58,274 nucleotides of DNA from Bacteroidota bacterium (GTDB lineage: Bacteria; Bacteroidota; Bacteroidia; JACCXN01). The translations under genes were made by a program, and so were the position numbers. The notes beneath the pieces were generated by a model that saw nothing but the letters and a program-made list of their open reading frames with translations, did not search any database and was not told where the DNA came from. The stretch covers positions 1 through 58,274 of the forward strand of contig JACCXN010000060.1 in NCBI GenBank assembly GCA_013696965.1. Direction: 5' to 3'. Positions 1 through 58,274 of the stretch are shown here, piece by piece; position 1 is the stretch's first letter; each line of letters starts with the position of its first letter.

Positions 1-2
1 AA

Positions 3-35
3 ACATTAACAGAAGACTTAAAAGAATCAGCATAA
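3..35 (+). CDS. nqrB: C-terminal end of NqrB (partial, cut by window edge)
   Basis: Only ten codons and a stop (TLTEDLKESA) are visible, and they do not identify the protein by themselves. The call rests on position: Na+-NQR operons have the fixed order nqrA-B-C-D-E-F and nqrC follows on the same strand. One other frame is also open to the left edge and stops a little later, at 44, so this reading frame is an inference. Confidence 0.35.
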   Translation, partial: TLTEDLKESA

Positions 36-57
36 AAGCTTAATTTAATTATATGAA

Positions 58-123
58 ATAGCCATGCACGAACCGTTCACAAACGCTAATGAATATAACA
101 TGGCTATCCCGATAAATCGGGAT
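58..123. repeat. Nested inverted repeats between nqrB and nqrC
   Basis: Two perfect inverted repeats lie in the 115-nt gap. ATAGCCATG at 58-66 pairs with CATGGCTAT at 99-107, and ATCCCGAT at 106-113 pairs with ATCGGGAT at 116-123 around a 2-nt loop. They share the bases at 106-107, so the two hairpins exclude each other at that point. There is no T-tract, so this is not a standard terminator. It may be an mRNA-processing or stability element inside the nqr transcript, or an inserted palindromic repeat. Confidence 0.6.
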
Positions 124-150
124 GACATTTAAAAAACAAATTATCTACAT

Positions 151-993
151 ATGAATAAGAATAGTAATATATACACATTTGGTTTTTCTGCTGCATTGGT
201 TATTGTTGTAGGATTACTTCTTGCCTCTGCTGCAATTGGTTTAAAACCATTCCAGTCTGCGAATGTAAGGATTGAGAAAATGCAGGATATTATTGGCTCT
301 GTTGGAATTTCAGCTACCCCTGCACAGGCGGAAGAAAAATTTAACTCAATTATTAAGGAGCAACTGGTATTAACAAGTGAGGGTAAAGTGGTGGATGGTG
401 CAGAGTATACAGCCTTTGATATAGATTTATCAAAAGAAATTAAAAAGCCACATGAAAAAAGACAATATCCCTTATTTATAGCAAATTTGGATGATAAGAA
501 GTTTTTCATTGTTCCAATGCGTGGAAAAGGATTGTGGGGACCTATTTGGGGTTATATTGCTCTTGATGCATCTATGAATGTTTTCAATGTATATGGAGCA
601 AAATTCGACCATAAATCAGAAACACCTGGACTTGGTGCTGAAATAAACACTACTGAATTTCAAAAACAGTTTGTTGATAAACTGATATTTGATGAAGGTG
701 GAAATTATAAGCCAATTAAAGCAATTAAAGGTGGTGTTGCTGCTGGAGATATGCATGCTGTTGATGCAATTTCCGGAGGAACAATTACCAGCAATGGAGT
801 GAATGAAATGATAAAAAGAACCCTTGAAATTTATGTTCCCTTTTTTAAAGAATACACAACCACTGGATTAGAAACAATCCCTGCTGAACAAGTGGAGGAT
901 GCAGAAACCATATCTCCAGATGCTGCAGGAGGGGTTTCTGCAGAGGAGGGTGCTGAGAGTGAAACAGAAGAATTAAAAAAAGATTCAAAATAG
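151..993 (+). CDS. nqrC: Na+-translocating NADH:quinone reductase subunit C
   Basis: NqrC is the subunit of the sodium-pumping NADH:quinone oxidoreductase that carries a covalent FMN. The 280-residue product has one N-terminal membrane helix (about residues 10-31) and then a periplasmic FMN-binding domain. The flavinylation motif SGGTITS is at 208-214, and Thr211 is the expected FMN ester site by comparison with SGAT in known NqrC. The family usually has SGAT, so Gly210 is a small departure. The last 40 residues form an acidic, low-complexity tail (Glu/Asp/Ala-rich) that is longer than usual. It lies directly upstream of nqrD in the nqr operon, and the FMN transferase apbE is encoded just after the operon. 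Confidence 0.96.
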   Translation: MNKNSNIYTFGFSAALVIVVGLLLASAAIGLKPFQSANVRIEKMQDIIGSVGISATPAQAEEKFNSIIKEQLVLTSEGKVVDGAEYTAFDIDLSKEIKKPHEKRQYPLFIANLDDKKFFIVPMRGKGLWGPIWGYIALDASMNVFNVYGAKFDHKSETPGLGAEINTTEFQKQFVDKLIFDEGGNYKPIKAIKGGVAAGDMHAVDAISGGTITSNGVNEMIKRTLEIYVPFFKEYTTTGLETIPAEQVEDAETISPDAAGGVSAEEGAESETEELKKDSK

Positions 994-1007
994 TAAATCG
1001 TATTTAT

Positions 1008-1685
1008 ATGAGTACTGAAACAACAACTGTAGTAAAAGTGGAGAAAAAAAGCGAACCTTTATTTTCTCCTAAAAACAAAAAATTAATGTCAGATCCATTA
1101 AACGATAGTAATCCAATTACTGTCCAGGTTTTAGGAATTTGTTCTGCCCTTGCAATTACTGTACAGGTAAAACAAGCCCTGGTAATGGCTGTATCTGTTC
1201 TTGTTGTACTTATTTGTGCAAACGTTATTATCTCTGTAATGAGAAATATTATTCCTGATAGGGTTCGTATTATTGTTCAACTTGTTGTTGTGGCATCCCT
1301 TGTTATATTGGTAGATCAGGTATTAAAGGCTTTTGTTTATGATGTAAGTAAAGCGCTTTCTGTTTTTGTTGGGTTGATAATCACTAACTGTATTATTATG
1401 GGAAGATTAGAAGCATTTGCTCTTGCTAACAAACCCTGGCCCTCATTATTAGATGGAATAGGAAATGGCGTAGGTTATGGAGCAATATTAATTATTGTTG
1501 CTTTTTTCAGAGAGTTATTAGGTTCAGGTGATATTTTTGGTTATCAAATTATACCCTCTTCATTTTATGAAGCAGGTTACTTCAATAATGGATTTATGAT
1601 TCTGCCGCCTATGGCTCTTATAACTGTTGGTATTATAATTTGGGTGCAAAGGAGTAAAAACACTAAACTGATTGAGTCTCATTAA
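1008..1685 (+). CDS. nqrD: Na+-translocating NADH:quinone reductase subunit D
   Basis: NqrD is an integral membrane subunit of Na+-NQR. The product has 225 residues: a charged cytoplasmic leader of about 35 residues and then six hydrophobic segments. Cys45 (in LGIC) and Cys128 (in TNCII) sit in the two half-helices that, in the known NQR structure, hold a 2Fe-2S cluster jointly with NqrE. The gene starts 14 nt after nqrC ends, which supports co-transcription. NqrD is homologous to NqrE and to RnfE/RnfA; the presence of nqrC and nqrF of NQR type makes Rnf unlikely. Confidence 0.96.
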   Translation: MSTETTTVVKVEKKSEPLFSPKNKKLMSDPLNDSNPITVQVLGICSALAITVQVKQALVMAVSVLVVLICANVIISVMRNIIPDRVRIIVQLVVVASLVILVDQVLKAFVYDVSKALSVFVGLIITNCIIMGRLEAFALANKPWPSLLDGIGNGVGYGAILIIVAFFRELLGSGDIFGYQIIPSSFYEAGYFNNGFMILPPMALITVGIIIWVQRSKNTKLIESH

Positions 1686-1703
1686 TTCGTAATTATTTTT
1701 TTT

Positions 1704-2318
1704 ATGGAACATATAAATATTTTCGTCAAGTCCATTTTTATTGACAATATGATCTTCGCATACTTCTTGGGTATGTGTTCTTATCTCGCTGTTTCAAAAA
1801 CTGTTAAAACAGGTGTAGGCCTTGGTGTTGCTGTGATTTTTGTTCTAGGTGTTACCGTTCCGGTTAATTACCTGCTTGAAAATTATATACTTCGTGAAGG
1901 AGCTCTTGCCTGGATGGGTCCTGAGTTTGCCGCTATTGATTTGAGTTTTTTGAGTTTTATTATGTTTATTGCAGTAATTGCCTCAATAGTACAGCTTGTT
2001 GAGATGGCAGTAGAGAAATTTGCACCTGCTCTTTATGGTGCACTTGGAATCTTTCTTCCCCTTATTGCTGTAAATTGTTCGATTTTAGGTGGAGCATTAT
2101 TTATGCAGGAAAGAGATTATGCAGGCCTTTCACAGGCTACTGTTTTTGGATTGGGCTCTGGAGTTGGTTGGTTTTTGGCTATTGTAGCTATTGCTGCAAT
2201 TAGAGAAAAAATACGTTATTCCAATGTGCCTCCTGCTTTAAGGGGATTGGGCATTACCTTTATCATTACAGGTTTGATGGGTATTGCATTTATGAGTTTT
2301 ATGGGTATTGAATTATAA
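1704..2318 (+). CDS. nqrE: Na+-translocating NADH:quinone reductase subunit E
   Basis: NqrE is the second of the paired six-helix membrane subunits. The 204-residue product has Cys25 (LGMC) and Cys125 (AVNC) in the positions expected for the intramembrane 2Fe-2S cluster shared with NqrD, so the full four-Cys set is present in this operon. Length and hydrophobic profile match the family. The gene is 18 nt downstream of nqrD and 12 nt upstream of nqrF. The Fe-S site is known to depend on NqrM, and a likely nqrM is encoded about 2.4 kb downstream on the other strand. Confidence 0.96.
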
Positions 2319-2330
2319 TAATAAATTGCT

Positions 2331-3596
2331 ATGATGATTTTAGCTGTTGAAACAATAACATTGATTGCCAGTGTTTCGGTATTTTTAATATTCGTATTAC
2401 TATTGGTCTCTGTAATCCTTTTTGCAAAGTCTAAACTTTCGCCTTCAGGGCCAGTACGACTTACAATAAATGGACAGGAACCCATAGTTGTGGATGGAGG
2501 ATCAACCATATTGACCACTTTGGGAAATCATAAAATTTTTCTTCCATCAGCCTGTGGTGGCGGTGGTACTTGTGCTATGTGTAAATGCCAGGTTTTAGAA
2601 GGTGGAGGAGAAATTCTCCCTACAGAGGAGCCTTATTTCTCACGAAAAGAAATAGCAAACAACTGGAGACTTGGTTGCCAGGTAAAGGTAAAGCAAGACA
2701 TGATAATTAAAATTCCAGAGGAAATATTTGGGATAAAAAAGTGGGAATGCGAAGTTGTTTCCAATGATAACGTTGCAACGTATATAAAAGAATTTGTTGT
2801 TAAATTACCTGAAGGAGAATTCCTTGAATTTGAATCTGGTGGTTACATTCAGCTTGATGTTCCAGCTTTGGTTGTTGATTTCAAAACAGAGTTATATAAT
2901 ATTCCGGATAAATTCCGTGACGATTACGATAAATTCAATATTTGGGGGCTTACCATGAAAAATCCTGAACCTATTTTTAGGGCTTATTCAATGGCAAACC
3001 ACCCTGCTGAAGGAAATATTGTAATGCTTAATATTAGACTTGCTACTCCTCCCTGGGATAGAAAAGCAAATAAATTTATGGACGTAAATCCTGGTATTTG
3101 TTCTTCTTATGTTTTCTCCAGAAAACCTGGTGACAAAGTTGTGGTTTCTGGTCCTTATGGTGAATTCCATATCAAGCATACTAAAAAGGAGATGATATAT
3201 ATTGGAGGTGGTGCAGGTATGGCTCCTTTAAGATCTCATTTGTTTCATCTTTTCCATACAGAAAAATGTACCGACAGAAAAATTTCATACTGGTATGGTG
3301 GTCGGTCATTGAGAGAGGTTTTTTATACTGAACATTTTAGGTCAATTGAAAAAGATTTTTCAAATTTCACTTATAACATTGCACTTTCAGAACCACTACC
3401 TGAAGATAATTGGACAGGGTATGTTGGATTTATTCATATGGTTCTTTTGGAAAATTACCTTAAAGAGCATCCTGAACCTGAAGAAATTGAATATTATCTT
3501 TGTGGTCCTCCAATGATGAACGCGGCTGTTTTTAAAATGCTGGATGATCTTGGTGTTCCCCCTGAAAATATCGCATTTGATGATTTTGGTGGTTAA
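2331..3596 (+). CDS. nqrF: Na+-translocating NADH:quinone reductase subunit F
   Basis: NqrF takes electrons from NADH and passes them through FAD and a 2Fe-2S centre into the pump. In order the 421 residues show an N-terminal membrane helix (about 5-31), a ferredoxin domain with Cys75, Cys81, Cys84 and Cys116 as cluster ligands, an FAD-binding motif RAYSMANHP near 220, an NADH-binding [12 protein letters not shown] near 290, and the C-terminal FDDFGG. Two ATG codons stand next to each other at 2331 and 2334, and either could be the start. It is the last gene of the nqr operon and is followed by a strong hairpin. Confidence 0.97.
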
Positions 3597-3635
3597 CAGA
3601 ATACTCCAAGAGTAATTAACTTGTTTTTTTCATAC

Positions 3636-3680
3636 TAAATCCTGAATTCTTGTAGTTAGAATTCAGGATTTAGCTTTTTA
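3636..3680 (+). terminator. Terminator of the nqr operon
   Basis: A perfect 14-bp stem (TAAATCCTGAATTC at 3636-3649 with its complement at 3659-3672) has a 9-nt loop and is followed by GCTTTTTATTT. It lies 40 nt after nqrF and 30 nt before apbE, so apbE probably has its own promoter or depends on read-through. Confidence 0.75.
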
Positions 3681-3701
3681 TTTATCCGCTATTATATAAA
3701 A

Positions 3702-4742
3702 ATGATATCAATTGTAAATTATTCAAATTCAATATTTAGATCCATAGGTTTTCTCATCCTGCTTGTTGGCTTCTTATTTAATTCATGTAATAATGCCGCT
3801 GAGAGTAAAAAAATCATTCAGGGCCATGCACAAGGCACTACGTATAGCATTTCTTATTATTCTAAAGATAAAGTGATTTTAAAGGCTGAAATTGATTCTT
3901 TGCTTGACAACTTTGATCTTTCCCTTTCAACATATGTACCCCATTCTATTGTATCTCGGATAAATAACAACGATTCCACAGTAATTGTTGATAATTACTT
4001 TACAATTGTTTTTGAAAAATCTATGGAGTTGGCAGAACTTAGTCACGGTTATTTTGATGTAACTATAGCTCCTGTTGTAAATGCCTGGGGCTTTGGATTT
4101 AATTCTAAGTCAGAGGTGGATAGTTCAACAATAGCTCAACTCCTTAATATTGTTGGTTATAAGAAGGTGAAACTTGAAGATAAGCATGTAATTAAAGAGA
4201 ATATAAATACAATGTTGGATTTTAATGCCATAGCCCAGGGATATTCTGTAGATGTGCTTGCCCAATATTTTCAACTAAAAGGCATTAAAGATTTTTTAAT
4301 TGAAATAGGAGGTGAAACAAGAGCTTCTGGTTATAAACCGAATACCGAATCCTGGAAAGTTGGAATTGACAAACCCTTAGAAAATCCAGAACAAAGGCAA
4401 TTAACTGCTCGTGTAAAGCTCAATGATAAAGCTTTGGCTACATCAGGAAATTACCGTAAATTTTATGAAGAAAATGGAAATAAGTTTTCACATACAATTA
4501 ACCCTCATACGGGGTTTCCGGCCAGGAATAACCTCTTAAGTGCAACAGTTATTGCTGCTGATTGTATGAGTGCAGATGCATTCGCCACTCTTTTTATGGT
4601 AATTGGGATGGAAAGAAGTCTCGAGTTTATTAAAAACCATGAGGAATTATACCTTGAAGTATACTTTATATATGATGACAATGGTAAGATGAAAAGTTAT
4701 TTTTCAGAAGGACTTTTGGAATCCCTTGAGGAATTTAATTGA
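3702..4742 (+). CDS. apbE: FAD:protein FMN transferase (ApbE), lipoprotein
   Basis: ApbE transfers FMN from FAD to a threonine of NqrB and NqrC, so it matures the complex encoded just upstream. The 346-residue product begins with a signal peptide and lipobox ending at Cys29 (FLFNSC), placing it on the periplasmic face of the inner membrane. Family motifs are visible: the substrate-pocket segment DFNAIAQGYSVD near 175-186, GGETRASG near 205 and the HTINPHTGFPA block near 265-275. The length is normal. The final 46 nt overlap the 3' end of the convergent nqrM gene. The start at 3702 gives a clean signal peptide. Confidence 0.95.
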   Translation: MISIVNYSNSIFRSIGFLILLVGFLFNSCNNAAESKKIIQGHAQGTTYSISYYSKDKVILKAEIDSLLDNFDLSLSTYVPHSIVSRINNNDSTVIVDNYFTIVFEKSMELAELSHGYFDVTIAPVVNAWGFGFNSKSEVDSSTIAQLLNIVGYKKVKLEDKHVIKENINTMLDFNAIAQGYSVDVLAQYFQLKGIKDFLIEIGGETRASGYKPNTESWKVGIDKPLENPEQRQLTARVKLNDKALATSGNYRKFYEENGNKFSHTINPHTGFPARNNLLSATVIAADCMSADAFATLFMVIGMERSLEFIKNHEELYLEVYFIYDDNGKMKSYFSEGLLESLEEFN

Positions 4743-4930
4743 TCAGGGGCTTTACATTGTTCCTCTGGCCTTGCTCCACATATTCCACAACTGGCACCCT
4801 CTTTTTGAACCAATGGATTATTGCTGCTGCATGTTCCTGCAAATTTCCCATCTTTTTTCACCAGGATTTTTATTGCTATACCTGCAAATGCAAGTGCCAA
4901 AAGGGCTATGGCTATTAGGATTAATTGCAT
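4697..4930 (-). CDS. nqrM: NqrM-like Na+-NQR maturation protein
   Basis: This is a 77-residue protein with one N-terminal membrane helix (residues 2-24), the KKDGKFAGTC segment and four cysteines (34, 48, 51, 59). That layout is typical of the NqrM (DUF539) family, which is needed to assemble the intramembrane Fe-S centre of NQR. The neighbourhood of nqrCDEF and apbE supports the role. It is on the opposite strand and its last 46 nt overlap the end of apbE, so its charged C-terminal tail (NSSRDSKSPSEK) is antisense to the apbE C-terminus. The small size makes the identification depend on the Cys pattern and the context. Confidence 0.82.
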   Translation of the reverse strand: MQLILIAIALLALAFAGIAIKILVKKDGKFAGTCSSNNPLVQKEGASCGICGARPEEQCKAPDQLNSSRDSKSPSEK

Positions 4931-5063
4931 AATTATTGTTAAAAAAAGGAATTTATAAACTTGTTAAAAGCTCTATGTTATTGTATAATATTTAAACGTA
5001 AATGTAGGCATTAGTAATGCTTACTCCATTTATTATTTACCAAAGAAGCTCAATAAAAGGAAA

Positions 5064-5795
5064 TTAATTGAGGTTTTTAAGTGTTCCCTTTCCAGTTATA
5101 TTCAACTTTGTAATGTCTGGTTTTCCTAGGTAATAAACATCTCCTGAACCGATTATATTTACACCCAATTCTTTTTCCACATTAACATAAATATTACCAG
5201 TTGTATTACTATGCAAATAGGTATAACCTGTAACTAAGTTTTCGCACTGCATAAAGCAGTTTCCTGTACTGTATATCTCACTAACTGCCGCTTTTCCAGA
5301 TAAATTAATTCCTCCAGAACCATATATTTGGGTATATAAATATCCTGCATCGATTTCAAGATTAATATCTCCAATTCCTGAATTAACCATTCTTACTCTT
5401 TCTAATACCAAGGTGTTTAAACTGAAAATATCCCCAGAGCCGGCTAAATTTAAATGCTTTAAATCAGAAATAGAAACAATTACATTTACAGGAGGTTTAT
5501 AGCTTCTCATGAAATTACACCTGTTGTTGTTGCGAATAATCAGTTTGTTGTTTTCAATTGACGTTTCAACAAGTGGGACAAGGTTTTTACCTGCTTCAAC
5601 AACAATCGAGCTTACTGAATCATATTTAAGGTAAAGTGTAATATTGTTGTGGACTAAAATAGAATCAAAATCATTTACAGCTCTATGTTCTGTAATAATT
5701 TCTCCGGTACTTTTAACACAGTCATTCATGTTCTCCTTTTTGCAGGAAAAAAGAATTAAACTAAATGAGAAAAGAATATAATAAAAAGTTTTCAT
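5064..5795 (-). CDS. GIN-domain (DUF2807) lipoprotein
   Basis: The 243-residue product has a signal peptide and lipobox (LILFSC, Cys18). The rest is made of short beta-strand repeats rich in Gly, Ser and Asn (LNLAGSGDI, VNSGIGDI, IYGSGGINLSG, NIIGSGDVYY), the right-handed beta-helix pattern of the GIN domain. These proteins are common in Bacteroidota and are often called putative auto-transporter adhesins, but their function is not established. The start overlaps the end of the upstream PagL-like gene by 4 nt, which suggests translational coupling and a shared cell-envelope role. Confidence 0.85.
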   Translation of the reverse strand: MKTFYYILFSFSLILFSCKKENMNDCVKSTGEIITEHRAVNDFDSILVHNNITLYLKYDSVSSIVVEAGKNLVPLVETSIENNKLIIRNNNRCNFMRSYKPPVNVIVSISDLKHLNLAGSGDIFSLNTLVLERVRMVNSGIGDINLEIDAGYLYTQIYGSGGINLSGKAAVSEIYSTGNCFMQCENLVTGYTYLHSNTTGNIYVNVEKELGVNIIGSGDVYYLGKPDITKLNITGKGTLKNLN

Positions 5796-6889
5796 CGTTT
5801 TAAGGTATAACCTATTCCGTATTCAAAGTGGTCTGCAATTCCAAAATGAGTTTTAAGTGTAATATTGGCAATTAATCGATTATTAAATTTATACTTAAAA
5901 CCCAGTCGGTGGTAAATTATACCTGAACGTACATCCACGTTATTCAAGTATAATCCTTGATTAATAAATAGTGATAACTTGTTAATGTTTAAGGTATAAG
6001 ATAAATTAATGCCTGGTTGAAGAATAGCTGATTTCTTTTGAATAAAAATACTATCATATACGAGTTTGTCAAATAGCGAAGTGTTGTAAACCAAATCAAA
6101 ACCTGTTCCCAGTGCAGATTTTCTACTTATGGCCTTGTCGAAAAGAATACGCATTGAATAAACTGAATATTTTTCGCCCTCCGCTTCAAGTGCTTTTATG
6201 CCCATTGTCCCGATTACTGAAATGTCCAAAGTCTTACTGTGTGGCAACAAGGGGCTTTTGACAGCTGTTTTTTTATCATCACCAATAAGCATTGATAATC
6301 CTGTGTTAAGAGTGACTATGTTAACCCCCAGATTGGGCATTTTATAGGCTCCATTAGAAAAATGAGTAAAGGCAAGGCCATTTTCTATGCTTATTTTCCT
6401 TGTTAATCGGATCCTGTTAAGTAATACAAAATTTACAGCCCCATTTAAATGGGAACTTACAGCTAAGTTTTTATGGTTTGTTAATACATCGAATGTAGTG
6501 GGAAAATAACCTAGTCCTGCCCCAATTCTAAGCCACATGGTACAGGCTTCGCTTTTGTTTAATTTAAAGTTAAGGTTAGGAATAATAGAATATACATTGC
6601 CTAATTGCTTTTTATTGGCAAGGTTTGCATACACGAATGCAATTCCCATTTCAGGAAAATTGTATAGTTGTTGCCATGGTTTTTCTCCAAATGTTGCTTT
6701 GCTTAAAGAGAACTCCAACATATAAGGATGGCCCTTTACCAAATGGCTCATGTTTTCCCTGTGAACCATAATAAAACCATAATGGCCTCTGAAATCAGCA
6801 CGAAATACCGAACTGTTTTCCTGGGCAATTATGTTTTGAGACATAATTATTAGTGAAAAGAATAAAAGAGTAGTAAACCTTTGTATCAT
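5792..6889 (-). CDS. PagL-like acyloxyacyl hydrolase (lipid A 3-O-deacylase family)
   Basis: This 365-residue protein has a signal peptide (cut near Ala22) and alternating hydrophobic strands of an outer-membrane beta-barrel. The segment FTHFSNGAYKMPN near residue 176 matches the His-x-Ser-Asn active-site motif of PagL, where His and Ser are catalytic. Bacteroidota members are annotated as acyloxyacyl hydrolases and are about this size, longer than proteobacterial PagL because of a second half (about 215-365) that also looks barrel-like. The substrate, presumably lipid A acyl chains, is inferred. It is the first gene of a two-gene unit with the GIN-domain lipoprotein. Confidence 0.78.
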   Translation of the reverse strand: MIQRFTTLLFFSLIIMSQNIIAQENSSVFRADFRGHYGFIMVHRENMSHLVKGHPYMLEFSLSKATFGEKPWQQLYNFPEMGIAFVYANLANKKQLGNVYSIIPNLNFKLNKSEACTMWLRIGAGLGYFPTTFDVLTNHKNLAVSSHLNGAVNFVLLNRIRLTRKISIENGLAFTHFSNGAYKMPNLGVNIVTLNTGLSMLIGDDKKTAVKSPLLPHSKTLDISVIGTMGIKALEAEGEKYSVYSMRILFDKAISRKSALGTGFDLVYNTSLFDKLVYDSIFIQKKSAILQPGINLSYTLNINKLSLFINQGLYLNNVDVRSGIIYHRLGFKYKFNNRLIANITLKTHFGIADHFEYGIGYTLKR

Positions 6890-6909
6890 TTGTTTGGCAG
6901 ACTTTTTAG

Positions 6910-6979
6910 CAAAATTATTAAAAAAGACAATATATAGCCCAACTTATCAGGCTATTACCGGAATAAAAATCTAATTTTG
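6910..6979. promoter_or_regulatory. Divergent promoter region (PagL-like gene / glycosyltransferase)
   Basis: The 104-nt gap between two divergent genes holds a TAATTTTG box on each strand: minus strand at 6910-6917 (21 nt before the PagL-like ATG) and plus strand at 6972-6979 (15 nt before the TTG start of the glycosyltransferase). Both fit the Bacteroidota -7 consensus TAnnTTTG. No good -33 TTG is seen at the usual 19-nt spacing for either, so the call is tentative. Confidence 0.35.
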
Positions 6980-6993
6980 AAAAAAAATCATTT

Positions 6994-8703
6994 TTGAGCG
7001 CTTATTCAGAAAAAACTACGAAAAACATTAACCACCAAAGAACACTTTTAATTGTTCTTTCTGGATGGTTCTTGTTAAACCTTTTACAGGCCTATTTCAC
7101 TGGCCTTATCCATGATGAGGCATATTACTGGGTGTATACAAAGCATTTGAATTGGGGTTATTTTGACCACCCACCGGGGGTTGCCTTATTCATTAAGGCC
7201 GGATACGCCTTATTGGGAGGTGAATTAGGCTTAAGATTAATGGTTGTAATTTCCAATACACTGGCCATTTGGATTATGTGGGAGCTGATTAAAAATTACA
7301 CGAACAATATTAAATTATTCTTTCTTGTTGTTTTCTCAATTATTCTTGTTCATGTTGGAGGTTTTATTGCTGTTCCGGATACTGCTTTAATATTTTTCAC
7401 AGCCGTGTTTTTTTATTTCTATCGTAAATATTTAAATGAAGATAATTTAAAATACACACTGATTTTAGCTGTAATAGTTGCTTGTATGCTTTACAGCAAA
7501 TACCATGGAATTTTGGTTGTTTTTTTTACCCTTATTTCAAATCTTCAGCTTTTAAAAAGGAAAAGTTTCTGGGCAATTTCAATACTTGCCTTACTCTTGT
7601 TTTTTCCACATATTTATTGGCAATATCTAAATGGATTCCCTTCCTTAAAATATCATTTAGCGGGAAGATCCAAAGAAGCATATAACATTGAATTCACTCT
7701 TGCCTACCTTGGCGGACAACTATTAATTGCAGGGCCTTTGGCTGGAGTGTTTCTTTTTTATGCCTGTTGGAAGCAAAAGCCGGAAGATTTACTATTAAAA
7801 GGCCTTAAATATACATTCTGGGGAATTGTGTTGTTTTTTTTATTTTCAAGTTTTAAAGGTAGAGTAGAAGCAAACTGGACAGCAGCGGCTTTTATTCCCA
7901 TGATTGTTCTTTCCACTGTTTACGCCTCAGAGAATTCAAGGTTAAGGAATATTTTAAAAAAAATAGCTATTCCGGGAATTTTACTGATTTTTCTGTTTAG
8001 GATTTCTTTTGCTTTTAATTTTGTTCCTGATTTGTTTTTCATTCAAACAGAAGTTCATCACTGGGATACTTGGGCCAGACAAATTAAGAAAAAAGCCAAA
8101 GGAGCACCTGTTGTTTTTATGAATTCTTACCAAAAAGCTTCTAAATATAGTTTTTATACTGGTGATGAATCCTATTCATTGAATAATGTATACTACAGAA
8201 AAAATCAATATAATTTATGGAATGAAAAGGAAAGGTATTTTCAAGGAAAAAAGGTAATGTTCCTGCCAAGTTACCCCACTTCATATTCAAAAGAATTGGA
8301 AACAGTTTTGGGTACATATTATTATACTTTTATTGATAATTACCATTCCTTCGATTATATACATTGTGAGGTTGAAGAAAAGAAAATTCAAATGAATGCA
8401 GGAGATACTGTTATTTTAAAAGTAAGAATTACTAACACATCTGATTTCGTTGCTGATTTTAAGCCCCAGGATGATTTTTATGTTTTTTTAAGCCATACTA
8501 TTGAACAAGGAAATAAAGTGTTGTACACCCAAACAGGTGATGTATTAAAGGAAAACCAACTCAAACCAGGAGATAGCTTTTATCAGCAAATTATATTCAT
8601 AGCCCCTTTAGAAGTGGGTAAATATGATTTGATGATTTCCTTAAATTATCAAAATATTCTACCTACGCTAAATGGTGATTATATTAAATTAGAAGTGAAA
8701 TAA
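6994..8703 (+). CDS. Glycosyltransferase family 39 / ArnT-like membrane protein
   Basis: The 569-residue product has about nine or ten membrane helices in its first 350 residues, with the family's acidic motif (HDEAYYW near residue 42) and YFDHPP near 57 in the first external loop. These are hallmarks of GT-C polyprenyl-phosphate-dependent transferases (PMT/ArnT type). The last 200 residues are soluble and beta-rich and probably periplasmic. The acceptor could be lipid A, protein or polysaccharide; the sequence does not say. The start is TTG at 6994, because the frame is closed by a stop at 6964 and no ATG lies between, while the next ATG would remove the catalytic loop. Confidence 0.83.
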   Translation: MSAYSEKTTKNINHQRTLLIVLSGWFLLNLLQAYFTGLIHDEAYYWVYTKHLNWGYFDHPPGVALFIKAGYALLGGELGLRLMVVISNTLAIWIMWELIKNYTNNIKLFFLVVFSIILVHVGGFIAVPDTALIFFTAVFFYFYRKYLNEDNLKYTLILAVIVACMLYSKYHGILVVFFTLISNLQLLKRKSFWAISILALLLFFPHIYWQYLNGFPSLKYHLAGRSKEAYNIEFTLAYLGGQLLIAGPLAGVFLFYACWKQKPEDLLLKGLKYTFWGIVLFFLFSSFKGRVEANWTAAAFIPMIVLSTVYASENSRLRNILKKIAIPGILLIFLFRISFAFNFVPDLFFIQTEVHHWDTWARQIKKKAKGAPVVFMNSYQKASKYSFYTGDESYSLNNVYYRKNQYNLWNEKERYFQGKKVMFLPSYPTSYSKELETVLGTYYYTFIDNYHSFDYIHCEVEEKKIQMNAGDTVILKVRITNTSDFVADFKPQDDFYVFLSHTIEQGNKVLYTQTGDVLKENQLKPGDSFYQQIIFIAPLEVGKYDLMISLNYQNILPTLNGDYIKLEVK

Positions 8704-8746
8704 AGACATCTTTAAACAATAAACAGAAAGTAAAAAATTGCTTTTA

Positions 8747-9526
8747 ATGATTACAAAAGACATGAAAGAAAAACTGGAAGCATTCGCAAGATTGCTCAAT
8801 ATAATGGATGAATTAAGGGAAAAATGCCCTTGGGATAAAAAGCAAACAATGGAAAGCCTGCGCCATTTAACTATTGAGGAAACTTATGAACTGGCTGATG
8901 CGATTTTGAAAAATGAAAAACAAGAGGTTAAAAAAGAACTTGGCGATATTTTGCTTCATATAGTTTTTTATGCACGCATAGCTTCAGAAACAAAGGAATT
9001 TGATATTGCTGATGTAATAAACTCTTTGTGTGAAAAACTAATAGTAAGGCATCCACATATTTATGGTAATGTTGAAGCATTAACAGAGGAACAGGTAAAG
9101 GAAAACTGGGAAAAGATCAAACTAAAAGAGGGTGCTAAGTCAGTACTAGCGGGAGTTCCCGTGTCTTTACCTGCACTGATAAAGGCATCAAGGATCCAGG
9201 ATAAAGCAAAAGCAGTTGGGTTTGAATGGGAAAATAAAGACCAGGTATGGCAAAAAGTGGAAGAAGAAATTCAAGAATTTAAAGCTGAATTAAATTCAGG
9301 AGATAAGGCAAAAGCGGAGGAGGAATTTGGTGATCTTTTGTTTTCACTTGTCAATTACGCTCGCTTTATTGATATTAATGCTGAGGATGCCCTTGAAAGA
9401 ACAAATTTGAAATTTATAAAACGATTTAATTATATTGAAGAGCAGGCCAAAAATACAAACCAGAAATTAGAGGAGATGACACTTGAAGAAATGGATAACT
9501 TATGGAATGAAGCAAAATTGATTTAA
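8747..9526 (+). CDS. mazG: Nucleoside triphosphate pyrophosphohydrolase MazG
   Basis: MazG hydrolyses (d)NTPs to the monophosphate and pyrophosphate as house-cleaning and to adjust nucleotide pools. Two tandem MazG folds are visible. The first has CPWDKKQT, EETYELADAI and KKELGDILLHIVFYARI; the second has EEEIQEFKAE and EEEFGDLLFSLVNYARF, with the metal-binding Glu and Asp residues retained in both. Length (about 260) is normal. I prefer the ATG at 8747 (MITKDMKEKL); a TTG at 8738 and an ATG at 8762 are in the same frame. The gene begins 43 nt after the glycosyltransferase, so it may be co-transcribed with it without a functional link. Confidence 0.95.
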   Translation: MITKDMKEKLEAFARLLNIMDELREKCPWDKKQTMESLRHLTIEETYELADAILKNEKQEVKKELGDILLHIVFYARIASETKEFDIADVINSLCEKLIVRHPHIYGNVEALTEEQVKENWEKIKLKEGAKSVLAGVPVSLPALIKASRIQDKAKAVGFEWENKDQVWQKVEEEIQEFKAELNSGDKAKAEEEFGDLLFSLVNYARFIDINAEDALERTNLKFIKRFNYIEEQAKNTNQKLEEMTLEEMDNLWNEAKLI

Positions 9527-9630
9527 AACGGAAGAAGGAGTTGTTTTTTTGTATTGATGTAAATTTAATAAAGCTGTTTTTAGAATACATAATTAAAACG
9601 CTCAATTAAAATTTAATTAAAAACTACTTG

Positions 9631-9638
9631 TAATTTTG
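9631..9638 (+). promoter_or_regulatory. Possible -7 box for the thioredoxin operon
   Basis: TAATTTTG matches the Bacteroidota -7 consensus TAnnTTTG and lies 27 nt before the thioredoxin ATG. No TTG is present 19 nt upstream, so the -33 element is weak or absent. Confidence 0.35.
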
Positions 9639-9665
9639 TATGTTCAACTTTAAACTTTAACAAAA

Positions 9666-9983
9666 ATGGCAGTAACCACAGTAACCGACAAAGAATTTAC
9701 TGAAATTCTTGAGCAAAACTCAAAAGTAATTGTTAAATATTTTGCAGACTGGTGTGGATCCTGCAAATTATTTTCTCCGAAATTTAAGCGGCTGTCCGAA
9801 GATGAGCGTTTTAAAGGAATTACTTTTGTAAACGTAAATGCAGAAGAAAATGAACAAGCACGTAAATTTTCTAATGTAGATAGTTTGCCTTTTTTTGCCA
9901 TTGTAAAAGATGGGAAATTAGTTGAAGGATCAGCAACTTCTAAAGAAGAAAATGTGATTGAAATGTTGGAGAAGCTTTTATGA
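9666..9983 (+). CDS. Thioredoxin
   Basis: This 105-residue cytoplasmic thioredoxin has the active site WCGSC (within FADWCGSCKLF) near residues 35-39. It carries Ser where classical TrxA has Pro (CGPC). The cis-proline region is SLPFF near 76. It should reduce disulfides in target proteins, most obviously the peroxiredoxins encoded in this window. It is followed 68 nt later by the DUF6952 gene. In other Bacteroidota, from general knowledge, a peroxiredoxin, a thioredoxin and a DUF6952 gene form one cluster; here the peroxiredoxin is 7.7 kb away beyond a giant gene. Confidence 0.93.
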   Translation: MAVTTVTDKEFTEILEQNSKVIVKYFADWCGSCKLFSPKFKRLSEDERFKGITFVNVNAEENEQARKFSNVDSLPFFAIVKDGKLVEGSATSKEENVIEMLEKLL

Positions 9984-10051
9984 GAATAGACTTTTAATAC
10001 CATTTACTTTGTAAACAATCAGCCAGGTACCTAATCAAAAACAAAAAAAAA

Positions 10052-10294
10052 ATGAAACCAGCAGTTATTAAAAAATTAACAGAGGAACAAAGTTTAGATA
10101 CTCTAATCAAGGCTGAAGAAGATATGCTGGAAGAGAAATTGCCCCTGATTGAAATAGAAGGTGATGACGAGGGTGAAAGATTAACCCATGTTATGGCTGC
10201 GATATGGATTTTAAAGGATATGGAAAAAAACAAAACCGATTATAGAACTTCCCTTAGAAATTATATGGGTAAGGTGAGAAAATCCATTAGTTAA
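10052..10294 (+). CDS. DUF6952 family small protein
   Basis: The 80-residue acidic protein has no signal peptide or membrane helix and is mostly alpha-helical by eye. It resembles the small Bacteroidota proteins grouped as DUF6952 that are commonly encoded after a thioredoxin and near a peroxiredoxin. Its function is unknown, and a role in peroxide or thiol metabolism is suggested only by the neighbours. The gene is preceded by a run of A residues and followed by a strong bidirectional terminator. The family name comes from memory of the context and sequence pattern, not from a search. Confidence 0.75.
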   Translation: MKPAVIKKLTEEQSLDTLIKAEEDMLEEKLPLIEIEGDDEGERLTHVMAAIWILKDMEKNKTDYRTSLRNYMGKVRKSIS

Positions 10295-10322
10295 GTTAAT
10301 ACTGACTCAAATTCAATGCATA

Positions 10323-10360
10323 AAAAAGGCTGAATCATAGTGGATTCAGCCTTTTTATTT
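10323..10360. terminator. Bidirectional terminator after DUF6952 / giant T9SS gene
   Basis: The stem AAAAAGGCTGAATC (10323-10336) pairs with its complement at 10343-10356 around a 6-nt loop, with A and T tracts on the two sides, so it can serve both converging genes. The same hairpin sequence occurs at 17653-17685. Confidence 0.85.
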
Positions 10361-10422
10361 AATATATTCTAAAACAAAATGACCGGTAATTAGCCCAATC
10401 TTCTTGTTACCTTGTTTGATAA

Positions 10423-13400
10423 CTATTGTAACACCAATTTATGGATAGTTAATTCATCCCCGGTATTCAATTTCAAAAAGTAAACACCTCTTGCCAAATT
10501 ATTCAAATTGATTTGTTTAATATAATGGTTAGGGGTGTTTTTATCTATTGCATTGTATACTTGCTTTCCATTTAAATCAACAATACTAATTAACAATTGT
10601 TCAAAGGTGGCGTTGCTTATTGCAATGTTGAACATGCCAATTGTTGGATTTGGATAAATTACAAATGCAGCTTTGGTACTTTCCTTTATATCTGTGCAGA
10701 TATCAACTATAATTTGTTCAGTAACTGAGTTTGAACAAAGATTGGAGCCTGTAACTGTATAAGTAATGCCATATGTTCCGCCTCCTACTGCTGTTGGATC
10801 AAACATTCCCCCTGAAACACCAGGGCCAGAATAAACACCACCGGAAGGAGAACCACCGGTTAAAGCAAAGGAAGTTCCATTATCACACACAGGTGAAGTA
10901 AAGGCATCAAAACTAACAGTAGGCAGATCATCAATAGTCACCTCAATAGAAGCATTGCTAGCACAACCTGTATTAGGTTCAGTTACCATTACTGAATAAG
11001 TTCCATTGGTGGTTACCAGCAGTGTTTGATCTGTTGTAAGATCATTCCAAACATAACCCATTCCAGGATTTTCGGCATCCAATAAAACAGTTCCACCGCA
11101 TTGAGTGATATCTGAACCAAGATTGATAACCGGATTTGGGTTTATCATTACTTCTACAGTATCTGCATTACTGCATTCTGTAGCAGGATCAGTTACTGTA
11201 ACTGAATAAGATCCACTTAAAGATACAGTTAACGTTTGATTTGTTGTTAAATCATTCCATTCATAATCCATTCCTGGGTTTTCTGCATCAATTAAAATTG
11301 TGCCACCACATTGAATAATATCAGCACCAAGGTAAACAACAGGGATAGGGTTTACAATTACATCAATAGTATCTGAACTACTGCATCCAGTATTAGGGTT
11401 TGTAACTGTAACAGAATAAATCCCACTGGTGGATGCTGTGAGGGTTTGATTTGTTGTTAAATCATTCCATTCAAAATCCATTGATGTGTTCCCTGCATCT
11501 AATATTTCAGTTCCACAGGCAATAACATCAGCACCCAAATTTACAACAGGAGAGGTATTTACATCAATAGAAACATTATTTGTTGCAGTACAGCCATTAC
11601 CATCCGTAATAATTAAAGAATACATTTCAGAAACTGCAGGATAAGCTATAGGATTTGCAATTGTTGAACTAGATAATGTATTTGTTGGTGTCCAGGCATA
11701 TTGAATTGTACTTGAAACACCTCCAGTTATAGATAAATTATAATCTTCAAATTCACCGTAGCCAGTATTACTACATGATGCAGTAACACCTACAGCGGAG
11801 CTATATTGGCAAGCAACTCTCATACGAGTTATTCCATTAAGTGCAGTGGTTGGGATTGTTATACTACCTGTTGCACTATTTGGTGCTGTGAATGTTGTAG
11901 TTGTATTAAAAACACTTTCCGCGGCTTCAAAAACACCATTTTGATTAAAATCAATCCAGACCCTGAATTGTTGTCCAAATGCGCCGCCTGGGCTAATTGA
12001 AATTGGATATTGGGTTGTTCCATTAGCTATTGCATTGGCTGTTAAAGAACTATAGTACGTATAGCTATTAGCTGCATCTCCACTAAAGTTATTTGTAATA
12101 CCTGCAAATGAAACATTATCAATATAATCACCAGTAGCTCCTGTAAAAGCCACTGTTGGAAAGCAATAAGTAGCTGAAGGCAATATTGCTACAATTTGAG
12201 CACTATCTCCTTCACAAATAATAGCGGGAGTTGAGGTAATTGAAGTAATTACAGGTGAGTTAGAAACATTAACCAGAACAGTATCAGTTGATGTGCATCC
12301 ATTTAATCCTAATCCTGTAACAACATAGGTTGATGTAACAGAAGGAGAAGCCTCAACAACATCACCAGTGGTTGCTGAAAGCCCTTGGGCAGGTGACCAG
12401 GTATATGAATCTGCCCCAGAAGCAATTATTTCAACAGGACTTCCAGGGATACAATAGGTAACAGATGAAGGAGTAACTGTAACTGCAATAGGATTTATGG
12501 TCAATGTAACCTGATCTATCACTACTGAAGAGCAATTGTCAGTTAAAGTAAGTGTGTAAACACCTGCTTGAGCCATAGTAACCATATTTAAAATAGGATT
12601 TTGATCATTCGAAACAAATCCGTTTGGGCCTGTCCATGCATAAGTATATGGTAAACCACCTCCTAAAGCAGTTGAAATCAACGCAACAGTTGTACCCTCA
12701 CACACCGTATCATTTGGTGAGATGTTAACCGATAAGGTTAAGGGATCCACATTCAGGGTAATTGTCTCAGCGGAAGTGCAGCTGGAATATTCAGCAGTAA
12801 CAGTATATGTTGTTGCTGCTGTTACATTTTCTGCAAGAGGATTAGCTATATTGGTTGCCGATAAAAATGTTGCCGGAGACCAATTAAGATTCACATTTGG
12901 GGTTTGAGCAAAAACTATGTTTGGCCTTTGTGAAAATGTACCTGTAATTGCTATATTGGAACAAACACCGGGAGCATCTGCTCTAAAATGCAAGGTTGAA
13001 ACAAAAGGTGTTGCAGATTGGGTTACACTTGCATTTTCAATATAAGCAGTGTTGTTAAAGCATGTTTCTACTATTATATTTGATGTGCCATCCCATACAA
13101 ATTGGGTTGAAAAAACATGAGTATTAAGACCCATTACTGGAATGTAACTAGGTGAATTATATACAGTTGTTCCAAGAGTTGCCCATGAAGTCATTGCTGT
13201 TAGTGAAGTATGACCCATTTTTATCTCGTAATTTGTTAGTGGGGCACCAGCATTTGGGTTTGTAACTAATAAAGCCATTGATTTAATTGGACCTGCAACC
13301 ATGCCTGAAGCAGTTAATTCAGATGCCAAAATAAGCATTTGGTGACGGGCTCCATACCAATAATTGCCATATGGTGCAGGATAGGTTGTTGTACTATTTG

Positions 13401-16400
13401 TTAAAACACCAGTTCCAATTTTGAATGTTTCTGAAATATTTACTTGTAGCTGAGAATTACCACCTGGACATATATCAGAAGGAGAGGCAGTTACTGAAGT
13501 AATTTCAGGAGGATTAGAAACACTAACAAGAACTGTATCAACAGCAATACAACCGTTTAATGCCAGACCTGAAACAATATAGTATGTTGATCCAGAAGGA
13601 GAGGCTTGAACAATATCACCTGAAGTTGACGAAAGCCCAGTACTTGGCGACCATGTATAAGTATCAGCACCCGTTGCGTTTAATTGAACTGCGCTTCCCC
13701 CTGTACAATATGTAACTGCTGAAGGTGTAACCGTAACTGATGAAGGGTTTATTGTTAAGGTCACCTGATCTGTAATTACTGTTGTGCAATTATCGGTTAA
13801 AGTAAGGGAATAAACACCTGCTGATGACATGGCAACTGAATTTAAAACAGGGTTTTGATCAGTAGAAGTAAATCCATTTGGCCCAGTCCAAGCGAAAGAA
13901 TATGGACTTCCTCCGCCCACGGGTATTGAATTTAAGGTAACATTCGTGCCTTCACAAACAGTGTTATCCGGAGAAATGCTAACAGATAAGGATAAAGTAC
14001 TAATATTTATTGAAACGGTTTCATTAGCAGTACAACCTGAATTGTCAGCAGTAACAGTATATGTAGTTGCAACTGTTACATTTTCTGCAAGAGGATCGTC
14101 TAAATCAGTTGCTGATAAAAATGTTGCTGGAGACCAAGTGAAATCAACACCAGCTTTTTGAGTAAAAAACAAGTTTGGTCGCTGTGAAAAAGTCCCGGTA
14201 CTTGAAGAGCTAGAACATATATTTGATGCATCAGCCCTATAGTGTATTGTTGAAACAAAAGGTGTAGTAGATTGAGAAACACTTGCATTGCTGCTGTAAT
14301 TAGTATTGTTGAAACAAGTTTCAACAATAACATTTGACACCCCATCCCAAACAAATGGAGTAGAGAAAACATGGGTATTAAGGCCTAAAACGGGACTGTA
14401 AGCAAGTGATGAATATACAGTTGTTCCCACAGTTTCCCAGCCAGTCATAGCTGAAATTGCAGAATTACCCATTTTAATGCTATAATTAGCAAGAGGGGCA
14501 CCCCCGTTTAAATTAGTTACATTTAATGCCATTGATTTTATCGGACCTGCTACAAGGCCTGAAGCAGTTAATTCAGAGGCTAAAATAAGCATTTGATGTC
14601 GAGCTCCATACCAAAAGTTACCATAAGGCGCAGGATAGGTTGTGGATGAATTAGTAATAGTACCTGTTCCAATTTGGAAGGAAAAATCAGCAATATTTAC
14701 CTGTAGCTGCGAATTATCACCTGGGCATATGTCAGATGGAGAAGCAGTTACAGATGTAATACTTGGAGTTATTGCAGTAGTAACAATTGCATTAGCTGAA
14801 CTTGAACATCCATTTACACTTAACCCAGTTACCGTATATTGTGTAGATGCGATAGGAGATGCATTCACACTATTTCCGGTAGTAGTGGATAGTCCATTAG
14901 CTGGTGACCATATATATGTACTAGCACCTGAGGCTTCTAATGATATTGGGGTTCCCTGAAGGCAAAAAGTGCTTGTGGTTGGTGTAACCGTAATTATTGG
15001 TAATGGATTTACTGTTACTACTGCTTCATTGGATAAGTCAGTTAAAGGCCCATTACTACATGTAGTTTCCATTACAAAATAATAAGTTCCAGTTGTTAAA
15101 ATACCGGATGTGAAATTTGTTGTGGTTTCACCTGAACCGCCTAATGCATTTGAGTATGGTCCTCCCTGAGTTGAGGAAACTTTCCATTGATATGAAATTC
15201 CGATTTCAGCTGTAGCACCCATGGAGCTTAATGCACGGGTTTGTCCATCACAAATATTATATGTGCCTGGAGTAATTGTACCTCCATCTGCAGTTGAACA
15301 TGAGCTTAAGATATATTCATCAGCCCCAATATTTGGAGTACTCATATTTCTTGCTTCCCCGTCTATATCTGTTGAAATCCAGGTTATGCCTGACATACTA
15401 GCTAATCCAAATAAATTTAAACTTAAAGTATGTAAATCATTTTCATTATTTATAAATTCAGGATTTGAAGAAATTGAATTTGCATCAATAGCTGTTGCAG
15501 GGGTGGTAATAGCCATATCCCAATCAGAAATAGTTGCACGGTCAGAAGCATTTGTTAATGCAGTAAAACCATTTGTTGGATTTGCTATGTAATAATCATT
15601 ATTGTCAACCACAGATGTAGATGATCCCATGGCTGCAGTAGCTGTTGAGTAAATACAATAATGTTTTGCTATTCCTGCCTGAGCATTTGTATAGTTTGCA
15701 AATATATTGCTCCTTACATTGTTAGTAGTGGTTGATCCTCCTAAAGCAAAACAAACATTAGATGCAGTTAAAGATTGACTTCCATTAATACTTATTGAAT
15801 TAAAATTAATATCATAAGTGCTTGTTGCATCCCCTGTTCCCACAAGCATGCCTGTTAATATTCTGGTTGCAGTAGCTGCTCCAGTGTACGCTGAGGAAAT
15901 ATCACTGATAAAGTTATTGTATATTTTCAAATTATGTGTACCTGTGGTGCTAAGGGATAGATCCATCCCTCTTTGCATATTAGTAGAGGTTGTTGAAGTA
16001 TTTCTTATTCCATAAACCTTGTTGTTGTTAACATGAGAAACGCCTTGTCCTGCATTAACAAAAATGCCACGCTTTAAACCAGTAGAGGTTAAATTTCTTA
16101 CTGTATTATTACTTATTGTTGCATTATTTTGGTTAAGAAATTGAATTCCATAGGCATCAATAGCTCCTGTACCTATACTTCCATTTGGTGTTCCACTATA
16201 ACTAGCCCCGATTAAAGATTTTTGCACAATGTTTGACAAGCCAGGAAAAGCAGCCGCACCAGAGGTAATTAAAATACCTCCAAGTCCGCAATTCTCAATA
16301 TATACGCTATCGATTAAATTGTTGTTGTTTGCTCCTGAAGCTGAGGTAGGAGTAAATCCACCACCCGTAGTTGATGAGGAAACAAGTATTCCAATTGCTA

Positions 16401-17523
16401 CATTTCTTGTAATATTTAAAGAAACAGAACAATTCTTGATAATATTGTTAGATGAACCATCCGTTGCGCTGGCGTTTCTTAATAGATAACCATATTCCAT
16501 TTGGGTAGTATTGTTGATATTTGAGGAATGATCCTTAACATCTATTCCATCAAAAGTAAAGTAATCTCCTCCCATTAGGGAAATACCTGCATCAGTAACA
16601 CCTACTCCTGTTAATCCCCTTATAACTGGATTGTCTCCAAGGCCTGATTTTTGAAATGTTATGGTATTTAAAGCTGTACCACTAGCTGTAACAACAGGAG
16701 GTAATTCATCGAAAACTTGCCCTGCAGTTACATTAAAAACAAGTGCATTGTTTATTCCACAGACGTAAGCAGAATTTAACCAGTTAATAGCAGAAGTAAA
16801 TGAGTTAAAGTTATTGCCGGATGTAGGCAGTGTATTATCTATAGTAAAGGTGCCAATTGTTGGGGAAAATGAAGTAGCTGATGTTAATGAAATGTTATCA
16901 ATGGCAGCCGAAGGGTTAGTTCCAATTGATCCATCATTTTTCCATGTGAAAATTAATCTTAATGTATTTGGTCCTGCACAATTTCCTGCAAGGGATGAGG
17001 GAATAATAATGGTTTTAGACTGAACTGTTGCTGAATTCCATGCTCTTCCGATTTCAATTGCAGGAGCATTCAAAACATTTAAACCAAGACTTACACTAGA
17101 TGCTGTTGGGATGTACGAAATAGGAGCTAAGGAAACAATTACTCCATCCCAAAAGGTTGATTCACCTAATCCCTGCCAATCAAAAACAAGTTTAATTGCA
17201 GTTTCTCCTGTAGGAAATGTAACATCTCTGTAGAAATGAACTACGGATATAGAATTATTAGTATAGGCATGAGTAACCCCATTATTATCGCTAATAAATG
17301 CACTACTATTTGGAAATGAAGCAGGAGCAGTTCCTATATGCCATTTATTTGTTAACGATCCATTTGCAACTGTCCATCCATTGTCAGTAAAAGTGGGGCC
17401 ATTTGAAAACCCTCCATCTCCAGAAGCATCAATTAAAACGGTTTGTGCATTTAACGATAAAATCATTAATAAACACGTTGAAAATAGCGTCAATAGAGCT
17501 TTAGCGGTGTAATTTTTTTTCAT
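10423..17523 (-). CDS. Giant T9SS-secreted surface protein with beta-helix, GEVED and Ig-like repeats
   Basis: This 2366-residue protein has a signal peptide (about 1-26). In order it shows an N-terminal beta-sandwich domain (about 30-215), a right-handed parallel beta-helix region rich in Asn and Thr (about 230-720), several PKD/Ig-like modules, two tandem copies of a block of about 420 residues (from about 922 and 1342), a GEVED domain (GEFEDYNLSI near 1923), three further Ig-like repeats of about 71 residues with the WNDLTT core, and a type A T9SS sorting domain (IYPNPTIGMFNI to the end). The role is probably adhesion or surface binding. It stands alone, is flanked by two similar terminators, and separates thioredoxin/DUF6952 from the peroxiredoxin gene. 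The long plus-strand open frames inside it are shadows. Confidence 0.93.
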   Translation of the reverse strand: MKKNYTAKALLTLFSTCLLMILSLNAQTVLIDASGDGGFSNGPTFTDNGWTVANGSLTNKWHIGTAPASFPNSSAFISDNNGVTHAYTNNSISVVHFYRDVTFPTGETAIKLVFDWQGLGESTFWDGVIVSLAPISYIPTASSVSLGLNVLNAPAIEIGRAWNSATVQSKTIIIPSSLAGNCAGPNTLRLIFTWKNDGSIGTNPSAAIDNISLTSATSFSPTIGTFTIDNTLPTSGNNFNSFTSAINWLNSAYVCGINNALVFNVTAGQVFDELPPVVTASGTALNTITFQKSGLGDNPVIRGLTGVGVTDAGISLMGGDYFTFDGIDVKDHSSNINNTTQMEYGYLLRNASATDGSSNNIIKNCSVSLNITRNVAIGILVSSSTTGGGFTPTSASGANNNNLIDSVYIENCGLGGILITSGAAAFPGLSNIVQKSLIGASYSGTPNGSIGTGAIDAYGIQFLNQNNATISNNTVRNLTSTGLKRGIFVNAGQGVSHVNNNKVYGIRNTSTTSTNMQRGMDLSLSTTGTHNLKIYNNFISDISSAYTGAATATRILTGMLVGTGDATSTYDINFNSISINGSQSLTASNVCFALGGSTTTNNVRSNIFANYTNAQAGIAKHYCIYSTATAAMGSSTSVVDNNDYYIANPTNGFTALTNASDRATISDWDMAITTPATAIDANSISSNPEFINNENDLHTLSLNLFGLASMSGITWISTDIDGEARNMSTPNIGADEYILSSCSTADGGTITPGTYNICDGQTRALSSMGATAEIGISYQWKVSSTQGGPYSNALGGSGETTTNFTSGILTTGTYYFVMETTCSNGPLTDLSNEAVVTVNPLPIITVTPTTSTFCLQGTPISLEASGASTYIWSPANGLSTTTGNSVNASPIASTQYTVTGLSVNGCSSSANAIVTTAITPSITSVTASPSDICPGDNSQLQVNIADFSFQIGTGTITNSSTTYPAPYGNFWYGARHQMLILASELTASGLVAGPIKSMALNVTNLNGGAPLANYSIKMGNSAISAMTGWETVGTTVYSSLAYSPVLGLNTHVFSTPFVWDGVSNVIVETCFNNTNYSSNASVSQSTTPFVSTIHYRADASNICSSSSSTGTFSQRPNLFFTQKAGVDFTWSPATFLSATDLDDPLAENVTVATTYTVTADNSGCTANETVSINISTLSLSVSISPDNTVCEGTNVTLNSIPVGGGSPYSFAWTGPNGFTSTDQNPVLNSVAMSSAGVYSLTLTDNCTTVITDQVTLTINPSSVTVTPSAVTYCTGGSAVQLNATGADTYTWSPSTGLSSTSGDIVQASPSGSTYYIVSGLALNGCIAVDTVLVSVSNPPEITSVTASPSDICPGGNSQLQVNISETFKIGTGVLTNSTTTYPAPYGNYWYGARHQMLILASELTASGMVAGPIKSMALLVTNPNAGAPLTNYEIKMGHTSLTAMTSWATLGTTVYNSPSYIPVMGLNTHVFSTQFVWDGTSNIIVETCFNNTAYIENASVTQSATPFVSTLHFRADAPGVCSNIAITGTFSQRPNIVFAQTPNVNLNWSPATFLSATNIANPLAENVTAATTYTVTAEYSSCTSAETITLNVDPLTLSVNISPNDTVCEGTTVALISTALGGGLPYTYAWTGPNGFVSNDQNPILNMVTMAQAGVYTLTLTDNCSSVVIDQVTLTINPIAVTVTPSSVTYCIPGSPVEIIASGADSYTWSPAQGLSATTGDVVEASPSVTSTYVVTGLGLNGCTSTDTVLVNVSNSPVITSITSTPAIICEGDSAQIVAILPSATYCFPTVAFTGATGDYIDNVSFAGITNNFSGDAANSYTYYSSLTANAIANGTTQYPISISPGGAFGQQFRVWIDFNQNGVFEAAESVFNTTTTFTAPNSATGSITIPTTALNGITRMRVACQYSSAVGVTASCSNTGYGEFEDYNLSITGGVSSTIQYAWTPTNTLSSSTIANPIAYPAVSEMYSLIITDGNGCTATNNVSIDVNTSPVVNLGADVIACGTEILDAGNTSMDFEWNDLTTNQTLTASTSGIYSVTVTNPNTGCSSSDTIDVIVNPIPVVYLGADIIQCGGTILIDAENPGMDYEWNDLTTNQTLTVSLSGSYSVTVTDPATECSNADTVEVMINPNPVINLGSDITQCGGTVLLDAENPGMGYVWNDLTTDQTLLVTTNGTYSVMVTEPNTGCASNASIEVTIDDLPTVSFDAFTSPVCDNGTSFALTGGSPSGGVYSGPGVSGGMFDPTAVGGGTYGITYTVTGSNLCSNSVTEQIIVDICTDIKESTKAAFVIYPNPTIGMFNIAISNATFEQLLISIVDLNGKQVYNAIDKNTPNHYIKQINLNNLARGVYFLKLNTGDELTIHKLVLQ
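10930..11560 (-). repeat. Three tandem ~71-residue Ig-like repeats in the giant gene
   Basis: Three units with the pattern VxLGADxxxCGxxxLDA, then WNDLTTxQTL, then a YSVTVTxP strand follow one another. The matching plus-strand landmarks lie near 11120, 11335 and 11545, a period of about 210 nt. DNA similarity is high (for example TTAAATCATTCCA in two copies), which suggests recent unit duplication. Confidence 0.8.
12250..14760 (-). repeat. Tandem duplication of a ~420-residue block in the giant gene
   Basis: Two adjacent blocks of about 1.26 kb (roughly 13505-14760 and 12250-13500) code for the same domain series: an ASPSDICPG start, a YPAPYGN-WYGARHQMLILASELTASG core, an AFTGPNGF-type Ig module and a TWSPSTGLSSTSGD-type module. 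DNA identity is obvious by eye, for example around 14580-14640 against 13326-13386. A partial third start is replaced by the GEVED domain near 12250. Confidence 0.85.
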
Positions 17524-17652
17524 ATATTCTGGTTTTTGATTATTTCTGAATGATCAAATATAATTTTTTTTTCTTCAATTTCGTGCTAAAAGTTATTAAC
17601 TAAGAGATTAATTATGAATATTATGCACTGAAAAATTCGATTAAGGCCAAAT

Positions 17653-17690
17653 AAAAAAGGCTGAATCTATGATTCAGCCTTTTTTATTTA
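17653..17690. terminator. Terminator of the peroxiredoxin gene
   Basis: A perfect 15-bp stem (AAAAAAGGCTGAATC at 17653-17667, complement at 17671-17685) has a 3-nt loop and flanking A/T tracts. Read on the minus strand it ends the peroxiredoxin transcript. It is almost identical to the hairpin at 10323-10360 on the other side of the giant gene. Confidence 0.85.
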
Positions 17691-17706
17691 AGTTTAAAAG
17701 TTTTTA

Positions 17707-18339
17707 TTAATTTGTTGCCAAATAGTTTTTTACCCCAGCTTGATTTGCTTTCATTCCAGCTTCGCCTGCTCTCCATTTTGCAGGACAAACCTCACCTTTG
17801 TCTTCATGGAATAACATTGCATCTAAAGTCCTTAACGCCTCCTCAACATTTCTTCCGATAGGGAAATTATTTACTAATTGATGCTGAACTACACCATTTT
17901 TATCCATAATGAATAATCCTCTATAGGCAATCATTGGACCAGTTGCAGCTAATTTTCCTTCATCATCATATTCATACTCTCCGGCAAGAACACCATAATT
18001 GGTTGCTATAGTTTTGGTTGTATCAGCAACTATGGGATAAGTAACCCCGTGAATACCACCCATTGCTTTTGGAACCTGCAACCAACCCCAGTGAGAAGTT
18101 TCTGTGTCTGTTGAGCAAGCTACAACTGCTGCTCCTCTTTTTTCAAATTCAGGCAACATTTCCTGGAAAGCATGTAATTCGGTAGGGCAAACAAAAGTAA
18201 AATCTTTTGGATAAAAAAAGAATACTACTGGTTTTTTTCCTGTAAATTGATCTAATGAAAAATCTGCAACGATTTCTTCTCCGTTTATAACAGCTTGCGC
18301 TTTAAATGATGGAGCTTTTCTTCCAACTAAAATTGACAT
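17707..18339 (-). CDS. 2-Cys peroxiredoxin, AhpC/Prx1 type
   Basis: The protein reduces hydrogen peroxide and organic peroxides with electrons from thioredoxin. In its 210 residues the peroxidatic Cys51 lies in FTFVCPTELHAF and the resolving Cys185 in GEVCPAKW. That is the typical 2-Cys arrangement with both cysteines retained, and the C-terminal extension forms the usual arm. The plausible partner is the thioredoxin at 9666. A promoter with a TAnnTTTG box lies 37 nt upstream of the ATG, and a strong hairpin follows the stop, so the gene is monocistronic. Confidence 0.95.
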   Translation of the reverse strand: MSILVGRKAPSFKAQAVINGEEIVADFSLDQFTGKKPVVFFFYPKDFTFVCPTELHAFQEMLPEFEKRGAAVVACSTDTETSHWGWLQVPKAMGGIHGVTYPIVADTTKTIATNYGVLAGEYEYDDEGKLAATGPMIAYRGLFIMDKNGVVQHQLVNNFPIGRNVEEALRTLDAMLFHEDKGEVCPAKWRAGEAGMKANQAGVKNYLATN

Positions 18340-18375
18340 GTTTTTGATTTTTTAAGTTTAAATTCATTTTCGACA

Positions 18376-18406
18376 CAAAAATAAAAAAAATAAGCTCATA
18401 TCGAAA
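18376..18406 (-). promoter_or_regulatory. Promoter of the peroxiredoxin gene
   Basis: On the minus strand TTTC (18403-18406), a 19-nt spacer and TATTTTTG (18376-18383) fit the Bacteroidota layout TTTG-N19-TAnnTTTG with one mismatch in the -33 box. Transcription would begin about 30 nt before the ATG. Confidence 0.45.
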
Positions 18407-18491
18407 GATTACAGGTTTAAAAACGTGTTTTACTGCATTATATTTCAAGCCAATTCCGATTAATCAATCTTTATTCAACTAAAAAAAGGTG

Positions 18492-19229
18492 TTAAATTTT
18501 TTTTGCAAACAAAATAAGCCTTGGGGAATTTAATGTATTAAATTCATTCATTTGATAATTTCCTTTTAATGCAATTAATTCCAATCCTGCCAAATCAAAA
18601 TACCCTTTGAAATCATCAACTGTCAATAATCTCACTTTTTCAATATAACAATGGGAAAGGCCTTTTTCAGTAAAATTTATCTCTTTAACAATAGAATTAT
18701 CAACAATGCTTTTTTTAATTTTAAAATCAATTCCGGAAACTGATTTGAATTCCTGGGCAACCAGTTCGTTTTTAATTTTATTCATATTGAAAAAATCAAT
18801 CACTAAAACACCATCTTTTTTTAATGCTGTAGCCGCATGTTTAATTGAATTAGCATGTTCTTTATCCGTATTAAAATAACCGAAACTGGAAAAGAGATTC
18901 AACACATAATCAAAATAATTTGCTCTGAAAGGCCTACGCATATCATGTTTGTAGAAGTGAAGATTTTCGTTTTCAAACTTCTGGGCATAATTTATACTTT
19001 CCTCTGAAAGATCAACTCCAGTTACATCATATCCCTCCTGGTATAATTGTAAAGAATGCCTTCCTTTTCCACAAGCTAAATCCAGGATTTTTGATTGAGC
19101 AGGTATGTTTAAATATTTTTTTAAATTAGCAATAAAATCAGCTGCCTCAGTTTCATCTCGGTGCTTATATAAAATATGATAATAAGGAGAATTAAACCAG
19201 TCCTTATACCATTGGGGATTATCAACCAT
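18492..19229 (-). CDS. Class I SAM-dependent methyltransferase
   Basis: The 245-residue protein has the Rossmann-fold motif I KILDLACGKGRHSLQL near residues 41-56, the acidic motif VTGVDLSEESI near 70 and a motif-III-like DYVLNLFSSFGYF near 108. No membrane segment or signal peptide is seen. The substrate is unknown; small-molecule methylation is more likely than RNA or protein because no targeting domain is fused. A TACCTTTG box (minus strand) lies 18 nt before the start. No co-directional neighbour is close enough to form an operon. Confidence 0.88.
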   Translation of the reverse strand: MVDNPQWYKDWFNSPYYHILYKHRDETEAADFIANLKKYLNIPAQSKILDLACGKGRHSLQLYQEGYDVTGVDLSEESINYAQKFENENLHFYKHDMRRPFRANYFDYVLNLFSSFGYFNTDKEHANSIKHAATALKKDGVLVIDFFNMNKIKNELVAQEFKSVSGIDFKIKKSIVDNSIVKEINFTEKGLSHCYIEKVRLLTVDDFKGYFDLAGLELIALKGNYQMNEFNTLNSPRLILFAKKI

Positions 19230-19246
19230 TGATTTTACATTTTTTA

Positions 19247-19254
19247 CAAAGGTA
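19247..19254 (-). promoter_or_regulatory. -7 box upstream of the methyltransferase
   Basis: TACCTTTG on the minus strand matches TAnnTTTG and lies 18 nt before the start codon. No clear -33 TTG is present at 19-nt spacing. Confidence 0.4.
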
Positions 19255-19501
19255 AAATTAAAAAACTTTTAGGCCTTAATTTAGATTGCTTGTATAATGC
19301 ATTAAAATCTTCGAGAATTAATAGTGTTGTTTTTTTTGTGTAATGATTTGAATAAAGCGGCTGTAATTGTATTAGAATGTTAACAAAAGAAAAGAAAAAG
19401 CATGAGGTCATTTTTGATTTATCAGTGATTTTATTTCAAATAAAAGGTATCAAGTATTTTTTTAAATTTACAACGTCATTATTTTTATAAAAAATCATTA
19501 C

Positions 19502-22500
19502 GTGCAAGGGAAAGTTAATTTAGTTTTTCTGTTTTTTTTAATGGTCAAATCCCTGTGGGGACAAAATATTAATTTTAAACACCTTACTCCTGATCAAGGT
19601 CTTTCAGTAAATGAGGTTAACTGCATAGCTCAGGATTCCAAAGGATTTATGTGGTTTGGCACTAAAAACGGTCTTGACAGGTATGATGGAAATAAAATAG
19701 TTTCGTATAAAAATTATCCTGATAATCCCAATACTATTTCTGATAATGATATTTTATATCTATTTGTTGACAATGAGGGGGACATGTGGGTTGGTACTGG
19801 AGATGGAGGCCTCAATTTTTATGAAAGTAATAGGAATAGTTTTAAAACCTACCGTTGGACATTAAACTGTTCAAATTGCATAAGCAACAACACAATTAGA
19901 TCAATTACCCAAGGAAAGGACGGATTGATTTGGATAGGAACCGATGAAGGATTAAATTCCTTGAATAAGAAAACCGGAAAAATCAATACTTACAAAATTG
20001 ATAAGAATAGTAATGATGCCTTTGCTGATAATCAAATATATTCCTTATGCGAGGATAAGGAGGGTGTCTTGTGGATTGGAACAGTAAAAACAGGATTAAT
20101 TGCTTTCGATAAAAGAACTGGAAAGTTTAACAGCAACTTCCCAAAAGGAGATTTTAATAAGAGAATTAGATGTATTTATGAAGATTCTCGAAATAATTTA
20201 TGGATTGGAAGTGATGGGGGAGGATTAAGCCTTTTTGACAGGAATACAGGAGAATTTAAAACTTTTAAATCAAGTGACAAGGAAGGTTCAATTAGTAACA
20301 ATAGAATTTTTTCAATTCTCGAGGATAAAAAAGGTAAACTTTGGGTAGGATCTCTTGGGGGAGGAGTGAATGTATTTGATTACCAAAGTGAAAAGTTCCA
20401 GTCCTTTTATTTTGATTCCAATGACAGATATAGCCTTTCAAGTAATCATGTAAGATATGTTTTTGAGGATAAAGCAGAATCAATATGGATTGCAACAAAT
20501 ACATCAGGAGTATGCGTTTATCACTTAACATCCAATCAGTTCGGACTGCTCAAAAAAGAATCAAAAGGTATTAATTCATTAAAATATACTCCTTTTGGCA
20601 TTATTGAAGATTATAAAGGTTTGCTTTGGATTGGAACTCTAGGGGGAGGCCTTGCCACACTTGACAGAAGCAATTTTACCTATACTTACTATTCTTCAGA
20701 AGAAAATAAAAATCATGAAAATATTCTAACTTTATTTGAAGATAAAGATAGCCTGATTTGGATTGGAAGCTGGGGTGGTGGCCTCAATTATTTTGATCCA
20801 AAGACTAAAAAATTTAGTAAACCATTCACAGCTTCAACTCATTCCATAAATAATAATACAGTAACAACTATAACTCAGGATGAGGATGGAATTATATGGA
20901 TTGGAACGCTAAATGGTTTAAGCGCCTACAATAAAAAAACAGCGCAGTTCAGCAATTATACAATGAACGATGGCCTTTCATCAAATTCTATATTTGCACT
21001 TTCGTATGATGCTCCAAGAAATACATTATGGATAGGTTCAAATGGAGGAGGATTGAATTCTCTGAATACAAAAACAGGTAAAATTGAATTTTTTCGTAAA
21101 ACAGCAGAAAATCCAGAAGGCATAAGCAATAACAACATCAATTGTATTTATGATGATAATGTGGGGAACCTATGGATTGGAACAAAAAAAGGATTAAATA
21201 AATTTGAAAAAAAGACTAAAACTTTTAAAAAATATTACGATTACAATGGCCTTGCAAATGATTACATCTATGGGATTTTACCCGGCCAGGACGGAGATCT
21301 GTGGATAAGTACAAACAAAGGTTTATCCAGGTTTTTACATTTGGAGAAAGAAGGAAATTTATTTAAGAATTATTATGCAATGGATGGATTGCAGGATAAT
21401 GAATTTAATCAGGGAGCTTATTTTAAAAGTTATTCAGGTGAATTGTTTTTTGGTGGTGTAAATGGACTGAATTGTTTTTATCCCTCAAAAATAATTCAAA
21501 ATAAACATGTGCCTCCTATTGTTTTAACATCATTTAAAAAATTCGGGAAAGAGGTTGAATTAGATTCTAATATTATCAATAAAAGTAGGATCACGCTTTC
21601 TTTTAAAGATAATTTTTTGGAATTTGAATTCTGTGCACTTGATTTTGTTTTGCCTTCAAAAAACTTATACTCCTACAGGCTGGAAGGCTTTGATGATGAA
21701 TGGACAACGGTTAGCACAAAGAATTATGCAGTTTTTACAAATTTACAAGGAGGCGATTATGTGTTGCGGGTAAAAGGTTCAAACAATGATGGACTTTGGA
21801 ACGAGCAAACCCTGGCTTTGCAAATTATTGTTCGTCCCCCGTTTTATAAAACAAATTGGTTTTATACACTCTGTGTATTGTGTAGTTTGATTTCAGTATT
21901 CTCCTATACAAGATACAGGACCAGCAGAATAAAAAAGGAAAAGAAAAAACTTGAATTAAAAGTACGAGAAAGAACCACAGAATTAGCTCAAAAAAACAAA
22001 GATATTACAAGTAGCATTCAATATGCTCAAAGAATCCAGGAGGCCATTCTGCCAAAAATTAAAGTAATTCTTGATTCTTTTCCCAACTCCTTTATTTTAT
22101 ATAAGCCTAAGGATATTGTAAGCGGTGATTTTTACTGGTTTTCAGAAAAAAACAATTTAAAAATCATAGCAGTTGTGGATTGTACAGGGCATGGGGTACC
22201 CGGAGCTTTTATGAGTATGATAGGCCACAATTTATTGAACCAAATTGTGGTTGAAAAAGGCATAACTTCCCCAGGTGAAATATTAGCCGAACTGGATGCC
22301 GGAATACAATCTGCATTAAAGCAAAGTTCCTTGGAGTCAGATACAAGAGACGGTATGGATGTGTCCTTATGTGCCATAGATCTTGAAAAAGGGGAAATAA
22401 ATTATTCTGGTGCTTTTCGCCCTTTATATATTGTTCGGAAAAATAAAATTATTATTTACAACGGAAACAGGTTCCCTGTTGGTGGTTCCCAGGGTTACAA

Positions 22501-22753
22501 CAAAATGTTTGAAAGTAATTGCATCAATTTTCAAAAAGATGACATTATATATCTTTTTTCAGATGGTTTTGCCGATCAATTTGGTGGAGAAAAATTAAAA
22601 AAATTCATGGTGAAAAATTTTCAAAAACTATTGCTTGAAATCAATGAATTACCCATGAGCGCCCAACATGATTTTTTAGATAAAGCAATTCAAAACTGGA
22701 TGGGGTTACAGGATCAAGTTGATGATATATTAATCGTTGGAATTAAATTCTAA
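19502..22753 (+). CDS. Two-component-propeller / Y_Y_Y sensor with PP2C (SpoIIE) phosphatase output
   Basis: This is a 1083-residue single-pass sensor. It has a signal peptide (about 1-20), a long periplasmic beta-propeller of about 14 blades marked by repeated D-x-x-G-x-LWIGT motifs (to about 650), a Y_Y_Y domain (YSYRLEGFDDEWT near 735), a membrane helix near 782-803, a coiled coil (about 805-850) and a cytosolic PP2C/SpoIIE domain. The latter has IVSGDFYWF near 870 and VDCTGHGVPGAFM near 891, keeping the metal-binding Asp residues. Usually this propeller architecture ends in a histidine kinase or a DNA-binding domain; here it ends in a phosphatase. The start is GTG at 19502, chosen because it gives a complete signal peptide. 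The SiaB- and SiaC-like genes downstream suggest a partner-switching output. Confidence 0.92.
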   Translation: MQGKVNLVFLFFLMVKSLWGQNINFKHLTPDQGLSVNEVNCIAQDSKGFMWFGTKNGLDRYDGNKIVSYKNYPDNPNTISDNDILYLFVDNEGDMWVGTGDGGLNFYESNRNSFKTYRWTLNCSNCISNNTIRSITQGKDGLIWIGTDEGLNSLNKKTGKINTYKIDKNSNDAFADNQIYSLCEDKEGVLWIGTVKTGLIAFDKRTGKFNSNFPKGDFNKRIRCIYEDSRNNLWIGSDGGGLSLFDRNTGEFKTFKSSDKEGSISNNRIFSILEDKKGKLWVGSLGGGVNVFDYQSEKFQSFYFDSNDRYSLSSNHVRYVFEDKAESIWIATNTSGVCVYHLTSNQFGLLKKESKGINSLKYTPFGIIEDYKGLLWIGTLGGGLATLDRSNFTYTYYSSEENKNHENILTLFEDKDSLIWIGSWGGGLNYFDPKTKKFSKPFTASTHSINNNTVTTITQDEDGIIWIGTLNGLSAYNKKTAQFSNYTMNDGLSSNSIFALSYDAPRNTLWIGSNGGGLNSLNTKTGKIEFFRKTAENPEGISNNNINCIYDDNVGNLWIGTKKGLNKFEKKTKTFKKYYDYNGLANDYIYGILPGQDGDLWISTNKGLSRFLHLEKEGNLFKNYYAMDGLQDNEFNQGAYFKSYSGELFFGGVNGLNCFYPSKIIQNKHVPPIVLTSFKKFGKEVELDSNIINKSRITLSFKDNFLEFEFCALDFVLPSKNLYSYRLEGFDDEWTTVSTKNYAVFTNLQGGDYVLRVKGSNNDGLWNEQTLALQIIVRPPFYKTNWFYTLCVLCSLISVFSYTRYRTSRIKKEKKKLELKVRERTTELAQKNKDITSSIQYAQRIQEAILPKIKVILDSFPNSFILYKPKDIVSGDFYWFSEKNNLKIIAVVDCTGHGVPGAFMSMIGHNLLNQIVVEKGITSPGEILAELDAGIQSALKQSSLESDTRDGMDVSLCAIDLEKGEINYSGAFRPLYIVRKNKIIIYNGNRFPVGGSQGYNKMFESNCINFQKDDIIYLFSDGFADQFGGEKLKKFMVKNFQKLLLEINELPMSAQHDFLDKAIQNWMGLQDQVDDILIVGIKF

Positions 22754-22792
22754 ATTGATTTTAATCCTATTGATATAATCTGTAAATTTGTT

Positions 22793-22800
22793 TTAAAATT
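22793..22800 (+). promoter_or_regulatory. -7 box upstream of the lipoprotein gene
   Basis: TAAATTTG matches TAnnTTTG and lies 17 nt before the ATG at 22817. No TTG is seen at the standard -33 distance. Confidence 0.33.
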
Positions 22801-22816
22801 ATAGGAATTAGACCAG

Positions 22817-23632
22817 ATGATAAAGTACCCTTTTTTTTTCAACCTAACTTTAATAATTCTCGCATTAATGATTGTTTCCTGTGAAAAGGAGAAAACAGAC
22901 ACAGAGGTTGAAACTGCTAAGGATCATGCGGTTGTTGAAATGAATTTCATTAGTATTTTTTCAACAATTCATTCATTAGGTATTCAAGAGAATGGATTTA
23001 AAAAAACCGAAGCAATAAAAAATATTTGTGCCAGTATTGAATCCTTTGGCGATACTTTGAATTTCCCAAACAGTGGTCCCATTAGAGTGGATATTGATTA
23101 TGGTAATTCTGGTTGTACAGGTTCTGATTCAAGGCCTATTCGGGGGAAATTAATGGTTACATTCAATGATAAGTGGTCCAAGCAAGGCGCCATTACAAAT
23201 GTGGAATTGGAGCAATATTTTGTTAACGGAATAAATCTGAATGCAGCGATAATAATTACGAATACAGGAAATAATACATATAGATTTTCTGTAACAAATG
23301 CAAAATGTACAGCTTCCACCTGGTCAGTAAAATACAATTCGAGCCTTGAAATTAAACAATCAGAAGGTGCGGGTACAAAATCAATTATATCAGATGATGT
23401 ATTTGAAATAACAGGTAGTGCAGACGGTATAAGTAGAATTAATAAAACATATGTTTCCAATATTGCATTTCCTGTTATTCTAAGGAGTTCTTGCAAATGG
23501 TTGGAAAGTGGAATTTGTGAAATTACACCCCAGGATGCAGGTAAAAGAAGCTTAAATTATGGTCATGGAAATTGTGATAATGAGGCTGTAATTTCAATTA
23601 ATGGAGATATTTATCAGATTGAGCTAAAATAA
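22817..23632 (+). CDS. Hypothetical lipoprotein
   Basis: I do not recognise a named family. The 271-residue product has a signal peptide and lipobox ending at Cys22 (LMIVSC, then EKEK), so it is probably anchored in the outer membrane. The mature part looks beta-rich, with DYGNSGCTGSDSRPIRGKLMV near 93-113 and four further cysteines that could pair as disulfides (FSVTNAKC, RSSC, SGIC, GNC). Similar lipoproteins of unknown role occur in Bacteroidota. It lies between the propeller phosphatase and the SiaB-like gene, 63 nt after the former, but has its own promoter-like box. Confidence 0.8.
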   Translation: MIKYPFFFNLTLIILALMIVSCEKEKTDTEVETAKDHAVVEMNFISIFSTIHSLGIQENGFKKTEAIKNICASIESFGDTLNFPNSGPIRVDIDYGNSGCTGSDSRPIRGKLMVTFNDKWSKQGAITNVELEQYFVNGINLNAAIIITNTGNNTYRFSVTNAKCTASTWSVKYNSSLEIKQSEGAGTKSIISDDVFEITGSADGISRINKTYVSNIAFPVILRSSCKWLESGICEITPQDAGKRSLNYGHGNCDNEAVISINGDIYQIELK

Positions 23633-23689
23633 AAGCAGTTTGAATAAAACATTTAACATTTTTTTTTATTCAAAAAATGTAAAATGTTG

Positions 23690-23719
23690 TTGCAATGTTC
23701 ATACAAATTTTTAAATTTG
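23690..23719 (+). promoter_or_regulatory. Promoter of the siaB-siaC-like operon
   Basis: TTG at 23690-23692, exactly 19 nt, and TAAATTTG at 23712-23719 give a full match to the Bacteroidota consensus. The implied start near 23726 leaves a leader of about 75 nt before the ATG at 23803. It is the best-formed promoter I found in the window. Confidence 0.55.
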
Positions 23720-23802
23720 CTATTATTAAAGCTGTTTTAACTGAATGATTTTTTTTTTTATCATTAACATCGAGGCTTTATAGCTAATTAGAACTATTCA
23801 AA

Positions 23803-24357
23803 ATGTTAGATATTTTTGATTTTTATGAAAAAATGGAACGGAATAATATTCTGTTATCATTTAAAGGGCATATCACATCAGAGCTTCTTACTTCCATTTT
23901 GCAAATAATGGAATCAAAAATGGATCATCTTCAGGAAGAACCAAAAGTTAAGAAAAAAGTTTATAATGTTCTTGTAGAGTGTTTACAGAACTTATATCAT
24001 CACCTTGATGTTAAAACAACAGATGTTGGCAATTGCGAAATTCCAAGATCTGCTATTTTTATGATAGGTAAAATTGACAACCAATATACTATCATTACAG
24101 GAAATTACATTCAAAATAAGAATGTTGAATTTCTTAAGAAAAGAATTGATGAAATCAATCTTATGTCAAAAGATGAACTTAAAACTTTTTATAAATTGAT
24201 CTTGAATAATGGCGAAATGTCTGACAAAGGTGGAGGAGGATTGGGTATGATTGACATTGCAAGGAAATCAGGAGAGAAGCTTAATTATGACTTTGTACCC
24301 ATTGATGATATCACACACTTCTTTAGTTTAAATGTAAAAATTTCTCAACAAATATAA
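23803..24357 (+). CDS. SiaB-family protein kinase
   Basis: The 184-residue cytosolic protein resembles SiaB (DUF6272), a GHKL-fold kinase that phosphorylates SiaC in the Pseudomonas SiaABCD switch. Visible features are an N-box-like VLVECLQNLYHH near 63-74, with Asn in the metal-binding position, and the glycine-rich ATP-lid segment DKGGGGLGMIDIARKSG near 142-158. Length fits the family. A promoter lies upstream, and the SiaC-like gene follows after 13 nt, so the pair is almost certainly co-transcribed. The opposing phosphatase is probably the PP2C protein at 19502. Confidence 0.85.
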   Translation: MLDIFDFYEKMERNNILLSFKGHITSELLTSILQIMESKMDHLQEEPKVKKKVYNVLVECLQNLYHHLDVKTTDVGNCEIPRSAIFMIGKIDNQYTIITGNYIQNKNVEFLKKRIDEINLMSKDELKTFYKLILNNGEMSDKGGGGLGMIDIARKSGEKLNYDFVPIDDITHFFSLNVKISQQI

Positions 24358-24370
24358 ATAAATCACACTT

Positions 24371-24754
24371 ATGGAATCAATTTCAATAGAAGGAACAGCA
24401 AAAACACCAACCATAAAATTTGAACACAACAATGGCTTTTTGGAAATTAAAGGAAGGTCAATACCTGAGAATTCAATTGAATTTTACAAGCCTTTAATTG
24501 ACTGGCTTGAAAAATATTCAACAAGTCCGAAATCAGATACCAATGTGAATATTCAATTGGAATATTTTAATACAAGTTCTTCAAAATGTATTTTGGATGT
24601 TTTTAAAAAGTTAGAATCTATCCACAATAAGGGAAGTCAAATTGTTATTAACTGGTATTATGAGGAGGATGATGAGGATATGTTAGAGGCTGGTGAAGAT
24701 TACCAGGCAATCATTAATATTCCATTTAAAATGATTCAATTGGAAGAAGAATAG
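24371..24754 (+). CDS. SiaC-family regulatory phosphoprotein (DUF1987)
   Basis: The 127-residue protein matches the SiaC/DUF1987 pattern: an N-terminal TPTIKFEHNNGFLEIKGRS strand pair, then IQLEYFNTSSSK near 61-72, and an acidic middle (YYEEDDEDMLEAGEDY). In Pseudomonas SiaC the phosphorylated residue is Thr68; here Thr68 falls in the same NTSSSK motif. SiaC is phosphorylated by SiaB, dephosphorylated by the PP2C protein SiaA, and in its free form activates a diguanylate cyclase. No cyclase gene lies in this window, so the target here is unknown. A strong terminator follows the gene. Confidence 0.88.
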   Translation: MESISIEGTAKTPTIKFEHNNGFLEIKGRSIPENSIEFYKPLIDWLEKYSTSPKSDTNVNIQLEYFNTSSSKCILDVFKKLESIHNKGSQIVINWYYEEDDEDMLEAGEDYQAIINIPFKMIQLEEE

Positions 24755-24775
24755 TATTTATTTATATTTCATTTT

Positions 24776-24816
24776 AAAAAAGAGGGTTATTCTTAAAGAG
24801 TAACCCTCTTTTTTTT
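24776..24816 (+). terminator. Terminator of the siaB-siaC-like operon
   Basis: AAAAAAGAGGGTTA (24776-24789) pairs with TAACCCTCTTTTTT (24801-24814), loop 11 nt, followed by further T residues. It lies 22 nt after the SiaC-like stop codon. Confidence 0.9.
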
Positions 24817-25155
24817 GGGTGTTTTTTTTAATCAAATATACTTGGATTATTGTAATTGATACTTGTAAAATATATTTTTCCTTTTATCTGTTTTCAAAAA
24901 GTACAAATGTGAGTTATTTAGGTTTAACTAATTTACAGAATAGCTTTACTATTTGAACTCGTTTAATGATATAAGCTTGGGTGATTGTATTTAATAGAAT
25001 AGATTTACTTTTGAATTCGCGCTACCTTTTAAGAAGATGTAATATGACTTTTTCAGGAAAGGATGCTGTTGAAAATTTGGGGTTTAGAAATTAGGCTTTT
25101 GAAAAATTAATGAGGCGAATTATAGTAGATATAATTTCAAATAATTCCTATTCGT
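24817..25155. other. Intergenic stretch with an orphan promoter-like site
   Basis: No convincing gene is present. There is an imperfect direct repeat (AGAATAGCTTTACTATTTGAA near 24939 against AGAATAGATTTACTTTTGAA near 24997). The second copy contains TACTTTTG (25006-25013) preceded at 18 nt by TTG (24985-24987), a plus-strand promoter-like arrangement that leads towards the 3' end of the minus-strand ABC gene. Confidence 0.4.
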
Positions 25156-28100
25156 TTATCTTCCTTTTCCTCTGCCAGCCAAAGAGGCAACATATTCAAT
25201 CCCTTTGATTGTTTTTCTGAAAACATCAAAATAAAGAGTGATGGCCAAGATAAAGGACATAACCCAAATCACTAAAACATTCATCCAAAACGTATCAATA
25301 TATTTCCCAAAGATCTTTTTACGCGGAGCAAAAAAATGGGCTCTTATGTTTCCAGATTTTACAGGATCAAGGTAAACAGGATCTGAGCGTTGAATTAATT
25401 CGTCATTTTTTTCCAATATTTTATTGATTTCCGCCCTGTTTGTAACAAGATCAGATAGATTGTCATTCTTGTAATTGTTTTGCAAGTTGATGTATTCTTC
25501 TTTGGTTTCAGCCGTAGAAGTCATTTTCATTATAACCCTGTCTTTTTGTTCTTCGGCATGGTTGTATGATTTCATGTAATGGCTGTTCAGCTTATCCGTA
25601 TAGCTTCTCAAGGTATTTACAACAGTAGGATTGCCAAATTCGGATAGCTTAATTTTAGACAGATCAAATTCAATTTCTGGCGATAATTTTTGCTCCAGTA
25701 TAAATTCATTTTTCAATAAATTTATATCGCGTGTTACTTGTTCCGCCTTTTCTGGAACATCGAAATTGTTTTCTACAAAGTCAATTTTACTTTTAATTTT
25801 AGATATCCAGAATATTTTTTTGAATTCAGCATTTTTTGCATTTTTATCAAATGCATAAAATTCTTTTTCAAAGTTGTTATCCTTGAACTGAGTTACTGCC
25901 AAGGCCTCGAAGGCCCAACGGGAAACCATTACTTCGCCTGTTAGAGGTACGGTATTGACTGCAGCTATGTAGGGGTTTAATTTTTCGAATTTTACAATTA
26001 CCCCGCTTAATAACAATTGAGGAATAAGTAAAAATGGAATCAGGATGTAAATTGTAACTGCAGAATTAAATGCCGATGAAATATTTAATCCAAGCATATT
26101 GGCAAAGCAAGCTGTTGAAAATAAAATTAACCAATACTCAAATGTCATTCCTCTTAGCTCTAAAATAAAATTGGCAATTAAAATAAATGTAAGCGTTTGA
26201 ATGGAGGAAAGTAAAAACATAATTCCAATTTTGGAAAACAGGTAACTTCCTTTACTTAAATTCAAAAAAGACTCTCTTTTAAGTATTTTGCGGTCTCTAA
26301 TTATTTCTTCGGCACTCACAGTTAATCCTATGAATAACGCAACCACCACACTCATGAATAAATATGCAGGGATGTTTTCATTTTCTCTGAAAATATATCC
26401 ACGAATATTAGAAATATCACTGTTGTAATATTTTACAAGAAAAGCAAGAATAATTGCAAGTACTGGGGCTTCCAACATGTTAATAAGCATGTATTGCTTA
26501 TTTGTAAACTTTGAAAGAACATCTCTTGTGACAAAAACAGTGAACTGTTTAATTTTACTTGGTACTTTAAAACTTATTTCAGGAAGTTCAAAATGGTCTT
26601 CATTTTGGTTGTTTTGTAATTTACTTCCTGTATAAAAAGCGTTCCATTCCTTAGGGGATATTTTTCTACTTCTGGTTAAATCCCCATATTCATCCACTAC
26701 TTTGGATTCAATGATATTGAAAATTTGTTCAGGGTTAACATTTCCACAGGTGTTACATTCACTTTCATTACTGTTAACATGATTAACAATCTTCTTAAAA
26801 TATATAATTGCGTCAACTGGGTTGCCATAATAAATTGTGTAGCCACCCAAATCAAGAATCAACAATTTGTCGAACATTTTAAATATTTCAGAAGAGGGCT
26901 GGTGAATAACCACAAAAATAAGCTTTCCTTTTAAGGCCAATTCCTTTAAAAGGTCCATTATATTTTCAGAATCCCTGGAAGATAGTCCAGATGTAGGTTC
27001 ATCTACAAATAAAACGGAAGGTTCCCTTATTAATTCAAGGGCAATGTTTACTCTTTTTCTCTGCCCACCGCTAATAGTTTTTTCAAGGGGGCTTCCAACT
27101 TTAAGATTTCGGGTTTCATACAATCCCAAATTATTTAATACATCAAGAACCTTTTTTGAAATTTGCCTGTCATCTAAATGATCGAAGCATAATTTGGCAT
27201 TGTAATATAGATTTTGATATACTGTAAGTTCTTCGATCAGAAGGTCATCCTGGGAAACATACCCTATTACTCCCTGTATTTTATCTTTTTGCAGGTGAAT
27301 GTCAAATCCATTTATGGTAACAGAACCGGAGGAGGGCCTATCGTTTCCATTAAGCACATTTAATAAAGTAGATTTTCCTGCACCGCTTCCACCCATTATT
27401 CCAATGAGTTTACCCGATTCTTCATACAAATCCAGATGTTGTAACCCTATGGATCCATTTGCAAACCGATATTCTATTGCATTTACATTGAAAGTCAATT
27501 TTGCAACTGTGGTGTCACTCATAAAACAGCTGATAATATCGCTGTAGTATATTGGTTGTACCTTTGAACTACGTATTGATGAACCTTGTGTTAATATATG
27601 TACTTTTTCCCTTAACAGAGGCTGGCCGTTCAGGTATAATTCTGAAGTTCCATAATAGCGCAAAGCATACATATTAACACTGGAGATGTGAAGAATACGT
27701 AATTGTCCGGTTAAAAATTCAGAATAATAATGCTTGCAGTTTTCAAGCTGGTTAGTTTTGTTGTTATCAATAATAAGAACATTAGCAGAATCAGTAACAT
27801 CATCCACTTTGTTTTGCACAAAAGTCATGCATCTTACATATTCCTGTTCATCAATGTTAAATGTATCGGCAACAGTGGAAACAAATTCAATTTCCTGTTC
27901 GGTAATTTCGCCTGCATTTATAAGTTCAATAAGACGAATAAGAACAACAATTTTTTGTTTTTGGGTTAATTCACTGTTGATTTGAGTACAGATTTTTAAA
28001 ATCTTTACTGAATTAACAGAAGTCCTTTTGCGAGCACCTTCTTTTTTAGAGGTTGTGTTGTGATGGGCGTCAATGAATTCATCAAATAAATTTAGATATT

Positions 28101-28233
28101 CATCAACAAGTTCTAAGCTTAGTTGTTGCTTTAAAAAAGAAAGTACAACTTCACGTCCGGTATTTGAAACACCATCAACCTTTGCAACAATTGCAAAGAG
28201 TTGCATAAGAGCCTTTAATATTCTTTCACTCAT
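25156..28233 (-). CDS. ABCG-type ABC transporter with N-terminal TerB-like domain
   Basis: This is a 1025-residue fused transporter. Residues 1-145 are helical and resemble a TerB-like domain, 150-235 may be a small FHA-like or linker region, and 240-470 form an ABC ATPase with Walker A GGSGAGKST (about 281-289), signature ISGGQRKR (388-395), Walker B VLFVDEPTSG (408-417) and H-loop His444. A Cys pair (SECNTCG near 490) follows. Residues 575 to 800 and the last 45 hold about seven membrane helices in ABC-2/White (ABCG) style, with a long external, charged helical loop between them (about 800-975). The substrate is unknown. The gene converges on the siaC operon and stands alone. Confidence 0.88.
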   Translation of the reverse strand: MSERILKALMQLFAIVAKVDGVSNTGREVVLSFLKQQLSLELVDEYLNLFDEFIDAHHNTTSKKEGARKRTSVNSVKILKICTQINSELTQKQKIVVLIRLIELINAGEITEQEIEFVSTVADTFNIDEQEYVRCMTFVQNKVDDVTDSANVLIIDNNKTNQLENCKHYYSEFLTGQLRILHISSVNMYALRYYGTSELYLNGQPLLREKVHILTQGSSIRSSKVQPIYYSDIISCFMSDTTVAKLTFNVNAIEYRFANGSIGLQHLDLYEESGKLIGIMGGSGAGKSTLLNVLNGNDRPSSGSVTINGFDIHLQKDKIQGVIGYVSQDDLLIEELTVYQNLYYNAKLCFDHLDDRQISKKVLDVLNNLGLYETRNLKVGSPLEKTISGGQRKRVNIALELIREPSVLFVDEPTSGLSSRDSENIMDLLKELALKGKLIFVVIHQPSSEIFKMFDKLLILDLGGYTIYYGNPVDAIIYFKKIVNHVNSNESECNTCGNVNPEQIFNIIESKVVDEYGDLTRSRKISPKEWNAFYTGSKLQNNQNEDHFELPEISFKVPSKIKQFTVFVTRDVLSKFTNKQYMLINMLEAPVLAIILAFLVKYYNSDISNIRGYIFRENENIPAYLFMSVVVALFIGLTVSAEEIIRDRKILKRESFLNLSKGSYLFSKIGIMFLLSSIQTLTFILIANFILELRGMTFEYWLILFSTACFANMLGLNISSAFNSAVTIYILIPFLLIPQLLLSGVIVKFEKLNPYIAAVNTVPLTGEVMVSRWAFEALAVTQFKDNNFEKEFYAFDKNAKNAEFKKIFWISKIKSKIDFVENNFDVPEKAEQVTRDINLLKNEFILEQKLSPEIEFDLSKIKLSEFGNPTVVNTLRSYTDKLNSHYMKSYNHAEEQKDRVIMKMTSTAETKEEYINLQNNYKNDNLSDLVTNRAEINKILEKNDELIQRSDPVYLDPVKSGNIRAHFFAPRKKIFGKYIDTFWMNVLVIWVMSFILAITLYFDVFRKTIKGIEYVASLAGRGKGR

Positions 28234-28271
28234 TTTTGAAATATAAGGTTTGCTCTTGCTTTAAACTATTA

Positions 28272-28697
28272 TTATTGTTTAAAACCTATGAGCAAAACAG
28301 CGCAACCAGAGGTATTGCCTGAAACCAATTCTGCTTCAATTATACATTCAATGGTAGAATTTATTTTAAAATCCCAATAAGAAGAAGTTTTATAATCAGA
28401 ATTTTTAAAAAGAAGGTTTCGTTGCTTGTCATATACTGAAAATATTAAATTTCCATCTGTTAACCCACTGCATGCAGAGAAACGATAGGTTGTTCCTCCA
28501 AATAAAGTAGCATGAAATTCAGCAACTTCTTTTTCAAGCAACAATGAACGATAGGATTGTCCATCGGAGATAAATTTACCTCCCAGGTGTTTGGAACACA
28601 ATGTGGCAATTGTGTCGCATTGTGCCCAGGCACTGTTACTGACCAAAGCGAAACTCAAAAGTGCGATTGAAACGTGTAATAATATCCTATTTCTCAT
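28272..28697 (-). CDS. Hypothetical secreted protein
   Basis: The 141-residue product has a clear signal peptide ending in AWAQ (about 1-26) and a beta-rich mature part with four cysteines (CDTIATLC, SAC, IEC/GCAV), compatible with disulfides. I do not recognise a named family; similar small exported proteins are seen in Bacteroidota. It lies just upstream (transcriptionally) of the ABC transporter with a 38-nt gap and downstream of a lipoprotein gene on the same strand, so the three may share a transcript. Confidence 0.72.
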   Translation of the reverse strand: MRNRILLHVSIALLSFALVSNSAWAQCDTIATLCSKHLGGKFISDGQSYRSLLLEKEVAEFHATLFGGTTYRFSACSGLTDGNLIFSVYDKQRNLLFKNSDYKTSSYWDFKINSTIECIIEAELVSGNTSGCAVLLIGFKQ

Positions 28698-28737
28698 AAT
28701 AATGTGATTATCTTGCTTTAAATCTATTAATTTAATA

Positions 28738-29652
28738 TCAGCTTATAATTTTAGATCTTAATTTTTTGACGCTACTTGCAATGGTTTTAAATTGCTCATC
28801 AGAAATTTTCACTTCAGTTCTGCTGTTTATGGTAGTGGTTTTAGTTGCAACATCAGTTGTTGGCTTTTCATAAATATACACATATTCAACTGCATCAAAA
28901 TCTTCAGCAAGATCAATTAAAAGATCAGTAATTTCTTTAAATTCTTCTTTTTGATAATAAGGGCTTAATAATTTTATTACGTTTTCTAAGGATGATTTTT
29001 GCTCACCAATTCTTTTTATTAATTCAGGATCGTTTTTTTGTTCAGCCGCCTGAATTGCAAAATGTAAGCTTTCAACAAACCCACCCACTAAAATTAAGAC
29101 ACCGATATCGTTTCTTTCCTGGTTCTTTAAGTAAGAGTCACTTGCCCTGTAGGCATCAGAAACAAGAATCAATATGGAATCCTGGTTACCCATGTTTTTT
29201 TCAAATCGTTCTAACAATGTTTTGTCAAAGGCTCCCATAACTCCTAAATCCTCAGCAATACCTTTTATATATTTCAAGTAAAGTAATGCATCCTGAGTTT
29301 GATCATATATAGTAACATAACCCATGTCAGCACCATAAACCCCAAGATTAATAGCTTTTTGAAATTTTGTTGGATAAGCCTCTGAACCTTTTGGAGGATT
29401 TAGCATTTCTTTATTGTAATTGGAACCAAGTTCCTTAATCAATAAAGCAGTTTGAATAGGGGATGGGATAGAAAAAATTTCACCGTTTATAGTTAACAAT
29501 GTAGAATTTGAATGATCAACTTGCTGAATTTCTTCAACTTGTTCTTGCGAATCGTTTGTTTCTTTTCCACCACAACTCACCAGAAAAATGGAAAGTAAAA
29601 AAACGGAAAAAATAAAATCAATAATTTTTACTGGTTTAATAATATTAGCCAT
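28738..29652 (-). CDS. Hypothetical lipoprotein, alpha-helical
   Basis: The frame is open to 29727, but the ATG at 29652 gives a proper signal peptide and lipobox (LSIFLVSC, then GGKE), so I chose it. The mature protein of about 280 residues looks mainly helical, with repeated acidic helices and motifs such as YGADMGYVTIYDQTQDALLYLK near 110. It resembles Bacteroidota lipoproteins of unknown function. No catalytic motif was identified. It is followed at 40 nt by the small secreted protein gene on the same strand. Confidence 0.78.
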   Translation of the reverse strand: MANIIKPVKIIDFIFSVFLLSIFLVSCGGKETNDSQEQVEEIQQVDHSNSTLLTINGEIFSIPSPIQTALLIKELGSNYNKEMLNPPKGSEAYPTKFQKAINLGVYGADMGYVTIYDQTQDALLYLKYIKGIAEDLGVMGAFDKTLLERFEKNMGNQDSILILVSDAYRASDSYLKNQERNDIGVLILVGGFVESLHFAIQAAEQKNDPELIKRIGEQKSSLENVIKLLSPYYQKEEFKEITDLLIDLAEDFDAVEYVYIYEKPTTDVATKTTTINSRTEVKISDEQFKTIASSVKKLRSKIIS

Positions 29653-29803
29653 AAATGTTGTGTATTGAATTATGCTGCAAGTAATAAAAAAAATATCACA
29701 TCTCAAAAAAAAATCTGCGATTAACAAATAATATCCTTTGATGAGCTACTATTTCCCTCAGATTAGCATTATGGAGGTGAGCCGATAAAAAAATGAAAAA
29801 GTA

Positions 29804-30253
29804 TTAATCAAGGGCTTCAAGTGCTTTCTCCACATGGAACTCGCCATGAAAAGCATCTCTGTATATTTTAATTACAATTCCTTGCTTGTTAATAATGAAT
29901 GTTTCTCTGCCTGGTATAAGGCCAAGAACCTTGGAAATACCGTATGTGTTTTTAACAATACCATTTGGATCGCTAAGAATGCGAAAAGGCAAATTGTGTT
30001 TTTCTGAAAATTGCTGATGACTCTCAATAGAATCTGAACTAATTCCAATAACATCAGCGCCAATATTAATAAAGTCCTGGTATTTATCCCTGAAACAACA
30101 AACTTCTTTGGTGCAGGTTTTTGTTTCATCCTTAGGGTAAAAGAACAGCACTACAGGTTTCTTGTTAAAACAATCACTTAGCTTAAATCTGTTGAGGTTT
30201 TGATCGAAAAGTATAAAGTCCGGAGCTTTATCCCCGGGTTTAATTTTATCCAT
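29804..30253 (-). CDS. bcp: Thioredoxin-dependent thiol peroxidase (PrxQ/Bcp)
   Basis: The 149-residue atypical 2-Cys peroxiredoxin has PVVLFFYPKD followed by peroxidatic Cys47 (TKTCTKE) and resolving Cys52 five residues later (EVCCFRD), the exact PrxQ/Bcp spacing. An additional Cys53 lies next to the resolving one. It reduces peroxides using thioredoxin, so it works in parallel with the AhpC-type enzyme at 17707. The gene is followed on its own strand by unrelated genes, and it lies 75 nt after the M42 peptidase gene. Confidence 0.93.
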   Translation of the reverse strand: MDKIKPGDKAPDFILFDQNLNRFKLSDCFNKKPVVLFFYPKDETKTCTKEVCCFRDKYQDFINIGADVIGISSDSIESHQQFSEKHNLPFRILSDPNGIVKNTYGISKVLGLIPGRETFIINKQGIVIKIYRDAFHGEFHVEKALEALD

Positions 30254-30328
30254 ATGAAATTTTTTCAGCTTTAATTTTTATTTGTTTAAAGCTTTATTAA
30301 AAACTTAAGTTTATATATAATTATTATG

Positions 30329-31423
30329 TTATTTCAGGTATTTAAAGTCATGGTTGTTTTTAATGGCCTTAAGGGAGTTTAAAATCAGTCTTATCACATT
30401 ATCCACATCATCCTTATGAACCATTTCAACCGTTGTATGCATGTATCTTAAAGGAAGTGAAATAAGTGCGGATGCAACTCCACCCATTGAATAGGCAAAT
30501 GCATCTGTATCCGTACCTGTTACTCTTGAAGCGGCCTGTCTTTGAAAAGGAATTTTAGATTTTTCTGCCGTTTCAACCAACAACTTCAAAAGATTATTTT
30601 GAACGGATGGGCCATAAGTTAAAACAGGACCTTTTCCAGAATGAATATCTCCATTTTGAATCTTGTTTATCATTGGAGTTTGTGTATCATGACAAACATC
30701 CGTTACAAGTGCTATATTGGGTTTGATAGTGTGAGTGATCATTTCTGCTCCGCGTAATCCAACTTCCTCCTGCACAGCATTAGTTATATATAAACCAAAG
30801 GGCAGTTTGATTTTTTCTTCTTTTAGAATTCGGGCTACCTCAGCAATCATAAATCCACCTATTCTATTGTCAAGGGCTCTTCCAACATAATACCTGTTGT
30901 TAAGAAAAATAAATTCATCCTCATAAGTAACAACACAGCCTACATGAATTCCCAGTTTTTCAACTTCATCTTTTGTTGTGCATCCACAATCAAGAAAAAT
31001 ATTTTTCAAAGCAGGAGATTCTTCCTTTGACTGATCTCTTGTATGTATTGCAGGCCAACCAAATACCGCTTTTATTATTCCTTTAGGCGTATGTATATTT
31101 ACTCTTTTTGAAGGGGCTATCTGATGATCAGATCCTCCATTTTTTTTTAAATAGATAAATCCATCGCTTGTAATGTAATTGACAAACCATGATATTTCAT
31201 CTGCATGGGCCTCAATTACCACTTTGAATGTAGCCTTTGGGTTAATAACCCCTACAGTTGTACCATAAGTATCAACAAAATAATCATCAATGTAAGGCTT
31301 AAGGTAATTTAGCCACATTTTTTGCCCTTCAGCTTCAAACCCTGTAGGAGATGGGTTGTTAATATACTGTTCTAAGAATTTAAGAGAGTTTTTATTTAAC
31401 AGTGAGGTGGATTTTTTTGCCAT
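30329..31423 (-). CDS. M42-family metallopeptidase (glutamyl aminopeptidase/DAP type)
   Basis: This 364-residue cytosolic protein of the M42 family (TET-like di-zinc aminopeptidases) has metal-ligand motifs in order: EAHADEISW near 71-79, the RALDNRIGG region near 183, the catalytic pair NAVQEEVGLRGA near 214-225, VTDVCHDTQTP near 240, and TTVEMVHKDD near 335 with the final His ligand. Length is normal. It probably removes N-terminal residues from short peptides. A TAATTTTG box on the minus strand (31473-31480) lies 49 nt before the ATG. Confidence 0.93.
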   Translation of the reverse strand: MAKKSTSLLNKNSLKFLEQYINNPSPTGFEAEGQKMWLNYLKPYIDDYFVDTYGTTVGVINPKATFKVVIEAHADEISWFVNYITSDGFIYLKKNGGSDHQIAPSKRVNIHTPKGIIKAVFGWPAIHTRDQSKEESPALKNIFLDCGCTTKDEVEKLGIHVGCVVTYEDEFIFLNNRYYVGRALDNRIGGFMIAEVARILKEEKIKLPFGLYITNAVQEEVGLRGAEMITHTIKPNIALVTDVCHDTQTPMINKIQNGDIHSGKGPVLTYGPSVQNNLLKLLVETAEKSKIPFQRQAASRVTGTDTDAFAYSMGGVASALISLPLRYMHTTVEMVHKDDVDNVIRLILNSLKAIKNNHDFKYLK

Positions 31424-31472
31424 AACTTATTTTTAAGGGCGTAAAAGTAAAAAAATATGGTAACAATGAATG

Positions 31473-31480
31473 CAAAATTA
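31473..31480 (-). promoter_or_regulatory. -7 box upstream of the M42 peptidase
   Basis: TAATTTTG on the minus strand matches TAnnTTTG, 49 nt before the start codon. A -33 TTG at 19 nt is not evident. Confidence 0.35.
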
Positions 31481-31582
31481 GTTTAAACATATATATATGG
31501 TTGATAAATTATAAATTTTTTGAATTTATTATTTATATTTGGCTCTATCATTAAATAAAAATTCAACTGATATTTTAAATTC

Positions 31583-32647
31583 ATGAATAAAAAAAATTTT
31601 TTTTACCTGCTGTTTTTAATCAGTTTTAACCTGATTGCCCAGGATGACAATCCTGAAATAATTGTAATATCCGATACGGAATCAGAAACTAATCGAGAGG
31701 CAATGAAATTGTACAATGCCGGGATTAAAAATTTTCAATCAAAGAACTATGCAGACGCAGTTGGGAATTATTCAGGGGCAATAAACCTTGTGGATAGTTT
31801 TGTTAAAGCATATTATAACAGGGGAATGGCCAAATATGAACTGAAGGATTTTTCCGGTGCATCGGCTGATTTTACCAAAACAATTGAATTGACACCTGGC
31901 TCGGATATCGCTTTTTTTAGACGTGGAGAATGCTTTCTGGCACTCAAAAAGAAGCCTGAAGCAATGAGTGATTTTGATAGAGCAATTTCAATTAACCCCG
32001 GGGAGGCCAAATATTTCTACAACAGGGGGGTAGTAAATTTTGAAAATCAACAATACAAATTAGCCATTGAAGATTTTTCAAAAACAGTTATTTTAGATGA
32101 TAATCATGCCTATGCATACAATGACAGAGGAAGTGCAAAAAGGAACATGGATGACTATGATGGTGCCATTTCAGACTACAATAAAGCGATAAAAATTAAT
32201 CCCTCCCTTGCCTTTGTCTATAATAATTCGGGTTCTGCAAAAAAGCGAAAAGGTGATTTCCAAGGGGCTATTGGCGAGTACAACCAGGCAATTAGAATGA
32301 AAAGTGATTACTACATTGCCATTAATAACAGGGGCAGTGCGAAATTTGAAATGGGTGATTTCCAAGGTGCAATAAATGATTTTACTGAAGCACTTAAAAT
32401 AAATCCAAAATATGCTTTTGCTTTTAATAACAGGGCAACCGCTAAATATAAAATGAAAGATTATAAAGGCGCTGTTGAGGATTGCAATAAAGCAATTGGC
32501 CTTGATCCTAATTATGGATATGCATTTTTAAATAGGGGTATTGCCAAAGAAATGCTACGTGACCCTGAAGGTGCATGCAGTGATTGGCAAAAAGCATCCA
32601 CTTTGGGTGTAACCAATGCCGGAAGTTATACAAAGGATTGCAAATAA
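31583..32647 (+). CDS. Exported tetratricopeptide-repeat protein
   Basis: The 354-residue product has a signal peptide (about 1-19, ending FNLIAQ) and eight 34-residue TPR units from about residue 40 to the end. They show the repeated signature AYNNRGxAKxxxxDxxGAIxDxxKAIxxxP. No enzymatic domain is present. Such proteins act as periplasmic or outer-membrane-associated scaffolds. The gene lies 56 nt before the PorE-like OmpA gene on the same strand, so the two are probably an operon and may act together at the envelope. A TATATTTG box (31534-31541) lies 41 nt upstream. Confidence 0.9.
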   Translation: MNKKNFFYLLFLISFNLIAQDDNPEIIVISDTESETNREAMKLYNAGIKNFQSKNYADAVGNYSGAINLVDSFVKAYYNRGMAKYELKDFSGASADFTKTIELTPGSDIAFFRRGECFLALKKKPEAMSDFDRAISINPGEAKYFYNRGVVNFENQQYKLAIEDFSKTVILDDNHAYAYNDRGSAKRNMDDYDGAISDYNKAIKINPSLAFVYNNSGSAKKRKGDFQGAIGEYNQAIRMKSDYYIAINNRGSAKFEMGDFQGAINDFTEALKINPKYAFAFNNRATAKYKMKDYKGAVEDCNKAIGLDPNYGYAFLNRGIAKEMLRDPEGACSDWQKASTLGVTNAGSYTKDCK

Positions 32648-32703
32648 AATTATTCATTTTGAATCTGCCCAATGTTCATAGGATTCTAAAAAATATAAAA
32701 CAG

Positions 32704-34764
32704 ATGAAATTAAATAAATTACTTGTTATAGCTGTCGTTTTTCTACAAACCATATTTGCTTACGGGCAAAATGTAGAGTTTTCTAAAGACAATTTTAAAG
32801 ATCAGAAAGATGGTCTTAAAAAGGCATTAAATGAAATTAGTGAAGGGGATAAATATTTTAGTGAAGGACCATCCCGGTATAAAATAGCAATTGACAATTA
32901 TCTTGCTGCTCAAAAATTCAATCCCAACAATGCCGTTTTGAATTATAAAATCGGAAAATGTTTGTTGCACACCATTGACAAAACGGATGCTATTCCCTAT
33001 CTTGAAAAAGCCTATAAATTAGTGCCTGATATTGCTGAGGATGTTCGCTATTTACTTGGCAAGGCTTATCATTTGAACATGGAATTTGATGTTGCCACAA
33101 CACATTATAAGGCTTATAAAGACAGGTTGACAAAAAACCAGCAGGAAGAGTTGTTGATTGTCAATAGAAATTTAAATGAATGTATAAATGGTAAGGATTT
33201 AGTTGCAAATCCTACCAGAGTTTTTCTTGATAACTTAGGTAAAACGGTAAACAGTAAATATCCTGATTATGGACCATTAATATCTGCAGATGAATCTGTA
33301 CTTATTTTTACCTCTCGCAGGGATAATACAACAGGTTTAGGAATTGATCCTTACATTATGGAATATTTTGAAGATATTTATATTTCATACAATAACAATG
33401 GTAAATGGAGTACAGCTGTTAATATGGGAAAACCTATTAATACAGAAGAACATGATGCAACTGTGGGGCTTTCGGCAGATGGACAAAAAATGCTTGTTTA
33501 TAAAGATGATAAAGGTGACGGAAATATTTATGAATGTGAACTTAAAGGGGATAATTGGTCCAAACCACAAAAATTATCCAAAAACATAAATTCTGCGCAC
33601 CATGAATCATCTGCATGCTTTTCTCCAAATGGAAAAGCCTTGTATTTTGTAAGCAACAATCCTGATGTTAGTATTGGTGGAAGGGATATTTTCGTTAGTT
33701 ATGCAGATGAAAAAGGCAAATGGGGAAAATCCGTTAATCTTGGACCAACCATCAATACAAAATTAAACGAGGAAAGTGTTTTTATGCATCCTGATGGTAA
33801 GAGTTTGTACTTTAGTTCGCAGGGCCATAAAAGCATGGGCGGGTATGATATTTTTAAATCTGTAATTGATGAGGGTGGAAAATGGTCAACTCCAGTTAAT
33901 GTAGGGTATCCGATAAATACACCGGATGATGATGTGTTTTTTGTATTGTCAGCAAGCGGAAAGCATGGCTATTATTCTTCATTCAGACCTGATGGAGAGG
34001 GTGAGAAGGACATTTACATGATAACATTTTTAGGTCCTGAAAAGCAATTGGTTTTAAATACCGAAGATAACCTTTTAGCCAGTGTTGCCGAACCTGTGAG
34101 AGAAAGAGTAATTGAGGAAGCAGTGGTTGTTGAAGCTGCAAAAATTACTTTGCTTAAAGGTGTTATAAGTGATGCGATGACACAAATTCCTTTGGAAGCA
34201 GATATTGAGTTAATTGATAATGATAAAAATATTGTATTGGCAAATTTCAAGTCCAATAATAAATCCGGAAAGTATTTGCTCTCTTTGCCTTCGGGTAAAA
34301 ATTATGGAATTGCCGTAAAAGTGCAGGGATATTTGTTTCATTCCGAAAACTTTAATATTCCTGCAATTGCTGATTACCAGGAAATAACCAAGGACATTCA
34401 AATGAAAAATGTAGCAGTTGGAAGCAAAATAGTATTGAAAAACATATTTTTCGATTTTGGTAAATTTACACTAAGGCCAGAATCAACCAATGAGTTGGAA
34501 AGACTAATTAAGTTACTCAATGATGTACCAACATTGAAAATCGAAATTTCCGGACATACTGATAACAGGGGTTCTGCTGAAATGAACCAGAAGCTTTCAG
34601 AGAACAGGGCAAAAACAGTTGTTGAATACCTTATAAACAAAGGGATTCCTACTTCCAGGCTTGAATTCAAGGGTTATGGACTGACTGAGCCGGTTGCAAC
34701 CAATGAAACGGATGAAGGACGTCAGGAAAACAGAAGAACTGAGTTTAAGATTTTGAGTAAATAA
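32704..34764 (+). CDS. PorE-like OmpA protein (TPR, PD40 propeller, CRD, OmpA)
   Basis: The start at 32704 gives a signal peptide (KLLVIAVVFLQTIFAYGQ); the longer frame from 32584 would overlap the preceding gene and lacks one. The domain order in 687 residues is TPR-like helices (about 30-150), a WD40/PD40 beta-propeller with SADESVLIFTSRR, SADGQKMLVYKD, SPNGKALYFVSNN and HPDGKSLYFSSQG blades (about 165-430), a carboxypeptidase-regulatory-like fold (about 480-570) and a C-terminal OmpA peptidoglycan-binding domain (ISGHTDNRGSAEMNQKLSENRA near 618). This is the architecture of PorE of the T9SS, which anchors the machine to peptidoglycan. Bacteroidota have several paralogues of this form, so PorE itself is not certain. 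Confidence 0.88.
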   Translation: MKLNKLLVIAVVFLQTIFAYGQNVEFSKDNFKDQKDGLKKALNEISEGDKYFSEGPSRYKIAIDNYLAAQKFNPNNAVLNYKIGKCLLHTIDKTDAIPYLEKAYKLVPDIAEDVRYLLGKAYHLNMEFDVATTHYKAYKDRLTKNQQEELLIVNRNLNECINGKDLVANPTRVFLDNLGKTVNSKYPDYGPLISADESVLIFTSRRDNTTGLGIDPYIMEYFEDIYISYNNNGKWSTAVNMGKPINTEEHDATVGLSADGQKMLVYKDDKGDGNIYECELKGDNWSKPQKLSKNINSAHHESSACFSPNGKALYFVSNNPDVSIGGRDIFVSYADEKGKWGKSVNLGPTINTKLNEESVFMHPDGKSLYFSSQGHKSMGGYDIFKSVIDEGGKWSTPVNVGYPINTPDDDVFFVLSASGKHGYYSSFRPDGEGEKDIYMITFLGPEKQLVLNTEDNLLASVAEPVRERVIEEAVVVEAAKITLLKGVISDAMTQIPLEADIELIDNDKNIVLANFKSNNKSGKYLLSLPSGKNYGIAVKVQGYLFHSENFNIPAIADYQEITKDIQMKNVAVGSKIVLKNIFFDFGKFTLRPESTNELERLIKLLNDVPTLKIEISGHTDNRGSAEMNQKLSENRAKTVVEYLINKGIPTSRLEFKGYGLTEPVATNETDEGRQENRRTEFKILSK

Positions 34765-34803
34765 ACCATTCTTTCATACTTTTACTTGCTAAGAATTCCA
34801 CAT

Positions 34804-34857
34804 GATTAGAACTAAAAAAAAGTATAGCTGACTGCTATACTTTTTTTAGTTCTAATC
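34804..34857. terminator. Long hairpin terminator after the PorE-like gene
   Basis: A stem of 24 bp (GATTAGAACT, an A-tract and AGTATAGC at 34804-34828, complement at 34834-34857) has a 5-nt loop TGACT. The only irregularity is one extra A in the left arm (8 A against 7 T). The internal A/T tracts make it effective in both directions. It is unusually long for a terminator. Confidence 0.75.
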
Positions 34858-35014
34858 TTACCTGTTAATTCAATATTTGTCTATTCTTATTTTAATCCTA
34901 ATAATTTTATCCACCCTGCTGTAAAAAGACGAACTGCTGTGTTGTTTCTGAAAAAAGAATAATAATTTCATTGAAATTGGTATGTTTCAGCCAAAATAAT
35001 AAATGATTATTTTT

Positions 35015-36403
35015 TCATCGCTTTATAATCTTTCCTTTTTTATGCGTGTTGTTATCTTTATTGAATTCATAAAAATAAATCCCGGCATTTAGAAAGGATA
35101 AATCAAGGTTGTTTTTACCTGGGTTTAATTTTGCAGAATATAATGATTTGCCATAAATATCTTTAATTATAAGACTTTCCTTATTTATACCTTCAAAATC
35201 AATAATTAATTCATCATAAAAAGGATTAGGGTATATAAGAAATTGTAGTGGAATATGTTCGTTTAAAGAAACCGAAGAAATCAAGGTAGAGGCAAAATAG
35301 TTCTGAATAATCTTGTTTGATGGATCGTATTTATTCAAATATTGAATCCTTGTGCTGGCAGTATCTTCATTGTTATCAGTATAAAAATACATAGTAAATG
35401 GTTGTGATGAATTGGCAGGGATTTGAAAACTGAAAGCATTTACCCAAGGCTGCAAGCATACATCAGCACACATGGCAGTTTCCCAACCTGAGGGGATATT
35501 GTTCTGAAGTCGTTTAATTTCAATCTCCGCAGCTGATGAACTATTGTTTGTAAGGGTACTATGTATTTCAATGACAGTTCCAGCTAATGCAGAAGCAAAG
35601 CTGTCAGTATCCAGGTTAAAAACAAAACTACCGCTAGCTGGAGAGGAATTGCAAGGAATTCCAAGCAAACTATCAATATCACATATCATATTATCAGGAG
35701 ATTTGTGAAACCAGGCATGTTTTGTATAAACCACTCCATTCGGTTTTATTAGGTAAGCATTATTTGGGGCAGGCCCAAAATATTCCCACCAATTATTACA
35801 AGGACCATCTAAAAGAACAGTTGGCAAAATAGTCATATTTGAAAGCATAGTGTTGACCAATGTTTTTCTTTGCCCATAAGTTTTAGGCTGTTCATACAAC
35901 ACGCCCTGCTGTTGATTCTGAGAAGTAACCCAGACAGAACCACTATAAGGGCTTGGGCCGTTGATAGGGTGGGCTTCAACAACATTAACAATAAATATCT
36001 TAATGTCATTTGGGTAAGTGTTGTAAATGTAATTTAAAACAGGCATTTTATCTCGGTAAACAGGACAAGTATAATTTCCAGCAACCAGCAATATTGGTTT
36101 GCCTTCAGCAAGTTCAGCCTGAATATGAACAGGATTGCCTGCAGGGGTATAAAAAGTAAAATCAGCAATTGTATCTCCAGATTGTAAGCCGCTTGTTTGA
36201 TAATTCCCTGTATAAACAGGAATCATACAAATAGAATCAGAATCAAGAGGTAGGGAAGCAATTCCAATAGTTGGTTTTAAAAATATGGATTGGCCAAAAA
36301 CCGAAATTATATTTATATTCAATAACAAAATAAAAATATACTTGCTTTGGGATAGGGATATAATTTGTTTTTTTGTCATAGGGTATAACCTTGTTATATT
36401 CAT
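35015..36403 (-). CDS. T9SS-secreted protein with iodothyronine-deiodinase-like thioredoxin fold
   Basis: The product has 462 residues. An alternative start at 36379 (MTKKQ) gives a more usual signal peptide (to GQ near residue 38). Residues about 75-245 form a thioredoxin-fold domain with GNYTCPVYRDKMP (Cys113) and VVEAHPINGP (141-150). These align by eye with the GSCTUPPF and EEAHPSDGW motifs of iodothyronine deiodinases, Cys113 falling at the selenocysteine position. A beta-sandwich follows (about 255-370), and a T9SS type A sorting domain (IYPNPFYDELII to the end). It is predicted to be exported by T9SS. Real deiodinase activity is not implied; a thiol peroxidase or redox role is as likely. 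Confidence 0.83.
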   Translation of the reverse strand: MNITRLYPMTKKQIISLSQSKYIFILLLNINIISVFGQSIFLKPTIGIASLPLDSDSICMIPVYTGNYQTSGLQSGDTIADFTFYTPAGNPVHIQAELAEGKPILLVAGNYTCPVYRDKMPVLNYIYNTYPNDIKIFIVNVVEAHPINGPSPYSGSVWVTSQNQQQGVLYEQPKTYGQRKTLVNTMLSNMTILPTVLLDGPCNNWWEYFGPAPNNAYLIKPNGVVYTKHAWFHKSPDNMICDIDSLLGIPCNSSPASGSFVFNLDTDSFASALAGTVIEIHSTLTNNSSSAAEIEIKRLQNNIPSGWETAMCADVCLQPWVNAFSFQIPANSSQPFTMYFYTDNNEDTASTRIQYLNKYDPSNKIIQNYFASTLISSVSLNEHIPLQFLIYPNPFYDELIIDFEGINKESLIIKDIYGKSLYSAKLNPGKNNLDLSFLNAGIYFYEFNKDNNTHKKGKIIKR

Positions 36404-36717
36404 TCCAGTTTGTGAGGGCTATTTCAGAATATTTTCAAAAATATAGTAATCAAATATAATAAAAACAAATTAAATTGGTCAATTAACAGATGCTGACCTA
36501 ATTATTAAATAAAAGCCAACAGAAAGTGCTTGCTATATTAATTTCACCTTGCTTTTAATTTTCTTTTTTGATAGTTTTTCCTAGAGTTTCTTGGTGCTTT
36601 CTTCCAGCACTTGTTTTTCTACTAATGTTCTTCCAATGATTTTATCCAAGCTGCAAATAAATAATTCGAATGAAATCAAAATGATGGATATTATAAGGTG
36701 TTGAGGGAACAAATCCC
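36404..36717. other. Intergenic stretch with promoter-like boxes
   Basis: No gene is seen. On the minus strand TATTTTTG (36436-36443) and TATATTTG (36451-36458) fit TAnnTTTG. The second has a TTG 21 nt further upstream (36480-36482). They lie 33 and 48 nt before the start of the deiodinase-like gene and are probably its promoter. The remainder (36490-36717) shows nothing I can name. Confidence 0.4.
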
Positions 36718-37860
36718 TTATTTTAGAACTACCATTTTTTTTGTTTCAGCCAGAGTTCCAGCATTAAAATGGTAATAATATATTCCATTAGGTAGTGATG
36801 TTCCTTCAAATACTATTTCATGTTTTCCTGGTGCTTGTGTTTTGTTTTCCAGGAGGGCAATTTCATGGCCTAAAAAATCAAGTATTTTTAATGAAACTGT
36901 TTGGGAAGTAGTAAGATGATAACTTATTGTAGTAATAGAACTGAATGGATTAGGAACATTTTGTTCTAATGTGAATAATGACTCAGGAGTTTTATTTATA
37001 CCAACATCATTGACCTTTGTACTAAAAGAAAACACCTGAGAGGCCTCACTTAAATAACCTCCATTGTTGGCTGTAACCCTCCAAAAATAAGTGGTTGTAT
37101 CTTCCAGATTGGTAATGAAAACATTGGTGGTTCTGCCATTTTTTGTAAAAAAGATGTCGGTAAAATCTTCATCACGCGCAACCTCTACTTTATACAGCAA
37201 GGCAGTGGCAACTGAACTCCAGGATAAGGATTGATTGTAGGCAATATTAAATGTATTGTTAGCAGGAAAAGTGAGTGTGGGAGCTTCAGGCCGGGTAGAA
37301 TCATTTCCAATATAAGTAATAAACATTTCAATTTTTTCATTGGGATTATTGTTGGCATCACGCGGAGATGCAACAATATTATCCACTACGCTCATTCCCT
37401 CGTAAGCTTTTCCATAAACAGAATAGTTTCCATTAAGGTTGGTGGCCGAGGCTACACAAATAAAAAACTGAGAAGTTGCACTGTTAATATCCGAACTTCT
37501 GGCAGCAGATAATATGCCTCTTGTATGTGATACTTCGCTAAATTCAGCATCAACTTTAGGCTGGGATGGGTTTCCATATCCCCATGTGTTTTTTGGTCCG
37601 CTCCTTGAGTTTGGATCTCCACCCTGAATCATGAAACCCGGAATAACCCTGTGAAAAGCAGTGGAATCATAAAACTGGGAAGCAACCAAACCACTAAAAT
37701 TTGCAACATGCATGGGGGCAATTGTAGGAAATAATTCAATTTTAATTTCACCAATTGAAACTCCTGAACGTTTTGCCTCTAATAAGAATTGAGGCTTTTG
37801 GGCCTTAACCGTTATTGTTGTTAAAAGAATTAATAAACTTAAGTAAATATTTTTTTGCAT
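36718..37860 (-). CDS. T9SS-secreted cyclophilin-type peptidyl-prolyl isomerase
   Basis: The chosen start at 37860 (MQKNIYLSLLILL) gives a signal peptide; the frame is open 72 nt further upstream. The 380-residue protein has a cyclophilin domain (about 25-190) with the landmarks FHRVIPGFMIQGGDP and SQFFICVASATNLNGNYSVYGK, containing the active-site Arg, Phe and Gln residues. It is followed by a fibronectin-III-like domain (about 200-285, SWSSVATALLYKVEVA) and a T9SS type A sorting domain (VPNPFSSITTISYHL to the end). It should catalyse proline isomerisation at the cell surface or outside the cell, perhaps assisting folding of other T9SS cargo, which is an inference. Confidence 0.92.
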   Translation of the reverse strand: MQKNIYLSLLILLTTITVKAQKPQFLLEAKRSGVSIGEIKIELFPTIAPMHVANFSGLVASQFYDSTAFHRVIPGFMIQGGDPNSRSGPKNTWGYGNPSQPKVDAEFSEVSHTRGILSAARSSDINSATSQFFICVASATNLNGNYSVYGKAYEGMSVVDNIVASPRDANNNPNEKIEMFITYIGNDSTRPEAPTLTFPANNTFNIAYNQSLSWSSVATALLYKVEVARDEDFTDIFFTKNGRTTNVFITNLEDTTTYFWRVTANNGGYLSEASQVFSFSTKVNDVGINKTPESLFTLEQNVPNPFSSITTISYHLTTSQTVSLKILDFLGHEIALLENKTQAPGKHEIVFEGTSLPNGIYYYHFNAGTLAETKKMVVLK

Positions 37861-38214
37861 AAAAAAAGTATTGGTGGTTTGTGTGGTTGTTTTCAAATTC
37901 AGGTAATTTATTTTTTGTACTGTAATTACCATTTGAATAATGTGAAAAAATTCATATTTGAACCAAATATACAGTTTTTAGGGAATAGTTTGACATAGGG
38001 TTAATTCTTTAGTTATTAAAATACAAACACAAATATGCAATGCATATTTGTGTTTTTTATCCAAGTAATTTAACAAAACAAGTAGAAACCGCATGCAAGT
38101 TTAGTGCTTTTTATTACTTTAGTGCTTGCAGAAAAGGTAGGTGCTTTTAAACGTGCATATAGCCCCACGTTAGTGTTAATAGCCCTAAAATAGACATAGT
38201 ATTAATACATACAT
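37861..38214. other. Divergent intergenic region between cyclophilin and TPR-PP2C genes
   Basis: A TATATTTG box on the minus strand (37964-37971) may serve the cyclophilin gene. At 38026-38054 is a near-perfect palindrome (AACACAAATATGCA, one base, and its complement) followed by T residues on the plus strand. Short TAGTGCTT-like words recur between 38100 and 38150. No gene was found. Confidence 0.4.
38026..38058. terminator. Terminator-like palindrome with no upstream plus-strand gene
   Basis: The 14-bp arms at 38026-38039 and 38041-38054 with a following T-run look like a terminator, yet the nearest plus-strand gene ends at 34764. It could be a remnant, an attenuator for the TPR-PP2C gene 157 nt downstream, or an operator-type palindrome. 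Confidence 0.4.
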
Positions 38215-40386
38215 ATGAAAAAGAATAAAAAAAAATGGTCTCTTTTGCTGGTTTTTGTCTTGGTTATGACCCAAGTATTGGGTTTAACCGGAAAAGTAGC
38301 TGCTCAAAAATATGCAGACAAGGCCTATTATCTTGTAGATAGCTTAAACCTGGAAAATCTGACAAGATCAGAGCGACAGTTAGTGGACAGCTGTCTGAAA
38401 GTTTACCACTCATCCAAAGATGACACCAGTAAAGTAAATGCAATAAACGGTATAGTAGAGGAAAGTGAAGATGAAAATGTGTGGCCAAAGTACAATCAGT
38501 GGGTATTTTCCTTTGTTCAAGAGAAACTTGCCACCCACCCATCCTCCCTGATAACCAAATCCCTTAAAATTTCCATGGCTGGCGCATTAAACAACATCGG
38601 GTTTCTTCATGACAACCAAGGCGATATACCTCTGGCATTGGATTACTACTACAAATCCCTTAAAATACAAGAAGAAATCGGTGACAAAAGTGGAATGGCC
38701 AACTCTTACAATAACATCGGGGCTATTTATAAAGAACAGGGTGATATACGTCTGGCACTGGATTACTACCACAAATCCCTTAAAATACAAGAAGAAATCG
38801 GTGACAAAAAAGGAATGGCCTACTCTTACAACAACATCGGGCTTGTTCATTACAACCAGGGCGATATAACTCTGGCACTGGATTACTTCCACAAATCCCT
38901 TAAAATAAGGGAAGTAATTGGTGACAAAAGTGGAATGGCTAACTCTTACAACAACATCGGGGGTATTCATAAAGACCAAGGCAGCCTGTCCCGCCAACAA
39001 TGCAATTGTGAAGATGATGGCGGGAATATCCCTCTGGCACTGGATTACTTCCACAAATCCCTTAAAATAAGGGAAGAAATTAGTGACAAAAAGGGAATGG
39101 CCGGCTCTTTGGCAAACATCGGCAGCTTAGTGCTGTTAGAGGGCACGGCTTTGGGTATGAGTGAGGTTTTAGTGTTGTCAGCAGCCAGAAAAAATGGAGA
39201 GCGGGGCTTGACAATCGCCCAGGAGATAGGTTTTCCTGCGGTGATAAAGCTTAACGCAGCCCTTTTGAGCAAGGTGGCCATAAAAGAGGGTAACTACAAA
39301 GAAGCCTTTGAAATGCGCAACCTGGAGATCCAGATGCTTGATAGCATTACCGGCAAAGAAGCCATTGAAGCCACTGTAAAGCAACAGGCCAGATACGAAT
39401 ATGAAAAAGCACAGGCAATAAAAGACATAGAACATGAAAAGCAAATGGCACTTTCTGCCGAACGGGAAGAAAAACAAAAAATCCTCAGCTATTCGGCTGC
39501 CGGGGCCTCGGTGCTGCTTATCGCCTTTTTGCTGTTTGTATTTAACCGCCTGAAAGTTACCCGCAGGCAGAAAGATAAAATTGATACCCAGAAACAGGAA
39601 ATCGAAAAAACACACGAACAATTATCTCTACATCACAAGGAAATACAAGATTCCATTAAATACGCCAAACGCATTCAGGAGGCCATCCTGCCTTCTATGT
39701 CCGCCATGCATGGGGCATTGAAAAACGGCTTTGTGCTGTACAAACCCAAAGATGTAGTAGCCGGAGACTTTTACTGGCTTGAAAATGTCGGGGGTCAAAC
39801 TTTCTTTGCAGCTGCTGATTGTACAGGACATGGCGTTCCCGGTGCAATGGTAAGCGTGGTGTGTTCAAATGCACTGAGTAAAGCATTGCTTGAAGAAGGC
39901 ATAACAAACACCGGTAAACTACTGGACAGAACACGGGAAATTGTCATTGACCGATTGGCAAAAAGCGGTGAAGAAGTAAAGGACGGCATGGATATTTCTC
40001 TTTGCGCCCTTGATTTTACCAAAAACACCCTGCAGTGGTCAGGGGCAAACAACCCGCTGTGGATACTGCGTAGCGGGGATATCATAGAATACAAACACGA
40101 TAAACAACCAATCGGTATCCATGACAATGCCACAGCATTTACCAGCCATGATATTGAACTTCAGAAAAACGATACACTTTACATTTTCACAGACGGCTAT
40201 CATGACCAGTTTGGAGGAGAAAATGGAAAGAAATTCCGGACAAAACAGTTAAGAGAAAAGTTGTTAGCTATGCAGGGTATAAACATGGAGGAGCAGAAAA
40301 CGATTTTAAACCGGGAATTTGATACTTGGAAAGGCGACCTTGAACAGGTGGATGATGTTTGCGTGATTGGAGTGCATGTGTGTTAA
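38215..40386 (+). CDS. TPR sensor with PP2C (SpoIIE) phosphatase output
   Basis: The 723-residue protein has a signal sequence or membrane anchor (about 5-30). TPRs of 40 residues span about 115-310, and a helical coiled coil (about 380-425) leads to a membrane helix near 430-447. After a second coiled coil comes a cytosolic PP2C/SpoIIE domain, with VVAGDFYWL near 514 and ADCTGHGVPGAM near 535, including the Asp ligands, and FTDGYHDQFGGENG near 660. The output domain is clearly related to that of the protein at 19502. Base composition is richer in GC than its neighbours. The TPR part is made of near-identical 120-nt DNA repeats, one of which holds a 42-nt in-frame palindromic insertion at 38983-39024. 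Confidence 0.92.
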   Translation: MKKNKKKWSLLLVFVLVMTQVLGLTGKVAAQKYADKAYYLVDSLNLENLTRSERQLVDSCLKVYHSSKDDTSKVNAINGIVEESEDENVWPKYNQWVFSFVQEKLATHPSSLITKSLKISMAGALNNIGFLHDNQGDIPLALDYYYKSLKIQEEIGDKSGMANSYNNIGAIYKEQGDIRLALDYYHKSLKIQEEIGDKKGMAYSYNNIGLVHYNQGDITLALDYFHKSLKIREVIGDKSGMANSYNNIGGIHKDQGSLSRQQCNCEDDGGNIPLALDYFHKSLKIREEISDKKGMAGSLANIGSLVLLEGTALGMSEVLVLSAARKNGERGLTIAQEIGFPAVIKLNAALLSKVAIKEGNYKEAFEMRNLEIQMLDSITGKEAIEATVKQQARYEYEKAQAIKDIEHEKQMALSAEREEKQKILSYSAAGASVLLIAFLLFVFNRLKVTRRQKDKIDTQKQEIEKTHEQLSLHHKEIQDSIKYAKRIQEAILPSMSAMHGALKNGFVLYKPKDVVAGDFYWLENVGGQTFFAAADCTGHGVPGAMVSVVCSNALSKALLEEGITNTGKLLDRTREIVIDRLAKSGEEVKDGMDISLCALDFTKNTLQWSGANNPLWILRSGDIIEYKHDKQPIGIHDNATAFTSHDIELQKNDTLYIFTDGYHDQFGGENGKKFRTKQLREKLLAMQGINMEEQKTILNREFDTWKGDLEQVDDVCVIGVHVC
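38590..39120 (+). repeat. Tandem 120-nt TPR repeats
   Basis: The codon ATC of the AAC-ATC-GGG landmark falls at 38596, 38716, 38836 and 38956, an exact 120-nt period, and next at 39118, which is 120 plus 42. The units are nearly identical at the DNA level (ACAAATCCCTTAAAATA in each), indicating recent expansion or gene conversion. Confidence 0.9.
38983..39024 (+). repeat. 42-nt in-frame palindromic insertion inside a TPR unit
   Basis: Compared with its sister repeats, the fourth unit carries 42 extra nt (14 codons: SLSRQQCNCEDDGG) that contain a perfect inverted repeat, TCCCGCCA at 38989-38996 and TGGCGGGA at 39018-39025. The reading frame is kept. It resembles protein-coding palindromic elements known from other bacteria, but I cannot name the family. 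Confidence 0.75.
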
Positions 40387-40499
40387 TAATTGCAAATTCA
40401 CTGACAGAACATGAAAAGCTAGTGCTCAAAGTCAACTTTTGATAGGGGGTACTAATGATACTTACGCAAAGGAAAAGCCATGTTTAAGAAATAAAAAAA

Positions 40500-40796
40500 T
40501 CATCTTTTCTGTACGAGTTTTTCAAGGGCATCCAGATGCTCATTGAATGCTTTTTTTCCTGTTTTAGTTGCTTTATAAGTTGTATTTGGTTTTTTACCGA
40601 TAAATGATTTTTCCACTAAAATATATTCTGCTTTTTCAAGGGCAGAGATGTGGCTGGCGAGGTTACCGTCACTAACATCCAGCATTTCCTTCAGGGTATT
40701 GAAATCAATTTTAGTGTTAACCATAAGTACAGACATTATTCCAAGCCTGATCCGGTTTTCAAAAGCCTTGTTAAGATTGTGAATAAAGCTTTTCAT
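40500..40796 (-). CDS. Winged-helix transcriptional regulator
   Basis: The 98-residue protein fits a single winged helix: IRLGIMSVLMVN, then FNTLKEMLDVSDGNLASHISALEKAEYI as helix-turn-helix (about 33-60), then a wing (GKKPNTTYKAT). It resembles the short MarR/ArsR-like regulators of Bacteroidota that are encoded with a small membrane protein; here a 212-residue membrane protein gene lies 82 nt upstream on the same strand. The target is probably its own operon, by inference. No ligand or metal site is visible. Confidence 0.87.
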   Translation of the reverse strand: MKSFIHNLNKAFENRIRLGIMSVLMVNTKIDFNTLKEMLDVSDGNLASHISALEKAEYILVEKSFIGKKPNTTYKATKTGKKAFNEHLDALEKLVQKR

Positions 40797-40878
40797 TTTA
40801 TTATTGAACTATTTAAAAAACTATTTGAAAATTTCATTTGTACTATTTTTTAGACAATACCTTAAAGTTCTTTTGTTG

Positions 40879-41517
40879 CTATTCTTGTTTTGACTCATAT
40901 TTAAAATACATAGCAGTGCCATAAACAATATGCAAAACTCCAAAACCAGATGCCCAGAACAAAAGGCCATAACCAATATAGAAGGAAGAAATAAGTCCAA
41001 GGATTATTTGGCATATTCCCAAATACCTAATATCATCCAGGGTGTATTTGCTTCCATTCAATAAAGCCAGGCCATAAAAAACCAGAGTGGCAGGAGCAAC
41101 CAGCCCGATTATTCCATGATAAAGCAATGCCATGCAAAATAATCCACCTGCAATCAATGGAATGGATATATTGATTAATAATTTTCGAGCTGTTTTGTCC
41201 CATATTTTCAAACCCTGTTTTTTGGCTTTTCGCGTTGTGAAGAAAACCCCTGCACCTATAGATGCTACAAGAACACACAGGGCAATAAGTACGATTTTAT
41301 AAATTAATGAGCTATAGTCCTCTGAATTACTTAGGACATCATAATAATGCCTGTTGTATTTCATTCCAAGTAAGTAATAAGCAAAAGCAGCACCTAACAA
41401 GGCAAATACCCCTGCGAAAACCCCTGATAATCCGCTTAGGGAAATAAATCTAGAGGATCGTTCCATTAAAGATCGTATTTCAGAAATGTCTTTTAAATAA
41501 TTTTCTTTTTGCTCCAT
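40879..41517 (-). CDS. Hypothetical multi-pass membrane protein paired with a regulator
   Basis: The 212-residue protein has a charged N-terminus (KDISEIRSLMERSSRFISLSG) and about six membrane helices: two in residues 20-85, then 100-165 and 170-205. It resembles Bacteroidota membrane proteins of unknown function that sit before a small winged-helix regulator. The co-directional regulator gene follows after 82 nt, so the two probably form an operon and a functional pair, perhaps sensor and regulator. No catalytic motif is visible. Confidence 0.75.
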   Translation of the reverse strand: MEQKENYLKDISEIRSLMERSSRFISLSGLSGVFAGVFALLGAAFAYYLLGMKYNRHYYDVLSNSEDYSSLIYKIVLIALCVLVASIGAGVFFTTRKAKKQGLKIWDKTARKLLINISIPLIAGGLFCMALLYHGIIGLVAPATLVFYGLALLNGSKYTLDDIRYLGICQIILGLISSFYIGYGLLFWASGFGVLHIVYGTAMYFKYESKQE

Positions 41518-41853
41518 AAAAGCACTTTGAATTGCAAAGTAAATACAAAATATTTAATTGTGCAAATTTTATTGTTTTTGTTTTTTGAAACATTGTTTAT
41601 ACTTTTTATAAAACCCGAAATAGGATTGTTTTCAGATTTTTCCAAGCCAAAATCCAGTAAATCCTCTTAAAGGTATAATTATGGTTTAGTTGAAAGACAA
41701 CTTTTATTAGGTTTAAAAATGAAACACTGGATAAAGGTGTAAATAGAAAGCATGCAAGCTTTTATTATTTTTCCAGATCCAGGGAAAGCAATAATGATTT
41801 GCAATACAGATTAATTCATTTTTAGCTTATTAAAATGTTAAAAGGCCCTTTTC
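41518..41853. other. Intergenic stretch without recognised features
   Basis: I see no gene, hairpin with T-tract or clear promoter pair in this AT-rich gap between two minus-strand genes. It must hold the promoter of the membrane-protein/regulator pair, but no convincing box was found. Confidence 0.4.
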
Positions 41854-42357
41854 TCAAATCGCTTGTTTCTTGAACAAGGATTGCAGTTGATCAAAACATA
41901 TTTTAATTCCTTGTTCAAATCCCATTTCTACCATTTTTTTTAAGTCTTCTTCAGACTCATAAAAGGTTTTAAATTCTACTTTTGTACCTGCAGAAATTTC
42001 AGAAAATTCCGCGGTGCCTTTTGAAGCAGGAAGATCAGAAAGCACATTTCCTTTTTCATCACTAAAGACATCTTCAAAAGCATATTTTTTTAAGTAATCA
42101 ATGTCCTCATAATTCATTCTTCCCCAATGTTTTTCATTCTCAGGACCTACCATTGCATATAACCAGTAACCACCAACTGAAAAATCCATATATTTAGTTT
42201 CAGCATGCCAAGGTGCTGGTGCCCACCACTGGTTGAGGATTTTGCTGTCTGTGAATGCCTGCCAAACATCTTTAAGGGGTGCATTAAACTCCCTTGCTAC
42301 AAGAATTGATTTATTATTGAAATCTTTAGTAACCTGTGTTTCATTGATCCCGTTCAT
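41854..42357 (-). CDS. SRPBCC / AHSA1-like START-domain protein
   Basis: The 167-residue protein has the AHSA1-type pattern: an N-terminal strand VAREFNAPLKDVWQAFTDSKILNQWWAP (about 20-47), then strands with YWLYAMVGPENEKHWGRM, and a C-terminal helix (EEDLKKMVEMGFEQGIKICFDQL) that closes the hydrophobic cavity. Members bind hydrophobic ligands or act as stress-response or co-chaperone-like proteins; the role here is unknown. It is cytosolic and apparently monocistronic. Confidence 0.88.
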   Translation of the reverse strand: MNGINETQVTKDFNNKSILVAREFNAPLKDVWQAFTDSKILNQWWAPAPWHAETKYMDFSVGGYWLYAMVGPENEKHWGRMNYEDIDYLKKYAFEDVFSDEKGNVLSDLPASKGTAEFSEISAGTKVEFKTFYESEEDLKKMVEMGFEQGIKICFDQLQSLFKKQAI

Positions 42358-42706
42358 GTTTTTTATTTTTTCAATTATTAATTTATTACCATTGCCTGGA
42401 ATTAAAATCTCAACTATAAGTAAACAGACATGATATTTAGTTTCTTAAAAAATTCCTCATTAATTGCTTTTTTTTCCAAAACTGTTCTTATTCTGATCTT
42501 GTGCAAATGTTTGGCCATTTTTACTTGTAAAATTTATGACTCATTTCCTTATATTTTAGTTTGAATCCTGTTTTATTGTTGTTCTCAAAACAAGACTATT
42601 TAGTGAAAGCACTCAAGCATATTAATTTTTCTATAACTTTGACGTTCAGTTAACAGCTAAAAACAACAGCACAAAACACCCTCAGCACTTAGAATAAATA
42701 ATTTAA
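42358..42706. other. Intergenic stretch upstream of the RAYT-like gene
   Basis: The gap is AT-rich and holds no gene I can support. I looked for REP-type hairpins that usually accompany RAYT transposases and found none that is clear. Confidence 0.35.
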
Positions 42707-43186
42707 ATGGAAAATACATCAATACCAAAACAAGACGCAGTTATAGAAGCTAATAGCGGTGATTGTTCTTTATACTCTGCGTATTTTGTAACCCTTTGTT
42801 TGCAGGACAGAATGCTGCTTTTCGGTGAAGTGGTAAAAGGAAAAATGCAATTATCTGAAATAGGCTCTTATGCATTAAGGTATTGGGAAGAAATAGCAAT
42901 ACGTAATCCCTACATTACATTAGATGCCTTTGTGGTAATGCCCAACCATATACATGGAATTTTAGTGATTAATAAACAAGGGAATCAAAAAGAAATAATG
43001 TCAAGCATTGTAGGTTCCTATAAAGCGGTAGTTGAGAAATCTGCCAAAGAAGTATTTCGCAAATTTGCATGGCAATCAAAAATTCACGCCCAATTGATTA
43101 AAGACAAAACCACGCATACCACAATTGCTGATTATATTGCAAACAATCCATCCAAATGGAGGCATGATAAATTTTATAAATCTTAA
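42707..43186 (+). CDS. REP-associated tyrosine transposase (RAYT), Y1 family
   Basis: The 159-residue protein belongs to the Y1/IS200-like family. The His-x-His metal motif is in VMPNHIHGILVI (about 84-95), and the catalytic Tyr is probably that of IVGSYKAVV (about 105). The C-terminal FAWQSKIHAQLI and IADYIANNPSKWRHDKF blocks are typical of RAYTs. The N-terminus lacks the usual RRKSIRLKGYDY segment, and the middle is shorter than usual, so the protein may be partly degenerate. RAYTs are domesticated single-copy transposases that move REP palindromes; one candidate for such a palindrome is the in-frame element at 38983. Confidence 0.82.
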   Translation: MENTSIPKQDAVIEANSGDCSLYSAYFVTLCLQDRMLLFGEVVKGKMQLSEIGSYALRYWEEIAIRNPYITLDAFVVMPNHIHGILVINKQGNQKEIMSSIVGSYKAVVEKSAKEVFRKFAWQSKIHAQLIKDKTTHTTIADYIANNPSKWRHDKFYKS

Positions 43187-43543
43187 TTCCTTGACCCTAT
43201 TTGATGGGCATAGTTTTTTGTTAGAACACCAAAAAATCAGCTGTTTTTAATTTGCATTAGCAAGCCATTATCAAACTGAATTTGCTGAAACAAAAAGCCT
43301 TTAAATCTCCTGATTTAAAGGCTTTTTGTTTTCAATTTGATATTTTTTCAAACCTCTTTGGTGATTCCGCTGGGTATGAACCATTCTACGGCAAATGGGA
43401 GTAAAGACATCCAAAGGCCAGCCCTTATTGCAATTTAATTTTTAGGCTGTAATCATTATTGGATAATATGAAAACATAGGCCATTTCTTCTTATCTGTGG
43501 CATTTATGACTAGCTTAAATTTTAGTGGTAAACAAAAAAATAA
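43187..43543. other. Intergenic region after the RAYT-like gene
   Basis: Apart from the hairpin at 43292-43327 I see no feature. The segment 43340-43440 is less AT-rich than its surroundings but carries no convincing reading frame. Confidence 0.35.
43292..43330. terminator. Strong bidirectional hairpin terminator
   Basis: A perfect 16-bp stem (AAAAAGCCTTTAAATC at 43292-43307, complement at 43312-43327) has loop TCCT. It lies 106 nt after the RAYT-like stop codon. Confidence 0.82.
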
Positions 43544-44917
43544 ATGATTAAATTTAGTTTAAAAATCCAAATGGAATTTAATCTAAAGAAAAAACTCATA
43601 CAGCTATATTATAACATTATTCAAAGTTTAACCTTTGTTCCTCTAACCATCCTAATTGGATACTTTATTTTAGTCATAATTCTTATTAAATTACATGATA
43701 CTGAAATAGGGCTTGAATCAGCAAGGGCATTTCCCTGGATACAAGTTAAAAGTGTTGCTTTGGCTTCAGAAATAATAACTACACTTTTAACCGGAATGAT
43801 TTCCCTTACTGTTTTTAGTTTTTCTGTTGTAATGATCATCCTGTCACAAGCAGCTCAAAATTTTATTCCTAAAATCCTATATAAATTAAAGGAAGACAAG
43901 TTTATGCATATTGTACTGGGATGTTACATTGGAACAATAACTTATTATATTGTATTGCTGGTAAATTTTGGCATGGAAGGAGAGGAAACTATTGTTCCCT
44001 ATATTGCATTTATTGTAGGGGTCTTACTTTCCATTATTAATATTTTTCTGTTTGTTTACTTTATTCACAGAACCTCCCTTTCTATTCACGCGCGAAGAAT
44101 AACAGAAAGATTATTTAACAATACCAAAGAAAAATTGAAGGAAGAAAAAAATAAATACAAAGAAGATGAAGAAACTATAAGGTTAAATACTACAATTCAA
44201 TGGAAGAATTACAATTCTAATTCATCAGGATATTTACAATCAGTAGATGATGGACTAGTGAAATTTCTTGCTAAACGAGATTTGATTTTAAAAATACACC
44301 CTGTTTTTGGTGAATACATAGTTGAAAAAATGTTGTTATTGGGATTAAACAAGGAAGTTGATAAAGAAACATTAAAAGAGATTGAATCAGGCTTGATTTT
44401 TTATAGTGAAGAAAGGGTTGAAGAAAATTCAAAATATGGATTCAGACAAATCAGCGAAATTGCAGTTAAGGCATTAAGCCCTGGAATAAATAATCCTGGT
44501 ACAGCTATTTTTTGTATAGAATACCTCACTGAACTTTATGCTATTTTGATAAAACAAAACAACAGTATTTACAAACGGGATAAATCGGGATTGGTAAGAA
44601 TTATAGCCAAAGATGAAAGTTTTGAAGATATCTTGTTTTTGAGTTTTAGTTCTATAAAAAATTATGGAAAAAAAGATATAATGATAATGGAAAAATTAGT
44701 AAAACTGCTTGCCAAAATATCCCCCCACGATATTGATAAAAAGCACCAGGAGTATTTAAACCATTTACTTGTTTCGGTTTTTGATTCAGTTAAGGAAAAT
44801 ATAAACGATAAAATTGATTTGAAAAAATTTTATCAAACCACTGAAATTATTTGCGGCAGGGATGATTATTTTAAAGAAGCGATTATGGGTTATAGTTTTA
44901 CTTCACTGCTGATATAA
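43544..44917 (+). CDS. DUF2254 membrane protein
   Basis: The 457-residue protein shows two pairs of membrane helices: one near 27-48, one near 75-98 and two near 120-175. They are followed by a long cytosolic part with HRTSLSIHARRITERL and the region RQISEIAVKALSPGINNPGTA (about 300-320), the most conserved block of the DUF2254 family. Function is unknown, although the layout resembles channel or transport proteins. An internal ATG (residue 10) could be the true start. It has no close co-directional neighbour. Confidence 0.85.
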   Translation: MIKFSLKIQMEFNLKKKLIQLYYNIIQSLTFVPLTILIGYFILVIILIKLHDTEIGLESARAFPWIQVKSVALASEIITTLLTGMISLTVFSFSVVMIILSQAAQNFIPKILYKLKEDKFMHIVLGCYIGTITYYIVLLVNFGMEGEETIVPYIAFIVGVLLSIINIFLFVYFIHRTSLSIHARRITERLFNNTKEKLKEEKNKYKEDEETIRLNTTIQWKNYNSNSSGYLQSVDDGLVKFLAKRDLILKIHPVFGEYIVEKMLLLGLNKEVDKETLKEIESGLIFYSEERVEENSKYGFRQISEIAVKALSPGINNPGTAIFCIEYLTELYAILIKQNNSIYKRDKSGLVRIIAKDESFEDILFLSFSSIKNYGKKDIMIMEKLVKLLAKISPHDIDKKHQEYLNHLLVSVFDSVKENINDKIDLKKFYQTTEIICGRDDYFKEAIMGYSFTSLLI

Positions 44918-45090
44918 AAAAGTAAGGCTTGGTTTATTCTGCATTTTGTATTGCTCTGACTTAACTTCTTCAATTTTGAATTCATTTTTATTTAAATAAA
45001 TCAGTCCATCCTAAATTTTTTATATATTTTAGTATCCATTAATTAGGGATAATAAGTGGGAATTTTACTTTTATAAAAACACCAAGAACA

Positions 45091-47181
45091 ATGAAGTTTA
45101 AATTTTTTTTAAGCCTGCTCTTACTTTTGTTTATTAATATTTGTTTGATTAATGGGCAGTCAGAACCAACTTTTAGTGGTGAAATAACAGGAAAAACAAT
45201 TGATGCCAAAGGCAATTTATATACAACAGGATATTTTTCAGGCATTGTCAGGTTCGGGCACTTGACTTTAAGAAGTACAGGAGGGGAAGATATTTTTATC
45301 GCAAAATATGATCCATCAGGAAGGGCTTTATGGGTAAGTAAGGCAGGAGGGGATGGAAATGATGCTTCAAGAGCAATTTGTTTAGATAAGGATGGTAATA
45401 CTTATATTACAGGGGAGATATCAGGAAAAACAAATTTCGGGAGGTTTGTAGTAACTTCGGGAGGAAGTGTGGGAGCTTTTGTTGCCAAATTTAACCCTTC
45501 TGGAGATTTATTATGGATACAAGTTAGCAAAAATAAAGGAAGTAGTTGGGGAAGTGCTTTACAAGTAGATGGCGAAAAAAATGTATATGCCACAGGGGCT
45601 TTTGAAAATGAGATTGCTTTTGAAAATTCCCCACTTAATAGCAATGGTAATTTAGATGGTTATTTTTTAAAGATTTCTCCCTCAGGTAAAGTGGTATGGG
45701 CAAATAAACTAGGAAATAAGGGCGAGGACAGAGCCTATTCCATTTCATATAATAATGGCAATATTTTTATTGCAGGACAAGAAGAAAACAATGGTGTAAT
45801 TAATGCTTATTTGTCAAAGTATTCCTCTTCTGCTGCTTTGCAATGGTCGCTAAAAGCGGAAAGTACTTCCCCTTCTTTAGGAAAGTTAGTTGTAAGCGAT
45901 GTAAATGGGAATTCGTTTTTTATCGGATCATTTTATGGTGAATTAAAAATTGGTAATAATACCTTGAAAAATTCGGGTGCTTCTGATATCTTTTTGTCAA
46001 AAATTAATTCACAAGGAAAAGTAGAGTGGGTGAAGCATTTGGCTGGGGCCGGATATGAAATAGCCCTGTCTTCTGCAATAGATAAAGACGCAAATATTTA
46101 TATTACAGGATCCTATACAGACAGTATTTCTATTAATGGAAATTCTATTTATTCCAATGGAGGAGAAGATGCCTTTTATACTAAAATAAGTCCTGAAGGG
46201 AAATGCCTTTGGTTGAAGAATATTGGAAATCGAAAAAATGATGTGGGAACAAGCATCCTAACTGATAATTTTTTAAATTGCTACCTTGCAGGTAGATACA
46301 CGTTGTCAGCGCATTTTGATAAACAAACATTAACAGCAAAAGCTGGAAATGCTGTTTACATGGCAAAACTTAATTCCAAGGGTAGTTTTGAATGGGTAAT
46401 AAATGCATTTGAACCAGATCCAAATTTTGATTTTAATGCAAACGCTGATTATGTGGATTTATATGCAAAGCTAATGTATGGTAAAGATTCAAAAAACTCA
46501 TTAATAAATCAGATAGTGAAATTGGAGGATAACAAGGGTGAGGTATTAATGGTAACGCAAACCGATGATTATGGAGATTTTTCATTTAAGAATGTTAATG
46601 CCAAAGAAAAATTCAATATCGTTTTAGAAAAAAACGTGAATTTGCCCTCTGATGCACCTCTATTTATAGCAACCCAAACAGGCGTTTTATTAAAAGAATT
46701 AAGTAGAGATAAAAACAACAACTTCTCTTATGAAATTCTTCCGGCAGAAGTGAAAATTTTAACCATTATCCCGGAGGATAATGCCGAAATAAAAATAAAA
46801 AATTTCAAAAAATCCTCAGAAAATGAAGTTTCTTTTACTGAAAACATTCTTTATGAATCAGGACAATCAGAATTAGATATGGAAGCAAAGAAAATGCTGA
46901 ATAAACTTTTTGCCACTTTAAAACAAAACCCTACTTATAAACTTGAAATTTATTCCCACACCGATTCAAGAGGAGATAATGAATCCAATTTAAAATTATC
47001 TGAGAAAAGAGCTGGTCAGGTTAAGGATTATCTTGTTAAAAAAGGACTGGAAACCCAAAGAATTATTTCAAAAGGATTTGGAGAAAGTCAATTGTTAAAT
47101 CGTTGTAAAGATGATGTTGATTGTTCTGAACTAGAACATCAGTATAACCGAAGAACCGAATTTAAAATTAAGAAAGTTTAA
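45091..47181 (+). CDS. SBBP-repeat propeller protein with OmpA domain
   Basis: The 696-residue protein has a signal peptide (to NGQ near residue 23). SBBP-type beta-propeller repeats follow (about 30-440), each with a GNxYxTGxFxG-type strand and a GGEDIFIAKYDPSG-type strand. Next come a carboxypeptidase-regulatory-like segment (about 455-570) and a C-terminal OmpA peptidoglycan-binding domain (IYSHTDSRGDNESNLKLSEKRA near 631). It is probably an outer-membrane lipid-free protein tethered to peptidoglycan. Its OmpA half is related to the PorE-like protein at 32704, but the propeller is of another type and there is no TPR. Confidence 0.88.
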   Translation: MKFKFFLSLLLLLFINICLINGQSEPTFSGEITGKTIDAKGNLYTTGYFSGIVRFGHLTLRSTGGEDIFIAKYDPSGRALWVSKAGGDGNDASRAICLDKDGNTYITGEISGKTNFGRFVVTSGGSVGAFVAKFNPSGDLLWIQVSKNKGSSWGSALQVDGEKNVYATGAFENEIAFENSPLNSNGNLDGYFLKISPSGKVVWANKLGNKGEDRAYSISYNNGNIFIAGQEENNGVINAYLSKYSSSAALQWSLKAESTSPSLGKLVVSDVNGNSFFIGSFYGELKIGNNTLKNSGASDIFLSKINSQGKVEWVKHLAGAGYEIALSSAIDKDANIYITGSYTDSISINGNSIYSNGGEDAFYTKISPEGKCLWLKNIGNRKNDVGTSILTDNFLNCYLAGRYTLSAHFDKQTLTAKAGNAVYMAKLNSKGSFEWVINAFEPDPNFDFNANADYVDLYAKLMYGKDSKNSLINQIVKLEDNKGEVLMVTQTDDYGDFSFKNVNAKEKFNIVLEKNVNLPSDAPLFIATQTGVLLKELSRDKNNNFSYEILPAEVKILTIIPEDNAEIKIKNFKKSSENEVSFTENILYESGQSELDMEAKKMLNKLFATLKQNPTYKLEIYSHTDSRGDNESNLKLSEKRAGQVKDYLVKKGLETQRIISKGFGESQLLNRCKDDVDCSELEHQYNRRTEFKIKKV

Positions 47182-47359
47182 ATTTTTTATAAAAAAAAAC
47201 TAACCGTATTTTCTGGTATAAAGTTTTCTCCTTGAATTCGTGGATATGTTCTACTTTATGCTGTTCCGGAACATGTGCTCTACCAATACCGTTTTGCTTA
47301 ATAAGTTTAAAAGATACTATTCATGTTTTTTTTTCAATGCTTTTCAATATCATTAGCTT

Positions 47360-48811
47360 TCAAAGCAATGTACTTTGCACCCTTTTTACTAAGTGATAAT
47401 TTTTTAGGAGTTTAGAATCTTTTTTTAACTCACTCATTACAGCGTTTAACTTGTTTTGATATTGTGGTTTTTGTTGCTCTTTTATTTGACTAATATAGTA
47501 TAGCGCTCTTATTACCAAATCGTTTTCTAAAATACCTACTTCTTCTTTTGTGATTTTTTTATAGCGGTTATAAGTATTAATTGCCCCCTGGTAATCTTTG
47601 GCCATTATATAAGCCATAATAAGAGCAACAAATAACCCGTCATATAATTTTTTAAATGATTTTTGCTGGTATTCGTGCAGTATTTTTTCAATTAATTTAA
47701 TGGCTTTTGTTTGCTGTCCTGCGAGAATTAAAAAAAGAGCATAAATATTGCACAAATTTATGTGCTTTAAATATCCCTCCTTCTCCCAATCCACATTATT
47801 TAATAGTGAATTGCAAAGTTCCGAAGTTTCAGAAATTTTTGCAATTACCGGATCAGTTATTTTATTGAAATAATAATTGGTAAGTAAATAGCTGCCCTGT
47901 ATGCTGATTGCTATAAACAAAGCAGCATTTATATTGGCATCTGTAGAGGTAGTAGTCCCCCATTTTGATATAATTTTTGAGCATGCTGCATTCACCTCTT
48001 TTTCATCCATCTCCAGGCGGGTATATTTTAATAGCATATAATCCAGGCTCAATATTTTATCTTTGTATTTTGTTATTAACAGATAAGGGTGTTTTTCTAA
48101 TTCCCTTGCTGTTGATTTAATTAATTCGAGGGTTGATTTTTCATAAAATTCCTTGTGATTAAAACAACTTAGCACATTTAAATAAGATTGTTTGGCTATG
48201 AGTTGAACTGATTGGGATTTATTTGTAAAAAAAGACTTAAAATAGACAAGTTCATTTGGTTTTATTTTTTTTTGTATGGAGGAATTTATAGCATGTTTAA
48301 CCAGTTCATCTTGTTTTTGAATAAGTGTAAGCAGTGTATTGTAATTAGTAACATGGTCATAAAAACAGGTTTTGGAAAAGGTTTTTGAATGCGTGGGAAA
48401 ATGTTGATTTACCAAATCATGAAGTTTGACCAAAAAACCGTAATCTTCAATTTTTTCTCCAACTTCTATTACAATCTTTATTTTATTGATTACCTCCTGC
48501 CTCTTGTTTTCAAACAATAAATTGTCGATTTGCGTTAGAGAATCATAAAGAAAATTTGGAAAATGCTGGATTAAATACGCACTTAATTTAAAGGTATGAT
48601 GTGCTAGTTGATTGAGCCTTTTTAAAGTATCTTCATTTTTATTACCATATATTTTGCTGGCATAAAAAAGGGAGGAATCGTCCTTGTTTTTTCTTATGGT
48701 TTTTATCAATTTAAGGGGAAGCGAATGGTTCTTGTTTTTTAAGAATTCCTCAAAAAAATCCAATTGAGCAGAAGAAGTACTGGAAACTACTTTTTGAATG
48801 ATGTAATTCAT
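47360..48811 (-). CDS. Hypothetical helical-repeat protein
   Basis: The frame opens at 48856, but the ATG at 48811 (MNYIIQKVVSSTS) matches the N-terminal style of a Bacteroidota family of about 500-residue all-helical proteins. The product (483 residues) is Lys- and Leu-rich, with alpha-alpha hairpins of TPR type (for example ALFLILAGQQTKAIKLIEKIL and ALIMAYIMAKDYQGAINTYNRY near 370-430). No signal peptide or enzymatic motif is visible. The function is unknown. It is divergent from the secreted hydrolase gene 93 nt away. Confidence 0.7.
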   Translation of the reverse strand: MNYIIQKVVSSTSSAQLDFFEEFLKNKNHSLPLKLIKTIRKNKDDSSLFYASKIYGNKNEDTLKRLNQLAHHTFKLSAYLIQHFPNFLYDSLTQIDNLLFENKRQEVINKIKIVIEVGEKIEDYGFLVKLHDLVNQHFPTHSKTFSKTCFYDHVTNYNTLLTLIQKQDELVKHAINSSIQKKIKPNELVYFKSFFTNKSQSVQLIAKQSYLNVLSCFNHKEFYEKSTLELIKSTARELEKHPYLLITKYKDKILSLDYMLLKYTRLEMDEKEVNAACSKIISKWGTTTSTDANINAALFIAISIQGSYLLTNYYFNKITDPVIAKISETSELCNSLLNNVDWEKEGYLKHINLCNIYALFLILAGQQTKAIKLIEKILHEYQQKSFKKLYDGLFVALIMAYIMAKDYQGAINTYNRYKKITKEEVGILENDLVIRALYYISQIKEQQKPQYQNKLNAVMSELKKDSKLLKNYHLVKRVQSTLL

Positions 48812-48904
48812 TTTCCCATCTTGTTTTGATAAAAGTACGAGAATTTTTATTAACAAAAAGTTAGTTTACTTTTACCCTCAGAAAATAACAAATTCATTTT
48901 AATT

Positions 48905-50305
48905 ATGAAAAAGATTTTACTAAAAAACCGGGCAAATAAATTTTTATTGGTTGTACTGGCAATAAATTCGATATTTTTTGCAGGCGATCTTTTTGCGCAA
49001 AATGCCATAGGTCATAAACAAATTACATTTCAGGATCCTTCAAGGGCAAACAGAAATATACAAACAGAAATATATTACCCTGCAACTGTTGCAGGAGATA
49101 ATGTAGCCATGGCTGCAGGGGAATACCCCGTAATTGTTTTCGGACATGGTTTTGTAATGGCCTGGGACGCTTACCAAAACCTATGGCAGCAATTTGTGCC
49201 AAGGGGATACATCATGTTGTTTCCAAGAACAGAAGGAAATATTTTTGGCACAAACCACCAGGAATTTGGCTGGGATCTTAAATTTTTAGTTACCAGAATG
49301 CAAAGCGAAAATAATATATCAAGTTCGATTTTTTACAATCATGTGGCACAGGAAACAGCCCTTATGGGACATTCGATGGGCGGAGGAGCTGCGTTTTTAG
49401 CGGCCGATTCATTGTGCCAGAACGGGAATATTAATTTAAAAACAATTATAGGATTGGCTCCGGCAGAATCAAGTACCAATGGGGTTTCCTCAATTAAATC
49501 TGCCAAAAGCATAACTGTTCCTGCTGTTATTATGTCAGGAAGCCAGGATGGAGTAACACCGCCCATACAACACCATATACCTATGTATGACAGTTTAGCA
49601 TCTGATTGTAAGACCTTCATAAATATTTTGGGTGGAGCGCACTGTTATTTTGCAAACACTAATACCAATTGCGATTTTGGGGAAGGCACCTCATCCAGCG
49701 GTATTTCCATTACTAGAGCCAATCAGCATGCGGTTACTTTTGATTTTATAAATCTTTGGCTTGATTACACATTAAAAGGAGATTGCATTGCCTTTGATGT
49801 GTTTAATGATTCTTTAAATTCATCCATTAGAATTTCAAATAACCAGGAATGTGTAATGAATCCTGTTCCCGGAATTTATCAAAACGGAAATGATCTGTTT
49901 TCTAACCAAACGGGGCTGAGCTATCAATGGTTTTTAGAAGGAAATCCCATATCCAACAGTAATTCAATATCAATTACTTTTACACAAAATGGAAATTATA
50001 CAGTAGCTGTTTTTTATGCTAATGGTTGCAGTGAACTTTCAATTCCGTTCTCTGTTACTTCGGTTGGCATAAGTGAAAACGGCTTGGACAATTTCAGTGT
50101 GTATCCAAATCCATCCAAAGGTTTAATCGCAATTAAAGGAACCAGCCTAAGCGGGAAGCAAGTAACTATTTTTAATGCATCAGGACAAAACATGCAGGAT
50201 TTTAGTATAGAAAATGATTTTACTTTAAATCTTTCCAATTTAAATAATGGGATCTATGTTTTGAAAATTAATGAATTTACCCAACGCATTTTATTGATTA
50301 AATAA
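48905..50305 (+). CDS. T9SS-secreted alpha/beta hydrolase (chlorophyllase/PETase-like fold)
   Basis: The 466-residue product has a signal peptide (to FAQ near residue 31). The hydrolase domain (about 35-300) has VIVFGHGF as oxyanion region near 77-84 and the nucleophile elbow GHSMGGGA near 155-162, with a later Asp (MSGSQDGVTPP) and His (GGAHCYF) completing the triad. This is the dienelactone-hydrolase/chlorophyllase/polyester-hydrolase type. An Ig-like or PKD-like module follows (about 320-385), then a T9SS type A sorting domain (VYPNPSKGLIAI to the end). It should be released to the cell surface or medium to cleave ester bonds; the substrate is not evident. Confidence 0.9.
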   Translation: MKKILLKNRANKFLLVVLAINSIFFAGDLFAQNAIGHKQITFQDPSRANRNIQTEIYYPATVAGDNVAMAAGEYPVIVFGHGFVMAWDAYQNLWQQFVPRGYIMLFPRTEGNIFGTNHQEFGWDLKFLVTRMQSENNISSSIFYNHVAQETALMGHSMGGGAAFLAADSLCQNGNINLKTIIGLAPAESSTNGVSSIKSAKSITVPAVIMSGSQDGVTPPIQHHIPMYDSLASDCKTFINILGGAHCYFANTNTNCDFGEGTSSSGISITRANQHAVTFDFINLWLDYTLKGDCIAFDVFNDSLNSSIRISNNQECVMNPVPGIYQNGNDLFSNQTGLSYQWFLEGNPISNSNSISITFTQNGNYTVAVFYANGCSELSIPFSVTSVGISENGLDNFSVYPNPSKGLIAIKGTSLSGKQVTIFNASGQNMQDFSIENDFTLNLSNLNNGIYVLKINEFTQRILLIK

Positions 50306-50396
50306 TATTGTTGTCCGGTCAAATTCAAAAAAGAATCCTCATTTCACTTTTTCATTCGGATTGACTTTCTTATCAGTATGTTAAAATGAAAAAAAA

Positions 50397-50427
50397 TGGG
50401 TTGGTAGCCCGCTGGGAGACCAACCCA
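50397..50427 (+). repeat. GC-rich hairpin abutting a histidine-kinase fragment
   Basis: TGGGTTGGT (50397-50405) pairs with ACCAACCCA (50419-50427). Inside, CCC and GGG pair around a GCT loop after a tandem A/G mismatch, giving a compact stem of about 12 bp. It has no T-tract. The first base after it begins the recognisable kinase homology, so it marks a junction. Confidence 0.7.
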
Positions 50428-50719
50428 ATGCTATTAAATATTCAAGCCGAAAAGGTTATTTTATCCGCTCAAAAAAGAAGGAAATTCAGTAATTATAGCT
50501 GTTAAGGACTTTGGTATTGGTATTCCACCCGATAAAATCTTCCAGGATTTCGATTGTTTTTTTAGGGTTGAGGAATCTTCTTTTCACTTTCAGGGACTTG
50601 GCATAGGCCTGCATATAGCAAAGGAAATTGTTGAAAGGCACGGTGGGACTATAATGGTTCACAGTGAGGTTGGTTCCGGTTCGGTTTTTAGTTTTTCTTT
50701 GCCAATTTTAAAGTATTGA
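50427..50719 (+). pseudogene. Degenerate histidine-kinase C-terminal (HATPase) fragment
   Basis: Translated with two frame changes, this stretch reads NAIKYS (N-box), [28 protein letters not shown] (G1-box), [18 protein letters not shown] (G2-box), and [16 protein letters not shown], then a stop. This is the ATPase half of a sensor histidine kinase. The frame changes lie near 50447 and 50474. The sensor, the HisKA helix and the first part of the ATPase are missing. The F-box region ([14 protein letters not shown]) is also altered. It is therefore a truncated, frameshifted relic with no start codon, cut at its 5' end exactly at the hairpin. Confidence 0.85.
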
Positions 50720-51372
50720 TAGCTGGTAGTATAGGTTTTAACTAAAACATTCCAAAAATAACCAAATCAATTCCCCCTTTATCAATAGCAATATTAGGCG
50801 CGATGGGCTGGGTGAAAATCTAGCGTTATGTGAAGGAGTTCATAAGCGTTGAAAAGATGCGAAAATACCCTTAGCCGGGCTTGTTTTCACCCGTTTTTTG
50901 CTTACTTTTAAAAAAATAAGAATACATTTAAAAAAACAACATTCAATAAATTACACACAAAAAGAAATTGGAAAAAACAAGTTGATTATTTGAAAAGAAC
51001 TATGTTTGTTAAGATATATACAAGTTAACCAATAGCCTAGCGGTGCGTGCAGCAAAATCTTCCCAAATAAATTTCAACAATCTTTGCCCATTCTTTGTGA
51101 TTTTTTAAATTTTCCCTCCCCTTTTTTTTAATTTTTTAATGCCATTGCACACAAGTGCCACATTTGTTTTTTCCTTCCCACAAAGGCAGACACACTTAAA
51201 AAACAAAAGAGGCGCTTTTCCCCGCGCAGATTTCTGCATTTTTTATTCCGTTTTGCCCCTAACTTTTATTAGTTAGAGTAAATATTATATTATGTTTGTG
51301 TAATAATATTTTTTATTTCAATTTATGTTGTAAATATTAAAATTTAATATTAGTTGATTTAACATTATTCTT
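50720..51372. other. Non-coding spacer at the start of the accessory region
   Basis: No gene is seen. GGGTGAAAA (near 50811) and TTTTCACCC (near 50884) form a 9-bp stem enclosing about 64 nt, followed by GTTTTTT, so the segment could fold as a terminator or structured RNA. AGTTAACCAATAGCC near 51024 and CCATTGCACACAAGTG near 51142 resemble, in degraded form, the left arms of the palindromes further on. TATGTTTG (51291-51298) is a possible -7 box for the next gene. Confidence 0.45.
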
Positions 51373-52335
51373 ATGAAATATAATATTGAAATAATATATT
51401 CTAAGTTTCTGCCCTCAAGGTTTGAAGATGATGATGACTTAACAAAAGCAAGTGATGATTTTAAATACTTTCCAATTGAAATACCAGTCAATGTCGATAA
51501 TTATGGTCAAATTTATATTAACCTAAATTATTATCTAAAAGCAGATTTTAAATTTCCATTAATTACGAAAGAGTGTAAGTGTTTTAACAAAAACAATCAT
51601 TTATATTTAAAATATTCCTTTATTATAGAAACAGAATTGAATGAACATGATTTCTCAAACCTTATTTGGTTAATAGCAAAAAAAGTTTCAGAATTTTCAA
51701 TAGCCCTTCAGATTGCTTTGCCTGGCTTTGTACACTTTTCAAAAGGCTATGTTTTTTCTAATGGAAAATTTCTTTTTAAAAAGGATCCTTTGTTTTCAAT
51801 TTGTCAAGAAATGCTTCCAGTAATTTCTGAAATCGGCTGGCCTAAATTAACGTCTATTGAGCCTTTAATTGTATGGCGATGGATTGAAAAGAATTTTAAT
51901 GGTCTTGATAATTTCAGTACAAATAATACACAGCGTGCAGTTTTTGCTTTCACAAATGTATTTGATAAAATCACTTCACATTTCCATATCGATTTAATAT
52001 GGATAATGATTGCATTGGAGTCATTGTATACTAGAAACAATGTAGGAGTCAAAGAACAATTAATGGAGAAAATACCATTACTTCTTGGTGAGACAAAAGA
52101 ATTTAAAAGTATTATTAACAAATTATATTCTTTTCGTTCTAATTTTTTACATGGAAATACTGATATTCCAAGTAAATTTAACTTTAACGAAGAGCATGAT
52201 GAAAATATAAAATTCATGTTTAAATATTTTGATACAACTGCAATTTCTACAGCAATTTTGATTGCTACATTTCAATATATGGTTCTTAATAATAAAGAAG
52301 AATTAGTATTTAAGTTTAGTTTAGTGAAAAAATAA
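51373..52335 (+). CDS. HEPN (Apea-like) domain protein
   Basis: The 320-residue protein is very AT-rich in codon use. The N-terminal half (1-160) is not recognised. The C-terminal part contains IALESLYT (about 213-220), EQLMEKIPLLLG (228-239) and LYSFRSNFLHG (251-261), the pattern of Apea-like HEPN domains. Arg255 and His260 form the R-x4-H motif of HEPN ribonucleases. HEPN proteins often act in defence, toxin or RNA-processing systems, but the role here is inferred only from the motif. A RusA-like nuclease gene follows after 103 nt on the same strand. Confidence 0.72.
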   Translation: MKYNIEIIYSKFLPSRFEDDDDLTKASDDFKYFPIEIPVNVDNYGQIYINLNYYLKADFKFPLITKECKCFNKNNHLYLKYSFIIETELNEHDFSNLIWLIAKKVSEFSIALQIALPGFVHFSKGYVFSNGKFLFKKDPLFSICQEMLPVISEIGWPKLTSIEPLIVWRWIEKNFNGLDNFSTNNTQRAVFAFTNVFDKITSHFHIDLIWIMIALESLYTRNNVGVKEQLMEKIPLLLGETKEFKSIINKLYSFRSNFLHGNTDIPSKFNFNEEHDENIKFMFKYFDTTAISTAILIATFQYMVLNNKEELVFKFSLVKK

Positions 52336-52438
52336 TTAACTTTTGGCTGAAAGACATATTTAATTCCAATGGCCTTTTTTCTCATTTGAATTAAATAATT
52401 CGCTATGTTTACTCGGAATTATAATTGAAAATTATATA

Positions 52439-52972
52439 ATGGGTAAAAAAGTTATAATTAAAAGAAATCCAGACTTCGAATGGTGCATGGTTGAATTAGG
52501 GCAATTAATTGTTCCAACTAAGCAAGAAAAATATAAACCTCTTATTGGTTATGAAGGAATAATGAAGGACACAGATAACATAGATGTTATATTAAAAGAG
52601 CTTTATGTAAGAAACCCTGATAAGGAAATTGTAAAAAGATTTGAAGAAAAATTTAGACAAAGTATTTCAAAAGATCTTGAAAAAAAATTCCCAATTAAAA
52701 AGCCAGAAACTGTAGAAATTATTTTAAATATTTACGTTGAAAAAAAACGATATTTTGATGTAGATGTTGATAATTTAGCTAAAACAATTCTAGATTGTTT
52801 TAGTGGAATATTAATTGAAGATGATAGCCAAGTAATTAGTTTGCTAGTTCAAAAAAGAATTGGCCAATTCAATATGTCAGGTATCTCTATTGGCTTAAGA
52901 AAGATTGATGATTTTAACAAAAGTTTGTTCGAAGACATAAAGCTATATTATTATGAAGAATTTGAAGATTAA
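52439..52972 (+). CDS. RusA-family Holliday-junction resolvase-like nuclease
   Basis: The 177-residue protein has the RusA active-site signature DVDVDNLAKTILDCFSGILIEDDSQV (residues 107-132 in two halves: Asp109, Asp111, Asn112 and Lys115, then Asp128/Asp129 and Gln131), matching Asp70, Asp72, Lys76 and Asp91 of Escherichia coli RusA. The N-terminal 85 residues are an extension not seen in classical RusA of about 120 residues. RusA proteins are typical of prophages and mobile elements, where they resolve four-way junctions. Here there is no other phage gene. It follows the HEPN gene and may be co-transcribed with it. Confidence 0.82.
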   Translation: MGKKVIIKRNPDFEWCMVELGQLIVPTKQEKYKPLIGYEGIMKDTDNIDVILKELYVRNPDKEIVKRFEEKFRQSISKDLEKKFPIKKPETVEIILNIYVEKKRYFDVDVDNLAKTILDCFSGILIEDDSQVISLLVQKRIGQFNMSGISIGLRKIDDFNKSLFEDIKLYYYEEFED

Positions 52973-53058
52973 TTTATAATATTCTTATCAAATTATTAAG
53001 TCTTTAGTTAATTAAAAAAAGCTGCTATAAAGTCTTGAGCAGGAAATCAGCCCGCAGT

Positions 53059-53140
53059 CAAAAGCACATTTTCAATTCACACCAAACCCTTCGCTCAAAC
53101 CAAAAATTGCAAATAAGCTTTCGCCTTTCCCTCCAAGAAA
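53059..53140 (+). repeat. 80-bp direct repeat, copy 1
   Basis: The segment beginning CACATTTTCAATTCACACC and containing CCAAAAATTGCAAATAAG and CCTTTCCCTCCAAGAA recurs, with about three quarters of bases alike by eye, at 55029-55110. Each copy lies shortly after a gene end. A weaker echo (CCACTCACACTGGCT) is at 53598. Confidence 0.75.
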
Positions 53141-53283
53141 AAAATTAAAAAACCTACCCGCAAAAAAATTTAAAAAAACACCCAATCACACTAAGCTTTC
53201 AAAGTTCAGCACTCGAAGTTATTACTCATTTATGACAGACATTTCTAGAGCAACTTTTTACTCTCCATTAACAGAAGGCCATC

Positions 53284-53417
53284 GGTTAACATTGCATATC
53301 CGCAAGTGGCGGTCTTGGTGCTCTATTGCAAAGCCTTTAATTTCTATTAACTTTGCTGCTCGCGGTTTTTGGTTCGGTGCAATAATCGCCACCTGCGTAT
53401 ATGCAAATAACGTTATG
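53284..53417 (+). repeat. attC-like imperfect palindrome, site 1
   Basis: GTTAACATTGCATATCCGC followed by AAGTGGCGGT (53285-53313) pairs with ATCGCCACCTGCG and TATATGCAAATAACGTT (53385-53413). About 22 of 28 bases are complementary around a spacer of about 70 nt that has further small inverted repeats. The outer ends GGTTAAC and GTTATGC resemble, but do not exactly match, the R'' (RYYYAAC) and R' (GTTRRRY) boxes of integron attC sites. Confidence 0.6.
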
Positions 53418-53702
53418 CGGCAGCCTTTTCGAGCCGCTAGTCACAGAATGGATTGGTGGCCTTTCTTGCCTTTTTCATTTAGCAACTTCTCTGCAAACTT
53501 TCAACACCTGGAGATGCCATCGCTTCGTGCTATATCCTTTTTACCCCCGCGCAAAAAAAACAAAATTGCCATCGCAGAATAGCACTTTTGCTTTTTCCAC
53601 TCACACTGGCTTACACACAGATCAAAATCAAAAAAGCTATTTTCCTACGCAAGTTCCTGCATTTGATTATGAAAAGTCAGTAAATTAAGAAATACTATAT
53701 TT

Positions 53703-54182
53703 ATGAAATTTTTAAGATTTCTGTTAGTGAAAAACATACTAATCATACTGATACTTCTGACAATTGGCTGTAATCAAACAGAAACTCCTTTTGAAACAGA
53801 TAACATTCAATTTTGTAATGACTCATTGGTTGCAGAATATTTTTACCCAAATGACAATGAACCTACATATGACAAGAAAGCCATAAAAAGGCATTTTCTT
53901 CAAAACTATGAAACTCAAGAAAATCTGAAGAGTGAAAATGGATATTTAACAATTTCATTTATTGTAAACTGCAAAGGACATTTAGGAAAATATACTGTTG
54001 AACAAATGGGACTGGATTTTAAACCTTATGAATTTAATTTTGAAATTACTCGCCAACTTTTAGAACTAACCAAACAATTGGATAAGTGGGCAGTGTTCAC
54101 TTCAGAAGGAATCGAATATGACCACCACAGATACTTGACATTTAAGATTGAAAATGGAGAAATAACAGAAATTACACCATGA
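53703..54182 (+). CDS. Hypothetical lipoprotein with TonB-C-like domain
   Basis: The 159-residue product has a signal peptide and lipobox ending at Cys23 (LLTIGC, then NQTE). Its C-terminal part (GYLTISFIVNCKGHLGKYTVEQMGLD, about 79-104, and the following helix LELTKQLDKW) resembles the C-terminal domain of TonB-type proteins as found in short Bacteroidota lipoproteins. No membrane-spanning TonB N-terminus is present. The stop codon overlaps the start of the next gene as ATGA, so the two are translationally coupled and probably function together. The role is unknown. Confidence 0.75.
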   Translation: MKFLRFLLVKNILIILILLTIGCNQTETPFETDNIQFCNDSLVAEYFYPNDNEPTYDKKAIKRHFLQNYETQENLKSENGYLTISFIVNCKGHLGKYTVEQMGLDFKPYEFNFEITRQLLELTKQLDKWAVFTSEGIEYDHHRYLTFKIENGEITEITP

Positions 54183-54994
54183 AAGCCAACCTCTTAGTAC
54201 TTGTAATTTTTGTTGTCGGTTGTAAACCACATGACAGAGAAGATCCTTTCTCTAAGCTTACCTTGAAAGAGCGAATTGAGCTTTCGAAAAGCTATTATGA
54301 AGAAGCCTCTCATTATGGACAAGGTGGAAAAAAGTATTTCGTTTATTTAGATAGTGCAATATTAGCTAATCCTGAAAATGGAATCGCATATAAAGAAAAA
54401 TCTGTTTGGTATTTTAAGACTGGACAGCATTTAAAGGGAATGGAGCTGCTTAACAAAGCAGTAGAATTGGATTCCCTTGAATTAGGCTACAGAGGTTGGC
54501 TTAAACTTTATTGGTTACGAGACTTTACTGGTGCAATTGAAGATTTAACTGCATACGATAACTTGACTTCAACTACTGATTATCCAATGGGTGATAATTT
54601 GTATTTTACAAGGGGCTTAGCAAAAAAGCAATTAGGCGACTTTGAAAATGCACTTAATGACTTTAATAAATGCATTGAAATAGATGGAGCCAGGGGAGAA
54701 AATTTAATAAATCATTATGTTTTTCTTTACAAAGGAATAACCCTTTTTCAAATGAATAGAACAGAAGAAGCTTTGTTCAGTTTTAATAAAGTTTTGGAAT
54801 CCTATGCCAAATGCCCAGAAGCTCTTTATTATAAAGGTATGGTATTAGAATATTTAGGACAGAAACTGGAGGCCAGAGAGAATTTTTTAGAATCATACAA
54901 ATATGGACAAAGTGATTATCTACAAAGGGATCCATATATTGAATTATTTGACCAACTTTATCTTTCAGACATCGAAGAAAAACTTAGAGATTGA
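54179..54994 (+). CDS. TPR lipoprotein
   Basis: The 271-residue product has a short signal peptide with lipobox (LVIFVVGC, Cys15) and about five TPR units (about 60-245). Examples are GIAYKEKSVWYFKTGQHLKG, FTRGLAKKQLGDFENALNDF and ALYYKGMVLEYLGQKLEARE. No catalytic domain is seen. The start overlaps the upstream lipoprotein stop by 4 nt. A TonB-C-like lipoprotein with a TPR lipoprotein suggests an envelope-located pair of unknown purpose carried in the accessory region. Confidence 0.85.
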   Translation: MKANLLVLVIFVVGCKPHDREDPFSKLTLKERIELSKSYYEEASHYGQGGKKYFVYLDSAILANPENGIAYKEKSVWYFKTGQHLKGMELLNKAVELDSLELGYRGWLKLYWLRDFTGAIEDLTAYDNLTSTTDYPMGDNLYFTRGLAKKQLGDFENALNDFNKCIEIDGARGENLINHYVFLYKGITLFQMNRTEEALFSFNKVLESYAKCPEALYYKGMVLEYLGQKLEARENFLESYKYGQSDYLQRDPYIELFDQLYLSDIEEKLRD

Positions 54995-55320
54995 ATAGAT
55001 GAAATGCCGCATTCCACCCACGATTCCACCACATTTCCAATTCACACTGACTCCCCTCAAAAGCCAAAAATTGTAAATAAGGTTCCACCTTTCCCACAAG
55101 AAGAATTTTGTTTTTTTCTCCCCTCATAAAAAGGATATAACACCCTCACACACCGCCCAACTGTTGCTATCCATTGACGTTGTGCTGTTCGCAACTAATC
55201 GTGACTTCCTAGACATTGGGTAATGCCATCGCATAACATAAAGCTAAAAATAGTAACTTTGAGTCATTATAAATTTATCCATTTGTTGCGTTAGACCCTT
55301 GAATTCACCAAATTGACCAT
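54995..55320. other. Non-coding spacer before the S41 peptidase gene
   Basis: The spacer contains the second copy of the 80-bp repeat (55029-55110). A GCCCAAC (55155-55161) matches RYYYAAC and a GTTAGAC (55290-55296) matches GTTRRRY exactly, 142 nt apart end to end, which is near the upper size of integron attC sites. The interior pairing between them is poor by eye. AATGCCATCGCATAAC near 55222 shares TGCCATCGC with the spacer at 53515. Confidence 0.45.
55029..55110 (+). repeat. 80-bp direct repeat, copy 2
   Basis: CCACATTTCCAATTCACACT, GCCAAAAATTGTAAATAAGG and CCTTTCCCACAAGAAGAA align in order with the copy at 53059-53140, with a 2-nt gap. It begins 34 nt after the TPR lipoprotein stop. Confidence 0.75.
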
Positions 55321-56985
55321 ATGAGAACATTAGTATCGATCTTTTTTTTTCTAACTTTTTCGGTTTCGGCATATTCAGAAACAACACTTCAGGAATCCAA
55401 AAAAATTGCGACTTTTTGTAAATTATGGGGCTTTCTTAAATACTATCACCCAACAGTTGCAAAAGGAAAAATTGAATGGGACAAAGAATTTACTGACCGA
55501 ATTAAAGTAGTTAACTCCTTAAAATCAAAACAAGAAATTAATAGTTATTATTCGGAATGGATTAATAGTTTAGGCAAAGTAAAGTATTGCAAAAAGTGTA
55601 AAAACGACATTCCTGACAGTCTAAAGTTTAATCTTGATTTAGCTTGGTTAAGCGATTCAAGCATATTTACAAATACTTTAATTAATCAACTACAATTTAT
55701 TCACCAAAACAGAAATCGAAGGAAGAACTACTACGTTCAACAATACGCGTTTGTTGGAAATACAAAATATATGAACGAAAAACCTTACAATGACTCCATT
55801 TTTCCTTCAGCTGAATTACGTTTACTAGGACTTTCACGTTATTGGAATATTATCAATTATTTTTTTCCATATAAGTACAGAATTGGTCAAAACTGGGATA
55901 GTGTTCTTGTTGACATGGTTCCAAAGTTCAAAGATTCCCATGATACCATTTCCTTTCATTTAGCAATGCTCGAGTTGATAGCAAATATAAATGACAGTCA
56001 CGCTGGTTTTGTAACTAAATATACAAACCAATACTTTGGCTTTAAATGGCCACCATTCAAATGTAAAATCATTGACAACAAAGCAATAGTCATAGGTTTT
56101 TATAATGATTCACTATGCAAAAAAAATGACATCTTGTTTGGCGATGTGTTTTTAAAAGTAGGCAATTTGACTATTGAAGATATTATCAAGGAAAAGTCAA
56201 AATATATTGGAGCATCAAATGAAGCTACAAAACTTCGTAATAGTTACTATGCTATTTTTAATGGGAAGTCAGATTCCGTTAATGCGACCTTGGAAAGGAA
56301 TGGAGTTATTGTAGAAAAAACAATATACAGGTACCACTTCAAAGATTTTAAATATAAATGGACCGATGACAATAAAAAAGACACTTGCGAAATTTTGGAT
56401 GGAAATATCGGGTATATAAACTTAGGACTTCTGCAAACAAAGCAAACTCAGAGGTATTTGAACAAACTAAAGGATACTAAGGCAATAATTTTTGATGTAA
56501 GAAATTATCCGAACGGAACGATGTATCGTATTGCTAATTTCATAAATGCAGACAAAAGACCATTTGCCAAATTCACGAATCCGGACATTTCATACCCTGG
56601 AGTTTATCATTACACTAAACCATATTATTGCGGTAGGAAGAATAAGACACCGTACAGAGGTAAAGTAATTTTACTATTCAATGAAGAATCACAAAGCCAC
56701 GCTGAATTTACTTTAATGGCCTTACAAACAGCTCCGAATGTAATAAGCATCGGAAGTCAGACAGCGGGCGCGGACGGAAACGTATCACTTATTACCCTTC
56801 CCGGAAATTACAAAACTTATATGACTGGTATCGGGGTGTATTATCCAGACGGCAGGGAAACTCAAAGAATTGGAATAGTACCAGACATTGAAGTAAAACC
56901 GACAATAGAAGGGCTTAAATTAGGCAAGGACGAGGTGTTAGAAAAAGCCATTGAAATAATCAATGAGAAAAAAAACGGCTTATAA
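55321..56985 (+). CDS. S41-family (C-terminal-processing-like) peptidase
   Basis: The 554-residue product has a signal peptide (to SAYS near residue 19). An N-terminal domain (FCKLWGFLKYYHPTVAKGKIEWD near 32-54) is typical of Bacteroidota S41 proteins. A PDZ-like region (about 230-330) and the S41 catalytic domain follow. The nucleophile is probably Ser459 in SQSHAEF, with the downstream GSQTAGADGN and PDIEVKPT segments also typical. Cys pair CKKCKND is near 94-100. The TAA stop is followed immediately by a palindrome left arm, as in a gene cassette. A GTTAGAC box lies 25 nt upstream of the ATG. Confidence 0.88.
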   Translation: MRTLVSIFFFLTFSVSAYSETTLQESKKIATFCKLWGFLKYYHPTVAKGKIEWDKEFTDRIKVVNSLKSKQEINSYYSEWINSLGKVKYCKKCKNDIPDSLKFNLDLAWLSDSSIFTNTLINQLQFIHQNRNRRKNYYVQQYAFVGNTKYMNEKPYNDSIFPSAELRLLGLSRYWNIINYFFPYKYRIGQNWDSVLVDMVPKFKDSHDTISFHLAMLELIANINDSHAGFVTKYTNQYFGFKWPPFKCKIIDNKAIVIGFYNDSLCKKNDILFGDVFLKVGNLTIEDIIKEKSKYIGASNEATKLRNSYYAIFNGKSDSVNATLERNGVIVEKTIYRYHFKDFKYKWTDDNKKDTCEILDGNIGYINLGLLQTKQTQRYLNKLKDTKAIIFDVRNYPNGTMYRIANFINADKRPFAKFTNPDISYPGVYHYTKPYYCGRKNKTPYRGKVILLFNEESQSHAEFTLMALQTAPNVISIGSQTAGADGNVSLITLPGNYKTYMTGIGVYYPDGRETQRIGIVPDIEVKPTIEGLKLGKDEVLEKAIEIINEKKNGL

Positions 56986-57049
56986 CACTGCATACCCTCC
57001 AGTGGGGTGCTTGGTGCATTTTGAAAAGTCATTGCTTACTATTACCTTT
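56982..57049 (+). repeat. Truncated attC-like half-site, site 2
   Basis: ATAACACTGCATACCCTCC, AGTGGGGTGCTTGGTGC and the following AAAAGTCATTGCTTACTATT align with the left arm and spacer of site 3 (57529-57596), sharing AAAAGTCATTGCTT-CTATT-CCTT-GGA. No right arm follows; homology stops at about 57049, where the peptidase E remnant begins. The element starts within the stop codon of the S41 gene. Confidence 0.65.
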
Positions 57050-57050
57050 C

Positions 57051-57517
57051 GGACATATCAATAATTCCGGGGATTGGACAACTTCTGACCCAGATATTAG
57101 AGAAAAGTATCAAAATGAAGAAATTGAGTAACTTAATCAATTTGGACTTAGAGCAGAAAAATTAGACTTAAAAGATTATTTTGATAAAGAACTTCTATTG
57201 AAAAATAAACTTGAAGAGTTAAGTGGTATTTGGGTGAGTGGTGAAATACTTTTGTATTAAGACAAGCAATGAAGTTGAGCGGAATTGACATTATTTTTAA
57301 TGAATTAAAGAATCGCAAAGGATTTTTATATGGAGGTTATTGTGCTGGAATTTGTGTGCTTTGCGATTCCTTAAAATACATCAAATTTGTGGACAATCCT
57401 TATGACTTTCCTTATAATAATTTGAAAGAAGTAATTTGGAAAGGGTTAAATGTATTTAAAAAAATGGATGTTTAAGGCTTAAGGGATGGAGAAGTAATTA
57501 AAATTGAGGATGAATAA
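57051..57517 (+). pseudogene. Peptidase E (S51, class I glutamine-amidotransferase-like) pseudogene
   Basis: Reading through the damage gives SGDWTTSDPDIREKYQNEEIE, a stop at 57129-57131, LNQFGLRAEKLDLKDYFDKE and LEELSGIWVSG, then one missing base near 57240-57245. The next frame gives NTFVLRQAMKLSGIDIIF, GFLYGGYCAGICVL and IKFVDNPYDFPYNN to MDV, a stop at 57473-57475, and in the same frame the usual C-terminus GLRDGEVIKIEDE with stop 57515-57517. The N-terminus and about 40-50 residues before the end are missing, and the nucleophile position shows Cys instead of Ser (GGYCAG). Only a 68-residue piece is open from an ATG (57269). Confidence 0.85.
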
Positions 57518-57525
57518 AAAACTTC

Positions 57526-57645
57526 CCTCAACATTGATAGCCACAAGTGGCGGGCTTGGTACTATTTAAAAAGTCATTGCTTTCTATTGCCTTAGGAGCT
57601 TGGCTGACAGGAGCGGGTGCAATAAACGTCACAAGCGGCTATGCA
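57526..57645 (+). repeat. attC-like imperfect palindrome, site 3
   Basis: The left arm CAACATTGATAGCCACAAG with TGGCGGGCTTGGTAC (about 57530-57562) pairs with the right arm GGGTGCAATAAACG and TCACAAGCGGCTATGC (57615-57644). It starts 12 nt after the peptidase E stop codon, as expected of a cassette end. The right arm shares GGTGCAATAA and TATGCAAA with site 1. No clear GTTRRRY follows the right arm. Confidence 0.6.
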
Positions 57646-57688
57646 AAACAGGACAAATACTACAAATTAACCATTAAAATACAATAAA

Positions 57689-58270
57689 ATGAAAAAGACA
57701 ATATTATTAGTCGCTGGACTTCTGACTTCATTTGGACTTGGTTTTTACATCAATGGCAATATCAAAAAACAACCAGAAACCATCATCGAGAAATCAAACA
57801 TAAATACAAACAAAGAAAAAGAAAACAATATGAAATTAGGAGCATTTTCAGTAAGCCTCAGTGTCAAGGACATTAATGCTTCTAAACAATTTTATGAAAA
57901 TCTTGGCTTTACCGTTTTTGCAGGTGGTATGGAAAAAAATTATCTCATAATGAAAAATGAGAATTCACTAATCGGACTGTTTCAGGGAATGTTTGAAGGT
58001 ATAATCTTAACTTTCAATCCGGGTTGGGACGAAAACGCCCAAAATATTGAAAAGTACGAAGACGTTAGAGAAATACAAAAACAGTTAAAAAATAAAAACA
58101 TTAAGTTGACAGCAGAAGCAGACGAAAACACCTCCGGACCAGCAAGCATATTTGCTAATCTGAACAAGAAAAAACTTACATTTCTAACTCCTCTAAAAGC
58201 AGACCTAAAAGCTTTTATTTTTGCATTGAAAGATTCTGCCGATGCATTGGTGCTACGATTATTAAAGTAA
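57689..58270 (+). CDS. VOC (glyoxalase/bleomycin-resistance fold) protein with membrane anchor
   Basis: The 193-residue product has an N-terminal hydrophobic anchor (ILLVAGLLTSFGLGFYI, about 4-20), a Lys/Asn/Glu-rich linker, and a VOC domain from about residue 48 (MKLGAFSVSLSVKDINASKQFYENLGF) to about residue 150 (DENTSGPAS). VOC domains normally continue with a final strand of the DPDGNPI type holding a metal ligand. Here the last 45 residues are Lys/Leu/Ala-rich and do not show it, so the end may be frameshifted or replaced. It is the last gene, in its own apparent cassette after site 3, 4 nt from the window edge. Confidence 0.78.
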   Translation: MKKTILLVAGLLTSFGLGFYINGNIKKQPETIIEKSNINTNKEKENNMKLGAFSVSLSVKDINASKQFYENLGFTVFAGGMEKNYLIMKNENSLIGLFQGMFEGIILTFNPGWDENAQNIEKYEDVREIQKQLKNKNIKLTAEADENTSGPASIFANLNKKKLTFLTPLKADLKAFIFALKDSADALVLRLLK

Positions 58271-58274
58271 TTTA

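Follow-up and report, generated by a model that had tools for sequence, protein, structure and literature searches.

What does a SiaABC-type partner switch control in a bacterium whose genome encodes no enzyme that makes cyclic-di-GMP, the biofilm second messenger whose production this switch starts in Pseudomonas? The question is raised by a gene cluster in the window, i.e. the whole stretch of 58,274 nucleotides that was analysed (contig JACCXN010000060.1 of a Bacteroidota bacterium), in which the genes for a receptor phosphatase, a lipoprotein, a SiaB-family kinase and a SiaC phosphoprotein follow one another (Table 1). In our explanation, to which we assign a probability of around 0.72 and which is as a whole without biochemical support, the cluster specifies a partner switch of the SiaABC type in which a diguanylate cyclase is no longer the end point and a neighbouring ABC transporter is the most likely output.

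Table 1. Positions within the window of the Sia cluster, its neighbours and a further phosphatase of the same type
Feature	Position	Strand	Basis
SiaA-type receptor phosphatase	19502-22753	+	Profile searches, SiaA alignment; signal peptide and transmembrane segment read from the sequence
Stalk motif KNKDITSSIQYAQRIQEAILP preceding the PP2C domain	21977-22057	+	Tracks SiaC across genomes
PP2C/SpoIIE catalytic domain with SiaA-type metal-binding Asp residues and DGxxDQ loop	22166-22750	+	
Conserved predicted lipoprotein without family; fixed partner between receptor and SiaB	22817-23632	+	
SiaB-family (DUF6272) kinase	23803-24357	+	Pfam, NCBIfam, active-site alignment
SiaC (PF09345) phosphoprotein	24371-24754	+	Pfam, NCBIfam, structure-sequence alignment
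Thr68 codon, expected phospho-acceptor (NTSSSK)	24572-24574	+	Alignment
TerB/FHA-like/ABC/ABC-2 transporter, convergent with SiaC; candidate output	25156-28233	-	
Small protein of the ABC gene cluster, predicted to be secreted and conserved along with the cluster	28272-28697	-	
Predicted lipoprotein of the ABC gene cluster, likewise conserved along with the cluster	28738-29727	-	
Second SiaA-type PP2C in the window (TPR-PP2C), same stalk motif at 39613-39693	38215-40386	+	

The receptor is encoded by an intact open reading frame (1083 aa) and is composed of a signal peptide, a Reg_prop propeller, a Y_Y_Y domain, one transmembrane segment, a coiled-coil stalk and a PP2C domain. Pfam recovered Reg_prop in nine stretches (E 1e-64), Y_Y_Y at 5e-19 and SpoIIE/PP2C at 6e-18; no histidine-kinase domain (HisKA/HATPase) was detected by Pfam in the protein, which has SpoIIE at its C-terminus instead. 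The NCBIfam SiaA model matched residues 807-1083 at 1.8e-59, under the equivalog cut-off, and the SiaA structure 6k4e aligns with the last ~280 residues at 5e-36, its metal-binding Asp residues and pre-domain stalk being kept. The first-pass annotation, which had described a propeller/Y_Y_Y receptor ending in a PP2C phosphatase, is supported by these matches. The type of periplasmic sensor is shared with the Bacteroidota hybrid two-component systems (Reg_prop/Y_Y_Y), which carry a histidine kinase with a receiver and an AraC domain on the inside, whereas this receptor carries a Ser/Thr phosphatase.

The SiaB- and SiaC-like genes that had been proposed to follow the receptor, the latter with Thr68 in an NTSSSK motif, are likewise intact open reading frames of the expected families. 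SiaB matched DUF6272 at 6e-42 (Pfam) and the 'SiaB family kinase' model NF038262 with 171 bits (cut-off 85), and keeps the catalytic Glu and Asn (E59/N63) and the G-box. SiaC matched PF09345 at 1.6e-46 (Pfam) and has Thr68 within YFNTSSSK, as aligned with PDB entries 6kko and 7e6g. Given that SiaA, SiaB and SiaC of the locus all matched the P. aeruginosa equivalog models (NF038263, NF038264 and NF038265; NCBIfam) under the cut-offs, they are relatives, and by that standard not orthologues, of the P. aeruginosa proteins. The lipoprotein gene inside the cluster was absent from the first-pass annotation. No family was found for its product in Pfam or NCBIfam, and a PDB fold search with its predicted structure, which is beta-rich and confident (pLDDT 84), returned no confident match; Cys, Gly and Asp positions are invariant in the alignment.

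The order Reg_prop-PP2C, lipoprotein, SiaB, SiaC is kept in many Bacteroidota loci, including those of G002 (same family), G020, G022, G038 and G045 and of numerous named MAGs (e.g. L219, L222, L226, L232-L234). In two genomes of another class (G178 and G186) the same order is found without the lipoprotein. The co-occurrence of the three genes in relatives, which had been proposed as a check, is thus wide, and considering that the order recurs in so many of them the cluster is not a product of chance. In G213, PP2C and SiaB form one protein adjoining SiaC; such a natural fusion, joining a SiaA-type PP2C to a SiaB domain, is seen at L112 (8165-10045), where it adjoins both SiaC and a stalk-TM protein.

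No GGDEF domain was found in the whole genome, nor in any of 60 relatives of the class, though 41 of these possess SiaC; the same search was positive in 8 of 14 control genomes. Since the genome is a draft of 106 contigs that is rated 100% complete, a missed GGDEF gene is unlikely, yet still possible. The lack of a diguanylate cyclase, initially claimed for the window, therefore extends well beyond it, and in the absence of any enzyme making cyclic-di-GMP the switch must control something else. The literature search, for which most subscription papers were out of reach, yielded no GGDEF-free SiaABC system, no SiaC effector other than SiaD, and no earlier description of DUF1987/SiaC in Bacteroidetes or of Reg_prop-SpoIIE. 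With SiaABCD of P. aeruginosa (PMC7647112, PMC8457831) the cluster shares the membrane PP2C, the DUF6272 kinase, SiaC with its Thr68, the PP2C stalk (KKIGDSLDYASLIQRAILP in 6k4e) and the order PP2C-SiaB-SiaC. It differs in the sensor (propeller/Y_Y_Y and not the HAMP of SiaA), in the extra lipoprotein and the linked ABC transporter, in the ~29 PP2C domains for three SiaC and in the absence of SiaD along with GGDEF.

The SiaA-type PP2Cs could be recognized by two signatures. The stalk motif, DSIxYAxxIQxAILP, was discernible in 28 of the 29 SpoIIE-containing proteins of the genome (one of which has a looser version), with S, Y, A and Q invariant in 23 aligned rows, and a 29-residue model, which was built from proteins of this genome, identified 31 places in it. 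Within a phylum sample of 247 genomes, SiaC was present in 14, the stalk motif in 15 and PP2C in 186. All 14 genomes with SiaC had the motif, against 1 of 233 without (1 of 172 among those that lack SiaC and have PP2C; Fisher p 4e-20 over the PP2C-bearing genomes, uncorrected for phylogeny). Considering how widespread PP2C is and that the motif is nearly confined to genomes with SiaC, the motif follows SiaC and not PP2C. Among the 60 class relatives it was found in 40 of the 41 with SiaC and in none of the 19 without. One exception in the phylum sample (G066, L268) has a weak motif match (E 6e-4) in a PP2C and no SiaC, and one among the relatives (G046, L269) has SiaC and SiaB and no PP2C with the motif. 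The second signature is the DGxxDQ loop, which is present in SiaA-type PP2Cs and was found in 0 of 17 sampled PP2Cs from SiaC-less genomes, where the sequence is DGVTEA-like; in a published simulation the PP2C region docked to SiaC lies near the position of this loop (PMC7647112). The stalk motif itself may mark the control of PP2C dimers, not the docking of SiaC. Its equation with the docking motif of SiaD was dropped, as Ser is common to both and Tyr sometimes, while the cores differ. Two sequences elsewhere in the genome end just past the motif without a PP2C domain, namely a TPR protein with a transmembrane segment (L101, G000:C94:7685-9600) and a fragment (L093, G000:C43:2934-3017), which are either docking-only proteins or decayed duplicates. 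As to other proteins of the window, type IX secretion sorting tails were observed on three (10423-17523, 35015-36403 and 36718-37932), one of which is a GEVED/Ig-like surface protein of 2366 aa.

In total, the genome contains three SiaC, three DUF6272 domains in two genes and ~29 PP2C domains. The 41 relatives with SiaC together have 648 motif matches against 188 SiaC, and the two counts correlate (rho 0.54; p-values ignore phylogeny). From these counts we infer that many receptor phosphatases probably feed one pool of few SiaC. The one-to-one wiring of receptor and SiaC is probably too simple, given ~29 such PP2Cs for three SiaC and the lipoprotein in the cluster. With this many PP2Cs the receptor of the cluster may also serve another SiaC, the substrate specificity of each PP2C being inferred. 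The second Sia locus of the genome (L068, G000:C57:182028-184059) encodes one protein with two DUF6272 domains, a convergent SiaA-type PP2C and a SiaC whose residue 68 is Ser (FNSGSVK). The orphan SiaC (L067, G000:C74:12340-12702) has Ile as residue 68 and Thr at 69 (FNITSSK) and no adjoining SiaB, and its switching may be unusual.

The known target of SiaC, the parallel coiled-coil stalk of SiaD in P. aeruginosa, is bound around S82, D83 and Q86 (PMC8457831), and siaC has a GGDEF gene as its neighbour in Proteobacteria, Acidobacteria and Clostridia. When a model of the GGDEF stalk only was run on 10,875 non-GGDEF open reading frames, the top ten places were all taken by ones downstream of SiaC (hypergeometric 2e-17, inflated by related loci). 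According to Pfam, the output domains of the stalk proteins comprise HisKA/HATPase (L113, L216 and L235, and together with a receiver in L230), SpoIIE (L105) and GAF with a class III cyclase (L244). Others are short, with a stalk and a membrane part (L112, L136), or consist of the stalk alone (L106, L107, L109). Hpt/HATPase was recovered at L213, where it belongs to a separate, upstream gene. Some of these proteins were retrieved with a later model, into which those found first had been built. In the Bacteroidia relatives, eight strong stalk matches were obtained in five genomes with SiaC, six of them adjoining SiaC; two of the eight were part of the search model. As a docking stalk 3' of siaC is joined to kinases, a class III cyclase, PP2C and membrane stubs, the output of SiaC looks modular, where its binding to stalks other than that of SiaD is inferred. 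In Azospirillum (L204-L207) the genes 3' of siaC encode a histidine kinase and a GGDEF protein, each with a SiaD-type stalk, possibly two effectors of one SiaC. An Achromatium open reading frame (L242) considered as a SiaC fusion was not counted; its product has Sel1-like repeats and lacks an evident SiaC domain. The nearest precedent is RsbU/RsbT, where the partner acts through a coiled-coil linker, much as proposed for SiaC and the stalk, and for which the exchange of such linkers between phosphatases, kinases and cyclases has been published (PMC12143880). Here, in contrast, SiaC takes the part of the partner and has a stalk motif of its own, and different outputs follow a constant docking stalk adjoining siaC.

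The gene that is linked to SiaC in the window itself, and that was not mentioned in the first-pass annotation, encodes the TerB/FHA-like/ABC transporter. It was found 3' of SiaC in every linked locus (~20), at a distance of <=161 nt in most, with different SiaC subfamilies and in part co-directional (67-149 nt; L102, L108, L140, L276). On the basis of this linkage alone, we infer that the transporter is the most likely output of the cluster. Nearly all structural matches of residues 142-235 are FHA domains, although weak (Z ~6-7.4, Foldseek E 5e-3 or worse), and inspection of the alignment by eye revealed no clear SxxH or NG(T). A role of this domain as a reader of phospho-SiaC is not claimed: the fold is suggested, and the residues that bind phospho-threonine in FHA domains (GR, SxxH, N) are not evident. 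The latter speaks against the transporter as output, as do its convergent orientation in the window and the lack of a SiaD-type stalk.

Put together, the binding of an outer ligand, conjectured in the first-pass annotation to be possibly a glycan, to the propeller/Y_Y_Y part, perhaps with the clustered lipoprotein, would change the coiled-coil stalk and thereby the activity of the inner PP2C. The latter would take the phosphate off Thr68 of SiaC and SiaB would put it back, an inference drawn from homology, from the conservation of the active sites and from the genomic coupling. The many other phosphatases that share this stalk would probably supply the same SiaC pool. Free SiaC would then bind its target, which is the SiaD stalk in P. 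aeruginosa and, if the linkage is a guide, the neighbouring transporter here. STAS proteins are common substrates of SpoIIE-type PP2Cs, and with ~29 such PP2Cs in the genome one could imagine that the receptor acts on another antagonist, like a STAS-type anti-anti-sigma factor, and that its adjacency to SiaB and SiaC is incidental. We consider this very improbable, given a gene order that holds in several families and also in another class, the PP2C-SiaB fusion, and the two PP2C signatures that track SiaC.

More weight has to be given to the possibility that the output is an unrecognized coiled-coil protein elsewhere in the genome, i.e. a diverged protein with a SiaD-type stalk. Proteins with a stalk and two transmembrane segments are encoded directly 3' of siaC in five Bacteroidia relatives without GGDEF (G028, G037, G040, G044, G049), and G037 has the whole set together, including Reg_prop-PP2C, SiaB, SiaC, the stalk protein and a convergent ABC transporter. 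Still, the search for a SiaD-type stalk effector was negative for this genome (E<=0.1) and for most relatives with SiaC, which leaves such an output conceivable with the odds somewhat against it. That SiaC would act back on its receptors, by binding the DSIxYAxxIQ stalks of the PP2Cs and TPR proteins and tuning the phosphatase without a separate effector, fits with a motif that is almost invariant, tracks SiaC and occurs in membrane-bound TPR proteins without PP2C, and with the fact that what SiaC binds in SiaD is a parallel coiled coil (PMC8457831). This is unlikely, however, as the docking motif of SiaD, (I/V)(S/G)DxxQ, and the PP2C motif diverge outside the Ser, the linkers of PP2Cs serve dimer control in RsbU (PMC12143880), and the TPR-only proteins may be decayed duplicates. 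We therefore retain the partner switch without a diguanylate cyclase as our preferred reading. A broader version would hold that SiaC of Bacteroidota is a general regulator of coiled-coil proteins and transport and not a cyclic-di-GMP switch, with tens of receptor phosphatases acting on few SiaC that here directly gate the TerB/FHA-like/ABC exporter, and with the same docking stalk leading to histidine kinases, a class III cyclase and membrane stubs in other lineages; in this full form the proposal is doubtful.

SiaC is known as the activator of one diguanylate cyclase, and the data point to further outputs besides this one: in much of the class Bacteroidia, SiaC is in use without any enzyme that makes cyclic-di-GMP. 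The conserved cluster names two undescribed partners, and the stalk motif offers an easy way of picking out, among the many PP2C receptors of Bacteroidota that have no assigned substrate, those that act on SiaC.
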